A stretch of 64,000 nucleotides of DNA, taken from contig JAQMWT010000190.1 in assembly GCA_029834535.1 (NCBI GenBank), forward strand, positions 1-64,000, in the 5' to 3' direction. The position numbers and the translations under genes were made by a program. Source of the DNA: Chrysophaeum taylorii. Its lineage: Eukaryota > Sar > Pelagophyceae > Pelagomonadales > Pelagomonadaceae. The notes below the pieces were generated by a model that saw only the letters and a program-made list of their open reading frames with translations, searched no databases and had not been told where the DNA came from. Each line of letters begins with the position of its first letter. The first letter of the stretch is position 1. This document shows, one piece after another, positions 1 to 64,000 of this stretch.

Positions 1-1257
1 TGGCATGTCAAAATAGTTGCTGCGAGATTTGTGCAGTGACGCCAAGATAGCGTGCAATGTCATTGGCGTCAGACGCGCCGTAACTGCCGTACCATGCAGT
101 ATTATTAACTCGGCACTCCGACGCCGAGTGCGAAGACACGGGATTTTGGGGCTCTCGCGGCGATTGGGCCAACTCGTTGTAGGCGCCTTGGAACGCTCAA
201 ACTGAATGAAACAATACTTGTCAGTAAGCAAGGTTAGAAACGGACGGCCCGGAGTAGGATTCGCTGGCGATTGATTTCCTCCGTGGTCGTCCTTCGGCAA
301 CTTCTTGAGGCGGTTGTTGCTCGGAGCGAAACCACCTCCGCCCGTGTTGATTTTCCCGCGTACTGACTGCCGAAGCGAGGTATTACCCGTTTCGGGAAGA
401 GGTGTTACGTGAGCAGACACGCGCTATGCCATAGGTGTCGCGTGCTTATAATACTTGCACTGCGATGACAAACTGAAGACATACTCCTGACGCTACAAGG
501 AACCCGTAGAGCGCTCTCCATCGCCACCAACTTCGTTTGCCTCGGCCCGAACTCCCTGCCATTCTTCCCGTGATCGCCCTCGACGAGAGCCAAGTTGTTG
601 CACTTAATTTCTGTCTCGTTTTTTTTCCATCGTCCCGGGCGCGGTGGAACCGGAGATGTTGCTCGCGTTGTTGTTGGTCGGGACATTCAACGACGGCTAA
701 AAAGGACTACTACAGTGAGGGACCACAGGACATGGGTTTGATTGACCTCGTACTTGATGTCGCACGCCGCGCTGGGGTGATTCCAGCTTCCCGAGCTCAG
801 ACACGGGCGCGGCTCAACACGAAGTGCTCGGGAGGTGTTTCTGCCCCGGCAACTATTTGACGCGAGTTTCGACACTCCGTCCGGACGAAAAAGCCCATTT
901 CGCACGATACGCGAAAAAGTGGAGAAAAAATCGAGTGAGTGCCTTTTTGTCGTCGCGCAGCGCGAAATCAACGACCGTTGGCGTGAAGTGTGTACCACTT
1001 CGAGTGCACTGCACTGCACTGCACTGCACTCTCTCGCGGAGGGCTGATCAGAAAACGGCTCGTAGGCATTTATAATTTTTTTCCAACGCGAGACCGCCGC
1101 CTCGAAGGATAAGAAGTTTCCTGCGTTACTCAGACAACGAAGTTTCGTGAGAACGTTTCGTTTCTTCGCAATAATAATAAGGACGTGTGTGGGCATATTA
1201 ACTAACCCTAAAGAAGGAAAGAAAGCAGCTGTGATAAGATAAGAGTAATAATAAGGA
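1..1257. other. No recognisable gene; left flank of the Helitron-like array
   Basis: Open frames exist on both strands here (the longest is about 197 codons on the minus strand), but none shows a recognisable domain or convincing composition. A five-unit GCACT run lies at 1006-1030. The short motif taataataaggac occurs near 1170 and again at about 1248, next to the end of the first Helitron-like unit. It could be intergenic or decayed transposon sequence. Confidence 0.5.
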
Positions 1258-2270
1258 CAAGTGCAGGCCAGTAAGTTCACCTAGTCCCAATCTCTAACCC
1301 CAGTAAGTTCACCTGGTCCCAGTAAGTTTCGTATAAGTTCACCTGGTCAGTAAGTTCACCTAGCTCACACCAACTCCTTTGAGCTCGTCGCTCTCGCCTC
1401 CGCCAATCTAAGCTGCTTTGATCCGCACGCGCCGCCAACCTTTGAGTTTACTCTAAAAACCCTTTACTCTAAAAACCCCAGTATGTTCACCTAGTCCCAT
1501 TTTCACCTGGTCACTCAGCTCACCTAGTCCCAATCTCAAACCCCAGTAAGTTCACGTGGCCCCAGTAAGTTCACCTACAGTGCGCGTGTAGACGCCGTGA
1601 GGGGGCTTATCGGTATTGCGCAGCACGTGTGGGGTAGGGTGGAGTCGTCGACCCAGATGAGTATATCCTCGGGGATGCCGATCGACAGAGAGCCACGTAG
1701 AGCTGGACGTGGCAGAAGACGGGCTTGGGAAAGAGGACGCCGACCTCGCGGGGCGTCTGGCCCTGGCTCTTGTTGATCGTTTGGCGTAGGCGGGCCTTAA
1801 GCGATACAGGTTGGAGGAGCCTCGGTGACAACGACACGATCGATCATGTATCTGGTACCGTTGCAGTGGCCGTGCGACGGGTCGAGGTTGCGAAGACATT
1901 AAGCTCGCGATCAAAGTCAGCATGCCGTTGGTTGTCAGGGAGTTGAAAACTCTACTGTAAAGAGCGAGGCGTCGTCTTCCGACCCAACCTAGTCTCCCGA
2001 AAAAGAACTCCGACGCCTCGTCTCCGGGAAAAAAAGGCCGCGGTCATGCGCGCGTTGTCAGCATCGACAACATCGTTTCGACGGGGCGTGAGAATGGCGC
2101 GCTGAAAGAGCCGCCGCGGGTCGTGGAAATAGTCTGCGAGGTCGCCGTAGACGGCTTGGAGGATCACTGTCTGGCTCTCGCGCCTACCTGATCCTTACTC
2201 TCGCGCCTACATGATCCTTACCCTAAATCGAGGGACAGACAAACAAACATCTGTCGATTAGTAGTTAAGA
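1258..2270 (-). mobile_element. Helitron/Helentron-like unit 1a (no YR insertion)
   Basis: Read on the minus strand, the unit starts TCTTAACTACTAATCGACAG and ends CTGCACTTG. The same ends recur in units 1b and 2, and in every case the 3' end is followed by T and the 5' end is preceded by T. This fits the T-T target preference described for Helentron-type elements. It carries the C-terminal end of a Pif1-like helicase and short repeats of agtaagttcacctggtccc near its 3' end. No Rep domain is visible, so this is a truncated, non-autonomous unit. It abuts unit 1b head to tail. It lacks the 3.5-kb YR element seen at the matching place in units 1b and 2. Confidence 0.65.
1607..2167 (-). pseudogene. 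Helitron helicase, C-terminal remnant (unit 1a)
   Basis: Two stretches match the last part of a Pif1-like Helitron helicase. The upstream one reads RAILTPRRNDVVDADNARMT, the equivalent of the RAILAPTNxxVDxIN motif. The downstream one reads TINKSQGQTPREVGVLFPKP followed by VFCHVQLYVALCRS, the motif VI region ending in the usual QLYVALSR. They lie in different frames, with NSLTTNGM and a NGTRYMIDRVV-like stretch between, so the reading frame is broken. The N-terminal helicase motifs and the Rep domain are absent. In the intact family this protein unwinds and processes DNA during rolling-circle transposition; this copy cannot. Confidence 0.75.
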
Positions 2271-2599
2271 CAAGTGCAGGCCAGTAAGTTCGCCAGTAAG
2301 TTCACCTAGTCCCAATCTCTAACCCCAGTAAATTCGGCGTAAACCCACTCGTGCTCACATCCACTTTCCTTTGAACTCGTCGCCTCACCCCGCCAATCTA
2401 AGCTGCTTTGATCCGCACACGCCGCTAACCTTGAGTTTACTCTAAAACCCCAGTTAGCTCACCTGGTCTCAGTATGGTCACCTGGTCACTAAGTTCACCA
2501 AGTCCCAATCTCTAACCCCAGTAAGTTCACCTCGTCACAGTAAGTTCACCTGGTCCCAGTACGTTCGCCTACAGTGCGCGTGTAGACGCCGGGAGGGGC

Positions 2600-3158
2600 T
2601 TATCGGTATTGCGCAGCACGTGTGGGGTAGGGTGGAGTCGTCGACTCAGAAGAGCATATCCTCGGGGTTGCCGATCGACAGAGAGCCACGTAGAGCTGGA
2701 CGTGACAGAAGACGGGCTTGGGCGAGAGGACGCCGACCTCGCGGGGCGTCTGGCCCTGGCTCTTGGTGATCGTTTGGCGTCGGCGGGCCTTAAGGGATAC
2801 AGGTTGGAGGAGCCTCGGTGACACGACACGATCGATCATGTATCTGGTACCGTTGCAGTGGCCGTGCGACGGGTCGAGGTTGCGAAGACCTTAAGCTCGC
2901 GATCAAAGTCAGCATGCCGTTGGTTGTCAGGGAGTTGAAAACTCGACTGTAAAGAGCGAGGCGTCGTCTTCCGACCCAACCTAGTCTGCCTAAAAGAACT
3001 CCGACGCCTCGTCTTCGGGAAAAAAAGGCCGCGGTCATGCGCGCGTTGTCAGCATCGACAACATCGTTTCGACGGGGCGTGAGAATGGCGCGCTGAAAGA
3101 GCCGCCGCGGGTCGTGGAAACAGTCTGCGAGGTCGCCGTAGACGGCTTGGAGGATCAC
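2600..3158 (-). pseudogene. Helitron helicase, C-terminal remnant (unit 1b)
   Basis: This is the same remnant as in unit 1a, with the RAILTPRRNDVVDADNARMT stretch and the TITKSQGQT...PKPVFCHVQLYVALCRS stretch in different frames. A single protein cannot be read across it. The close match between copies shows that the units spread after the helicase was already truncated, presumably mobilised by a full-length element elsewhere. Confidence 0.75.
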
Positions 3159-3254
3159 TGTCTGGCTCTCGCGCCTACCTGATCCTTACTCTCACGCCTA
3201 CCTGATCCTTACCCTAAATCGAGGGACAAAAAAACAGACAGACAGACAGAAAAA

Positions 3255-3269
3255 CGGACGTTTCCGGAC
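3255..3269. repeat. Left inverted terminus of YR element copy 1
   Basis: CGGACGTTTCCGGAC, an exact inverted match to 6734-6748. The corresponding site in copy 2 (56884-56898) reads CAGACGTTTCCGGAC. Confidence 0.7.
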
Positions 3270-3289
3270 CCCCCGTGCCGGAAAAAAAA

Positions 3290-3560
3290 GTACCGGCGCC
3301 GGAGGCGCCGGCGCCGAAGGCGCCGAAAAGGTGGCGAAAAGGCGCCGAAGGCGCCGAAGGCGCCGAAAAGGTGGCGAAAAGGCGCCGAAGCGCCGAAGGC
3401 GCCGAAGGCCCCAAAGCGCCGAAGGCGCCAAAGCGCCGAAGGCGCCGAAGGAGGCGCCGAAGCCTTCGGGGCCGGCGCTGGAGGCGCGAAAGGCGCCGAA
3501 GGCGCCAGCGCCTTTGGCGGCGCCGGTGACGCCGCCGCCGGAGGCCCCGGCGGCTTTGGC
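3290..3560. repeat. GGCGCC palindromic array
   Basis: Many copies of GGCGCC spaced by GAA or GAAAA, grading into GCC/GGC-rich sequence. It lies just inside the left terminus of YR element copy 1, and a similar array is at 56930-57150 in copy 2. It produces long spurious open frames rich in Ala/Pro or Arg. The conserved placement suggests structural or recombinase-binding use, but that is inference. Confidence 0.7.
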
Positions 3561-3882
3561 GGCGCCGAAGGCTTTAGTGGCGCCCTCCAGCGCCGTGGCG
3601 CCCTCCAGCGCCGTGGCGGCTTCTCCGACGCCGCCGGCGGCTTTTGTGGAGCCCTCCGGCGTCTCGGCACCTCCGTGCCGCTAAAGCCGCTTCTTCGACA
3701 CCGGCGGCTCGCGCCGCGTAGAAGGACCCTTTCGCGGCCTTCTGGCACGAGGCTACGGGGTCGGCCCGAGGTTGCTAACCGAAGGGTGATGCTTTTCTTA
3801 CTTGTTAATGTCAGCTTGTTCCCCCGGCCGCGGACGGCCGGCGGCTTAGGGGCGGTTCCAGGGCGTGCTCGCGGTGTTCGGA

Positions 3883-6404
3883 TTAGTTGCTGCTCGCGAT
3901 GCGCGGCCGTTTGGCAGCGGGGGCGAAATCGGGGTCGAACGTGTCGTCGATCTCCTTTCGGAAATTGTGGAAGTTTGCTCTTGAGATTGGGAAATTCCGG
4001 CGGGAGATTCCGGGGAGTTTGGAGATCTGACTGACTCGGTCGTCGATGTAGTTGGCCTTCATGCCGCCCTTCGCTTCGAAGGCCTTGGGCATCGGATCCG
4101 ACGGGTTCTTGTGCTTCATGTACAACATCGCAAGGTAGCGGCGTACGAAGCCGAGGAGTTTGGTGGCGAGTGCGCGCTTTTTGCCAATTTCCATGTTCGA
4201 CGATGCCAATCCCTTGATTTCGGCGTCGGTTCCCATAAACCTGACATACTTGAGCAGATTCTCGCAGCGTCTCTTGTCCTGGCGTGTCATGGTGGGAGGC
4301 AATTTATGTCCTAACCACCCGACAACGACATCCACGGCGGCGACGCCACTGAGTTTGTCGAGGTCGAATGAGGGTGCTGCGCTGGAACGCACGAGCATGT
4401 TGTTGGCTGTTGGAGGAGCGGTCGCGTGAGTGCAGGCCGGGAAGACGGAGGGTGGGAGAGGGCCTCGAGATTGCATGACCAAAGGCGGCATGACTGCCGC
4501 CGGCGTGGGCGGGGGCACGACAACGGCTGTGGCGCCGGTGCGGGGATTGGTGCATTCACGATCTGCTCGGGCTGAGGCACGACAGGGGCCAGGGCCAAGG
4601 CCGGGACCGACGCCGATGCCATCGCGGGAGGCGGCGGCGGTGGTGGAAGCGGAGCGACGGGGTTGTGCGCTGCTGGAGGCGGCAGCGCCGGTGGAGGCGG
4701 CAGGAGTGGCTGCTCCGGTGGCTCGATTGGCTGCAGTTGCGGTGGTTGGGCTGGCAGCGCGACTCCAAAGTTATCGAGCAGGCACCCAACCATCATCTGC
4801 AGCTGATCGAACTTTCCGTGGAGTTGATCGAACTTTCCGTGGAGTTGATCGACCTTTCCGTGGAGCTCGCGGTTTTCGTTGCGCTGGCGAGCCATCTCAC
4901 GATCCTCATCGCCCGAGATCCAGCGGCCTGTGAGGTGAAGGTTGGCCTCGTCGAACGCAGAGCGAATTTTGCGGCTCCATTGGCGAAGGACGGCGTCGGG
5001 CGCGCCGTACTGGGTACTAAAGATATGATTGACGGCGTCTCGAAGCTTAAGGTTAACGAACAGGAAATAATTGCCGTCCTGCCGCTCGGGGTAGTACATG
5101 ACGATGCTGGCGAAGGCCGCCGTGATGAGGCTCCACAGCTTCCCGTCGCGTTGATATTCTTCGGGGTACTGGGTGTCGATCTGAAGCACGGCTTTTATGA
5201 CATCGACGAGCTTGTCGGGGTCAACGCCGAGGGCGAGGATGACGTCGATGGACGCCGGCACGGGACCGCGGGGTATTTGGCTCCAAGCCGGCTTGCGCCA
5301 GCCCGCGAGGATGATAGCGCCCGGCATGACTTGGCAGTTCAACTTCCGGAAGTATTCGAAGAATGCTGAGACAGAGCGAAGCTCGTGTCCCGTCACCATT
5401 ACGCAGTGCTCGAGGGCCAACGAGCCGGCAAGATACTCGCAGACACCGTGGCGGAAGCTAGCCGCGGAGGCGTTGTCGGGAGGCTTGTCGTCGCCGCCAG
5501 TAATTTCGACGGCTTCGAAGCTGCGAGCACGCGAGCCTCGGGCCGCCGTTGAGGAATGCGGCAACAGGTCCTTGACGTATCGCCCGATCCTCTTCGCGGA
5601 GCTGTCGGTGTTGACGAGGTCGGGGAAGAGCCAGCGAGTGCCGTCGTCCTCCTGGACTTCGAGGCGATTGAGGACCATGTTGTCGGCAAAGGACGTAAGA
5701 ATGCAGCGTTCCCACCCGTTCCCCGCAATCCAGGCAGTGAGCTTGGTCTTCGAGACCTTGGACTGCGGCACCGTGATGAACCACGCGTTGAACTGGACGT
5801 CGAAGCGTCCCACGTTTCCTAGCGCCATCCACCTGGGCTCGCTCGATCGAGCCCCTGCCATCCAGAGGCCGTGGATCGTGTGGATGCGCTTGGCGGATTC
5901 CTGGCTGCCCTTCCGAGCGTAGGCCCGGACAATGCGGTCAATTTGGCAAGGGTAGATAGCTGGAGCCGTGTGGTCCTCATCTTCGCCCGCCGCCATCGAG
6001 CGTTGAGACTTGATGCGCTGGATGTTGTGGCGTATACCACGATACCAGACGGCCCATTCCGAGCGCGAATCCGAGTTGAGACACATGAAGAAGTCTTTGA
6101 CGTCCGCCGCCGCTCCCCGAACGTCGAACCTGGTCTTGGCGGCCCGGAGGACGATGCCCAAAATGTCGAGGATGCTCGTCGTTCCGAGGCTCGTTTCCTC
6201 GACGAGATAGAAGGCGAAGCGTTCCCAAACCCTGGGCGCCGCCAAGACCGCAACGTCCACATCGCTGAAGGGCCCCCGGGGCCGGTCGCCTTTCCCGTTG
6301 GCGAAAGCATTGAAGTGCCGAATCGCGTTCGTTCGAGCTCGGTCGCGGTCTCCAGACATTCCTGCGCTCCCGATGGTTCCGCTGGGAACCGCGGCGCCGC
6401 TCAT
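3883..6404 (-). pseudogene. Tyrosine recombinase of YR element copy 1 (one frameshift)
   Basis: This matches the 831-codon gene of copy 2 almost residue for residue. The first frame runs 697 codons from the ATG at 6404. The C-terminal domain (4518-3883) lies in another frame, so there is one frameshift in the Pro-rich linker near 4.4-4.5 kb. Recombinase signatures are present: a GARSSE box (catalytic Arg in the R-x-x-E pattern), ASFRHG, GH and FFEY with normal spacing. The coiled-coil segment has three HGK(V/F)DQL units against two in copy 2. The catalytic domain is whole in this copy; the C-terminal domain, possibly DNA binding, is uncoupled. Confidence 0.75.
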
Positions 6405-6420
6405 GTTTTGTCGATCCGCG

Positions 6421-6430
6421 TATATATATG
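6421..6430 (-). promoter_or_regulatory. TATA-like box of YR gene copy 1
   Basis: A run of alternating T and A lies about 20 bases upstream of the minus-strand ATG at 6404. The same place in copy 2 has a shorter TATATA stretch. Inferred core promoter. Confidence 0.4.
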
Positions 6431-6447
6431 GACTACGTCCGTCGACT

Positions 6448-6555
6448 CACCCCGCGTTCGACTTGGCGACCTCCTCGACTTGGTCGTCCACGACTTGGTC
6501 GCACCCCGCTTTCGACTTGGCGACCTCCTCGACTTGGTCGTCCACGACTTGGTCG
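6448..6555. repeat. 54-bp tandem duplication upstream of YR gene
   Basis: Two adjacent 54-bp units (6448-6501 and 6502-6555), each beginning cacccc and rich in cgacttggtcg. Copy 2 of the element has one diverged unit here. They lie upstream of the recombinase start and may be regulatory or simply unstable sequence. Confidence 0.7.
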
Positions 6556-6733
6556 CGTCCTACGACTTTGGCGCGTCGGACGTTTGGCTCGGCTTTGGCT
6601 TTGTCGTCGCATCTATATATCCCCACCCTATGCTTTGGTTTGAAAATGCCGCGAACGTTGGGCTTCGCGACTCTTCCCCCGGTCCTTCCCCTCTGGTCTT
6701 CCGCGTGTAGGAAGCAAGCACTTCTAACGGACC

Positions 6734-6748
6734 GTCCGGAAACGTCCG
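6734..6748. repeat. Right inverted terminus of YR element copy 1
   Basis: GTCCGGAAACGTCCG, the reverse complement of the left terminus. It is followed by GACA repeats that match the empty site in unit 1a. Confidence 0.7.
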
Positions 6749-6760
6749 CCCACAGAGACA

Positions 6761-6778
6761 GACAGACAAACATCTGTC
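6761..6778. other. Subterminal hairpin of the Helitron-like 5' end
   Basis: GACAGACAAACATCTGTC can form a 6-bp stem with a 6-base loop, 15 bases inside the minus-strand 5' end. A version with a longer loop is in unit 1a near 2236-2255. Subterminal hairpins are typical of rolling-circle transposon ends. Confidence 0.45.
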
Positions 6779-6800
6779 GATTAGTAGTTAAGAAGATCTG

Positions 6801-8690
6801 ATGGTGTGGTGGGTGATCGCCGTCCCAGTCGTGAGTGGACTGCGGGCGGTCCCGACGATGGTGGTCGGCGAGCGCGTTAGCGGTCCTGGTGCGGAGAAGC
6901 GACAGGTGCTGGACAAGATCAATGAGATGAAGGCGGCGTCCGATTACCTGCGGCACCCGTTGTACGAAGATCTCGGCGACTTGGAGACGTTGAGCATCTC
7001 GCACGACTCGTACAATTTGCTCAAGTTTCACGGGAGCTACCAGCAGGACGACCGCGAGAAGCGGAAGAAGGGCGAGGAAAAGTTATGGCAGTTCATGCTC
7101 CGGCTGAAGGTTCCTGGGGGCGAGTGTCCCGGTCGTCTGTACGAGGTGTTGGACGATCTGTGCGAGAATTACGGGCAACAGGACCTTCGGATGACGACGC
7201 GGCAGGCGTTCCAGATTCACGGGATTGCGAAGAATGATTTGAAGCACGTGATCAAGACGATAATGGACGCGGGGTCGACGACGATCGGAGGCTGCGGCGA
7301 TATCAACCGGAACGTGATGTCGCCGCCGGCGCCGATCGCGTCGCCCTTGTACGAACGCGCGAGGTACTGGACGGCGATGTGCGCCGAGCTGTTCGTGCCT
7401 CAGACGGACGCGTTTAGCGAGCTCTGGTGTGACGGCGAGAAGCTGGCGTCGATTCAGTATTGGAAGAGGCACATAGCGCCCGTCGACACCAAGGAGCAGG
7501 AGCTGGCCGTCGACGCCAAGATGCAGGCGTTGATGCGGTCGGATGCGAGCGTCCTGACGACCGATCCTGTCGAGCCGTTGTACGGGTCGACCTACCTCCC
7601 GCGCAAGTTCAAGATTGGGGTGACCGTCGAGGGCGACAACTCGATCGACGTTTACATCAACGACATCGGCGTCGTCATCCTCGAGGATGGTTCGTTCAAC
7701 GTCCTCGTCGGGGGCGGCCTCGGCCGGACCCACGGGAAGGAGACGACCTTTGCCCGCGCGGCCGACCCCTTGTGCTCGGCGACGGAGGAGGATCTCCCGC
7801 TGATCTTGAAGGCGATCGTCGCCGCCCAGAGAGATCACGGCAACCGCGAGGTCAGAGCCAACGCTCGCCTCAAGTACCTCGTACACACCCTCAAGATCGA
7901 GGGCTTCAAGAGTTTGGTCGAGACCTACGTTGGGAAAACCCTCGATTCGCCGAAACCCATGAAGCCCTGGAAGTACTCGGACTGGATGGGCTGGCACGAC
8001 GCCAGAGACGGCTCTCTCTTTCTGGGCGTCAACGTCGAGCAGGGTCGACTTCGCAATTTCGACGACGGTCCCAAGCTCCGGTCTTTCTTGAAGGACGTGT
8101 TCAAGAATACGGACGCGGCCATGATTTTGTCGCCGACCCAGTCGATGGTTCTTCGCAACATCAAGCCCGCGGAAAAGACGTTGGTGGAAGATCTCATGGC
8201 CAAGCACGGCGTCAAGCCGATCGAGGAGGTCGACCCGCTCGTCCGCCTCGCCATGGCCTGCCCAGCCTTGCCCCTCTGTGGTCTCGCCGTCACCGAAGCC
8301 GAGCGCTACATGCCCACCATGCTCAAGCGCATCCGCTCCCTCCTCGACTTTCTCGGCCTCGACGACGAGGTCCTCGTCCGAATGACCGGCTGCCCGAACG
8401 GTTGCGCCAGACCTTACATGGCCGAGCTCGCCTTCGTCGGCGACGGCAAGGCTAGTTACCAGCTCTACATCGGGGGCTCGCCGGTCCTCACGCGCACCGG
8501 CTTCCCTTACAAAGACCGTTGCAAGGTCCAGACCATCGAACGTGATCTCGAGCCTCTCTTCACCATGTGGAAGGACCAACGCACCCCAAACGAAGCTTTC
8601 GGCGACTTCGTTTCGCGCGTCGGCAAGGACGCGCTCCTCGCCTACGCCAATGACTTTTCGCCCAAAGCCCCTATCTACGCCGCTGCCTGA
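6801..8690 (+). CDS. SIR: Ferredoxin-dependent sulfite reductase
   Basis: A 629-residue protein that reduces sulfite to sulfide with six electrons from ferredoxin, in the plastid sulfate-assimilation pathway. It aligns by eye over nearly its whole length with plant SiR: LLKFHGSYQQDDRE, RMTTRQAFQIHG, a GGCGDINRNV stretch and GGGLGRTHGKETTFAR. The siroheme/4Fe-4S cysteines are C487 and C493 (ACPALPLCGL) and C531 and C535 (TGCPNGCARPYMAEL). The ARPYMAE version separates sulfite from nitrite reductase. There are no introns. The longest frame starts at 6801, but family similarity begins only near residue 32; Met20 is another possible start. The first 30 residues do not look like a typical transit peptide, and transposon sequence ends 7 bases upstream, so the native 5' end may be displaced. 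Third codon positions are strongly G/C. Confidence 0.93.
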   Translation: MVWWVIAVPVVSGLRAVPTMVVGERVSGPGAEKRQVLDKINEMKAASDYLRHPLYEDLGDLETLSISHDSYNLLKFHGSYQQDDREKRKKGEEKLWQFMLRLKVPGGECPGRLYEVLDDLCENYGQQDLRMTTRQAFQIHGIAKNDLKHVIKTIMDAGSTTIGGCGDINRNVMSPPAPIASPLYERARYWTAMCAELFVPQTDAFSELWCDGEKLASIQYWKRHIAPVDTKEQELAVDAKMQALMRSDASVLTTDPVEPLYGSTYLPRKFKIGVTVEGDNSIDVYINDIGVVILEDGSFNVLVGGGLGRTHGKETTFARAADPLCSATEEDLPLILKAIVAAQRDHGNREVRANARLKYLVHTLKIEGFKSLVETYVGKTLDSPKPMKPWKYSDWMGWHDARDGSLFLGVNVEQGRLRNFDDGPKLRSFLKDVFKNTDAAMILSPTQSMVLRNIKPAEKTLVEDLMAKHGVKPIEEVDPLVRLAMACPALPLCGLAVTEAERYMPTMLKRIRSLLDFLGLDDEVLVRMTGCPNGCARPYMAELAFVGDGKASYQLYIGGSPVLTRTGFPYKDRCKVQTIERDLEPLFTMWKDQRTPNEAFGDFVSRVGKDALLAYANDFSPKAPIYAAA

Positions 8691-8696
8691 TTGACC

Positions 8697-9032
8697 GACC
8701 TCCTATGCTTCCGACCTCCTATGCTTCCGACCTCCTATGCTTCCGACCTCCTATGCTTCCGACCTCCTATGCTTCCGACCTCCTATGCTTTCGACCTCCT
8801 ATGCTTTCGACCTCCTATGCTTTCGACCTCCTATGCTTTCGACCTCCTATGCTTTCGACCTCCTATGCTTTCGACCTCCTATGCTTTCGACCTCCTATGC
8901 TTTCGACCTCCTATGCTTTCGACCTCCTATGCTTTCGACCTCCTATGCTTTCGACCTCCTATGCTTTCGACCTCCTATGCTTTCGACCTCCTATGCTTTC
9001 GACCTCCTATGCTTTCGACGTCCTATGCTTTC
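8697..9032. repeat. Minisatellite, 21 x 16 bp
   Basis: The unit GACCTCCTATGCTTYC repeats 21 times with almost no drift. The first five units end TTCC and the next sixteen end TTTC. It starts six bases after the sulfite reductase stop, so it would lie in that gene's 3' UTR. Sixteen is not a multiple of three, so the apparent proteins here repeat every 48 bases and are artefacts. Confidence 0.95.
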
Positions 9033-9037
9033 TCCCG

Positions 9038-9039
9038 AC

Positions 9040-9078
<39 letters not shown>
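9038..9078. repeat. GAT trinucleotide microsatellite
   Basis: About 13 GAT units immediately after the minisatellite. The sequence from 9085 to 9210 contains three imperfect accacgacctgctgctg repeats and no recognisable gene. Confidence 0.9.
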
Positions 9079-9079
<1 letters not shown>

Positions 9080-9307
9080 CTCTCGAACCCCCTGCCCTGC
9101 CTCTCACCACTGGTAGTCACACCACGACCTGCTGCTGCGTCACCACTACCTGCTGCTGTGTGTCACCACGACCTGCTGCTGTGTCTCTCACGACGTCCTC
9201 ACCACCCGCGTGTTGAGGAGAAGTCGACCCAGTCTCTTGAATATCAACGCGACTCATTTATGGCATTCTTATTAGACGAGGAGGGGGACTGAATGGGTAC
9301 TCGAGCC

Positions 9308-11952
9308 TCAAGCTAAAAAAGCGGCGCATTTGGAAAGGAGATAAGCGTCCCCCTCCCCGTCTTCGAGAGTTTCCCACTCAAACACCGGAATGTGGACAAC
9401 TTCCCAACCGAGCCGCCGCAACAGTCGGGACTTGAGGCGCGTAGCCCTGTTCTCCACCCTCGTTCTCTTGCGGTAGTGGAACGGCCCGTCGCCCTCGACC
9501 GCGCGCTTGGTCTCGGGCTGAGCCACGTCGATTGACAACCCCTCTTCGGTCACGTGCTCGAGACGTGCGTCCAGCCGACTCGGTCGAGCGCGGTGGCAAC
9601 GTCGCGCTGGAGTTGGGACGGTGATGGGTTCTGACGTTGAAACGCCGCCAGAAGCACTAGCTGGTGTTTTGAAAGCGGGGAGCTCCGGTCGGGCCACTCA
9701 AGATGAAAGTGCAGCCAAGCATGGTGAAGCTGCGACAGGCCGCGATCATCGAGGGCTTCCGGACCTGTGACAGCGACGTAGGCAAGCTCGGAGAAAAATT
9801 CGGGGTCCATTTTCCAGTCGACGCACGCAAAGGCCCATGCCGCGTGTTGACGAGGTTCTGCAAATTGAACTCGTCCAGCCTTGAAGTGGCCACGCCAGCG
9901 ATCGCGTCGAAGAGATGAGGTGCATCAATACCCACCGTGGCGAAGGCCCACGCCTTATTGGCAAGTTGCTGCGGATTGAACTCGTCCAGCCGCAAAGTAG
10001 CCGCGCCAGCAATCGCCGCGGGGAGCTGAGGTGCCCCGATGCCCGCCGTAGCAAAGGCCCATGCCGTGCTGGCAAGTTCCTGCGGGTTGAACTCGTCCAG
10101 TCTTGAGACGGCCGCGCTGGCAGTCGCCTCGAAGAAGTGAGGTGCCTCGACGCGCGCCGTCGCGAAGGCCCAAGACGTGTTGGCGAGGCTCTGCGGATTG
10201 AACTCGCTCAGCCGCGAAGGAGCCGCGCCGGCGATCGCCGCGAATAGCTGTGGTACATCAATGCCCGCCGTGGCGAATGCCCAGGCCGTGTTGGCGATAT
10301 TCTGGGGATCGAACTCATCCAGCCGCGAAGCGGTCGCGCTGGCAATTGCCGCGAAGAGGTGAGGTGCCTCGATGCCGGCCGTCGCGAAGGCCCACACCGC
10401 GTTGGCGATCTCCTGTGGCTTGAACTTGTCCAGCAGCGAATGAGCCGCGTTGGCGATTGCCGCAAAGAGCTGAGGTGCCTCGACTCGCGCCGTCGCGAAG
10501 GCCCACACCGTGTTGGCGATCTCTTGAGGTTTGAATTCGTCCAGTCTTGAAGCGGTTGCGCCGGCAATCGCGTCGAAGAGCCGAGATGCCTCAAAGCGCG
10601 CTATCGTGGCGAACGCCCACGTCGTATTAGCGAGATCCTGCGGTTTGAACTCGCCCAGCCGCGCAGTGGCCGCGTCGGCAATCGCGTCGACGAGCTGAGG
10701 TGCCTCGATACCCGCCGTCGCGAAGGCCCAGGCCGTGTTGGCAAGGTTCTGCGCTTTGAATTCGTACAGTCTTGAAGTGGCCGCGCCCGCGATTGCCGCG
10801 AAGAGTAGAGGCGCCTCGATGCCCGCCGTTGCGAAAGCCCACGCCACGTTAGCAAAGTCCTGCGGATTGAAGTCGCCCAGCCGCGAAGTATCCGCGCTAG
10901 CGATCGCCGCGAAGAGCCGAGGTACCTTGATGCTCGCCGTCGCGAAGGCCCACACCGTGTTGGCGAGGTTCTGCGCTTTGAATTCGTTCAGTTTCGCAGT
11001 GGCCGCACCGGCGATCGCCTCGAAGAACCGAGGTGCCTCGATGCGCGTCTTCGCAAAGGCCCACGCCGTGATGGAGAGGCCCTGCGATTTGAGTTTGTCT
11101 AGTCTTGAAGCGGCCGCACAGGCAATTGCTTCGAAGATCGGAGGTGCCTCGATACCTGCCGTCGCGAAGGCCCACGCCGTGTTAACAAGTCCCTGTGGAT
11201 TGAATTCGTCTAGTCTTGAAGCGTGCCGAACCAGCGATCGCCTCGAAGAGCTGAGGTGCCTCGATACCCGCCGTCGCAAAGGCCCAGGCCGTGTTGGCAA
11301 GGTCCTGCGATTTGAATTCGCACTGGCCACACCGGCAATCCTTACGAAGAGCGGAGGTGCCTTATTTTCCTGCCGTCGCGAAGGCCCATACGGTGTTGGC
11401 AAGGTTCTGTGGATTGAGCTCGTCGAGCCGCGAAGTGGCCACGCTGGCGATCGCTGCGAAGAGCTCAGGTGCCTTAATTCCTGCCGCCGCGAAGGCCCAT
11501 GCGGTGTTGGCAAGGTTCTGTGGATTGGACTCGTCCAGCCGCGAGGTGGCCACGCTGGCAATCGCTGCGAAGAGCTGAGGTGCCTCGATGCCCGCCGTCG
11601 CGAAGGCCCATGCCGTGATTGCGAGGTTCTGCGCTTTGAATTTGTCCAGTCCTGAAATGGCTGCGCCGGCAATCGCTGCGAAGAGCTGAGTTGCCACAAT
11701 GCCCGCCGTCGAAAAGGCCAATAACGTCATGGAGATCTCCTGCGGATTGAACTCACCCAGCCGCGAATGAGCCGCGCCGGCGATCGCCGCAAAGAGCTGT
11801 GGTGCCTCGATGCCCACCTTTGCGAAGGCCCATGCCGTGTTGGCAAGGCCGTGCGGATCGAACTCGTCCACTCTTGAAGTGGCCGCGTCCGCTATCGCCG
11901 CGAAGAGTCGAGGTTCCTCGATACGCACCTCGCTAAGGCCCAGGCCGTCATG
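9308..11952 (-). pseudogene. OPR-like repeat / RAP-domain protein, 3' part
   Basis: About twenty 37-residue repeats of the form LANTAWAFATAGIEAPQLFAAIA...RLDEFNPQ are followed by a C-terminal RAP domain (SIDVAQPETK, VEGDGPFHY, RLKSRLLRRLGW, VVHIPVFEWE). Such proteins bind RNA and act in organelle RNA processing or translation. The coding sequence changes frame several times: near 11.94 kb, around 11.2-11.35 kb, near 9.86 kb and near 9.55 kb. It is therefore probably a pseudogene, though introns could explain part of this. The RAP domain ends at the stop at 9308. The 5' part continues at 25230-26560 after a 13.3-kb copia element. The repeat phase matches across the insertion: LAM on one side and TAWA on the other. 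Confidence 0.8.
11948..11952. repeat. Target duplication TCATG (left) of copia A1
   Basis: TCATG directly precedes the 5' LTR, and the same five bases follow the 3' LTR at 25225-25229. Five bases is the normal Ty1/copia target duplication. Confidence 0.8.
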
Positions 11953-12351
11953 TCCAGAGAGCTACACTATTATGTGTGCGACACTGGAACATTTTCACAC
12001 CTATCTCTACACGAGGGTTTTCTCTCCGTAATACGGCTTTCCCTCTTTCTTTCCTTCCTTACCCTTCCGCCCTTTTTATTTCATGACTATGAAGAACCCA
12101 GTCTGAAGCTCTTTTCCAACATGGAGTAGGCCTCCAGGTGCGTACCGTCGGGTACGGGGTTTTCTGTTTAATTAACAGAGACTTCGTTCCCCGTTGTCAG
12201 TGTAAACGCTTCTATGGGACCTAATGTCCTTAAGGAGTTAGGGCCTAAATCCCTACCTTGTGTAGTAGCATGTGACAAGCGGAGTGGTCTGTACACGCCT
12301 AAGACTGCACGCAGTCTCTACCATGTACCCGGAGAGGGTCAAATCTCTCCA
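11953..12351 (+). repeat. 5' LTR of copia A1
   Basis: Matches 24834-25224 and, inverted, 44911-45310. It contains a CGTACC-GTCG-GGTACG hairpin with a following T run, which may serve in transcript 3' end formation. Confidence 0.9.
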
Positions 12352-12363
12352 GGTTATGGGCCC
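12352..12363 (+). other. Primer binding site of copia A1
   Basis: GGTTATGGGCCC follows the LTR directly. It is complementary, with one mismatch or G-U pair, to the anticodon stem-loop of initiator tRNA-Met (GGGCTCATAACC). Many copia elements use such an internal tRNA-Met primer. Confidence 0.6.
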
Positions 12364-12779
12364 AGATGCGTAGGTGTGTCAGCCCAACTGTGTTGTACGT
12401 CTAAATCGAATGATCAATTTACGCCTGATCACGAGTACAATGCGACAATGTGTTTGGCGGTGGTCTACTGTACATATTTGTTGTGTGACGGTATGTGCCC
12501 ACCAGTTAAATTGGTTTGTGCCGAGTTGGTTCGGTCACTGGTCACATGCACTCGCATAACCAATAAAATTAAAATTTTTCCTATACAAGCTGCGGAAACT
12601 TGTAGAGGTTTTTCCTTCCACTCCCCAACAAAAGACTGACTGCTCGAGAACTAATCCATTCTTCAGTCTCAAGTCACCCTGTTTAAAATAGCATGTTGAT
12701 TTGTTTGGTCTTGTCAATAAGCCCACGTTTAAAATAGCGTACTGTACATATAACCCGCATTTGAGAAACCCTTCATTCT

Positions 12780-15600
12780 TATGTGTCGAATCTGTCTATC
12801 AATCCTCTAACCTATCTCTTAATAGGCCACAATCATGTCAAAACAAAAGCAATATCCACCACGGATATCTACAAACAAGAACAAACCCTCGTTGATAAAA
12901 TTAACGCAGGATTGCGTTTCCAAGATAACTCAACCAAGGTGAGCTTGCAAATTGAGGCGCTTCGCAGGCATATGACAAGTCCATATGTGGACGCGTTATT
13001 CTGCTTCGATTCATATGAAGCTTACACCCGGAATGCTCCGGAATATAATCAACTTCTTGAACAAGAAGCTGATATCATCTTCGCTCAATGGAAAGCTGAA
13101 CAAGTTAATGATTTAAACTTACCTGGCTCCCATGCTCGGGAGAGGTCTGAAGTTAGTTAGTTAGTTACTTACCTGATGAAGATGCCCTGCCCGAACATTT
13201 AAAGACTTGGCACGTCAACTCTTCCCATCAACTAACAGTTGATGCCCGTAATAATCTTGAACGACTTTACTACCAAGAGTCGTATAACCTTGTTCGTCCT
13301 GAATTAATAAGGATGTCAAACATGTCCTCACTTTATTAGATACCCGATTCCCTAAATCAATTGTGTATGGTTCATCTTTAACTAACATATCCCTAACAGG
13401 TCTCTCTAATGCCGATTGGATCAAACACTGCGAAACTTATGCTGGTTTCTTGTACACATTCTTTAACCTTGAGTCCCAGGAAAAGCCCGCTCTCGCTATG
13501 TGGCCTCAATTAAAGAAAATTTATGCAATTACTGCACATCCCAATAAATTACGTGCTGTAATGCTTTTAGCCTATCATTACTATGTGACAGTGTCTTGTA
13601 CAGATGTAACTGAGCTTAAATCTCAGTTTAATCGAATGTCTCTAAATGTTAATTGGTATGCCCATGTATTTGTCGAACAACTCCTTGCCTTTCAATCTCA
13701 GGCAAAGCAATTAAATAATGATGAAGCATCAATCCAATTTAATAACTCCATAATCACTCTTAAAGCTCACGAGGAGATCTACCGTCTATATGCTAATCCC
13801 TCGGATCACGAGCGCTATTCTCAATCTTTATTGGAATGGTGTAAACTCTACGAGACACGCTCTAGTAACAACTCGAGTCACGATCCCGAATTGTTAAAGC
13901 TAGTTGATCCTAACGACGTTCGTCCACTATTGGAATTCTTGTTAAAGATATATAATGAGACAAAGTTTTCTTCTAACCGACGCTTGGATAAACCCGCTTC
14001 CTGGATCCCTTACATCCCTGGTACTACCGCTACCAAGCCACCTAAGGTATTATTGATGGATACTATTCATCAATCCCACGACTCTCTAAACAACGCTTAC
14101 TCGTTGTTAGCCACTGTAGCTGGACAGTCTGGCTTCAACGCTCGTAAGCTTCGTAATGCAAAAGATAAAGCATCGACAATTTTACCCCGTGACACGTCGT
14201 ACTATCGTCCACCCTCAAATTATAACGTCAAAGGTACCAGCTTCGATCGTCCTGTCTACTCATCTTCCTCTAACCGTAATGCACGCTCTAATATGTCTCT
14301 TATGGACCGGGCTACTTATCAAGTTGATCGTCTTCGCCACCTGTTTGGTAAATTACAGGAAGCGAATCCCAATCCTTCCACCGACTCTAAAATGGTACAG
14401 GAGGAAATGAAAAGCTTATTGAGTACCCTCTGGACAACCGCTTCTCAAGCTTCGACACAGTCCTTAGATCCTGATGAAGCCACCCAAGTTCATCTCTACT
14501 TATCTCGAGTTGATACTATGTCCAATACCATATCGAACCTCTTAGAAGCCGATAAGGAATCTCTTGTTTCAGAAGAAAAGTATCAAACTGAAACATCTGC
14601 TCCTGAAGCGTCCCCCAGTGATGCGGAGCAGAGGGGGACTGCTGATACAGAGAAAATGTTCCACACTTTTCTGTCCATTAAAGATGATGAAATCGATAAC
14701 ATCCCTCAGCCGCTATTGCAGCACATAAATGCTAAAGCTCAGAATGCTATCGTTCGTCGTCAAGCTCGGGAAACTTCCTCGCACTCTGAGCTCCCCAGTA
14801 ATCTAACCAATGAAGATAATGAAGATGGTACAGATCCCCCTGTGTTGCTACCAAAATTAAATACTGGTTTTACACTCGTCGTTGTGCCTTCCGAACAAAC
14901 GCAAAGTTTCATGACACAGTACGTGTTTGGTCAAAGCTCAACACATGCCTGTTATGCAACAATGCTTAAACTGTACAACGAGTACAATTTGCCGCTAATG
15001 ACTACGCCAGGATATGCTGACACATGTGCTTCTCAACATGTAATTAACTTTAAACGTTATGCTGATCCTATCCACATCGTAAAGCTACCCGAGTCCTTAT
15101 CACCTGCTATCCAGACTGCTACGGATACGCAGAGAATCACACATGCTATGATTATAAGGACCGTCATTCCCGCTCTCCCAAAGCATCCAAATGTGGGATA
15201 TGTAAAGCTAGACGTTGCGCTTTTTCTACCCAAGCAAAACGACCATAACGATCCCGATCTGCACATCATCAGTATGACTCAATGGGGAGAAGATAAACTT
15301 GGTATACATCTTTATGGAGTTGAATTTAAAGGACAATCATCTATCCAGAGTAAAATTGATGATAATGTCAAGATTACTTTGTTTAGACTCAGTAACCTGT
15401 TGCCAACTCTACCAATTTACTCGCTACAACAAGCAAAAGCGCGTAAAATGGAACTTCGCTCACTACAGTTCAGACTATGTGCTTTTAATGAACAACGCGA
15501 AATGCTTAAACTATATTCCACCCTCATGGAACGAGTAATTTACGTCCCATGGCTTAAAACCATCCTGGAGTCAATGCATTCGCAGCTGCCTTACATACGC
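12780..15600 (+). pseudogene. gag and protease region of copia A1 (fossil)
   Basis: A long Gag-like region without a clear zinc knuckle. Near its end is an aspartic protease signature, YADTCASQHV, corresponding to the DSGAS box of copia proteases. In the family these make the particle protein and the processing protease. The 430 bases between the primer site and this region are untranslated leader. A 41-bp SINE tail is inserted near its start. Confidence 0.65.
13126..13166 (+). mobile_element. SINE-like retroposon copy a (41-bp tail only)
   Basis: Only the last part of the family is present, ending gaagttagttagttagtt, and it is flanked by direct repeats ACTTACCTG at 13117-13125 and 13167-13175. 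An extreme 5' truncation with a 9-bp target duplication is typical of target-primed reverse transcription. Confidence 0.8.
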
Positions 15601-15639
15601 AAGCATTTCCCACCTCCCGTATGACACAAGGTTACCACA

Positions 15640-17390
15640 CGTTTGCTCCATACAGTAACTTCATCTCCTAGCCCACGAATACCTACAGTAACTCTACTTT
15701 GCTCTGGGATGTCCACTCCTGCATTCTTGGCTTGCGCTTCTAATGACTTGCAAATCAACATCAACGTTAAAGTTCTTGTTGAGAGCGACGACAATATCAC
15801 GCACATGCTACGAAGACGTTTTGGTAATTCCATCGAAGTTTTCCCATCCTTACCTAAGTTTTTGACATATCTCCATCGAGCATCGGACGTTGAACGTGCA
15901 CGATATTACACTGACATAGTGGAATTGACATCACCATGCACAAATCGCAACATAATCAATGGGAGATCCATTTCCACCTTCGAGCGCGATATGGATGATT
16001 CTTTGTTCCCAAGTGCTCTAAGTGTACTTGAGCTTTTAAAGCCGCTTGTTCTCTTCATGGAAATGACTCCACCACACTCCGCATCGTACGAAGATCATAT
16101 ACGAGTTGCTAATCTCATCTTCTCAACGATGCACTATACGGTGGACATATGTGACCGATTTCCATGCTATTTATGTGGAGATTATCAAGCCAGAGAAAGA
16201 TGGATCCTCGTCGCACGCAAATATAACACCGGCCCTCTTGATCTGCTTTCCTGGCCTAATAAACGAGTCACTTCCTTTCTGGATATTGCAGACCACGCTA
16301 ATTCCATCAGTCGCAAGTTAATAGTCGATGAACCTTGGACGCAGGTCTTTCCTGACATACCATTTGTGTCCACACCTAAAACCTACAATATTTTCAGTCG
16401 TACAGGATCCGTGCGCTTAACTGTAACTGAGCTTGAACCCTTAACTATGCTGTTCCTTCGTCTGCACTCTAATAAAACTGTCGAACATCCCAGTCAAGAT
16501 GAAATGGAGGGCATTTCTAACTTTCGCCTGGGATTCTTGACTAATTCGAGAAAGCCACTTGCTTGCATGAGATCCCCTATTGAACTCAAAGCTTTTGTGC
16601 TCCTCTATAATATTATGGGACGATTTTTCCCTAAATCCATCACATTACCCGTGTCCTTTCGTATTACAACTATCGAACCTAACCAACCATCTCACAGGTT
16701 TTTCTTAAATAAATCCTCTACTTCATCCATCATTTACATCACTGGTGGAAGACATACAGGCGGAGACATAACAGTTTCTAACTCTTCTTCTAAATACCAG
16801 GCACACATAAATGCTTTTGGCGAAACCTACGCCCTTTTAACACACGATGCCGGAATCGATAAGACTGCTTCTCTCGAACCAGTTACCGGTTTTCTTTGGC
16901 TTTGCCAAGCATACCATCATAATAATGAAAATCAAGACACGCGTCGTCTAGTACAAGCACTGGTTTCCTATGCCTCTCCTGTATTTCACGATTCTTTTGT
17001 CTTCTACCCTCAGGAAAATCGTCTTGAATTTATCGACAAAATTTTTGCTTTAAGTGACATGCATTTGTCTCAAAGCAGATATCTGGGCTTCATAACATCA
17101 AGAGCGATAGGAAGATGGGTGCCAAAGTTCACTCTATATACACTCCCACTCCTACCATTCGTGGATTTGCTAATATGCTGGTGTACGATCCACGACTCGA
17201 TCGCATTCGACACTACTCAACTCGCGAATTGGCACGCGCCAATAACTTCACAGCGTACCAAATCAATTTTCTTTTGTCTTTCTCCCCTGACCTATGCTGT
17301 GATATCATCGCAAATGCTATTCCAGCTGGAACATATCATACAATTTATAAACATTTGTGTCAGCTTGTTTGTGACTTGCGTATATTAACA
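15640..17390 (+). pseudogene. Long protease-integrase spacer of copia A1 (fossil)
   Basis: About 1.75 kb encoding a protein of unknown fold between the protease and the integrase zinc-binding region. Copia usually has only a short pre-integrase segment here. The last third is recognisably shared with family B, for example a TGG-H-D-NLT/DIT-like stretch followed by an INAFG motif, so it is a real part of this lineage. Confidence 0.5.
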
Positions 17391-17798
17391 CTATCACCAT
17401 CGTTTGACCCTGATCAAGCTTCTCTAACCAAAAACTATAGGTCAACCTTCTTCACAAATATATTCCCAACAGATACATCCTTAACATTACACCAGAGTTC
17501 CATTACTATGTTCTACATTTCCAATAAAAAACTCTTATGTTGTGATACTATCACTTCTAACCACGAACTTCCTTCTTTTCGTACTGATTCAGTAGCTCAT
17601 GCTTTCCTCTCTAACATCTCATCCGCAGATATATCATCTCCTACTAAAGAAAAACAAATACCCCTTATAACGCCAAGACAGCTCCATGAGAAGCATGCGC
17701 CCTTCGATAAGAAAGTCCATGCCAGGGGCACCCTTGCATTTCGAGATGCGCAAGAACAAGCTACCAATTTTCACAACATTCACAATTCCAGTGATTCT

Positions 17799-18076
17799 AA
17801 CTAAAACTAACTTCAGACCTCTCCCGAGCATGGGAGCCAGGCCGGACCGACAGGAGCCAGTCCGGAATCACGGGCCTGTAGACGAGGAGCGCCGAAAGGT
17901 CGGTCGGCGGAGAGTGACCATCAAGCTTGTCGCCATGCGACGAGGAGACCGCGATGTGACTGACAACCAACTCGTCGATAACCTTCCGTCTTCGCCCCCC
18001 GGCCATACCCCGTCCCACTGCGAACGTTCCGGCTGCCAACCGGCCCGCCCGGGAGGCGACTAGGTGCCAACCTACG
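17799..18076 (-). mobile_element. SINE-like retroposon copy b
   Basis: 278 bp, 5'-truncated. It is flanked by exact 18-bp direct repeats CACAATTCCAGTGATTCT at 17781-17798 and 18077-18094. On the minus strand it ends in a TTAG-like tail. The long target duplication excludes a DNA transposon and points to LINE-type priming. Confidence 0.88.
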
Positions 18077-18440
18077 CACAATTCCAGTGATTCTCAAGCC
18101 ATAAAAGCTGTTCAGGTTATTGCCAGTCCTGGACACCACCCATCTGACGTACCCTACCGTAAGTTCTGTGTGGCTTGCACGATTCATAAAAAACGTTTTC
18201 CCCATCCACACCACCTTATCAAGCAACCATCTTTCGAAAAAAATTTTCAACCTGGCGAAGCCTGGGCATGTGACGGTGGTTACGTCTCTGTGCTCTCGGA
18301 ATGGGGATCCTTTCGACATATCATTGTTTTCAAGTGTCTCATTTCTAAATTTCTGTTAGTGTACTTTTGTCGTAGAACTAACTCCAGCGAATTTTGTAAC
18401 GCCCTTGAGTTTGTCGGTAATTTTTGTTCTACTTATGTTC

Positions 18441-18803
18441 CTTACCCTGATCGCCGACCGCGTGGTTGCGATGGAGGACGGTGCCTCATGAATCCTGAGC
18501 CTTGCGAGGGCATCCGCCCTCCCGGCGTAGGTTGGCACATATTCGCCTCCCGGGCGGGCCGGTTGGCAGCCGGAACGTTCGCAGTGGGACGGGGTATGGC
18601 CGGGGGGCGAAGACGGAAGGTTATCGACGAGTTGGTTGTCAGTCACATCGCGGTCTCCTCGTCGCATGGCGACAAGCTTGATGGTCACTCTCCGCCGACC
18701 GACCTTTCGGCGCTCCTCGTCTACAGGCCCGTGATTCCGGACTGGCTCCTGTCGGTCCGGCCTGGCTCCCATGCTCGGGAGAGGTCTGAAGTTAGTTAGT
18801 TAG
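18441..18803 (+). mobile_element. SINE-like retroposon copy c (full length)
   Basis: 363 bp, starting cttaccctgatcgccgac and ending with three to four TTAG units. It is flanked by TTATGTTC at 18433-18440 and 18804-18811. Copies c and d share the same start, which defines the full-length unit. No convincing RNA polymerase III A or B box is visible, so SINE-like is the safer term. Confidence 0.85.
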
Positions 18804-19419
18804 TTATGTTCATGTACAACTAAAACAAATATATTGTGATTCCTTTAAACCCTATTTATCTCAGCATGTTACAACCCCCTTCCGTGTGGAACATGGTATT
18901 AATATGTCCGCGTTCCCCCCTTGCTTGCATGTCTTTAATCATGAAGTCGATGCCGCTGTTGGTCACATAGCCACTGCCGCGTCTACACGACTCCGGCATA
19001 TGCTTAATGTATCCTACAAAGGTCACCCCCTAACAGATCCGGCACCACACTACCCGTGGGCTGTTATACATGCTATCCAATCATATAATCTCCTCCCTAA
19101 CGTTTCCCTCGAACGTATTTACAATAAAGTCCTAAGCCCCCAACAAGTTTTGTTAGACCAATGTAATGTTCCCCAACAGGACTACCTCAAACCTTTTGGT
19201 TCTGTTTGTTATCTGCATTTGGAACCTAACGAATCTCATAAATATGAACCTCGATGTCGTCCTTACATCTACTTAGGTGGTGCTAATGTTATAAACACTT
19301 TAATAACACCCCATGTTAATCATTTAGCCGATGTTGTCCTTAATCCTGAAAACGGTCAAGTCCGTGTTTCCTCTAAACTGACTTTTCCTCATCTTATTTC
19401 TAAATCTCCTCCTGATTAT

Positions 19420-20380
19420 GAACAACATCCACCTCCCGCACCTTCACCCGACATTCCCTTCTCTGTTCACAGCACCCCCAATGATGCGGCGCAGAGGGGG
19501 AATGCTATGCCTACCGACACTGACCATGAGAGGGTGACTCCTTCTTCTCATCTCCATGCTCCCTCTCCCGCTCCCGCATTTGCTCCAGCTGCTCCTGCAC
19601 CCGCTACTTCCGCCACCACACCTACATCTGAAGTGTCGCCCGACACTCTGCCACTTTTACCATCTTGTCGGTTTCTCTATTCCCAGGATGTCCTCTGTCT
19701 CACCCGTGGTCCTCATCACCCTCAGCCTCGTCGCAAAACCAATCTCAAGGATGTTCTTACTCTTATTGCTTCGCCTACTGTTGCCGCTTATAAACAAGCC
19801 GGTGGTACGCTTGCCGACTTCAAGTATGACCTCTCCAAGCAGCACATAACATTCTGCGACCCCACCCTCCACTCCCTTCATCTCGCTCATGGTATCCACT
19901 GGACGGCTATACCTCCAGAGGGGGAATTTACACCATCCCTTCATCACCATGTGCACCAAGCGATTTCACAGTCCTCTTCAGTTATGTGTCATAGGAGCCA
20001 TAGCCACCCATCGCCTGATGCTCCCCATGTTCACTTCTACGACGACGTCAACCTTGCAGATTTTCACCTTCCTCGAGCTCTCGTTCATTTAATTTCTGAA
20101 CATGCTCACGCCTTTCAAGTTCCTCCCGCTCAATATGCTTATGCTTTGTTCACGCCCCACTCCATTTTGGATCATAATGACGCTTCTTATGGTGCTTCCG
20201 AACCTCATCTCTCCGCCATCGAAGACTATATCACCGTGCAATCGCATTACATCGAAGCCCACCTTGGTGATGCTCCTCTACTAATCGTTCAACTCATCGA
20301 AGATCCCGATCACGATCATCTGCTCGATAATGTCGCTTCCTACGCAATTACTCATCTGACGGCGACTCATGACCCCAGCA
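19420..20380 (+). pseudogene. Integrase-RT linker of copia A1 (fossil)
   Basis: A Pro/Ser/His-rich linker followed by about 250 residues of family-specific sequence before the reverse transcriptase core. The equivalent linker is present in family B at about 52.4-53.4 kb. Confidence 0.5.
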
Positions 20381-20399
20381 CGGTTGGTTCGGACGAATA

Positions 20400-22590
20400 C
20401 ATGATTCAAGCCAAAGATATCAAAATTGATGAATATGAGTTGACCTGCCCCAAAGGTCTCTCAGACGCTGATCGCAAAGCTTATGTTGCTGCCATCTCCA
20501 AAGAGATTTTTGACATTGTTAAGTTTGGCTGCTTTAAACTAGCGCTGCCAATGGTCAACTCAAAGCCGATTGATACCCGTCTCGTCCTACGTATAAAAAC
20601 CAACGCTGCTGGTCAGTACATTAAACATAAAGCACGCCTGGTACTACGAGGATTCTTAGCCTCTCTGGGCACCGATTTCCTCAACACATTCAGCCCTATG
20701 GCACAGCTTACCGGCTTCCGTTGTGTTTTGGCGCTAGCAGCTCATCTGCGACTTCCCGTCTATCATGTCGACGTCCCCAACGCTTTTGTTCAAGCTCCCA
20801 TCGATTCGCATGTCTATGTTAAACTGCCACAAGGCATTTACCTTCTCGATCCCGAAGATACTAAATACCAAGGCCGCCGTCTTCCAAAGCGACTTAAATC
20901 TCTCAATGGATTGCGTCAGAGCCCTGCCCTTAGGAATCAAACCACAAACAGCTTCTTTATTCATTAGGCTACACACGACTTCGAACAGACACATGCATTT
21001 ACGCTAAAGTCCAAGCTGACGCTACATTTCTAATTTGCACGCTCTCAGTAGACGACGTCGTCATTGCTTGTACTTCGGAAACTCTACGTCGTGAGTTCCA
21101 GCAAGCCCTGAAAAAGGAATACTCCGTCGACACCTTCGAGGAAGTCCATACTCTCCTAGGCATGCGCATAACGCGTACAACAGATGGCTCTATATCACTG
21201 GATTGTCAGTCAGGCTAAACTTGACGCGTGTTCGAAGAGTAACTAACTAACTAACTTCAGACCTCTCCCGAGCATGGGAGCCAGGCCGGACCGACAGGAG
21301 CCAGTCCGGAATCACGGGCCTGTAGACGAGGAGCGCCGAAAGGTCGGTCGGCGGAGAGTGACCATCAAGCTCGTCGCCATGCGACGAGGAGACCGCGATG
21401 TGACTGACAACCAACTCGTCGATAACCTTCCGTCTTCGCCCCCCGGCCATACCCCGTCCCACTGCGAACGTTCCGGCTGCCAACCGGCCCGCCCGGGAGG
21501 CGAATAGGTGCCAACCTACGCCGGGAGGGCGGATGCCCTCGCAAGGCTCAGGATTCATGAGGCACCGTCCTCCATCGCAACCGCTGTCGGCGATCAGGGT
21601 AAGGGTACCCCATTTTAATACAGTTACGCCCCACTTCTACACCGATGTCACCATCAACCACGTATAAAACTGGAGAGCCATCTTCTGATATGGACAAGTT
21701 TATTCTTCATACCTTCTCTACCTTACTCGGCAAACTTACTTTTGTCCAATTAGCTTGTCGCCCTGATTTACCCCAAAGCCTTAGTCGTTGCTCTCGAGGA
21801 ATGCATAATCCAGCATTTCTGCATGTTCAAGTACTAACAGGAACGCTCCGCTACTTGCGCAAGCCCGAAATTCGTAATCTTCGCCTCTGGTACTACTCTG
21901 GTTCTTCCACTCTAATGGACCATCTTCGACTTCTTATCGGTAATCGTACTGACATGGCCACCATGTTGGACTACACTAAAGAACAAGTTAATTCAGGTAA
22001 CTTTGATCCACTGGTCGCATTCGTTGATGCCGATAATGCACCTTCTTATGAACAAGACCGCAAATCTACAACCGGCTAGGCTATCTTTTTGTTTGGTTCT
22101 CTCATCACTTGGAAGTCTAAGCTACAACCTATTACAGCTACTTCTACGCATGAGAGTGAACTTATCGGCCTTAATATGTGTGCCGATGATGTGGTTTGGT
22201 TACGCAAATTGGTAACGGAAATGGCATTCGTTATAAATCCTCACTTCTATCTCCGCCAACCTTCAGGGAAAGATCTGCTACTAGATTATGATGCTCACGA
22301 CAATCCCCTCCCATCGGACATGTCGTTCATACGTAACAGTCCTATACTTGGAGATTCGGCCTCTGCTATTCATCTATCAAATAACCCCGACAGCGCGACT
22401 AAGGCTAAAGCTATCAGCACACGCTGGTTCCGTATACGCGACTACGTACAGTTAGAACGAATACGCCTACATCATGTTTCCGGTACCCATAATATCGCCG
22501 ATGGATTTACCAAACCCTTTGGAGCTTCACTCTTCAGCAGATTTCGCACGTTACTCGGCTTACAACAACCCATAGCTCAACAAGATGGTT
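20400..22590 (+). pseudogene. Reverse transcriptase and RNase H of copia A1 (fossil)
   Basis: The RT shows KARLVLRGFLASLG, an FSPMA motif and VYHVDVPNAFVQA, the classic Ty1/copia fingers and palm. RNase H follows, with ATSTHESEL and a final FRIRDYVQ...HHVSGTHNIADGFTKP stretch. SINE copy d lies within the RT-RNase H interval. Confidence 0.85.
21241..21603 (-). mobile_element. SINE-like retroposon copy d (full length)
   Basis: 363 bp, nearly identical to copy c in inverted orientation, with the tail aactaactaactaac at the left. No target duplication is obvious, so the insertion may have been accompanied by local loss of target sequence. Confidence 0.8.
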
Positions 22591-22749
22591 AATCATTACC
22601 CTCCATTATGTCCGAAATGACTTTAAACTAACCCTGCTATGCGCAGGATACTGGCTTGCTAAAATGTGAAATGCTACATAAAATGTGATGTGGAGATTCC
22701 TCTCATGATGAATCCCACTAAAAACAAAGATGCTGCAAGCCGACGCCAC

Positions 22750-24720
22750 TCTACCATGAACCGTGGTCGCGGTGGTGGTATACTGTCACTGTCTCCACCT
22801 TTTAATGCTCTAACTCCAAGCGTTGCACCGACTAGTTCCCCTAATCGGAAATATCAAACCTATTTGTCGGTGGCGCAAGGACATCAATCTACGCCCGTTA
22901 CGCCCAAGGCGCCCAAGGCAACTGCCCAGCAACAGTCTAAATCGCAAGCAGCAAAGTCTGAGTATTTCCTGCTCAAACAGCTAAGTTTAACGTATTAGCG
23001 ATGATGTCCGGGAACGTTACTGCTCTTGGTTCATCGCCACCCAACATTCTTATTCCGCAACACAAGGACCCCCAGTGCTGGCTTAAGTCTTTGCAGCAGC
23101 TGCTTCGGAAGCACAACAGACAGAGTTTGTAGATAATGTACAATATCTCAGTTCATTGCTGTGTGTCAAAAATAAGCGTATTCGAAACGCCCCCGCTATA
23201 TCTCCTAACGAGGGAATACGTCTTCATCGCTTCCCACCCATTAAAGGGGTTGTCAAAGTACATGTGACGTGTACAAAGTGCTACAATAAAACTGATGCGC
23301 CGGGCACACCAGTCGTGCTCATCATCTGTAATGAAGATGAACTTAAAACTGACAGGATTCGCCAAATTATTGAGGATCATCTCGCGTCTGAGCAACACGC
23401 ATCCCACTGCTTTGACGTACCGCGCCCTTTCTTTTTGTTGATTTGTGCGCTGTGCGATCGGTCACACCATGGGATAGCCTTAATTCGCAACAGTCAGCAG
23501 CCATTCCAACTGTCTTGTTTTAATGATCCGGCTGCTCACACTCGAGCTATAATCCTCCGCCTTGGAAAGTCAATTGCTATTAATAAGCAGCTCAAAGAGG
23601 CAATCATGCTAACTGCGACATCCCTTAAAGTTGATGCCTCTAAAATCATTGTTCACCTTGACGATAGCACCATGCTTTTACTTCAGCTGCCCTTTATCTC
23701 GAGTGTAAATCTTGAGATTCTTGTAGCAACTTGGCCTTTGTTACATTCTGTTGAAGATAAAGTATGTGTAGAAACCAACCCGGATGAGCTACTTAACGTG
23801 CTTGTCGAACGCTTCGTTAATGATGTTTCCCACCAATTTAACGCAATCTCCTCCGAGACGTTACCGCCAATGCTCAATTATTTTCGTCAACTATCACCTG
23901 TACAGCAAACTGCCTTTAAAATGTGCTAATCCAGGTTGGCTACCCTTCGGACATAATTGATGTCTTTTCAGATGATACTTCTTCTGAAGATGTTTCACCA
24001 GCGCCGATCGACAATCCACCCGCTGAACCCACGCCAGATAAAGCTAACGACAATATGGCTGAATCTTTACATCAATTAAAAGAAGAGGTTCGGTCTTTAT
24101 CCTTACGTCTCACTAATACCGAACAGCAATTGATGGCGCGAGATCAACAACTATCGCTTGCATTTACATCTCTCACACAGATGCAAGAGACTTACGAAAA
24201 TTTAAACACTCAAGTGATTGATAACATCAAGCATGTGTCTCTATTAGACAACATCTTGTCAAGTCTTCAGATGCATCAGGACACCATAATCCCATCCTCT
24301 GCTGTATTTGTCCATATCATTTCTCGGTCGCTTATCTCATCTATTGGACAGCTCCCTCCAGATACGTATAATGAGGCACAGCAAGTTCAAATCGACGCAG
24401 CAGCTCATCACCTCCACACAGCTATGTCTGATGCAAATGATCGTGTTATTCCTGCATTGGATCTACACGCTCTTACACCCGATGCTGCTATGTCTTTCCT
24501 TTCGTCTGTCATATCACCCTTGGTCACCTTGAGTGATGCAATGACTACGCACAATACTAACACTACTAACGACCTACCCTCTGATGTTCATAATTCGACT
24601 TCTCCAGAGTTAAAAAGGAACTGGACGATAATAGCGAAGATGAATTGGACCATACATCTGATGCGGATACTGATACAGCTTCTTTGCGTAACATTACAAC
24701 ACGCTCGACATCATAATTAA
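22750..24720 (+). pseudogene. Post-pol coding region of copia A1 (fossil)
   Basis: Downstream of RNase H, in the same sense, is coding sequence starting MNRGRGGGILSLSPPF. It continues with Cys pairs (TCTKC, ICALCDR) and an acidic and coiled-coil part (SLHQLKEEVRSLSLRLTNTE). It does not resemble Gag or Pol. Copy A2 keeps the same region in a better state, and family B has a counterpart with the same architecture. Conservation across two families shows it is a genuine accessory gene. An envelope-like or nucleic-acid-binding role is possible, but no membrane segment is evident. Confidence 0.7.
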
Positions 24721-24833
24721 TTTGTCCTGTTCTGTTGTTGTTTGTTCCATTGTCCACTGTTTTCATGTATATTGCACAAGTTCCGCCTCAAGAACGTCTG
24801 AAATGCACAAACCGTTTCCACACGTTGAGGGGG

Positions 24834-25224
24834 TCCAGAGAGCTACACTATTATGTGTGCGACACTGGAACATTTTCACACCTATCTCTACACGAGGGTT
24901 TTCTCTCCGTAATGCGGCTTTCCCTCTTTCTTTCCTTCCTTACCCTTCCGCCCTTTTTATTTCATGACTATGAAGAACCCAGTCTGAAGCTCTTTTCCAA
25001 CATGGAGTAGGCCTCCAGGTGCGTACCGTCGGGTACGGGGTTTTCTGTTTAATTAACAGAGACTTCGTTCCCCGTTGTCCGTGTAAACGCTTCTATGGGA
25101 CCTAATGTCCTTCAGGAGTTAGGGCCTACCTCGTGTAGTAGCACGTGACAAGCGGAATGGTCTGTACACGCCGAAGACTGCACGCAGTCTCTACCATGTA
25201 CCCGGAGAGGGTCAAATCTCTCCA
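24834..25224 (+). repeat. 3' LTR of copia A1
   Basis: Preceded by the purine tract tgaggggg and followed by the TCATG target duplication (25225-25229). It differs from the 5' LTR at only a few sites. Confidence 0.9.
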
Positions 25225-26560
25225 TCATGGCGAGGCTCTGCGAATTGAACTCGTCCAGCCGCGAAGTGGCCGCGCCGGCGATCGCCTCGAAAAGCTGAGG
25301 TGCCGCGATGCCCGCTTTTGCAAAGGCCCATGCCGTGCTAGCAAGGCCCTGCGGATTGAAGTCGTCGAGTCTTGAGATGGTCGCGCCGGCGATCGCCGTG
25401 AATAATCGAGGTGCCTCAATGTCCGCCGTCACAAAGGCCCACGCCGTGTAGGCGAGGTCCTGCGGTTCGAACTCGTGGAGCCGCGAAGGAGCCGCGCTGG
25501 CGATCGCCGCGAAAAGCTTGAGTTCCTCGTCGCCAGCTTTCGCGAAGGCCCACAGCGTGTTGGTGAGGTTCTGCGCTTTGAATTCGTTCAGCCGCGAGGA
25601 AGCTGCGCCGGCGATCGCCGCGAAGAGCTGACGTGCCTCGATGCCCGCCGTCGCGAAGGCCCACACCGTGTTCGCCAGATTCTGCGGATTTAATTCGCTC
25701 AGTTTTGCAGTGGCCAGGACGGCAATTGCAGCGAAGAGCTGGGGTGCATCGGTGCGCGTCTTCGCGAAGGCCCACGCCGTGTTGGCGAAGTCCTGCGGAT
25801 TGAACTCCTCCAGTTTTGAAGTGGCCACGCTGGCTATCGCAGCGAATAGCCGACGTGCCTTCATACGTGCCCTCGCGAATGCGCACGCCGTGTTGGCGCG
25901 GTTCTGCGCGTCGAACTCTTGAATGTGGCGCCGACAAGCGCCCGCGAGGGTCATTACACGGTGATCGCGCTACATGTCGCCGTTTCGGCCTCCAAACTTA
26001 GGTTCACGGTGCGCGGCAGTCGACAGGTTCTGAGCGCTGAATTTGTCGCCTCGAGCGGCGAAGAGCGAGAGAGTTGTCTCTGGAGTCGCACCGCGGCCCG
26101 TCATCTGCTTCCCCCACAGTATTTGTTGCCATCGCGGTGCCTCGGCGCCGCTGGCTCGTGTGTGGCTCGAGCGAGTGTCGACGCCGTTCGGGTCGGGCCG
26201 GCAGGCGTCGCCACGACGCCGCGTCTCGCGATCCTCGTCCCGCCGTCGCCGCGCCGGCGACAGAGAACGGCGAAAGTATCGACAGTCCCGCCACCGGTTG
26301 GTGTGCGCGCTAGGTAGCCGTGGTCTTGGCGACCGAGAACGGCGAAAGGCGAGAACGTCGCGGCCCTCATTGTGCCGATAGCTTGCAAAGCCAAATCGTC
26401 CCGGCGACCGCGAGCGACGCCGGTCTCGATCGGCGCGCCGGTCGTCTTCCCCACCCCGGTGGTCATCGTACCGCGTCGACCGCTTTGGTTGCCTTCGGTG
26501 GCGCTCGTAGTTTGAGGGCGAGTCGTCGCATCCCCCTTGAGTTGGAGTTTCCCGCGGCCG
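25225..26560 (-). pseudogene. OPR-like repeat / RAP-domain protein, 5' part
   Basis: Six to seven 37-residue OPR-like repeats (EFNPQDFANTAWAFAKTRTDAPQLFAAIA and similar) read in one frame from about 25950 to the copia insertion. Upstream, another frame shows WQQILWGK, ETTLSLFAARGDKFSAQN and LSTAAHRE, which looks like the partial first helical repeat of this protein type. Before that is an Arg/Ser-rich stretch (RRSRSPGRF, RRSLSPARRRRDEDRE) back to about 26.5 kb. The true start is not clear. With the 3' part the gene would encode about 27 repeats plus the RAP domain. Frame changes and the insertion make it a likely pseudogene. The mitochondrial insertion begins about 200 bases upstream. Confidence 0.7.
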
Positions 26561-26773
26561 CCAATCCCCTCCTCGAGGATGGCCATCAACGCTACGTACG
26601 CTGCGTGCGCCAGTCTCCCACCTGTCGACGGCGATACGGTGGCTCGTCGACGTGCCTATTCCGATCGCCGTCGTGCCTTATTTTCCCATAACCAGTCTTG
26701 CTGCGATCCATATTCGTCACAACTCGTTGAGATCTGTCCGTTGGATAAGAAATCGCAAAACTAACCCCTGGCT

Positions 26774-26801
26774 TCACAAGCAAAAACCATGTATCCCAAT
26801 T
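26774..26801 (-). pseudogene. nad5: Mitochondrial nad5 insertion, third piece
   Basis: The minus strand reads LGYMVFAC, the residues that follow CSQL in NAD5, directly adjoining the outer end of copia C. It continues the piece at 42472-42946 across the copia element. Confidence 0.7.
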
Positions 26802-26935
26802 CGCAAGAGTGTCATGTGTGTATGAAGTGAACGTGGCATGTGACCTAGTGTCAGGACAGGCGACGTGGCGCGTGCGTGGCGTGTGCGTGGCGCGTGCGTG
26901 GTGTGTCAGTGGCGTGTCACTGGGACAGGCTGGTG
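26802..26935 (-). repeat. LTR of copia C (3' end of element)
   Basis: Apart from the number of cgtgcgtgg units, it is nearly identical to 42311-42466. On the minus strand it runs CACCAGCC...CACTCTTGCG, without the usual TG...CA ends. Confidence 0.75.
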
Positions 26936-27064
26936 CCTCCCCATCCAGCGAAGCGATCAGGTGCGAAGAGAGGGCTGCATGAGGCACGTAAAAGGAGCGA
27001 AAGCGCATCAGAAGGGCGCGAGAAAAAGGACAAGAACAGAGTGAGGTAGGACCTCCCAAGGAGT

Positions 27065-29048
27065 CTAGGAGAGGTGAGGGGTGGCATGACCGGTGAGGAA
27101 GACAGTATCGCGGTCGAAGAGGTCAGCGTCCTCGTTGGAAACGAAGACGTTGGCGTAATTGAGCTTGGTCTTGACGTACTTGTAGGCACAGTCGTACGCA
27201 TCAACTGCGCAAATGAGGGCATTGAGGGCGATACGCAGATGGCGACGGACGATCTTCAGTGCCGGTCGGTTATCACACCATACCGTGGTGCGAGGCGGCC
27301 GGACCCCCTCGAGGGTCTGGATGAGGTGGCGCACGCCAAGAAGGCGACGGACAGTGTGAGACAGGGCTAAGATGGCAACTCAGGCGTGCTGTGGCACGTC
27401 GCAGAGACGCGCCGACTGGCCCCAGAGACGCAGGCCCCCTGGAGGAGAACGGCACCACCGAGACGCGAAAGGGCAGAGCCGTGCGCACCGCGAGCGAGCT
27501 CATAGCCAAGACTCTCGTCCGCGTAAGCAGCGAGGTGGAAGGCGCCCGGTAGGCAGCACAAAACAGGATGCCAAGGTCCCGGTGAGCCGCGAGCCAACGC
27601 AGGGCGCGGTCGAGGGCCCGAGCGTGGCGCTCGGACCACACGTTTACGGCGGTGGCCAGGACGTGAACCGTGCGCGCGAAGGTGGGCAACGTCGCCCGCG
27701 TGAACATGAGCAGACCAAGGGCCTCGCGTGGGTTGCTGGCGAGCGCGGCACGGACGTCGCCGCCGTCGGCCGTCTTGTCGGGTACGTTGGGGTCGACGTT
27801 GAAGTCCAGGTGCATCGGTGTGGCAGGCCCGACCGTGATCGAGCCGTAGCCGAGGTGGCCGAGGACTTTGTCGATGTACGGGCGCTGGTGGGCGAAGACA
27901 GAGCCATCGGCACGGTAGTCGAGGGTGATGCCGCAGATGTCGTGAGCGACGTCGTCCCACGTCATGACAAAACGGTCGCTGAGCGCAGCGCGTACTTCAG
28001 CCACGGCGTCCGGTTGGCCCGCGAGCGGAATGTTGTCGACAACGCTGATGAGTACCGTCGGCGGCCCAGTATCTTCATAGCGGTAGAAGAAGCAGGGGTG
28101 GTACGGCGATTCGAGGAAGCCAAGAAGGCCGAGGTACTCGACGAACGTCTCATACCACTTGCGGCCCGCATGGGGCTGGCCGTAGACAGGCTTGAGCGTG
28201 AGCCACAGCGACCGAGCGGGGTCGTATCGTTGGTCCGGAGGAAGGTCTGCCATGTAGTCGCCAATGTGGCGAGGCGGGCGCATGTAGCGGCGCTCATGAG
28301 GCAGGAGTGGGTGAGATTGGAGGTAGGCGCACCGAGCGTCCCCGGCGCAGGTGACATAGCCGTACCGGTTGCGGACGGCCTCGAAGACGAGCACGGCATT
28401 GTTGTCAGCGCATGGCGACGCGTACGAGGGTGAAACCGCAGTGACGGTACAAGGCGCATCGTCGTGGTCCACCGGGACGGCGAGCGCGTGCGCAGCCTCG
28501 GTCCGTTTGGCCTGAGCCCCGTCGTAGCAGAAGCGAACCTTCTGCGTGCCATCGCGCTTGACGGCGAGGGCGGTAATGCAGCCGACGACCACGGCGTCAT
28601 CAGGGACGTCACGGGCGGCTACAACGCGGATGGCCTCGAATTGGAAGAAGGCGCCGTGTTCCTCGAGGACGGCCGCCGTCCAGCCAGGCGCGTCCGGGCG
28701 GCCACGGGCCTCCCGGAGAGATCGGGGAGCCGTCGGGTCGGGGGGTCCGTAGTCGAAGGCGAAGGTCGAGGGCGGCGCCTCGTGCCAAAAGGCAGGGTCC
28801 TGGTCGTCGTCGAACAAGCCCGGGCCCGGTAGCGGGGCGTGGTCGGGAGCGGGTTCGCCGGCCGACGTGGCGGTCGCGTACGCCTGCGCAATCTTGCAGG
28901 CTTGGGTCAAGGTAGGGGGCGGGGCCGGTGGCCGTGCCGGGGGGTCGGCGTCCGCGAGCGGGGCGGTGGCCGCTGCACGCAAGCTGTCGAGGGTGGTGCG
29001 GAGCAAGTCGGTCGTAACAGGCGTGCCCGGTGCGGCGAGGAAGCGGAC
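27065..29048 (-). pseudogene. Reverse transcriptase and RNase H of copia C (fossil)
   Basis: RT-type sequence with FCYDGAQAKRTEAAH, GDARCAYLQSHPLLPHERRYMRPP and LKPVYGQPHAGRKWYE, typical of copia RT. A short RNase H end follows (TTVWCDNRPALKIVRR, YVKTKLNYANVFV). It encodes a protein strongly rich in Ala, Pro, Arg and Asp, unlike families A and B. Confidence 0.8.
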
Positions 29049-29053
29049 GGTCG

Positions 29054-29369
29054 TGTGGCGGCAACTCCCGCCTCCTAAGGCTTACCCCTCTTCTAGCCCT
29101 CCCCCCTTTTCAGGGGCACCCTACTCCGTTCTGATGATGTCAGTTTTCTCTATGACATCATCTCCCCTGATTTCTGTGTTTCGATAATATCTTAATCATA
29201 AAGCAACGGCCGATCCTCAAGTTGTGAGGACCAGGCACGGAAGTTGTTTGTGGTTGTGTGGCGGTAGAACGGCCATCCTCGTCCAGTGACTCCATCAAGG
29301 GCACGGACGCGAGCGCCGAGCCAGGATTCGAAGGCACGCCAGGTAGGCCTAAATTCTCCTTACGCCACA
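29054..29369 (+). repeat. 5' LTR of the gypsy element
   Basis: The ends TGTGGCG and CGCCACA form perfect 7-bp inverted repeats. It matches 39180-39493. Confidence 0.92.
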
Positions 29370-29371
29370 GG

Positions 29372-29394
29372 TGGTGGAGGAATACGAGATTCGA
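29372..29394 (+). other. Primer binding site of the gypsy element
   Basis: Starts TGGTGGAGGAATACGAGATT two bases after the LTR. Its complement ends in CCACCA preceded by a T-loop-like TCGAATC, so it matches the 3' end of a tRNA. Which tRNA cannot be told here. Confidence 0.65.
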
Positions 29395-29829
29395 GCGACC
29401 ATATCGGTCGCAGCGAACGAGTGCATCTTGCATTCTCTACACGGTCCGGACAAGCCGTGCGCGCCCTGATCAAGCGCGCCGACAAGGAATTCCAGAAGGA
29501 CCACTGCCGTGGGAAAGTCCCCCGGCCGGATACGTTAGTCGTCGGAGGTGACGACGCGCGATTCGGTTCTAGCCGACGCGCAACCCGGGTACCGCTGCCG
29601 CAGGCGAGCGGAGTGAGATCGCAACTCACTGAGGCATTGATTGCCGGGCAGAGACGAATTCTGCCGCCCACCGGACTGATATATCGGTCGGTGGAAGACG
29701 CACGCGACGACGATATTACGCGTGTCGTGGACGAGTAGAAGTCCCAGAGTCGAAGGAGCACGAGAACCACGACGACTCAATCATTTTGGACCCGCTCTGA
29801 TCTCGGCCGATTAGAACGAGCCAGAGCCG

Positions 29830-31560
29830 ATATGGAAGACGATGATGCTGCCGTCGAGCAGATGCGATATGAAGAACCGCCAAGCCGTCAGGATGAGACG
29901 AGCGAGCGGAATGACGATGATGATAATGATGACGATGAAGAAGAGCACGACACGGAAGTTGACGACGAGGAAGAAGAGCTAGACTACAACAACGGCGAGC
30001 CCGCGGAGAGACCGCCGGGAGGACGATCGACAGCTCCGTCAACGCGTGCACGACCCCCGGATGTAACGGGAATGAATGAATTATACGAGGCTCACTTGCG
30101 GGCATTACGCGAAGAGAACGAACGCGCGCAGGAACGACTTTTAAAACAAATAGAAGAAGAAAACGAACGAAACGAGCGGCTACAACGGAAGGAGGCCGAA
30201 GAATTAAGAGAGCAATTGCGTAGGGCCAACGCTCGAGCAGACGACCTCCAAGATCAAGTAGACTCGTTGACACGTGAAAGAGACAAGTTGCGTACGCCGA
30301 GTCGATCAAGGCGAGCGAGCAGCCCGGGGTCCCGAGCTGAGGAAGAGCCGCCAACTACACGATCACGCGCGAAAGCTAGGAAGCCGCGCTATGAAGACGA
30401 CGATGACGAAGAAAAGGAGGAGACGCGTGGCGACGGAAGGATCGACACCCAAGAGTTCTTGATGGGTTTCACGGATCGATTCGCCAGCGCGTTAGCTAAA
30501 CACGATCGCAACAAGGAGCGGCGATCAACCTCCGGATTAAAGACCGAAACTTTTAAACTGGTTCTCGATGGACGCGATCAGGACCAGTTCGATTTACATG
30601 CGGGCGCGGTGATGAGTACGTTAGCCGAAGACCATTTTAGCTTGGAGAAACTACGGTACCTGCTGCCCGCGACCCTGCGCGACACAGTCGCACCGATTTT
30701 TCGAGAACACTTAAAGAAGTACGAAGACCTGTGTAAAGATCTCGATCAACCAGCGTCTTTTTATTTACGTCGGGATATCGACGATGAGGAGTACGGTTCA
30801 GTGGTACGACGATTACGACGATTGAATGAGAAGTATTGCCCCAAGATTTTGAAATATTTCCGAGAGAGTTGCCCACTGCCGGTGACGGCAGAGGAATCGC
30901 TACGAAAGTTGCAAGGCACTACCCAAGCGACCGTTCCGAAACGCTCTTTGGAACGCCACGTGCATACGTATTGCATTAAATTTCAGCAAGAGGCCATGGC
31001 GTACGGCTCTGTGGCCAATCGGGATCTCAACGATATGGAGATCATCTCTTACTTGATACGTGGACTGGAGTCCAGCGAATTGAAATCCCGCGTGCGAACC
31101 ATGCGCAGCGGGCACCCGACGACGTACAAGACGTTTACGTCTACACTGTCATTGATTACACGGCTCGAGAACGATTTCGCGACAGCCATGGCGGTGAAGA
31201 ACAGCCGAAATTCAACGAACCCATCGGGCGGGAAGCTGCAGAAGCCACCGTCTGGACGCGGAGGACGGGCGCTCGCCTCGGGAACGAAAGATAAAACGAC
31301 GAAATATGAAGCATTGCGCCTCGAAGAGAATCCGAAAAGGTGGTTCGAGAGGACATGCAAGGATTGTGGGTTTTTCTTAATGACCCTCGACAAGGATGAA
31401 CACGGGAACCGGGTCATTTGCAACCGCGAGCCTGATGACTATTATGTGTCGATGTGTAAATACATCGAAGACGTCAAAAAGCCCAGCTCGCGAGGACGAT
31501 GGGAGAGCCGACAAAAGAGAGATAATCATTCGCGTGACGACGGCAGTTCTAATGCCACCC
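29830..31560 (+). pseudogene. gag region of the gypsy element (fossil)
   Basis: About 580 codons. The N-terminus is very acidic, with Asp/Glu runs. A strong coiled coil follows (EENERAQERLLKQIEEENER and on to LTRERDKL), then a capsid-like helical domain (FKLVLDGRDQDQFDLHAGAV). It ends with a Cys-rich KDCGFFLM segment. Gag forms the particle around the element RNA in living relatives. Confidence 0.7.
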
Positions 31561-31599
31561 TCGGTTCGAGCTGCTGACGATATTCAGAGCAGGCTCAAT

Positions 31600-32330
31600 G
31601 ATATGGGCACGCAGCTGACCACGGTTATGGATTCCGTGAAGCACTTAAAAGACGGACACGGCCGATCGTCTTCGACACGACCGGGCCGTCGAGATAGCCG
31701 GAGCCCCCGACGCCGCGACAAGAGCCGTAGCAGCTCGCGCCAACGCCGACGGAAAGACAGCCGGAGCTCTAGCAGACATTCACGCCGCCGCCGGCGACGA
31801 AGATCTCGCGATCGAAATTCGGACGGTGGTCGTTACCGGGAAGACTCGGGACATTCGTCTGCCACGTTCGCGTTTACGACCCCTTGCGGTCAACAGTTAC
31901 CATTAGGAGTGATGGTGTACCCGCACACGGACACCCGCACCGAAGACGCAGCCGACGCCCTTGCCGCGGCCGCATTCGAAGATCTTGCTCGCCCGCCGAT
32001 GGACGAGCCACCCAACGACGTGCTGACCGATCGTCGGTCTTTAGCACAGATTTATGAGGAGATGTCGAGCGATGAACTCGAAGATTCGAGCGATGACCTC
32101 GAAGCTCCACGATACTGGGAAGGCGATTCATATTCGGAAGATGAAGAAGCTACACCTTGTGAACCAGTGTCCGCGATAACGTCACTTGACGAGTCGTCCA
32201 CGGACGACGCACCGTTTGTTTTTGAGGAGGAAGCCCTCGACGCTATCGGCTTATCCGTGGACCCTCCGGGGACGACCTTTAGCGACCGAACTGTCTGTGA
32301 GCCAGACATGGATTTCTGCAGTTATAGTCG
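31600..32330 (+). pseudogene. Arg/Ser-rich region of the gypsy element (fossil)
   Basis: A dense run of RS and RR dipeptides (SRSPRRRDKSRSSSRQRRRK, SRHSRRRRRRRSRDRN) resembles the RS domain of splicing factors. Acidic sequence follows. It takes the place where a nucleocapsid would sit and may have bound RNA. Confidence 0.55.
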
Positions 32331-33039
32331 GATGATCATTCGACGGACGAGACGATGACCATCGCGAGTGAAGCAGACGACGGTCCTACGATAGAGTTGA
32401 CGTCGGGGACGACGCGATCTTTTCCTGCGGACCCCCCCGAAACGGTTTCGGTCACGACTTATCGAGCCATGGACACGCCGCCGGAAGAAATGGATAGATT
32501 TAAGAAGAAGATTAGCAGCGTTCTGAAGTGGGACGAAGACGAGCCAACGTGGAACCTGCAGGATTGGTGGACGAGAACTCGGAACTTCTTGCTAAAGAAG
32601 CCACCAGAACAACCGCTCAGCTACGGACTCGAAGCCGCAGCCGACACGGAACCGATCGCCGATGATGGTTATGATCAACCAACGACGAATGAATCTACAG
32701 ATGCGTTCTGGAAAGACGAAATGAATGAGTTATGGGAGAGGTCCTTTGCTTCCGAGAATAGCGAAGATCGGGATCCCCTACCAGCACTGATTCCCTCCGA
32801 GATTGTCTTGGAGGAAGAGCGGGAGCCGCCAGATAAAGAGGCTTCCGCGAGCATTACGCCGATGACGCCAACAACAGATGATAGGAAAGCTCAAGCCGCG
32901 GTGTCGATGCCCAACCCCGGAGATGAGCGAATCAGAGCCCGATGTGCTCACACTTCGTTGACGCCACGAGATGGCAAGACGATCGAAGATGATTTGGTTA
33001 CCCTCACTTGTTTAGCTACGGGTACTCTTGCGTTTATGG

Positions 33040-33420
33040 CCTGCCACATCTACAGGAATCGTGACGGACCGAAATTCTCGACGACCATCGGTGTCGATGG
33101 AATGGCAGATGTTTCTTATATTTGCGGATAAATGGTCAGAAAGTTGGCCAAAGATCAGTTGATTTTCGATGAAGGCGAACTTCCGATTAAGCGCGAGCTG
33201 TACGGATCAGGGTTGAATACGACGACGATCTTTCGTTGGATCGCGATTCGGGTCGCCCTCGCCGACAACATCGCCGCCCCCATTGTAGCTATTGTGGCCG
33301 ATACGAACTATCTGTTCCTGTTGGGAGGGCGCGATATACGAGTTTTAGGAGCCGTCGTGGACTACCCCCACGATCGAATCTGTTTTTATCGAACCCAAGT
33401 CGTCTACGGGCGCAAGAAGA
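33040..33420 (+). pseudogene. Aspartic protease region of the gypsy element (fossil)
   Basis: A DGMADVSYI stretch resembles the retropepsin active-site loop. A later LFLLGGRDIRVLGAVVDY stretch resembles the LLG-D motif near the protease C-terminus. A typical gypsy linker follows, up to about 34.2 kb (EPGRTYNLPVILSKP and similar). Confidence 0.5.
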
Positions 33421-34259
33421 TTAAGTTCAAGGATGAACGAATCGATGCACCCATCGTGACCTTTCGATCTATTTACGATCGAGACCCGATAACCGTGCCG
33501 ATTTACAATCATCAACACGATGCATTTCGGAAGAGTCTCGATCTAGTCAAGACTCGAGTTTACGCTCGCTTGAGCACGATTAAAGATCTCCGAAGCCCGC
33601 CGCCGGAACGAACGGTAGCCTTGGCTACGCGGGGACATGCTACGACCAAATTCTCCCCAGCTCCGGGAGAAGACGCGCGAGGAGTAGTGGCTTACGCTGC
33701 GCGCACGCTTCAAATCGAACCCGGTCGAACTTACAATCTACCGGTTATTTTATCGAAACCTATGGACATGGGACAGGTTTTCGTCGCTACGTTTGCTGAA
33801 AACGAGCAGTTGGGGGTTGTCGAAGGAATGTGTTCTTCTTGCGAAGAGCACGACCGACCCGCTGCTCGGGTTGCGGTTACTGCCGCGGAAGAAGTGCCGA
33901 CGGTCGTCACTCAAGGCGAAGTCCTCGCGATTGGCGATATCGTTCGGTACGAAGATGAGTTGAACGTCTCTACGATCAACGAACTTACGAAGGAATGTGA
34001 AGAAGGATACGACAAGGGGAACCTTTCTTTCACCGTTTCCGTCGCTAGTCATTTGACGCATTGCGACGCGTCTCCCCCGCCGATGTTGCTGAGCACGGCG
34101 CAGAAGGACGCTACGACCGCTATGGCGGACAAGTCCTCCCTCAAACGACCCGAAGGCGACGACGATTTTGCTCGAAGGTCGGAAGAAGACGAAAAGAAGT
34201 GCCGCGAGATCACCGAAGCGGAGATACGCCGCCGATACGAAGAGGTTCAATGGCTTCCA

Positions 34260-35030
34260 ATCACTTATCGCAAGGTGGTTGTGCTGTTCAGTGGAGCCGG
34301 GGGCAGTACTTTAGGTCTCCAACGAGCCAACGAAAGGTGTGGGACGTCGTTTCGAGTCGTGCTAGCACTCGATGCGTCGGACACCGCCAACCAGATCCAC
34401 CTTAAGAATTACCCGAACATTCCTGTGGTGCAGCACACACTGTGTGGTCGCTATGTTACAACCTTACGGTTGATTGAATCTTATTTACACTACGCGGAAT
34501 GGTCGTCGTCGATGTGTGTCGCGTCGCCACCCTGCGTACATTCCGCTCTGTGCAACTTGACTTCCAGAGATGTTGGGAAGGGAGTCACCGCTACCCACTG
34601 GACGATGAAATTATGCAAGATGGCTGGTTTCTTCATGTGGTTGATAGAGCAGGAGGCCTCGATTATTTCTTACGTTGCACGTTTGCACCCTTACGTGTAC
34701 GTCGTCAATTTTTATGACATAACGCCCAGTTTGATGAGCTGTCGCGTGCGATTGTTGGTTTCCAGCCACCCGCTCCATTTGCGCGCAGTTCCAAAGACTT
34801 GCAAGAATATGCAACAAGAGTTCGCCGCCGCACTTGGCTACGCCGACGAACGACATTTACTCCAGATGAACAATTTAGGATCATCACGAGCAGCGACAGA
34901 CGCAGCTTATACCGTTACGCGTGTCCCGCTTCGTGTAGGACCGCACCGTTCCGATTACAGATCTTTGAATCTGAAAATGACTTCGGAGTTGCTGACAATG
35001 CCCCTTGATTTTGATTGGGCCGGCTTCTCC
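34260..35030 (+). pseudogene. C5-cytosine DNA methyltransferase domain inside the gypsy pol region
   Basis: The motif order of C5 methyltransferases is visible. Motif I is VVLFSGAGGSTLGLQRAN, which binds S-adenosylmethionine. A motif II-like stretch is ALDASDTANQIHLKNYP. Motif IV is CVASPPCVHS, holding the catalytic PPC. A motif VIII-like stretch is MSCRVRLLVSS, and the C-terminal motif X-like stretch is LKMTSELLTMPLDFDW. Such enzymes methylate carbon 5 of cytosine in DNA. It lies in one frame with the protease linker, upstream of RT, so it was part of the polyprotein rather than a passenger gene. Cytosine methyltransferases have been reported in retrotransposons of dinoflagellates and a charophyte; whether this one is related is unknown. 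Confidence 0.82.
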
Positions 35031-35619
35031 AGGACGACCTCGTTGAAACACTTGGCGTCCGTCGTGCCACCAGACACGACGGCCTTATTAGTACTCGATC
35101 TGCACAACTCTGTGACCAAGGATTTTCACTTGAGCGGCGAAGCTTTGCCGTCGGCGTTGAGTCCTGCAGACCGACCGTTTGATTATTATTTGCAAATTGA
35201 TGAAACCACCCTTCGTCACGTACAAGTTCCGCTGTTAAACAAGGCACACGTGTCGTAAGATGGGTATCGACTGATGATCTCCAAGATCGCATGAAATGGG
35301 AACCTCCAGAGGTACCGTTGATTCCGCCTGCAACAGATGAGCCGGGGACGTCTCATGCTTCTTCTGCTGCCCCCCCCCCCCGACAACCAAATTTGGATGT
35401 TCCGCCAGATCCTGAGCGAGATCGGGAACCGAAGATCAAGAGCGAGCCGAGCGTTCGTGTCAAAGGCGAGAGGATCAACAAAAGCCACCCGGAAGTGAGA
35501 CTAAAATTATGAGAAAAAGTTTGATGTGCCATGGAAAGATGCGCCGCGCGATGCTGAGGGTGCACCGCTGCGCAAACTCCTGAGCATGTCAAGGATAATG
35601 AAGCCATGAAAGTTCAAGT

Positions 35620-37120
35620 TCCGACGAAGGAAGAAGTTGACAAGGTTGTTCAGGAGCTGGGAATTCCTGACAATCCGCACTTAGATGACGAGGCGAAACT
35701 GATGCTCCGTCACTGTGTGCAATATTCTTGGGCCTTTTTCGACCCGATTATGAGACCGGTGGACTCGCATCCTGTGTCTCTACGATTCAAAGACGCGAAT
35801 CCGCGACCGATTAAGATGACGCCCTACCGATTGACGCCTGCGAAGCTCGATTGTCTCCGCAAGCAGATCAGCGAGTGGCGCCGGGATGGAGTCATTCGTC
35901 CGGCCAACTCACCTTGGGGCTTTCCTGTGTTGATGCTTCCGAAGAAAGGAGCTGAGATTGGAACGTCCAACGCGTTCCGTGCTGCAGTTGACTTACGTCA
36001 GCTCAACGATCAATTGGTCAATGACAGTTGGCCGAACATTCGACAAGATGATGCTTTAGCTTTTCTCGCTATGCGACGATGGCGGACATGCAATGATATT
36101 AGATGGGGATACCACAACCTTCGTCTGGATCCGGCAGCGCAAGACGCTATCACGATGGTTAACCCACTTGGCGCTCATAGTATCTTGCGATTACCTCTAG
36201 GTGTGAAGACGGCCGGAGCTCTTTTCTGCAAGCAAATGGCGAGCGACCTTTCGAGATGGATGTATCGAGACTTGGTTGCGTTTGTTGACGATATTATGAT
36301 GGGATCTGACGATCTTCATCGACATTTGCAAGTTTTGATCGAAGTGATGTGTCATTTGGCACAGAGAGGGTACAGCGGTCGAACCGCGAAGTTCCACCTT
36401 CTCAAGGATGATATAGAATTTCTGGGACACATCTCGACCCCAGAAGGCTTGAAGCCGAATCCGAAGACGCTGGAAGCACTGCAGAAGATGCCGATTCCAG
36501 GTACTTTACCGAATACTTCCCCGAAGACCCAGATACGCTCTTTCATCGGCATGAGTAATTATTGTCGGCGATATGTGAAGGGCTACTCGAAGATCGTGGA
36601 ACCGTTGAGACGATTATGCCTCGAAGGCGCAAAGTTCGAATGGGCGCCCGAGTGTCAGAAAGCTTGGGATACGATTATTGAAGCTTTGGTCGATTCCAGA
36701 GGAGTCCACCACCCCGATTGTGATCTGCCTTTTCAGATCCGATCCGATGCTTCCAAGGATGGACTTGGAGCATATCTCTTCCAGATTGTCGAAGTCAAGG
36801 ACGATGCCGGAAGAGTGACTCGAGAAGAACGAGTGATTGAATATTGGAGCCGAGCTGTGCCGAGGGAGATGCGCAATTACGAACCCCGTCGGCTAGAGCT
36901 GCTGGCAGTTATACTTTCTCTAGAGCACTTTCGAGCCTACATCGAAGGGCACCGGACTGTTTTGGAGACCGATCACCGAAATTTGACGTTTTTACGTAAG
37001 GCGACGCACTTGTCTGGGCAGCTTGCTCGTTGGGCGATGCGCCTCGCAAATTTAGACCCTGAACTTGGTTACAAGCCGGGAAAGTCACCGGGAATGAGTA
37101 TCCCTGACTGTCACTCCCGC
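35620..37120 (+). pseudogene. Reverse transcriptase and RNase H of the gypsy element (fossil)
   Basis: Ty3-type RT: PYRLTPAKLDCLRKQISEW, then RPANSPWGFPVLMLPKKG, FRAAVDLRQLND and the palm motif AFVDDIMMGSDD. The connection domain and RNase H follow (IRSDASKDGLGAYLF, LELLAVILSLEHFRAY, TDHRNLTFLRKATHLSGQLA). Confidence 0.92.
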
Positions 37121-37579
37121 AATCCGATAGATCATGTCATCGAGACTGACGAGTTTGGAGAACCTTTTAACCACGCTTATCTGGTGTTCCAAGAGCTTCC
37201 CCGACCTGTTGATGACCGAGGAATTCCCGCATCCGGCTGCCACTTCATAATGTCGTTTGTTACGACCGAACTGCCGGAAGACGAAGACGAAGACCCTGAA
37301 AAGGACCCGATAAAATTGGCTACGTCTCACGCTACGAGACAACGTCGGAAGAAACGTGCGCGCGATGAGCCACAGATCTTCAAGGACGCAGCCGCTTACA
37401 AAGATTATATCGATAAGATACCCGATAATATGACGCTCGCTGAGATCGCACGTGAGCAAGAATCTGATGCTACTTGCGATATTCGCTACCGAATGGCCCA
37501 AGGTCAGACGCCGCGACGTTCCCGAGCGAACGAACGATTCGAAGTTGTTAAAGACGTTCTTTACCGAATTTCTGCTGAT

Positions 37580-38920
37580 TTGCACCCGATGATTGTTGCA
37601 CCTGCTACGTTGCGCAAGCGCATTATTCGACTCTACCATGGCACTCCGGTTAACGGTGGTCATATGGGACGTCACAGTACCGTCCAGGCTATCCAAGAAC
37701 GATTTTGGTGGCCCCACATGTCGAACGAAGTTGGAGTCTTCATTGCTGAATGTTTAATTTGACAGATAGCTCGTACGCCTGAGCCGAAACGAGCTGGACT
37801 CTTGCAGCAGCCCGTATACGATGGTGATGGTGCTGTTCTTTGCATGGATTTATTTGGACCTTTGCCCAGCGCTGGTCCCGAGACGTATCTTCTAGTATTT
37901 TTTGATCCGTTCTCGCATTTCTTGATTCTGGATGTTTTGAACGATAAGACTGCTGAGTCTGTCCTCGAGTCTTTTGTCATCAACATCCTACTCAAGGGCC
38001 ACTTGCCCCAGATGACTCGTACCGACAATGGGGAAAGAGTTCGTGAACAAGTTGATGCGCGAGTTTTGCCATCTCTTTAACACGCGATACCAGACTACGA
38101 TTCCTTATCATGCCCAGTCGAACCCGGCTGAGCGTGTTAACCGATTTATCAAGGCCTTCCTCCGTGCTTGCCTTCAGGGCCGGAACATCACGGATTGGCC
38201 CGACTTTGCCCATTATATTGCGTTTTGTTACAACCGCAAGTTTATTCCAGGCACGCAGATTTCTCCCTTTATGCTGCGCCTGAACCGTCAGCCGATGCTG
38301 CCGACTGACTACACGCTTATGGACTTTGATACGCGATTGTTGCCGAAGACTCGCTCTGATGCAGTCGCCGAAACTCGTGAACGACTGAAGTATTATACGA
38401 AGATCGTCCGCGAGGCTCGTGATAAAGCTTTGAAGAAACAACGATTGGCATACAATGCTGATCATGCTGATGTTGAGTACAAGGAAGGATCGCACGTTTT
38501 GCTCTATATTCCTTTCCTTCAGAACAAACTTCGACCGGAATGGCGAGGACCGTTCAATATCAAGGAACGCCCTTCCCCGGTCACCTATAGGATTGAGTCT
38601 CTCGACTCTCCGCCCGAAGAACGACGTGTTCATGTTAGTCAGATCACGCCTGTGATGGTACCTCCGATCGTCGATCCAACCATCCGCAAACCCGAAGAAA
38701 CCTTCCGTGATGATTATCAGCACGGTAAATTTGTTCTTTTCCGGATTCCTGACCGGAAGCGCTCTGATTGGCGCAAGAAGATTTATGTTGCCGAAGTTTG
38801 CGAGCCTTACGATTACCTGAATGGTCGTGTTGCTCTACATTCTACTCCGATTTGGGTCCGAACGATGATGACGCTTATTTCAAGCCGACCTCTCACCTTT
38901 CGCACCGCAAGCTCAAGCCC
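37580..38920 (+). pseudogene. Integrase of the gypsy element (fossil)
   Basis: An H2C2-type region precedes a DDE core: GAVLCMDLFGPLPSAGPETY, then RTDNG and YHAQSNPAERVNRFIKAFLR. A C-terminal GPF-type stretch (LRPEWRGPFNIKERPSPVTY) precedes a long tail that runs toward the 3' LTR. Confidence 0.85.
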
Positions 38921-39179
38921 GAGTTAAAGGACGTTGAAGGTCGAAGTTTCACCGACGAGTCCAGAATTTCCTCCAACACAACTCCTTGTGTCACGGATTT
39001 CGCTCCGCACGAGATTGATGTGTTGATCCCCAAGTTTACTTTACGCAGTGGCCGAGTTCCTGAACCGGTCATCACCCGCGTTTACCAGAAGATTCGTTCA
39101 CGAGATGCTCGTAAGGCGAAGCCGCGCTCCTCGCGCTAGCACCTCGCTGGGGCAGCTCGAATTCTTACCAGGGGAGTCC

Positions 39180-39493
39180 TGTGGCGGCAACTCCCGCCTC
39201 CTAAGGCTTACCCCTCTTCTAGGCCCCCCCCTTATCAGGGGCACCCTACTCCGTTCTGATGATGTCAGTTTTCTCTATGACATCATCTTCCCTGGTTTCT
39301 GTGATTCAAGTGTTCTTAATCATAAAGCAACAGCCGATCCTCAAGTTGTGAGGACCAGGCACGGAAGTTGTTTGTGGTTGTGTGGCGGGAGAACGGCCAT
39401 CCTCGTCCAGTGACTCCATCAAGGGCACGGACGCGAGCGGCGAGCCAGGATTCGAAGGCACGCCAGGTAGGCCTAAATTCTCCTTACGCCACA
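39180..39493 (+). repeat. 3' LTR of the gypsy element
   Basis: Preceded by the purine-rich aggggagtcc and followed by the GGTCG target duplication. Confidence 0.92.
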
Positions 39494-39499
39494 GGTCGC

Positions 39500-42270
39500 G
39501 GTCGTGCGCACGAGGCGAAGGTCGTCCTGGACGCAGCCCGGTCGCGGCGCTGGAACAACGTAGACGGCCCCGGGGCCGGCCTCGGGCCGACATCCTAGGT
39601 ATATCCCGATCAAGGCGCGTTCGGCGTTCTTCGCGGCGTCGACGCGGTAGGCAACGAGCGAGCCGTAGGGCGCCATGCCGCTAATGTCCTCGTGCTCGCC
39701 GATGTAGCCGCCGACGACGTTCACCTGGCGGACGGCGTAGAGGTAGGAATAGCCCCAGAATTTGGGATGGAGCACGTTCCGGACCAAGACGTCGTTGGCG
39801 CGCGCCACGTCCAGAATCCGGATGTGGGCGTTATCGGCGGCGTTGACGTGGCGTTCGGGGACGACATACTCGACGGCGAGGCCGGTTGCGGCGGCCGCAG
39901 AACGGAAGTGCGGGTTGTCGAGCTCGCCCCCCAAGTCCGCGCGGAGGGTAGTTGGGTGCAGCCCAGCCGCGCGCGCGGACGCGATGAGCACGAGGAGCTC
40001 CCCCGCCGCGTCGCTTTTCTTGGCGATGAGCGAGCTCGCCAGGCGAGCCGGGCGCCGAAAGGCGAAGTCGAGGCCATACCGCGCCCCTCCGAGCGTCGGC
40101 GGGTTGAAGGGGCCTTGCAAGTCGACCTCAACGACGGCCCCGTCGGGTGCCGAGGTCGCGCTCGTCGTCGTGGAATGCGTGGGCGCCTTGCGTAAGCGGC
40201 CGAGGGTGCAGCAGGTGGGGTGCCGGCATTCCCCGACAGCGGGAAGGCCGAGCCACTTCAGGGCGGCGTCCCGGCGGTCATCGCTGGCGTGGCCGAGCAT
40301 CTGATGGGCGCTGACGTCGTCGAGGCTGAGGCCCGGCATGAGGACCGGGTCGACCGGCCGTGCGCTCGGGTGCTGCAGCATTGCCGCCCCAACGGCATGG
40401 CTCGACGCCACAGCAGCCATAGCACCGGCCAAGACCGCGGTCGCGATGATGGAGGAGACGAAAGCCGAGCCAAAGACGCCGCGCGGCGCGAGCCGGCGTC
40501 CGGCAGCGGCGGTGGCGGCGGCGGCGGCGGCGGGGGCCGCGGCGGTGACGGCCGCAGTGCCGGCCGTCGCCGGTTCGGTCCCCGTGCGCCGGGTGATGAG
40601 CACGTAGTCCTTTCCCCGCTTGATGAGGGGGATGATCTTGCCGTCGCTCGTCTCGAGGCGAGGGCGCGACCCGCTGATGAAGCGCCCCCCGCTCTTGTCG
40701 AACTGGTCGACCGAGAAGAGCCGCGGGAGCGAGGGCGTAATGGCGGCAGCGATGGTGACGTCGATGTGTCCGTCTGTAGTCTGGAGCGTGACGTTCTCGA
40801 TGACGTGTCCACTGACAGCGTGGCTGTGGCGTCCACCGTCGAAGAAGCCGCCCGGGAGCCAGGACAGCCACGTCTTCGTGTAGGAGACCACCGTGCTGTA
40901 CTCGGGCCGCGTGTGGTTGTCGCAGGCGGAGTCGACGAGCCACTCCTCGTAGTCGTCTTGTGGCGCCGCGCGGGCACGGGCTGCCCGCGCCGTTGTGCTG
41001 CACAGGAGCGGGAACGGGACAGTGCGGAGGATGCATGCAAGGCCGGGGACGAGGAGGAGAGCGGGCAGCGCAACACTGCCGTCGAGCCAGGGACCGAGCA
41101 TAGCCCCGGCGGCCACGAAGAGTAACGTCAACGTCAGGTGAAGGGCGCCGGGAGAGACCAACGGTGGCTCGATGCCGCGCGCCATAAATGCGCGCGCGCC
41201 GATGGTGTAACCGGTCCGGCCGGCGTCGGTGGTGCGGCGGGCGGCCGCGGCAGCGGTCGGCGCGGGCTCACGGGCTTGCGGGGCATGCGGGTGCGCCTCA
41301 TGGGGCGGCGCGGCCGGGCGGGCGGGTGGCGCGCCCCGGTACCGGAAAGTCCTCAACTTGCGGAGGTCGCGGATCGAGAGGACGTCCCCGGGCTGCCAGC
41401 CGGGAGCCTTGAGCGGGAAGTCGTCGGTGGTGTGGGTGGGGAAGCGGCAGATTGCGCACGGCATACGGCTCGTGATGTCGGCAGGGCATATGCGGGCGGT
41501 GTGAAAGAGCCCGTAGCACTTGCTGCAGAACGGGACTGGTCCAGTCCGGGCGGAAGTCGTAGTTGAGCGTGGTGCGGCCGGGCGGGACAGCAGTTTGCGC
41601 TGCGGTCTGGCGGGCACGTGCGCGAGAGCCGCCGCGGCTGATATCGGCGTTGCGGCAGTACGTGGTAAAGACCTTGATGAATGTGTCGTACGTGGTGCCT
41701 GTCCGGGCGGACTCAATCGCGAGAAGACGGTGGGCCTCCGCCAGGTCACCCCCCCCCCCTTTGGGTCCCTTGAGGCCCTCGAGGAAGTAGAGCATGCGAT
41801 CCGTGTCGGTGAATGTGTCGCCCAGCGCCTCAAGGGCCGTGATGTTACGCTCGAAGGCCGCGAGGTAAATGTCGGGCGTGCCGAACGAGACGATGGACAG
41901 ATCGTGCAGGTGCTGGCGGAGTTCTGTCTTGCTGTTGAAGGCGAAGCGGTGGCGTAGGCGGTCCAAAGCGTCGGCACCAGTCTGGCAGCGGTCGACAATG
42001 CGCTACGCCTCCGTCGCGGTGCCGCCGCGCAGGAGGCAGAGCAGGAACAGGTCGGCATCGGGCGTCAACGGCGGGGGCCTGATGGAGCCGGCATCATCAT
42101 CCAGGAACTGGACGTAGTCCACGACGTCCTGTTCGAGTTGTCGCAGGTGCGTCGCGTCCTCCACCGCATCACCGTCGGGGGTGAAAGTGCGGAGCAGGCT
42201 GACGATGTCCGGCAGGCGCTTCCGTGCGTCCTTGAGCTCGGTGGCCGACATGACACTCGCGCGCAAGTGG
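39500..42270 (-). pseudogene. gag, protease and integrase of copia C (fossil)
   Basis: From right to left: Gag (DTDRMLYFLEGLKGPKGG), a Cys-rich zinc-knuckle-like segment (CSKCYGLFHTARICP, CAICRFPTHTTDD), protease (EWLVDSACDNHTRPEYSTVV), then the integrase zinc-binding region (HQMLGHA, CRHPTCC) and core (VVEVDLQGPFNPP, ADLGGELDN, NAADNAHIRI). This is the standard copia order. Confidence 0.82.
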
Positions 42271-42310
42271 TAGCGTCGTGCTAGAACACGAACAACATGG
42301 GCCTCATAAC

Positions 42311-42466
42311 CGCATGAGTGTCATGTGTGTGTGAAGTGAACGTGGCATGTGACCTAGTGTCAGGACAGGCGACGTGGCGCGTGCGTGGCGTGTGCGTGGC
42401 GTGTGCGTGGCGTGTGCGTGGCGTGTGCGTGGTGTGTCAGTGGCGTGTCACTGGGACAGGCTGGTG
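42311..42466 (-). repeat. LTR of copia C (5' end of element)
   Basis: Like 26802-26935 but longer by two cgtgtgcgtgg units. It is followed by the CAATT target duplication. Confidence 0.75.
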
Positions 42467-42471
42467 CAATT

Positions 42472-42946
42472 GACTACATGTCGAATACGCTATAACTCGT
42501 TTCAAATCATTTTGTAAAAGACCTGTTGTTGCAGCGAAGAAAGCTGTCATAGCTCCAAACAAGGTAATTACTGTTAAGGCAGTATTCGAATACTCCAATA
42601 AAGGGGAACAACGGGATATTAAGAAAACGCCTGCTGTAACTAATGTCGCAGCGTGAATTAACGCAGAAACAGGAGTCGGTCCCTCCATCGCATCTGGAAG
42701 CCAAGTATGTAAGCCTAATTGCGCAGATTTTCCTACAGCACCGATAAAGAGCAAAATACTAATAAGATTCAATAAATCAAAATTAAAAGACAGAAAGAGA
42801 ATTCTTTTACCCTCAAAGTAGGGAACCATAGCAAAAACAGTGGAATATTCTACTGTTTGAAAACACAAATAAGTAGAAAAGATACCTAAAGCCAACCCAA
42901 AATCTCCTATACGATTTACTATCATGGCTTTAATCGCGGCTTTATT
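42472..42946 (-). pseudogene. nad5: Mitochondrial nad5 insertion, main piece
   Basis: The minus strand encodes the central part of NADH dehydrogenase subunit 5: [20 protein letters not shown], then [40 protein letters not shown] and [15 protein letters not shown]. The sequence is AT-rich and clearly mitochondrial, lying among GC-rich nuclear repeats. It is a nuclear mitochondrial insertion, cut on one side by copia C and on the other by a 1.3-kb segment. No stop interrupts this piece, so it is not very old. Confidence 0.9.
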
Positions 42947-42947
42947 A

Positions 42948-44254
42948 AGAAGGGCTAACGCTGGGGCTGTTGATAGGGGCTATCCGTTTAATAAGTGCGT
43001 TGCGAATGACGTGACGTAGGGCAAATGCTGGGGGTTGTAATGAATGCGATGAGGGTTTTGCGAAGGTGTTGGAAGAAGGTTTGTGTTCGAGAGGGGCATT
43101 GATGGGAGATGATGGTGGTTAGGAGATGGGCTGGATGTTGGTTTTTCGAGGAAGATTCCGGCGTGTTCGAGAAGGGTGCGGATGGTGGGCTCTTTTTCGG
43201 CTTTGAGGGCCCAGTACGTCTTGTCGGGATTGTAGCCGTGCACCAACGTGTGCGGTATGCCTGGGGGGGGGGGGTCGGCATCATTTCTTCGGCGCTTTCC
43301 ATCGGTTGTACTTTGTGAGGCGTCACGACGAGTTCTTCGCGGCATTCCATAGTATCTTGCAATTTTTGAATTTTCCAACCTTTGCTCGAACGTGGAACGT
43401 TCCATTTCATACTCCGACAATAGTAGACGGACGGTGGAACGTCCCATTTCAAGAGTGTTGCGGCCGCGCGGTTGCTTTCAAAAGTGTTGCGGCCGCGCGG
43501 TAGCACGGCGCTGTCGGACGGACGGACGGTCGCCTGGGGGGGGGGGGGTCGGCATCATTTCTTCGGCGCTTTCCATCGGTTGTACTTTGTGAGGCGTCAC
43601 GACGAGTTCTTCGCGGCATTCTTGCATTTTTTGGACCGTTGAACGGTTTCAAGCTTCATTGAACATTTAATTTTTCAACCTTTGCTCAAACGGGGAACGT
43701 TCCATTTCACACTCTGACAATATTAGACGGTCGGTGGAACGTTCCATTTCAATAGTGTTGCGGCCGCGCGGTAGCACGAGGCTGTCGCACGCTCTCGCGG
43801 TCCTTTTCCTACCGTTGCGGCTGCCCGGTAGCACGACGCTCTCGCGGTCGGTCGCGTTGCTCTTCCTCGTGTTGCGGCCGCGCGGTATCACGAGGCTCTC
43901 GCGCTCGGTCGCGCTCCTTTTCCTAGTCTTGCCGCACGCTCCCACGCGATGTCGCTCTTGGTCCGCGTCGAGGTCGCGGTGCTTCTGCTGCTTCTGAGCT
44001 TCGCTCGGGCGGCTCGGGCGGTGCCGCGCAAGCCGCGCGCGCCCCTCGGTGTCGCGGCGCTCTTTAGGCACGAGACGCCGCGGCTCGTCCCGGGAGGCGT
44101 CGCCATCATTTCTTCGGGGCAAGCACGCAAGATATGCTAAGATCGGCAAGATACTTTAAGCTTCAACCCAACATGACTACTTAACTTTTCTATACTGGTC
44201 GGATGGACGGTCGGGCCAATTATTCAATTCGTAGCTGTTGATTCCATCAACAGG
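42948..44254. other. 1.3-kb insertion of unknown type in nad5
   Basis: ATTA stands at both borders (42944-42947 and 44255-44258) but only once in the uninterrupted nad5 reading GGCTTTATTAGC, so it is a 4-bp target duplication. Inside, a segment of about 280 bp is duplicated (shared stretches at 43264-43345 and 43543-43621). G runs occur at 43262 and 43535. The palindrome-containing motif GGAACGTTCCATTTCA recurs. No transposase is recognised. Confidence 0.55.
43758..43928. repeat. Three ~57-bp tandem units
   Basis: Each unit begins GTTGCGGCCGCGCGGTA (or a close variant) and ends near ccttttcct. On the minus strand they translate to a 19-residue repeat (SATERESLVIPRGRNTRK and similar). Two further partial starts of the same motif lie at 43457 and 43483. 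Confidence 0.7.
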
Positions 44255-44357
44255 ATTAGCTTGAATGCGCGTAAACCAAAAATTTATTAATAAGTAAGAA
44301 GACAAACCAATACCTTCCCAGCCCAAAAACATTTGCATAAATAGAGAACAGTAATCA
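44255..44357 (-). pseudogene. nad5: Mitochondrial nad5 insertion, first piece
   Basis: The minus strand reads [20 protein letters not shown] and then FWFTRIQAN, the NAD5 residues immediately before KAAIKAM of the main piece. The border at about 44357 abuts LTR-like sequence. Confidence 0.88.
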
Positions 44358-44360
44358 CAA

Positions 44361-44450
44361 CTGTGTTACCCTCCAGCAGAGTGTGGGAACAGTGGTAGTC
44401 TGTCCTCGAATCTGTCTCTTAATCAAGGACAGTCGGTGTGAATAACACAG
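44361..44450. repeat. Short LTR-like segment with 8-bp inverted ends
   Basis: Begins CTGTGTTA and ends TAACACAG. It lies between the copia D RNase H relic and the nad5 piece, so it could be that relic's short 3' LTR or an independent short inverted-repeat element. Confidence 0.35.
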
Positions 44451-44529
44451 CGGTTTCTTAAATCGAAGGTGGCAAAGTTAAGTGAACTAACCCTAGAACA
44501 GGGGGCACTAACCCTAGTTCAGATTTTCG

Positions 44530-44910
44530 ATCTCTACGCCCTCACAGGTTGAACGTGGGGAGCGAAATCTGGATCAAACTAAGCGGGAAGCGTCTTACCA
44601 TCGACAAGAATGTAGAGAGTGTTCTGGACAGAGTCGTACGGTGGAAGAGCAGCTGAAAGAGTGATTTGATGGGATGGTGGGGAGGATGAAGTGGAGTGAA
44701 CGCCGTAGGCGTTTTTGAGCTTGTGAAATAAGTTGCGTTGAAGGAGCTTCGAAAAACGATCAGCGACCTGGTAGAGAGTAGGACACCAGAGAGGTCTAAT
44801 GATCGAGTTAGCTTGGTAGTCACGAATGCGAAATTCCCGTAATTTGATATGACGAGAAGGAGCACTGACTTTAGGATGATTAGCGACACGTAGTGCGCTA
44901 GCGTTGTCAA
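44530..44910 (-). pseudogene. Copia relic D, RNase H end (fossil)
   Basis: The minus strand reads SIDNASALRVANHPKVSAPS, then RHIKLREFRIRDYQAN, ending in LYQVADRFSKLL. This is the C-terminal RNase H signature of a copia family different from A, B and C. The copia A2 LTR is inserted at its start. Confidence 0.7.
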
Positions 44911-45310
44911 TGGAGAGATTGGACCCTCTCCGGGTACATGGTAGAGACTGCGTGCAGTCCTAGGCGTGTACAGACCATTCCGCTTGTCACATGCTACTTC
45001 ACAAGGTAGGGATTTAGGCCCTAACTCCTTAAGGACATTAGGTCCCATAGAAGCGTTTACACTGACAACGGGGAACGAAGTCTCTGTTAATTAAACAGAA
45101 AACCCCGTACCCGACGGTACGCACCTGGAGGCCTACTCCATGTTGGAAAAGAGCTTCAGACTGGGTTCTTCATAGTCGTGAAAGAAAAGGGGCGGAAGGG
45201 TAAGGAAATGGAAGAAAGAGGGAAAGCCGTATTACGGAGAGAAAACCCTCGTGTAGAGATTGGTGTGAAAATGTTCCAGTGTCGCACACATAATAGTGTA
45301 GCTCTCTGGA
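44911..45310 (-). repeat. 3' LTR of copia A2
   Basis: 400 bp, an inverted match to the two A1 LTRs, with the purine tract complement ccccctcaa next to it. Confidence 0.9.
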
Positions 45311-45429
45311 CCCCCTCAACGTGTGGAAACGGTTTATGCATTTCAGACGTTCTTGAGGCGGAACTTGTGCAATATACACGAAAACAGTGGACAATGGAAC
45401 AAACAACAACAGAACAGGACAAATTAATT

Positions 45430-47390
45430 ATGATGTCGAGCGTGTTGTAATGTGACGCAAAGAAGCTGTATCAGTATCCACATCAGATGTATGGTCCGAT
45501 TCATCTTCGCTATTATCATCCAGTTCCTTTAACTCTGGAGAAGATGAATTATGAACATCCGATGGTGGGTCGTTAGTAGTGTTAGTATTGTGCGTAGTCA
45601 TTGCATCACTCAAGGTAACCAAGGGTGATATGACAGATGGAAGGAAAGACATAGCAGAGTCGGGTGTAAGAGCGTGTAGATCCAATGCAGGAATAACACG
45701 ATCATTTGCATCAGACATAGTTGCATGGAGATGATGAGCTGCTGCGTCGATTTGAACTTGCTGAGCCTCATTATACGTATCGGGAGGGAGCTGTCCAATA
45801 GATGGGATAAGTGACCGAGAAATGATATGGACAAATACAGCAGAGGACGGGATTATGATGTCCTGATGCATCTGAAGACTTGACAAGATGTTGTCTAATA
45901 GAGACACATGCTTGATGTTCTCAATCACTTGGGTGTTTAAATTTTCGTAAGTCTCTTGCATCTGTGTGAGAGATGTTAATGCAAGCGATAGTTGTTGATC
46001 TTGCGCCATCAATTGCTGTTCGGTATTAGTGAGACGCAAGGATAAAGACCGAACCTCTTCTTTTAATTGATGTAAAGATTCCGTCATATTATCGTTAGTT
46101 TTATCTAGCGTGGGTTCAGCGGGTGGATTGTCGATCGGCGCTGGTGAAACATCTTCAGAAGAAGTATCATCTGAAAAGACATCGCTTATGTCCGAAGGGT
46201 AGCCAACCTGGATTGGCACATTTTTAAAGGCAGCTTGCTGTACAGGTGATAGTTGACGAAAATAATTAAGCATTGGCGGTAACGTCTCGGAGGAGATTGC
46301 GTTAAATTGGTGGGAAACATCATCAACGAAGCGTTCGACAAGCACATTAAGCAGCTCGTCCGGGTTGGTTACTACGCATACTTTATCTTCAACTGAATGT
46401 AACAGAGACCAAGCTGCTACAAGAATCTCAAGATTTACACTCGAGATAAAGGGCAGCCGAAGTAAAAGCATGCTGCTATCGTCAGTGTTAACAATGGTTT
46501 TGGAGGCATCAACTTTAAGGGATAACGCAGTTTGCATGATTGCCTCTTTGAGCTGCTTATTAATAGCAATGGACTTTCCAAGGCGGAGGATTATCGCTCT
46601 GGTGTGGGCAGCTGGATCGTCAAAGCAGGAAAGTTGGAAGGGCTGCTGACTGTTGCGAATTAAAGCTATCCCATGATGTGACCGATCGCACAGCACACAA
46701 ATCAACAAGAAGAAAGGGCGCGGTACGTCGAAGCAGTGGGATGCATGTTGCTCAGACGCGAGATGATCCTCAATAATTTGGCGAATCCTGTCAGTTTTAA
46801 GTTCATCTTCATTACAAATGATGAGCACGACTGGTGTGCCTGGCGCATCAACTTTATTGTAGCACTTTGTACACGTCACATGTACTTTGACACCCCTTTA
46901 ATGGGTGGGAAGCGATGAAGACGGATACCCTCGTTAGGAGATATAGCGGGGGCGTTTCGGATACGCTTAGTCTTGACACACAACACGGAGCTGAGATATT
47001 GGACGTTGTCTACAAACTCTGTCTGTTGTGCTTCCGTAAGCAGCTGTTGCAAAGACTTAAGCCAGCACTGGGGGTCCTTGTGTTGCGGAATAAGAAAGTT
47101 GGGTGGTGATGAGCCAAGAGCAGTAACGTTCCCGGACATCATCGCTAATACGTCAAATTTGCAATGTTTGAGCAGGAAATACTCAGACTTTGCTGCTTGC
47201 GATTTAGACTGTTGTTGGGCAGCTGCTTTGGGCGCCCTGGGCGTCACGGGCGTCGATTGATGTCCTTGCGCCACCGACAAATAGGTTTGATGTTTCCGAC
47301 TAGGGGAACTAGTCGGTGCAGCGCTTGGAGTTAGAGCATTGAAAGGTGGAGACAGTGACAGTATACCACCACCGCGACCACGGTTCATGG
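45430..47390 (-). pseudogene. Post-pol coding region of copia A2 (fossil, better preserved)
   Basis: The same content as in A1. The N-terminal part is Gly/Arg-rich and Lys/Ala/Gln-rich (MNRGRGGGILSLSPPF, KAAAQQQSKSQAAKSEYFLL). The main part of about 480 codons has VTCTKCYNK-type and ICVLCDRSHHG Cys motifs, an acidic segment and a coiled coil (SLHQLKEEVRSLSLRLTNTE). It ends in an Asp-rich tail. The long open stretch is the best view in this window of this accessory protein. Confidence 0.7.
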
Positions 47391-47559
47391 TAGAGTGGCG
47401 TCGGCTCGCAGCATCTTTGTTTTTTAGTGGGATTCATCATGAGAGGAATCTCCACATCACATTTTATGTCGCATTTCACATTTTAGCAAGCCAGTGTCCT
47501 GTGCATAGCAGGGTTAGTTTAAAGTCATTTCGGACATAATGGAGGGTAATGATTAACCG

Positions 47560-47940
47560 TCATGTTGAGCCATGGGTTGTTGTAAGCCGAGTAACGTGCG
47601 AAATCTGCTGAAGAGTGGAGCTCCAAAGGGTTTGGTAAATCCATCGGCAAATTATGGGTACCGGAAACATGATGTAGGCGGATTCGTTTTAACTGTGCGT
47701 AGTCACGTATACGGAACCAGCGTGTGCTGATAGCTTTAGCCTTAGTCGCGCTGTCGGGGTTGTTTGATAGATGAATAGCAGAGGAATCTCCAAGTATAGG
47801 ACTGTTACGTATGACCGACATGTCCGATGGGAGGGGATTGTCTTGAGCATCATAATCTAGTAGCAAATCTTTCCGTGAAGGTTGGCGAAGATAGAAGTGA
47901 GGGTTTATAACGAATGCCATTTCCGTTAGCAATTTGCGTA
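47560..47940 (-). pseudogene. RNase H end of copia A2 (fossil)
   Basis: LRKLLTEMAFVINPHFYLRQ through RWFRIRDYAQLKRIRLHHVS to GTHN and FTKP-like sequence, matching A1 at about 22.2-22.55 kb. Confidence 0.8.
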
Positions 47941-47942
47941 AC

Positions 47943-48256
47943 TGCAGAGCATTAGCAAGCAGTGGTAAGTCACCTGGGAAACCACCCCGTCTCATCATGA
48001 ACGTCTGGAAGTATTTAATTCGGGGAATGAAAAGGTATGTTCCCTATATCCTCAGAACACGACAGGCGGCATCTAGAACTACTCGAGAAAGGTAAAGTGT
48101 ATAGTGCTACATACCTCGGGACGCGCTAGACCATGATGATGAGCGTAGGCACAAATCAGAGGACTATTTGATTGTGTAGAAAGGAAGAAGAAGGGTAAGG
48201 AAGAGATCACGTTCTCAACGGACGGATAAGGGTAAGAGGCAGCAGGTTTCTCTGCA
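47943..48256 (-). repeat. 3' LTR of copia B
   Basis: 314 bp with perfect 7-bp inverted ends TGCAGAG and CTCTGCA, preceded on the minus strand by the purine tract cgaggggg. Confidence 0.75.
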
Positions 48257-48415
48257 CCCCCTCGAGATGTCTTAAGCGCAAGGTGCGACTGAAGAGTATC
48301 TCTTGAGAAAGATGATGATGAAAACAGGAGAAAAAAAAAGGAAAGGAGCATACAGTCTTGATGGTCGCAGAGGTCACACAAGAAGCATCAAGAGCATAGT
48401 CGGGTGTCTTAGGGC

Positions 48416-49126
48416 TTAGGACTTGAACTTGGTGGAGTTGAGAGTCGACTTGACGCTTTTAAACAGAGCATTACGAAACACAGGTACAACAGACAGTGTG
48501 TTGCGGCTATCTGAGGTGGTGGGCATCGTTACTGGTTCGAGGGTATCAGTATCTTCTTCGTCGGCTTCTGCTGTAAGGTGGTGAACACCAATAGCAGAAT
48601 GGTGTGGTACCATACGAAACGTGAGTGCAAGTAAAGTATTCAGTAGGGATGGCACTAGTGAGTCAAGTTTTAGGGTGTCCAGTTGGTTTTCCAAGAAGTT
48701 GGACTCAGCGAACGGATCCGAGAAGATAGAAGAGTCTTCCAATTCACATGCGAAGGGAATGCTTTGAATACACGAGAGCAAATTATCACGCAGACGATGG
48801 AGGTGATCGTCCGGGGAGGAATGGTTGGCGGCACATTGGTCATGAGCTGTTAGAGTTAAGCGGGACAGTAGCTCTGTGATCTTGAACAGTGTTACGAGCA
48901 ACACGTGTGCATTGGCTGTAGGAGGAAAGAGCCGGTTCTCCAGGGAGGTAATTGAAGCAATGGCAGCCTGCATATCTGTGCGCAGAGATAGATTCTCAGC
49001 GCTGAGGTTGTTGACCTTCCGAATATATAGGCGAAGAGTTTCCTGGAGTTGCTCGACTTGTTGACGCAATGCATCGACATCATCAGGCGAGGCAGAAGGA
49101 GCAGGGTGTGTCGATGGCGAAGACAT
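48416..49126 (-). pseudogene. Post-pol region of copia B, coiled-coil part (fossil)
   Basis: About 236 codons with an N-terminal coiled coil (VDALRQQVEQLQETLRLYIR) followed by a helical domain (HVLLVTLFKITELLSRLTLT). It corresponds to the C-terminal coiled-coil part of the family A post-pol protein, here as a separate reading frame. Confidence 0.6.
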
Positions 49127-49332
49127 TTCCAGAGTAGATTCTTATGTGGGAAGTGAGTAGTTTAATGACGTTTCGGTCAACACATGCTGTGCAAATAGGG
49201 GTATTTCGTGTTTAGAAAATGCAGAAAGTCTTGATGTTCTGCCGGAGTATAGGTGGGGCCGAACATTACATCCAGGAGTGATGGCGGCTTTGTATCATCT
49301 GAGGATGATACGTAGTCGTCAAGGTGTTGTGC

Positions 49333-50406
49333 CTACGATTGGACAACAGTATTAATCACATGGTGGTATTTGGTGGGCTTGAACATAGCCTGAGTTTTAC
49401 GAGCCTGTGTTCGCACGAGCGTTACAAGAAAGTTAAGATGCTCCAGGTGCATCTGAGTAATAAGCCGAAGATCCAGTGCGAATGGCAGTTGAGTGGTGGA
49501 GTCTGTGGCTGCATCGGTTACTGATAAGACTAAATGAGCAAGTGACGAATATTGCGTTAGACTGCTAGTCAAGAGAGTATGTAACTCCTTTGGCAAATGA
49601 TACGTGCGTATGATGGTTGCGCGTATATGACCAGCTGAGCACCCATCACAGGAGGGTTGGAAGGAAGTAGCATTACGTGCACATACGATAGGTTGTATGG
49701 GCACCTGATCGGTGTTGTGACAAGCGCAACAAATGTTAATGGTGATAGTTGAGATGGGGATGTGACCATTCTTCTTGTGGTCATCTGTGTTGAGGTGACT
49801 CAGCACTTCAGTGGGGAGTTCACTAGGTGCTTGTGACTTCGAATTATATGTGGTGGAGGCAAGAAATGTAGGTTGCCCCAAATCGTTGAGGCATTGCGTA
49901 CAGTAGGATGACAGAATGAAACGTTCACGTTTGGGGCCTCTGTAGCAGCCAATAGAAGTAATAGCAGGAGCAGCTTCCCAAAATGTAGTAATGGGTAGGC
50001 GCATGGATATGAATGTTGTTAGTTCCACAAACAGTAAAAAGTCAGCAGATTCATAGATCGAGTTGAGTGCCGTAGAGATTTCCGCTCGCATAAAAGAAGA
50101 GAGAAAGGGAGTAGCAGGAGTACGGAAGCTCTTAGAGAGAGAGCATCCTCGTTCAATCAGGGCAAAATCCATGTTGAGGCCATCCTGGAGTGTTAGGGAT
50201 TGTAGTAAAACATGTTCAGCTGGTGTCGGTGAGACAGTAGCAGCCTGGGAGGTAGCAGGAGTGACAGTGGTTATGGGTTGTCGCTTTTGAGACAACTTGG
50301 GAGAAGGCTCGGTCGTGGAAAGCGAGCGTGGAATTGTCCTTCGAACGACTGGAGAGATGCCACGGCCACGGCCACGGGAGTGCCAAGAAAAAGACATGAA
50401 CGACAC
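49333..50406 (-). pseudogene. Post-pol region of copia B, Cys-rich part (fossil)
   Basis: About 357 codons starting MSFMSFSWHSRGRGRGISPV, like the GRGGG start in family A. Cys pairs include YCTQCLND, NICCACHN and PSCDGCSAGH. It resembles the N-terminal half of the family A accessory protein in layout but not closely in sequence. Unknown function; nucleic acid binding is plausible. Confidence 0.6.
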
Positions 50407-50499
50407 TCACGACACGTACAAAAAAATTGTGGCAAAAGAAGGAAGGGTCAGGGCTAGTTTGCTAGTTTAACGACGTTGCGGTCACTAGGGTTAGGCATC

Positions 50500-52350
50500 T
50501 TCAATCCTGTAAAGGATTGTCGTCAGAGGCATGATGCATACCGAGTAGAGAGCGAAAGGTGGAGAACTCAGCAGCAAGTGGCTTTGTAAAACCATCCGCC
50601 ACGTTCAGCTTGCCGGGAACATGATGGACTCGTATTTTCTGTAGCGAGATGTACTCACGGATTTTAAACCATCTGGTCGACAGTGCCTTGGATCGAGAGG
50701 ACCCATCTGGGTTATTAGAGGTGTGAACAGCGGCAGCATTGTCAGACAAGAGAGGTAGGCTTCTGATGAAGCGCATATCTTCAGCAATTGGGTTGTCATT
50801 GTCATCGAAGTCGACAGGGTCAGCGGTGTTCTCACCATTAGCATTGTTGACGTAGAAGGTGGGGTTGACGACAAAGGAGAGTTCCAACAGCAGCTTGCGT
50901 AGCCAAACAGCTTCATCAGCACAAATACTGAGGGCAATCAACTCAGCTTCGTGAGTTGAGCAGGAGACAATCGGTTGAAGTTTGCTTTTCCAACCAATAA
51001 GGCAGTTGAAAAGATAGAAGACAAACCCGGTGGTAGATTTCCTATCTTCCTGTGCTAAGGAAGGGGCATTGTCAGCGTCAACCATGGCAACTAAGGGGTC
51101 AAACTGTCCAGTAGATACATCCTGCGGTTGGTAGTCGACCACAGTGGATAGATCAATTCGATTAGCGGAGACAGTGCGAAGGTGAGCTTCAATGGCATTA
51201 CCTTTAGGATGGAACCAGAGGCGAAGTGAGCGGTTTTCCGGCTTCTTGAGGTAGCGAAGCAAATGCTCTAGCATTTGGACGTGAACATGTGGGTGCATGC
51301 ATACCACGCGAACATCTGCCCAAGGCTTGCGAGAAGTCAGGTCTGCAGGCAACTTGCATGAACACCAGCTTGCCAAGGAGGGTGGCAAAGTGCGAATTGA
51401 TGTACAACTCTGTTTCAGAGCTGGGAGTGCCATCTTTATACTTGAAGGACGATGACATAGGATATTTAAGCGGGGTCGGTTGCTGCAAGACTGGGTGATC
51501 AGCGAAGAGTTCATCCAGCTTGGCTTGCACATCCAGAGAAATGGAACCGTCAGATGTGCGACACACACGCATGCCTAGGAGGGTATGGACAGGTTCAAAC
51601 TGCTCTACAGCATACCGTTTGCGGAGGGCATCCTGTAATTCAGTACGAAGAGGGTCGTCATTGGACACAATAACAATGTCGTCTACAGACAGACTGCATA
51701 CGACGAACTTAGCATGTGCGGATACTCGAGCATATAGGCAAGAGTCCGAATGCAGGCGTTTGTAGCCAAGGCTACGGAAGAAGCCGTCTATCTCTTTGTT
51801 CCAAAGGGATGGTGATTGCCGAAGTCCATAAAGTGACTTCAGCAGTTTCGGTAGACGTCGGCCCTTGTACTTAGCGTCATCGGGGTCGATAAGCTTGATG
51901 CCGTCTGGTAACTGAACATAGACATTGGCATCGATGTCAGACTGAACGAAGGCGTTCGGGACGTCTGCATGGTAGACAGGCAATTGCTTGTATGCTGCAA
52001 TAGCTAGTAGTACCCGGATTGCGGTCATGGTGGCCATGGGGCTGAAGGTACCAAAGAAATCGGCGCCAAGAGATGCTAGGAAGCCACGTAGTACGAGGCG
52101 AGCCTTGTGCTTAACGTATTTGCCTGCAGAGTCTGTTTTAATCTTCAGCACCATCTTGTTGTCAATAGGGCGAGAGACACCGTCGGGTAAGGAAAGTTTG
52201 AAGCAGCCAAAGCGGATAATGTAGTGGAGTTCCTTGGCGATGGCCTTGAGGTAGGCGTGCCTGTTTTCAGGCGACATACCGCGGAGACACTTGAGTTTAT
52301 ATTCGTCAATGGAAACGTCAGCTTCTTGGACCTTATATTCGTCAGGACCA
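50500..52350 (-). pseudogene. Reverse transcriptase and RNase H of copia B (fossil)
   Basis: RT: KHKARLVLRGFLASLGADFF, VYHADVPNAFVQSDIDANVY, LKSLYGLRQSPSLWNKEIDG and VVCSLSVDDIVIVSNDDP. RNase H follows, with SCSTHEAELIALSICADEAV and a closing FKIREYISLQKIRVHHVPGK. All are standard Ty1/copia signatures. Confidence 0.9.
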
Positions 52351-53399
52351 ACAATGGCTGGTGAATTATAGTTTAGCGACGTTGCGGTCGAGGCAGTGTG
52401 CGCAACTTCGGGATAAGCGGAAACAGCGTCAGTAGGAGTAGTAGGGGCAGATTCCAGTTGGATATGGATAGTAGGGTCGGTACGTAAGACCTGGGTGATA
52501 AACTCTGTAGAGACCAGAAGGTATTCCTCCAAGTCAGCCAGAGATGCAGAAGTAGCGCCAAACTCGGATGAGTTGTGATCAATAAAGCTGGTCGGCGCCA
52601 GGTACGTAAGTGCATATTGTAAGGAAGAAGTGCCGAAGGCAGCAGCGTGTTCAGTGAACGCAGATAAAAGGGGCTGAGGAATAGGGCACGCAGGTGAACC
52701 ATCAGCAGTTAAAAAGGCTGCAGCTGGGATGTTGGATGCGCACTTGGCGTGGGCGAAGTAACCATCGACGTGCGGGTAGCGGGCAAGTAAGTCAGTGCGC
52801 AGCGGGAGAAGAAGACGAGCTAACAACGCATGTTCCCCCTTTGAGCAGATAGCAGACCAGAGGATACCACCACGGAGATGAAGGGCGGAGAGGGTGGGGG
52901 ACTTGAACGTAAGAAAGTGGTGGCGAAGATCCCAGCGGAAATCGGCGAGCTTGCCACCAGCAGCTTTGTAAGCACCAATAGTAGACGCTTGTAACCGGGC
53001 TCGGATATTTTGCATAGAAGTGGCCTTGCGAGTGTTAGGCTGTTTGGAACCTGGGACAAGAATGAGGTCATCTTGTGCAAAAAGGTCTTTGTAAGAAGGA
53101 AGCAAGGGCGGCGGTGACATAGAGCCAGATTCGTCGGCGGTAGCGTCAGAAGATGGAGAAGAGGCCGGAGTAGGGGACGAAGAAGGAGGAGCTGAAGGAG
53201 GTGGGGAGTGCCCCCTCTGAGGATGCGGAGTCGTCCTTGTCCCCCTCTGAATGACATGGTCTTGGATAGTGGTGTGGGGTGTGAGCGAGAAAGGCGCGGA
53301 AGGAGCGTGTGGCGGAGGAGCTAGTTCAGGATCAGGAGTAGGATGCTGCAACATGTAGAGGAATTGCAGCTTGGACGAAACACGAATCTGTCCGTTTTC

Positions 53400-54400
53400 A
53401 GGGTTGAGGACGACGTCAGCGAGATGGTCGACGCGTGGGGAGACGAGCGGGTTTTGTGCGTTGGCGCAACATAGATACAGATATTTGCGGCGGCACGGTT
53501 CCCACTTGTGGTGTTCATGGGGCTCCAATAGGAGGTAACATTCAGCGCCAAAAATCTTGAGCATATCGTGTTGGGGAGTGTTGAGTTGGTTGTAGAGTAG
53601 CTGTTGCGGACTCAGAATAACATGATGAATGCGCTCGAGCGTGGCGTTCGGGAGAAGGTTATAGCTTTGAACGGTGTGTATCACCGCCCATGGGAACATG
53701 ATAGCGGGCTCCACGATCTTGGCGCCACGATAGTGAGCATTAAGGAGAGAGCGAAGGCGAGTCGATGAGGCGGAGGTGATGAAACCGATGGCAGACTCAA
53801 CTTCAAAGTTAAAGTGGTGCATGTACGGCGGGGTGGCAATGAGTTGAATGCCCTTATCGACGCGGTACGGGGAGGTAATGTGCTGGCTAAAGTAGGGCTT
53901 GAATGCATCGGAGTAGAGGGTGCGCATGTGCACGTTGAGTTGTGTACGACAGTAGTCATACACAAAAGCCAGAGCTTGAGTGAACTCCGTGGCGTTGGTG
54001 GTGCGTGTAAAGTACACCAAGAGAAATTTCGAAGTGAGTTCCTTGAAGACGATGATATGTGTGAAGCCTCCCCATTCGGATGGGATGGTCACATAGCCGC
54101 CGTCGCACGCCCAGACTTCGCCGGCTTTGTGAGTTTGCTCAAAAGAAGGCTTGGTCGCATTGAAATGCTTGTGCGGGTGGCGCTTGTTGTGTGCGATGCA
54201 GTCGGTGCATAAGTCGCGATATGGTATGTCAGAAGCAGAGAATCCAGGGTGAGCAAGTACGTTGGGGGCCTTGGCAGCGACGTTGTCGGGGCAGTGATGC
54301 ACCCGGTGAAAGCGATTGGCACGTTCTTTGGCATTGAGATATTCGGTGGATCCGTGTGCGAGGGACTTACGAGGAATGGGATGAGCGGGAATGTGCCGTT
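53400..54400 (-). pseudogene. Integrase of copia B (fossil)
   Basis: Zinc-binding region: FHRVHHCPDN and CTDCIAHNKRH. Core: GEVWACDGGYVTIPSEWGGF and the later PWAVIHTVQSYNLLPN. A Pro/Ser-rich linker follows (about 52.9-53.3 kb). Confidence 0.85.
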
Positions 54401-55405
54401 TGCGCCGAACATCGAACTTGAGTTCGGTGTCTAAGGCTGGGGAAGGCGGTGTATCGTCATCCTGGTGCGCAGCAGGGTCACTTGGAGATGCATCCTCATC
54501 ATCACGAGTAACGAGAGTATCTTCGTAGGACGAAGATATATAGTTTAACGACATTTCGGTCAAGCAGTTGCTGGAAATGGACATCATAAAAGCTTGTGCT
54601 AAAGACAAGGTATATGTGCTGCACGTGGTGGAAGCTTGATTAATGGTCGTGAAGTTGGATACATTGGATTTCTTAGTCACTGCAGCAGTATGTTGGAAGG
54701 TAGGGTCCAACATAAGGGATTTAATATCGGCAACGAGGAGCGAAAGGTGCTTGTACAGAGTGCTGTACGTACCGGCAGGCAGAGCATTGCTGAGCATGTC
54801 ACAGCAAAGGTCATGGCGTAGAGACAAGAGGAAGGATACCTGTTGTTTGGTGTGGTTGTTAGCACGAATCAACTCCGGTCGAGTGGGGTAGCGTAATTTC
54901 CCGTTGCGAGGGTCAAGTAAAATAATATTGGCATACCCTCGGACGGTTGGCAATGGAGCAAGCATGGAGTGGGTTTTAGAGCCGAGTTTGCGGTCACTTC
55001 CACGAATATACCCTATATAGCGACTATGAGATAGGTGGTGATCTTCCAGAGCAAAATGAGAATCCTTGTAATCGAAAGAGTTGTCGGTGGCCTTGTAGGT
55101 AAGGCAGCCAGGCATCACAAGAGAGCATCTGGACAAGAGTTCTTGTATGGCGGTGCCATAGGTGACAGCGGAGCCAACTTGGGGAAGGGCTTGGACTATC
55201 CACAAGTAACCCATAAACGGCTCCAAATATATGGACCTGTCCCGGTCGCGGGGGATGTCGGAAGCAGAGAACGTATACGTGCTTCCAAAGGCGTTGATGG
55301 GAGTTTGATATTGGGTGGTGGCGTTCTCAATGGTGAGGTTGCCGTCGGAATGGTGGCCGCCAGTTAAGAAGTAGGAGTTGTGTGATGTTGATGAGGTTGT
55401 AAGTA

Positions 55406-55811
55406 AGTAACTAACTAACTTCAGACCTCTCCCGAGCATGGGAGCCAGGCCGGACAGGCAGGAGCCGATCCGGAATCACAGAGGAAAATCACGCAGTTGG
55501 GGCAGAGGAGAGGGACGAGGACTCGTTGATGACGGACCGCCACCGCGCGCGGTCTTGTGCGAAGTCGTGCAAAAGCGTCGCAGGCCGCAAACGTGTTGGT
55601 CCACGAACAATCGAACTGTCCGTCGCGTGCTGCCCAACCGAGCGAACCCCATCCCAGCGCGGACTTTCCGGGTGCTAACCGGCCAGCCCGGGAGGCGAGC
55701 AGGCACCGTCTCACTCCGGGACGGCCGGGGCCGCCGCAGGGAGCAAGCGTGTTAGGCGCCGTCCTCCATCGCAACCTACGGTTAGCGATCGCAGGGTTAG
55801 TTTTATTTTTT
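55406..55811 (-). mobile_element. SINE-like retroposon copy e (diverged)
   Basis: About 406 bp, with both ends of the family but a different middle section. It is flanked by 14-bp direct repeats TGAGGTTGTAAGTA at 55392-55405 and 55812-55825. On the minus strand it begins with an A run and aaactaaccctgcgatcgc and ends in TTAG units. It represents a second subfamily. Confidence 0.85.
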
Positions 55812-56214
55812 TGAGGTTGTAAGTAGTAACCTACAAGTGCAGGCCAGTGAGTTCACCTAGCCCCAATCTCTAACCCCAGTAAGTTCACCTGGTCCCAGTA
55901 AGTTCACCTAGTCCCAATCTCTAACCCCAGTAAGTTCGGCGTAAACCCACTCGTGCTCACACCCACTCACCCCACTCTCCTTTGAGCTCGTCGCTCTCAC
56001 CTCCGCCAATCTAAGCTGCTTTGATCCGCACACGCCGCTAACCTTTGAGTTTACTCTAAAAACCCCAGTAAGCTCACTTGGTCCCAGTAAGTTCACCTGG
56101 TCACCTAGTTCACATTGTCCCAATCTCCAACCCTAGCAAGCTCACCTGGTTCCAGTAAGTTCACCTGGCCCAGTAAGCTCACCTACAGTGCGCGTGTAGA
56201 CGCCGGGAGGGGGC

Positions 56215-56760
56215 TTATTGGTATTGCGCAGCACGTGTGGGGTAGGGTGGAGTCGTCGACCCGGAAGAGGATAACCTCGGGGTTGCCGATCGACAGAGAG
56301 CCACGTAGAGCTGGACGTGACAGAAGACGGGCTTGGGCAAGAGGACGCCGACCTCGCGGGGCGTCTGGCCCTTGCTCTTGTTGATCGTTTGGCGTCGGCG
56401 GGCCTTGAGGGATACAGGTTGGAGGAGCCTCGGTGACACGACACGATCGATCATGTATCTGGTACCGTTGCAGTGGCCGTGCGACGGGTCGAGGTTGCGA
56501 AGACTTTAAGCTCGCGATCAAAGCCAGCATGCCGTTGGTTGTCAGGGAGTTGAAACTCGACTGTAAAGAGCGAGGCGTCGTCTTCCGACCCAACCTAGTC
56601 GGCCGAAAAGAACTCCGACGCCTCGTCTCCGGGAAAAAAAGGCCGCGGTCATGCGCGTGTTGTCGGCATCGACAACATCGTTTCGACGGGGCGTGAGAAT
56701 GGCGCGCGGAAAGAGCCGCCGCGGGTCGTGGAAACAGTCTGCGAGGTCGCCGTATATGGC
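56215..56760 (-). pseudogene. Helitron helicase, C-terminal remnant (unit 2)
   Basis: The same two conserved stretches as in units 1a and 1b (AILTPRRNDVVDADNTRMT; RQTINKSKGQTPREVG with PKPVFCHVQLYVALCRS) in separate frames. It is slightly more diverged than 1a and 1b are from each other. Confidence 0.75.
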
Positions 56761-56820
56761 TTGGAGGATCACTGTCTGACTCGCGCCTACCTGAGCCTTA
56801 CCTGAATCGGGGGACAAACA

Positions 56821-56878
56821 CCACCCACATCCTTCATGCCCCCCCCCCCACACCCCTCTTAGCAGTCGACCTTTAAAG
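56821..56878. repeat. Left arm of a ~58-bp inverted repeat around YR copy 2
   Basis: Starts CCACCCACATCCTTCATGCC and ends AGCAGTCGACCTTTAAAG. It recurs inverted at 60573-60631, about 90% alike by eye. It is absent from YR copy 1. Confidence 0.8.
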
Positions 56879-57155
56879 AAAAACAGACGTTTCCGGACGC
56901 CCCGTGCCGGAAAAAAAGTGTTCCGGCGGCGTCGGCGCCGAAGGCGCCGAAAAGGTGCCGAAAAGGCGCCGAAGAGGCGCCGAAGAGGCGCCGAAAAGGC
57001 GCCGAAAAGGCGCCGAAGGCGCCGCCGAAGCGCCGAAGCCGCCGAAGCCGCCGAAAGCGCCGAAGCCGCCGAAGCCGCCGAAGCCTTCGGGGCCGGCGCT
57101 GGAGGCGCCAAAGGCGCCGAAGGCGCCAGCGACTTTGGCGGCGCCGGTGACGCCG

Positions 57156-57365
57156 CCGGGAGTGGATGCTGTTCATAATCAGGAGGAGATTTAGAAATAA
57201 GATGAGGAAAAGTCAGTTTAGAGGAAACACGGACTTGACCGTTTTTAGGATTAAGGACAACATCGGCTAAATGATTAACATGGGGTGTTATTAAAGGGTT
57301 TATAACGTTAGCACCGCATAAGTAGATGTAGGGACGACATCGGGGTTCATATTTGTGAAATTCGT
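57156..57365 (-). mobile_element. Copia fragment patch inside YR copy 2
   Basis: About 205 bp matching the family A integrase C-terminal region (near 19.23-19.43 kb) in antisense, including LADVVLNP and SKSPPDYEQH. Copy 1 has uninterrupted sequence here. No LTR and no target duplication accompany it. Confidence 0.8.
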
Positions 57366-57694
57366 CGCCGGAGGCCCCGGCGGCTTTGGCGGCGCCGAAG
57401 GCTTTAGTGGCGCCCTCCAGCGCCGTGGCGGCGCCTCCGGCGCCGCCGGCGGCTTTTGTGGAGCCCTCCGGCGTCTAGGCACCTCCGCGCCGCTAAAGCC
57501 GCTTCTTCGACACCGGCGGCTCGCGCCGCGTAGAAGGACCCTTTCGTGGGCTTCTGGCACGAGGCTACGGGGTCGGCCCGAGGTTGCAAACCGATGGGTG
57601 ATGCTTTTCTTACTTGTTAATGTCAGCTTGTTCCCCCGGCCGCGGACGGCCGGCGGCTTAGGGGCGGTTCCAGGGCGTGCTCGCGGTGTTCGGA

Positions 57695-60190
57695 TTAGTT
57701 GCTGCTGGTGATGCGCGGCCGTTTGGCAGCGGGGGCGAAATCGGGGTCGAGCGTGTCGTCGATCTCCTTTCGGAAATTGTGGAAGTTTGCTCTTGAGATT
57801 GGGAAATTCCGGCGGGAGATTCCGGGGAGTTTGGAGATCTGACTGACTCGGTCGTCGATGTAGTTGGCCTTCATGCCGCCCTTCGCTTCGAAGGCCTTGG
57901 GCATCGGAACCGATGGGCTCTTGTGCTTCATGTACAACATCGCAAGGTAGCGGCGTACGAAGCCGAGGAGTTTGGTGGCAAGGGCGCGCTTTTTGCCAAT
58001 TTCCATGTTCGACGATGCCAATCCCTTGATTTCGGCGTCGGTTCCCATAAACCTGACACACTTGAGCAGATTCTCGCAGCGTCTCTTGTCCTGGCGTGTC
58101 ATGGTGTGAGGCAGTTTATGTCCTAACCACCCGACAACGACATCCACGGCGGCGACGCCACTGAGTTTGTCGAGGTCGAATGAGGGTGCTGCGCTGGAAC
58201 GCACGAGCATGTTGTTGACTGTTGGAGGAGCGGTCGCGTGAGTGCAGGCCGGGAAGACGGAGGGTGGGAGAGGGCCTCGAGATTGCATGACCAAAGGCGG
58301 CATGACTGCCGCCGGCGTGGGCACGACAACGGCGGTGGGCGCCGGTGCGGGGATTGGTGCGTTCACGATCCGCTCGGGCTGAGGCACGACAGGGGCCGGG
58401 GCCAAGGACGGGACCGACGCCGATGCCATCGCGGGAGGCGGCGGCGGTGGCGGAAGCGGGGCGACGGGGCTGTGCGCTGCTGGAGGCGGCAGCACCGGTG
58501 GAGGCGGCAGGAGTGGCTGCTCCGGTGGCTCGATTGGCTGCAGTTGCGGTGGTTGGGCTAGCTGCGCGACTCCAAAGATATCGAGTAGGCATCCAACCAT
58601 CATCTGCAGCTGATCGAACTTTCCGTGGAGTTGATCGACCTTTCCGTGGAGCTCGCGGTTTTCGTTGCGCTGGCGAGCCATCTCACGATCCTCATAGCCT
58701 GAGATCCAGCGGCCTGTGAGGTGAAGGTTGGCCTCGTCGAACGCAGAGCGAATTTTGCGGCTCCATTGGCGAAGGACGGCGTCGGGCGCGCCGTACTGCG
58801 CACCAAAGATATGATTGACGGCGTCTCGAAGCTTAAGGTTAACGAACAGGAAATAATTGCCGTCCTGCCGCTCGGGGTAGTACATGACGATGCTGGCGAA
58901 GGCCGCCGTGATGAGGCTCCACAGCTTCCCGTCGCGTTGATACTCTTCGGGGTACTGGGTGTCGATCTGAAGCACGACTTTTATGACATCGACGAGCTTG
59001 TCGGGGTCAACGCCGAGGGCGAGGATGACGTCGATGGACGCCGGCACGGGACCGCGGGGTATTTGGCCCCAAGCCGGCTTGCGCCAGCCCGCGAGGATGA
59101 TAGCGCCCGGCATGACTTGGCAGTTCAACTTCCGGAAGTATTCGAAGAATGCTGAGACAGAGCGAAGCTCGTGTCCCGTCACCATTACGCAGTGCTCGAG
59201 GGCCAACGAGCCGGCAAGATACTCGCAGACACCGTGGCGGAAGCTAGCCGCGGAGGCGTTGTCGGGAGGCTTGTCGTCGCCGCCAGTAATTTCGACGGCT
59301 TCGAAGCTGCGAGCACGCGAGCCTCGGGCCGCCGTTGAGGAACGCGGCAACAGGTCCTCGACGTATCGCCCGATCCTCTTCGCGGAGCTGTCGGTGTTGA
59401 CGAGGTCGGGGAAGAGCCAGCGAGTGCCGTCGTCCTCCTGGACTTCGAGGCGATTGAGGACCATGTTGTCGGCAAAGGACGTAAGAATGCAGCGTTCCCA
59501 CCCGTTCCCCGCAATCCAGGCAGTGAGCTTGGTCTTCGAGACCTTTGACTGCGGCACCGTGATGAACCACGCGTTGAACTGGACGTCGAAGCGTCCCACG
59601 TTTCCTAGCGCCATCCACCTGGGCTCGCTCGATCGAGCCCCTGCCATCCAGAGGCCGTGGATCGTGTGGATGCGCTTGGCGGATTCCTGGCTGCCCTTCC
59701 GAGCGTAGGCCCGGACAATGCGGTCAATTTGGCACGGGTATATAGCTGGAGCCGTGTGGTCCTCATCTTCGCCCGCCGCCATCGAGCGTTGAGACTTGAT
59801 CCGCTGGATGTTGTGGCGTATACCACGACACCAGACGGCCCATTCCGAGCGCGAACCCGAGTTGAGACACACGAAGAAGTCTTTGACGTCCGCCGCCGCT
59901 CCCCGAACGTCGAACCTGGTCTTGGCGGCCCGGAGGACGATGCCCAAAATGTCGAGGATGCTCGTCGTTCCGAGGCTCGTTTCCTCGACGAGATAGAAGG
60001 CGAAGCGTTCCCAAACCCTGGGCGCCGCCAAGACCGCAACGTCCACATCGCTGAAGGGGCCCCGGGGCCGGTCGCCTTTGCCGTTGGCAAAAGCATTGAA
60101 GTGCCGAATCGCGTTCGTTCGAGCTCGGTCGCGGTCTCCAGACATTCCTGCGCTCCCGATGGTTCCGCTGGGAACCGCGGCGCCGCTCAT
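57695..60190 (-). CDS. Tyrosine recombinase (Crypton-like), YR element copy 2
   Basis: An 831-residue protein, open from ATG to stop. It should cut and rejoin DNA at the element ends through a covalent 3'-phosphotyrosine link. An N-terminal helical core-binding-like domain covers residues 25-135. The catalytic domain shows R186 in GARSSEP, a Lys-rich beta-hairpin near 216-221, R318-H319 in ASFRHG, H340 in VTGH and the nucleophile Y351 in FFEYFR, with the spacing normal for the family. The usual His three residues before the second Arg is Ala here. A coiled coil with HGK-DQL units (505-530), a Pro-rich linker (545-690) and a C-terminal Lys/Arg-rich domain (690-831, ending near a KRPR nuclear signal) follow. 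No reverse transcriptase is nearby. Confidence 0.82.
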   Translation of the reverse strand: MSGAAVPSGTIGSAGMSGDRDRARTNAIRHFNAFANGKGDRPRGPFSDVDVAVLAAPRVWERFAFYLVEETSLGTTSILDILGIVLRAAKTRFDVRGAAADVKDFFVCLNSGSRSEWAVWCRGIRHNIQRIKSQRSMAAGEDEDHTAPAIYPCQIDRIVRAYARKGSQESAKRIHTIHGLWMAGARSSEPRWMALGNVGRFDVQFNAWFITVPQSKVSKTKLTAWIAGNGWERCILTSFADNMVLNRLEVQEDDGTRWLFPDLVNTDSSAKRIGRYVEDLLPRSSTAARGSRARSFEAVEITGGDDKPPDNASAASFRHGVCEYLAGSLALEHCVMVTGHELRSVSAFFEYFRKLNCQVMPGAIILAGWRKPAWGQIPRGPVPASIDVILALGVDPDKLVDVIKVVLQIDTQYPEEYQRDGKLWSLITAAFASIVMYYPERQDGNYFLFVNLKLRDAVNHIFGAQYGAPDAVLRQWSRKIRSAFDEANLHLTGRWISGYEDREMARQRNENRELHGKVDQLHGKFDQLQMMVGCLLDIFGVAQLAQPPQLQPIEPPEQPLLPPPPVLPPPAAHSPVAPLPPPPPPPAMASASVPSLAPAPVVPQPERIVNAPIPAPAPTAVVVPTPAAVMPPLVMQSRGPLPPSVFPACTHATAPPTVNNMLVRSSAAPSFDLDKLSGVAAVDVVVGWLGHKLPHTMTRQDKRRCENLLKCVRFMGTDAEIKGLASSNMEIGKKRALATKLLGFVRRYLAMLYMKHKSPSVPMPKAFEAKGGMKANYIDDRVSQISKLPGISRRNFPISRANFHNFRKEIDDTLDPDFAPAAKRPRITSSN

Positions 60191-60205
60191 GTTTTGTCGA
60201 TCCGC

Positions 60206-60214
60206 GTATATAGA
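60206..60214 (-). promoter_or_regulatory. TATA-like box of YR gene copy 2
   Basis: A TATATA stretch about 20 bases upstream of the minus-strand ATG, matching the place of the longer run in copy 1. Confidence 0.35.
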
Positions 60215-60572
60215 CTACGTCCGTCGACTCAACCCGCGTTCGACTTGGCGACCTACTCGACTTGGTCGTCCTCGAGAACTCCACGACTTGGTCGTGTCCT
60301 ACGACTTTGGGGCGTCGGACGTTTGGCTCGGTTTTGGCTTTGTCGCACGCATGCCCACCCTACTTTGGTTTGGAAATGCGCGAACGTTGGGCTTCGCGAC
60401 TCTTCCCCCGGTCCTTCCCCTCTGGTCTTCCGCCTCTAAGTAAAGACTTCTAACGGACCGTCCGGAAACGTCCGCCAAGCCAGAAAAACAAACAAACATC
60501 TGCCGATTAGTAGTAAAGAAAAGATGAGAACAAACAAACATCCGCCGATTAGTAGTAAAGAAATGATAATGG

Positions 60573-60631
60573 CTTTAAAGGTCGACTGCTAAGATGGGGG
60601 TGTGTGTGGCGGGCATGAAGGATGTGGGTGG
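60573..60631. repeat. Right arm of the ~58-bp inverted repeat around YR copy 2
   Basis: Inverted match to 56821-56878. It lies outside the Helitron-like 5' end and immediately before the mitochondrial tRNA-like piece. Confidence 0.8.
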
Positions 60632-60639
60632 TTTTGTGG

Positions 60640-60690
60640 GGTAATGGCTTCCAAAGCCAGGGGTTATGGGTTCAAGTCCCATTCTTTCTG
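60640..60690 (+). tRNA. trnW: Partial mitochondrial-type tRNA-Trp (CCA), 5' end missing
   Basis: The anticodon arm ATGGC-TTCCAAA-GCCAG has T33 and anticodon CCA at 60651-60653. It is followed by a T arm ATGGG-TTCAAGT-CCCAT and 3' acceptor sequence. No matching 5' acceptor strand is found upstream, where the inverted repeat begins. It is therefore a fragment inside a mitochondrial insertion, not a working gene. Shifting the loop by one base would suggest Gly(TCC), but the 7-base loop favours Trp. Confidence 0.5.
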
Positions 60691-60726
60691 ATCAGATATA
60701 TTTTTATTTCTTCTTAAACTAATTTT

Positions 60727-60842
60727 ATGTATCTAAATATTATTTTTTTGCCCTTTTTGGGATCTTTTTTTGGAGGATTTTTTGGCAGATTTTTAGGAGC
60801 GTTTGGTTCTTCTATAATAACAACCAGTTGCATAGGATTTGT
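60727..60842 (+). pseudogene. nad5: Mitochondrial nad5, 5' end fragment
   Basis: ATG at 60727 is followed by [20 protein letters not shown] and [17 protein letters not shown], the start of mitochondrial NAD5. It breaks off at about 60842. The AT-rich leader (60691-60726) separates it from the tRNA piece. It is a second nuclear mitochondrial insertion, or a displaced part of the first. Confidence 0.8.
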
Positions 60843-63170
60843 GAGGAAGCTATGACACTTACCCCTGCACCACGTATCCAGTATCCCCACGTCATTCCCT
60901 TATCGCTAGTGTAACGCCCCATTCCAGTTGTCACATGGTAGCAGGTGTTCTTTTCGATTTTATCGTCTCGCGTTTCGTACCGACGAATGTGGTTGTACCC
61001 TTGAGAAGTTCAACAACAACAATTTAGATGGCATGCACAACCACTACCGTCGCGCTATCCGCCGCGTCGTCAGCCACAACCCCGACTTCAGACTCTTCCA
61101 ACTGACCTACCCTAGACGCCCCCCTTTCCCAACAACCTGGCTCTACTCGATTCCGACGCACTACCCAATGTCATATTGGCGGCTGCAAGGGTCGCTTTAA
61201 GAGGGACTGCCGCAAGTTTCAAAGTTCCTAGCTATTCCACGACAACGTCTTACCCACCATCGCCGTTCTTCTCAACAACGGAACACTTCCAATGACTCCA
61301 AAAACACCCAACAACACCAACCCACCAAAACCAACACCATTAACACTACCTTTTCTGCTCCTATGCCTACTCCAACCTTGACTGATTCTCGTTCCACTCC
61401 GCCGCTTTTCTTAATACCACCATCTATTACACCCCCTTCACCGCCTTAAACGGCCACACCCAACGTCTCACATCCACCTCCCGATACTCTGTCTTATCAT
61501 ATTTGCACCTTTCTGCCAATCAAGATAATTCCAAGTCAACGTGTGTACCGCCGCTTGTCTGGCGCAAGCACATCAACAACCCCATCCCACGGAAGCCCCT
61601 CGTTGTGGACTTTTTTTGTTTTTAGCTCCCATTGCACAGGCGCCCTTCGTTCTGTATTTTCCGCTATTCGTTGCTCCCCTCCTCGTTCTGTATTTTCACC
61701 TCGTCGTTGCTCCCCTCCTCGTTCTGTATTTCGCCTATTCGTTGATCCACTCCCCGTTGTGCATTTTCAGCTATTCCTTGATCCACTCCCCGTTCTGCAT
61801 TTTCCCCTATTCGTTGATCCACTCTTCGTTGTGCTTGTCGGTTTTGGTCAAACCAGCGAATCACGTTTCATCGCGCATTGCACCCGACACAACTAAGCTG
61901 TGCCTGTCAATTTTCGCGTGCGCAACTTCCGTGCTTCCTATGTGGTTGGGTCGCTCATCTTCGGTATCCTGGACCGACGCTTCTTTGCTGTGTGATTCGG
62001 CTTCTTCATCTACGGTATCAACACAATGTTGTGGTTATCCTTCGCGCACTATCTGCATTTCGCCGCTTTTCTGCTCAAATTCGGTTTTGCTCTCGAAGTG
62101 AATTCCGTGCTCCGCCCCCGCGACGCTATCTGCACTGTTCTTACGTGTCACTGCGACGCTATCTGCAACGTCCTTAAGTGCCACCACAGTTTTGCCACTA
62201 TCGTCAACTTCTACCGCAGTTTATTCGAGTATGACGAGCAAAGATCGCCGCTTGCTCCTCAAACGTTGGCCCATATGGCAACTTCGTTCTTGGGAATGCG
62301 AAAAAGGGCCACTTTCTTATCTGCCACAGCAGGCTGGCATACAGCAGCCTGGTCTACCCATGTTCGTTCCTTACAACGCTGGCGCGTCAGAAGTCTTCCA
62401 TCTTCGCGTCAAGGACGCGGTCATGAACATGGCAACTTGCTCGCGCCACAACGACCAAACACCCACGTTCGCATCAAACCTGTTTACGCCTGTTTTTGAT
62501 CCCGTCGCCTCCGCCCATCGTCATAACCTGGTCACCATGCAACATATCTGCCCACAGGCCACGTTCTCATCAGACGTCTGGTACACCGCTATTATATATA
62601 CCAGCGTGGCCACAATTGCCTAACGCAAGTCTTCCCAGGCACTTTTGTCGCTATTGTTCTTCAGACCTCGATTTTGCTGACAGTTTCGCTTATCAATGTC
62701 AACCACCGAAGGAACTTCAACGATGTTCCGACTTTCTCGAATCACGCTTCCAAGCTATCGTCTACTGTTGCCCCATTGTCGCCTGTTCCTGCTGTTGCCC
62801 GATTGTCACCTGTTTTTCCGCTGTTGCCCCCTTGTCCCCTGTGTTTGATGAGAATGCGCCGGTTTCACTGGGACTGATCACCCCATCACGTGAACCGACC
62901 ATTCTACGAGCTCATGAACTCCGAAGAAACAACAGGGAGAGAAAACAAAAGTGCACAACAAAGTCGAGCCCACCAGAGCCGACAAAACCAACGAGCCCAA
63001 AACCTCCTGAGGAAAGTGCAAAACAAAGTCGAGCCAAACAGAGCCGACCGCGCCAAGTCGACAAAGCGCACATTATTCAGAAACAACTGGAGAAAAAAGA
63101 TTCTGTGTCATCTCATGTCGATTCTGTGTCATCTTGTCATTCCCTTCGATTATGTGTCATCTTGTCATTC

Positions 63171-63463
63171 TAACTAACTAACTAACTTCAGACCTCTCCC
63201 GAGCATGGGAGCCAGGCCGGACCGACAGGAGCCAGTCCGGAATCACGGGCCTGTAGACGAGGAGCGCCGAAAGGTCGGTCGGCGGAGAGTGACCATCAAG
63301 CTTGTCGCCATGCGACGAGGAGACCGCGATGTGACTGACAACCAACTCGTCGATAACCTTCCGTCTGCGCCCCCCGGCCATACCCCGTCCCACTGCGAAC
63401 GTTCCGGCTGCCAACCGGCCCGCCCGGGAGGCGAATAGGTGCCAACCTACGCCGGGAGGGCGG
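63171..63463 (-). mobile_element. SINE-like retroposon copy f
   Basis: 293 bp, 5'-truncated, flanked by ATCTTGTCATTC at 63159-63170 and 63464-63475 (12-bp target duplication). On the minus strand the tail is TTAG units. Nearly identical to copies b, c and d. Confidence 0.88.
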
Positions 63464-63579
63464 ATCTTGTCATTCCCTGTACGTTAATTATGCTAGCTTT
63501 CGTTTGTTAGTTCATTATGTCTTCCTTCCCCTCTGTCTCGCCCACACATTGATGACGGCGCTATCACTTCCACTCATTT

Positions 63580-64000
63580 ACGCGAAGCTCTAACCCATCC
63601 AAATCCTGCACGTCGGTTACAAGCCATTGCCAGAGAATATCATTCCCTCGGTCCGCTCGGTTACTGGGATGTTGTTCGCGTTCCTTCTACTTTTTCTGGC
63701 AACATCTGCACTTTGAAGTGGGTCCTCCGCAAGAAGTATGAATCTGGCCGCTCCAAATCGTACAAAACTCGTCTCGTTGTCCGCGGTTACACCCAGGTTC
63801 ACCGCATTGCTTACCACGACACGTACAGTCCTGTAGCCAACCCATACGCTTCCTTCTCACCTTTGTTGCCGTTCATGACTGGGATTTGCATAAGCTGGAT
63901 GTCACCTCTGCTTTCATACAAGCCCCTGTCTGGCCACCCGAAGGCTATGCTCCCAGCCAACCCAAAGATACCTCCAAACTCATTTCCACACTTTGTCGCT
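63580..64000 (+). pseudogene. Reverse transcriptase start of copia relic E (fossil)
   Basis: Reads LQAIAREYHSLGPLGYWDVV, then CTLKWVLRKKYESGRSKSYK and TRLVVRGYTQVHRIAYHDTY followed by SPVAN. These are the conserved first motifs of copia RT. It continues beyond the window. Confidence 0.85.

Follow-up and report, generated by a model that had tools for sequence, protein, structure and literature searches.

We found that a Ty3/gypsy retrotransposon of the pelagophyte Chrysophaeum taylorii, a stramenopile, includes in its Gag-Pol frame, between a protease-like region and the reverse transcriptase (RT), a domain that we take from its sequence to be a divergent C5-cytosine methyltransferase (MTase). 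The domain is a standard part of this gypsy family that predates the split of its two subfamilies, and it is kept by purifying selection along with the rest of Pol. We consider it quite likely that the domain is a selected and enzymatically active part of the element, the activity being inferred. The copy described here lies in the window, by which we mean positions 1 to 64,000 of the forward strand of contig JAQMWT010000190.1 (C190). Genome-wide counts refer to the 70.8 Mb in 697 contigs that we searched. Coordinates are collected in Table 1.

Table 1. Features of the gypsy element, and of one copia-type element, by position in the window.
Feature	Position	Strand	Remarks
Target-site duplication GGTCG, left	29049-29053
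5' LTR	29054-29369	+	316 bp, TG...CA
gag-like ORF	29832-31577	+	identified from its position; no gag family hit in Pfam, and only weak hits to coiled coils
Asp/Ser/Arg-rich linker and start of protease-like stretch	31396-33131	+	split over ORFs 31396-32358 and 32355-33131
Protease-like stretch	33132-33431	+	by eye only, no Pfam match
C5-cytosine-methyltransferase-like domain	34257-35126	+	aa 376-665 of ORF 33132-35258 (708 aa)
Motif I FSGAGGSTLGLQ (SAM site)	34287-34322	+
Motif IV SPPC (putative catalytic cysteine)	34524-34535	+	P, P and C invariant in 23 aligned copies
EQE at the position of motif VI ENV	34647-34655	+	invariant in 23 aligned copies; assigned by eye
Motif VIII-like RVR	34743-34751	+	both R invariant (23 copies); aligned by MAFFT with DNMT2 RxR
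Motif IX/X-like stretch SLNLKMTSELLTMPLDFDW ... LASVVPPDT	34959-35078	+	parts 34959-35018 and 35052-35078; weak, MAFFT alignment
Reverse transcriptase, RNase H, H2C2 integrase zinc domain	35606-37762	+	Pfam
Integrase C-terminal part	38028-38927	+	p58_C and SH3 matches, below cut-offs
3' LTR	39180-39493	+	314 bp
Target-site duplication GGTCG, right	39494-39498
Probable MTase-like domain of a different, copia-type element	15625-16797	+	SPC, MEM, QARER by eye; copia RT in ORF 18796-20964

The element spans positions 29054-39493 and, as a sequence-only reading of the same DNA had recognised, is enclosed by LTRs with a GGTCG target duplication on both sides. The LTRs differ at 12 of 316 aligned columns and have the ends TGTGGC...GCCACA. 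Pfam matches in Pol of the window copy fall in the order RVT_1 (E = 8.7e-11), RT_RNaseH (5.9e-25) and H2C2 (1.3e-13), followed by the weak integrase C-terminal matches. The MTase had been placed between protease and RT; the RT is indeed downstream, but the protease was identified by eye, with no Pfam match to an aspartic protease in the gypsy ORFs checked. The window copy is interrupted, comprising at least six forward ORFs (29832-31577, 31396-32358, 32355-33131, 33132-35258, 35606-37762 and 38028-38927). The linker and the start of the protease-like region form a single open frame in copies such as L034, in which one frame of 1703 aa takes in the MTase and RVT_1 and reaches into RNase H, and open frames around the MTase domain reach 3067 aa in other gypsy copies. 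The MTase is followed by RT in both subfamilies where inspected (L034; C235). By eye, a minus-strand copia-type element of high GC content (ORFs 27273-29006 and 39473-42058) seems to enclose the gypsy element, and 95% similar repeats at 26802-26917 and 42311-42426 bound this nesting region (26802-42426).

The sequence-only reading had described a C5 MTase in pol with motif I, SPPC, and VIII-like and X-like stretches in that order, and our alignments of ORF 33132-35258 recover the same order; the interval it gave, 34260-35030, is correct in location but stops short, the domain continuing to about 35126. The labels I to X follow what we take to be the general motif scheme of these enzymes. The Pfam profile PF00145 (curated cut-off 22 bits) gave a significant though weak match, covering only aa 382-437 of the whole window ORF (E = 4.9e-4, 20.1 bits) and reaching 22.6 bits (E = 8.2e-5) against a 364-aa piece of it; elsewhere it scored 23.8 bits, above the cut-off, for the ORF of the divergent copy L050 and 20.2 bits for L034. 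PF00145 was the sole Pfam family matched in all 23 copies that we aligned (E up to 0.1; best E 9.1e-7), namely the window copy, L050 and 21 of 29 other fetched copies. None of these copies departs from the Cys of SPPC, the Glu of EQE or the two Arg of RVR, an invariance that is favoured by our having picked stop-free copies. Two departures from the C5-MTase consensus are evident: EQE replaces ENV, and the usual Q after PC is absent.

Comparison with a profile of 27 DNMT2 proteins aligned motifs I to IV through SPPC (probability 97%, E = 1.1e-10); for this N-terminal part, motifs I-IV gave an E-value of 5.8e-12, and none of 60 column shuffles scored as high. The C-terminal half alone gave an E-value of 0.12 against the DNMT2 profile, equalled or exceeded by 11 of 60 shuffles. 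Left to itself, MAFFT aligned RVR with the motif VIII RxR and put the LLTMP...DFDW...LASVVPP stretch on motifs IX-X. Motifs VI, VIII, IX and X rest on alignment and conservation, and we assign the second half with less certainty. The CFT region of DNMT2 had no counterpart visible by eye in the MAFFT alignment, for which reason we would not file the gypsy domain as DNMT2 despite the match of motifs I-IV, DNMT2 having been the only family-wide profile compared.

We considered whether the resemblance to a C5 MTase might be due to chance, SPPC and runs rich in glycine belonging to a protein of unrelated origin. The PF00145 match spans only about 56 residues around motifs I-II in the members shown, with a score near the cut-off, and no methyltransferase was retrieved when solved structures were searched with a profile of the aligned copies, both of which would fit a chance resemblance. 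Searches of protein databases with the MTase region of the gypsy element (7997 and 1882 candidates) yielded none at an E-value of 0.001, a search with the single window ORF reached DNMT2 only at E-values of 0.62 and 0.70, and no relative turned up in viral contigs scanned with the MTase domains of gypsy and copia. A structure model built from gypsy copies alone was useless (mean pLDDT 40.4). With DNMT2 rows in the alignment the predicted model improved (pLDDT 60.5, pTM 0.66), and the 50 rows listed by Foldseek for it were all C5-cytosine-type enzymes or complexes with them, the best PDB matches among those listed being DNMT2, then DNMT1, DNMT3 and bacterial C5 enzymes. We give this model little weight, because the DNMT2 rows push it toward C5 enzymes, and it is at most a weak witness against chance. 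By contrast, a DNMT2 profile score unmatched by 60 shuffles, together with the lack of any other Pfam family in the 23 copies, leads us to reject chance resemblance as very improbable.

We searched the genome with the MTase of L050 as query and scored 133 of 1008 candidates as MTase places, a number that may be inflated, since the contig pairs C10/C297 and C25/C521 gave the same scores at nearly or exactly the same coordinates and some places may thus be one locus in two haplotypes or duplicate contigs. The scored places fall into two subfamilies, 66 being 84-100% and 67 being 80-83% identical to L050; the window copy belongs to the latter. The matched MTase stretch is stop-free at 110 of the 133 places and contains a stop at the other 23. 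A first look at the DNA level returned 396 candidates for the MTase segment; an equally long RT segment returned 480, and 40 were scored for each. For six RT places without a partner in the first MTase list, we observed MTase sequence upstream of RT in every case: in one frame in L052 and L053, with the domain covered but a frame break in L051 and L055, ridden with indels in L056, and reduced to the C-terminal third, beside apparent LTR sequence, in L054. The presence of the domain in other genomic copies, on which the sequence-only reading had staked its interpretation, is thereby established.

We then estimated dN/dS among the window copy and L010-L038 (30 sequences, stops skipped), and between these and L050. 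The MTase gave 0.227 within the window's subfamily and 0.055 against L050, with corresponding values of 0.159 and 0.053 for motifs I-VIII, 0.288 and 0.114 for the protease-like stretch, and 0.297 and 0.205 for the linker, the figures against L050 being approximate because dS there (1.4-2.0) is near saturation. For RT, dN/dS was 0.029 in one pair (window versus L057, 340 codons). The purifying selection that had earlier been proposed as a check on the domain is therefore evident in the MTase both within and between subfamilies. The interrupted window copy and the stops at 23 places are what might be expected if the domain had been captured only once, or survived as a fossil, and did nothing for the element; this explanation is contradicted by the dN/dS of 0.055 between two subfamilies and by the 133 scored places, and we rejected it as having a negligible chance of being correct.

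A rival reading is that the methyltransferase fold has lost catalysis and is retained in Pol for a structural role or to bind nucleic acid. The EQE in place of ENV, the unrecognised C-terminal half and the marginal Pfam score all point in this direction. However, motifs I-VIII are among the most constrained parts, and a scaffold would not be expected to retain exactly the Cys, the Glu and the two Arg that are invariant in 23 copies; we regard lost catalysis as rather unlikely. Precedent bears on activity in both directions. As described in the available text of PMC5890265, SymbioDIRS-Dnmt3 domains methylate CG de novo in yeast, which by analogy supports activity of the C. taylorii domain. The Klebsormidium gypsy enzyme produced no methylation in the yeast test, an outcome called inconclusive in that text (PMC5890265), and by the same kind of analogy this result counts against activity of the C. 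taylorii domain.

We favour the reading that the domain is an active SAM-dependent C5 methyltransferase that would be released from the polyprotein or act within the virus-like particle. Given activity, we lean toward DNA as the target, with a confidence somewhat over half. The best alternative is that an active domain methylates RNA, such as genomic RNA or the tRNA that serves as primer, in the way that DNMT2 acts on tRNA, since DNMT2 is the family that gives the profile match; we judge this possible but clearly the less probable target. An RNA target would be consistent with the match of motifs I-IV to the DNMT2 profile, the only family-wide profile compared, and with single-sequence comparisons of the gypsy domain, in which the host DNMT2 gave an E-value of 0.0016 (probability 16%) and the host DNMT5 one of 0.44, neither being strong. 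The absence of a CpG mutational footprint is also consistent with an RNA target, and the part of PMC5890265 available raises RNA as a possible target of LINE-borne enzymes. Against it, the assignment to the DNMT2 class is tentative, the profile comparison having covered DNMT2 only, and the CFT region of DNMT2 lacks a visible counterpart in the alignment.

To look for a footprint of long-term methylation, we examined CpG ratios in the gypsy and copia loci and transitions at fourfold sites in 24 gypsy copies, and observed no sign of CpG decay in either. The gypsy element had a CpG observed/expected ratio of 1.32, and five copia loci had ratios of 1.00-1.02. Transitions of C occurred at a frequency of 0.055 in CG versus 0.044 outside, and those of G at 0.037 in CG versus 0.063 outside, showing no consistent excess in CG. 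The absence of CpG decay tells against CG methylation of these copies that was dense and mutagenic over time, and is compatible with cDNA being methylated transiently. The location of the MTase next to RT in Pol suggests that it would be delivered to the particle in which cDNA is made, and we propose that the enzyme most likely methylates cytosines of the element's own new cDNA, close to RT. The methylated copy may then be taken by host defences or chromatin for resident DNA. The purpose of the methyltransferase is the least certain step of this proposal.

We also searched the genome for other methyltransferases with PF00145, scoring 123 of 474 candidates and obtaining 57 matches, of which we read 14. 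The two best matches are host-type genes. The first, on contig C634, is DNMT2-like: several of its database neighbours are named tRNA cytosine38-C5 methyltransferase, and its ORF is identical over 360 aa to CTAYLR_008533 of C. taylorii. The second, on contig C621, is DNMT5-like and matches PDB 7r76 (named Rad8 there), which we take to be Cryptococcus DNMT5, over 640 residues (E = 3e-143). All 12 other places read (L003-L008 and L041-L046) are copia elements with one same MTase domain, 70-94% identical to that of L041. At five of the 12, the sequence read includes a protease-like DGGAS motif, and copia RT was found at three (by Pfam in L041, by eye in L042 and L043); the MTase of L045 is without motif I. 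Pfam matches in L041 are PF00145 (E = 1.1e-7, aa 349-475) and RVT_2 (E = 1.6e-38, aa 1686-1933), with rve at aa 1016-1110 below the cut-off (E = 0.0061), giving the domain order of Ty1/copia elements with the MTase before the integrase.

The L041-type MTase has the motifs AGGLHQEGF, LPC and IVENV, and its profile matched that of DNMT2 with an E-value of 1.8e-4, or 5.5e-5 in a comparison in which the best of 60 shuffles reached 0.015. A PDB sequence search with the copia profile retrieved M.HhaI-type enzymes only at E-values of 0.07-0.24. Among six copies (15 pairs), dN/dS for this domain was 0.087-0.147. By eye, L041 and its relatives have a further conserved region between MTase and integrase, and a similar stretch seems present in a second copia family, of which one copy lies in the window.

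This second copia family probably also carries a C5-MTase-like domain, judging from its motifs. The window copy spans 13303-20964 (+), and 106 of 1204 candidates for the family were scored genome-wide. By eye, its ORF 15625-17385 contains the motifs LLCSGMSTP, SPC, MEM and QARERW. We grade the domain as probable because Pfam is silent on it (15625-16797) and its match to the DNMT2 profile is weak (E = 0.0036, best of 60 shuffles 0.019). Its dN/dS was 0.044-0.094 against five other copies, with dS up to saturation, and 0.122 for L058 versus L059. Homology between the gypsy domain and the two copia domains was undetectable, with 7, 11 and 23 of 50 shuffles scoring at or above the observed value. 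Direct repeats of 99% identity (17805-18077 and 21249-21521) lie around the RT part of the window copia element. A related copia element at 51207-55475 (-), with an RVT_2 match (E = 4.9e-42), has 158 aa behind the MTase position that are 37% identical to the family at 13303-20964, with no MTase upstream of that 158-aa stretch.

Constrained C5-MTase-like domains occur in a gypsy and a copia lineage of LTR elements and probably in another copia lineage, which raises the idea that retroelements are this alga's source of new cytosine methylation. DNMT5 is a maintenance enzyme, and the retroelements, if active, would write methylation de novo for the host DNMT5 to copy. We consider this unlikely; it draws on the 14 of 57 PF00145 matches that were read (two host genes and 12 copia).

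MTase-bearing retrotransposons have already been published from dinoflagellates and a charophyte, precedents that the sequence-only reading had correctly named, and the C. taylorii gypsy is a further variant. PMC5890265, in the text available, describes SymbioLINE, SymbioDIRS-Dnmt3 and KnitGypsy-Dnmt3, with Ka/Ks below 0.2 for the gypsy. KnitGypsy-Dnmt3 of Klebsormidium nitens is alike in being an LTR gypsy with a C5 MTase inside the Pol frame, several copies and purifying selection. It differs in having a charophyte host and a domain that clusters with Dnmt3, whereas the C. taylorii domain is very divergent, has EQE for ENV and was compared with a DNMT2 profile only. SymbioDIRS-Dnmt3 and SymbioLINE-Dnmt of dinoflagellates are likewise high-copy retrotransposons with a C5 MTase, that of DIRS methylating CG in yeast, but they are DIRS and LINE elements rather than LTR gypsy or copia. 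No copia element carries the domain among the systems covered by the available text of PMC5890265, which says that Symbiodinium Copia elements lack a DNMT domain, in contrast to the copia case in C. taylorii. The accessible part of PMC12344493, citing that dinoflagellate and charophyte work, places DNMT3 members in 'LTR Copia and DIRS' elements, and by this wording the copia case may count as already printed.

Other mobile elements carry DNA methyltransferases of a different enzyme class. PMC6338049, as far as its available text goes, reports DAM- and DCM-encoding retrotransposons in stramenopiles among others, the two types being unseparated, and the corresponding part of PMC12477816 reports an N4C/N6A-type enzyme in the Sola1 transposon of Ectocarpus. 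The DIRS elements and other algal transposons described there resemble the gypsy element in being mobile and MTase-bearing, with Sola1 as a stramenopile example, but their N6A/N4C enzymes are of another class, and PMC5890265 in its available text calls adenine methyltransferases structurally unrelated to C5 ones. DNMT5 has been placed in pelagophytes in the text available from PMC9998398 and PMC3145265. None of the titles and abstract openings covered, most subscription journals lying outside that scope, described C5-MTase retroelements in pelagophytes.

Overall, our data add LTR elements of a pelagophyte, among them a Ty1/copia family, to the retrotransposons known to bear an MTase. The unusual recurrence of a similar arrangement in several lineages of one small genome suggests that carrying the enzyme has been repeatedly useful rather than an accident. 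The assembly of strain NIES-1699 (71 Mbp, 702 contigs) derives from Nanopore and PacBio sequencing of the alga in culture according to the available part of PMC10366177, in whose main text the words 'retrotransposon', 'transposable' and 'repeat' are absent; the effect of a possibly self-methylating retroelement on its own and host DNA is thus directly testable. The window also contains two ORFs at 4314-6446 and 57698-60214 (-), of 711 and 839 aa, that are by eye nearly identical over most of their length; they have no Pfam match at an E-value of 0.01 and are probably a repeated mobile-element gene. A further ORF at 9660-11726 (-) matches FAST_1 (E = 3.9e-23), with no single passing stretch, and may encode a repetitive protein; repeats spaced by 111 bp are located in the same region, at 11518-11929.
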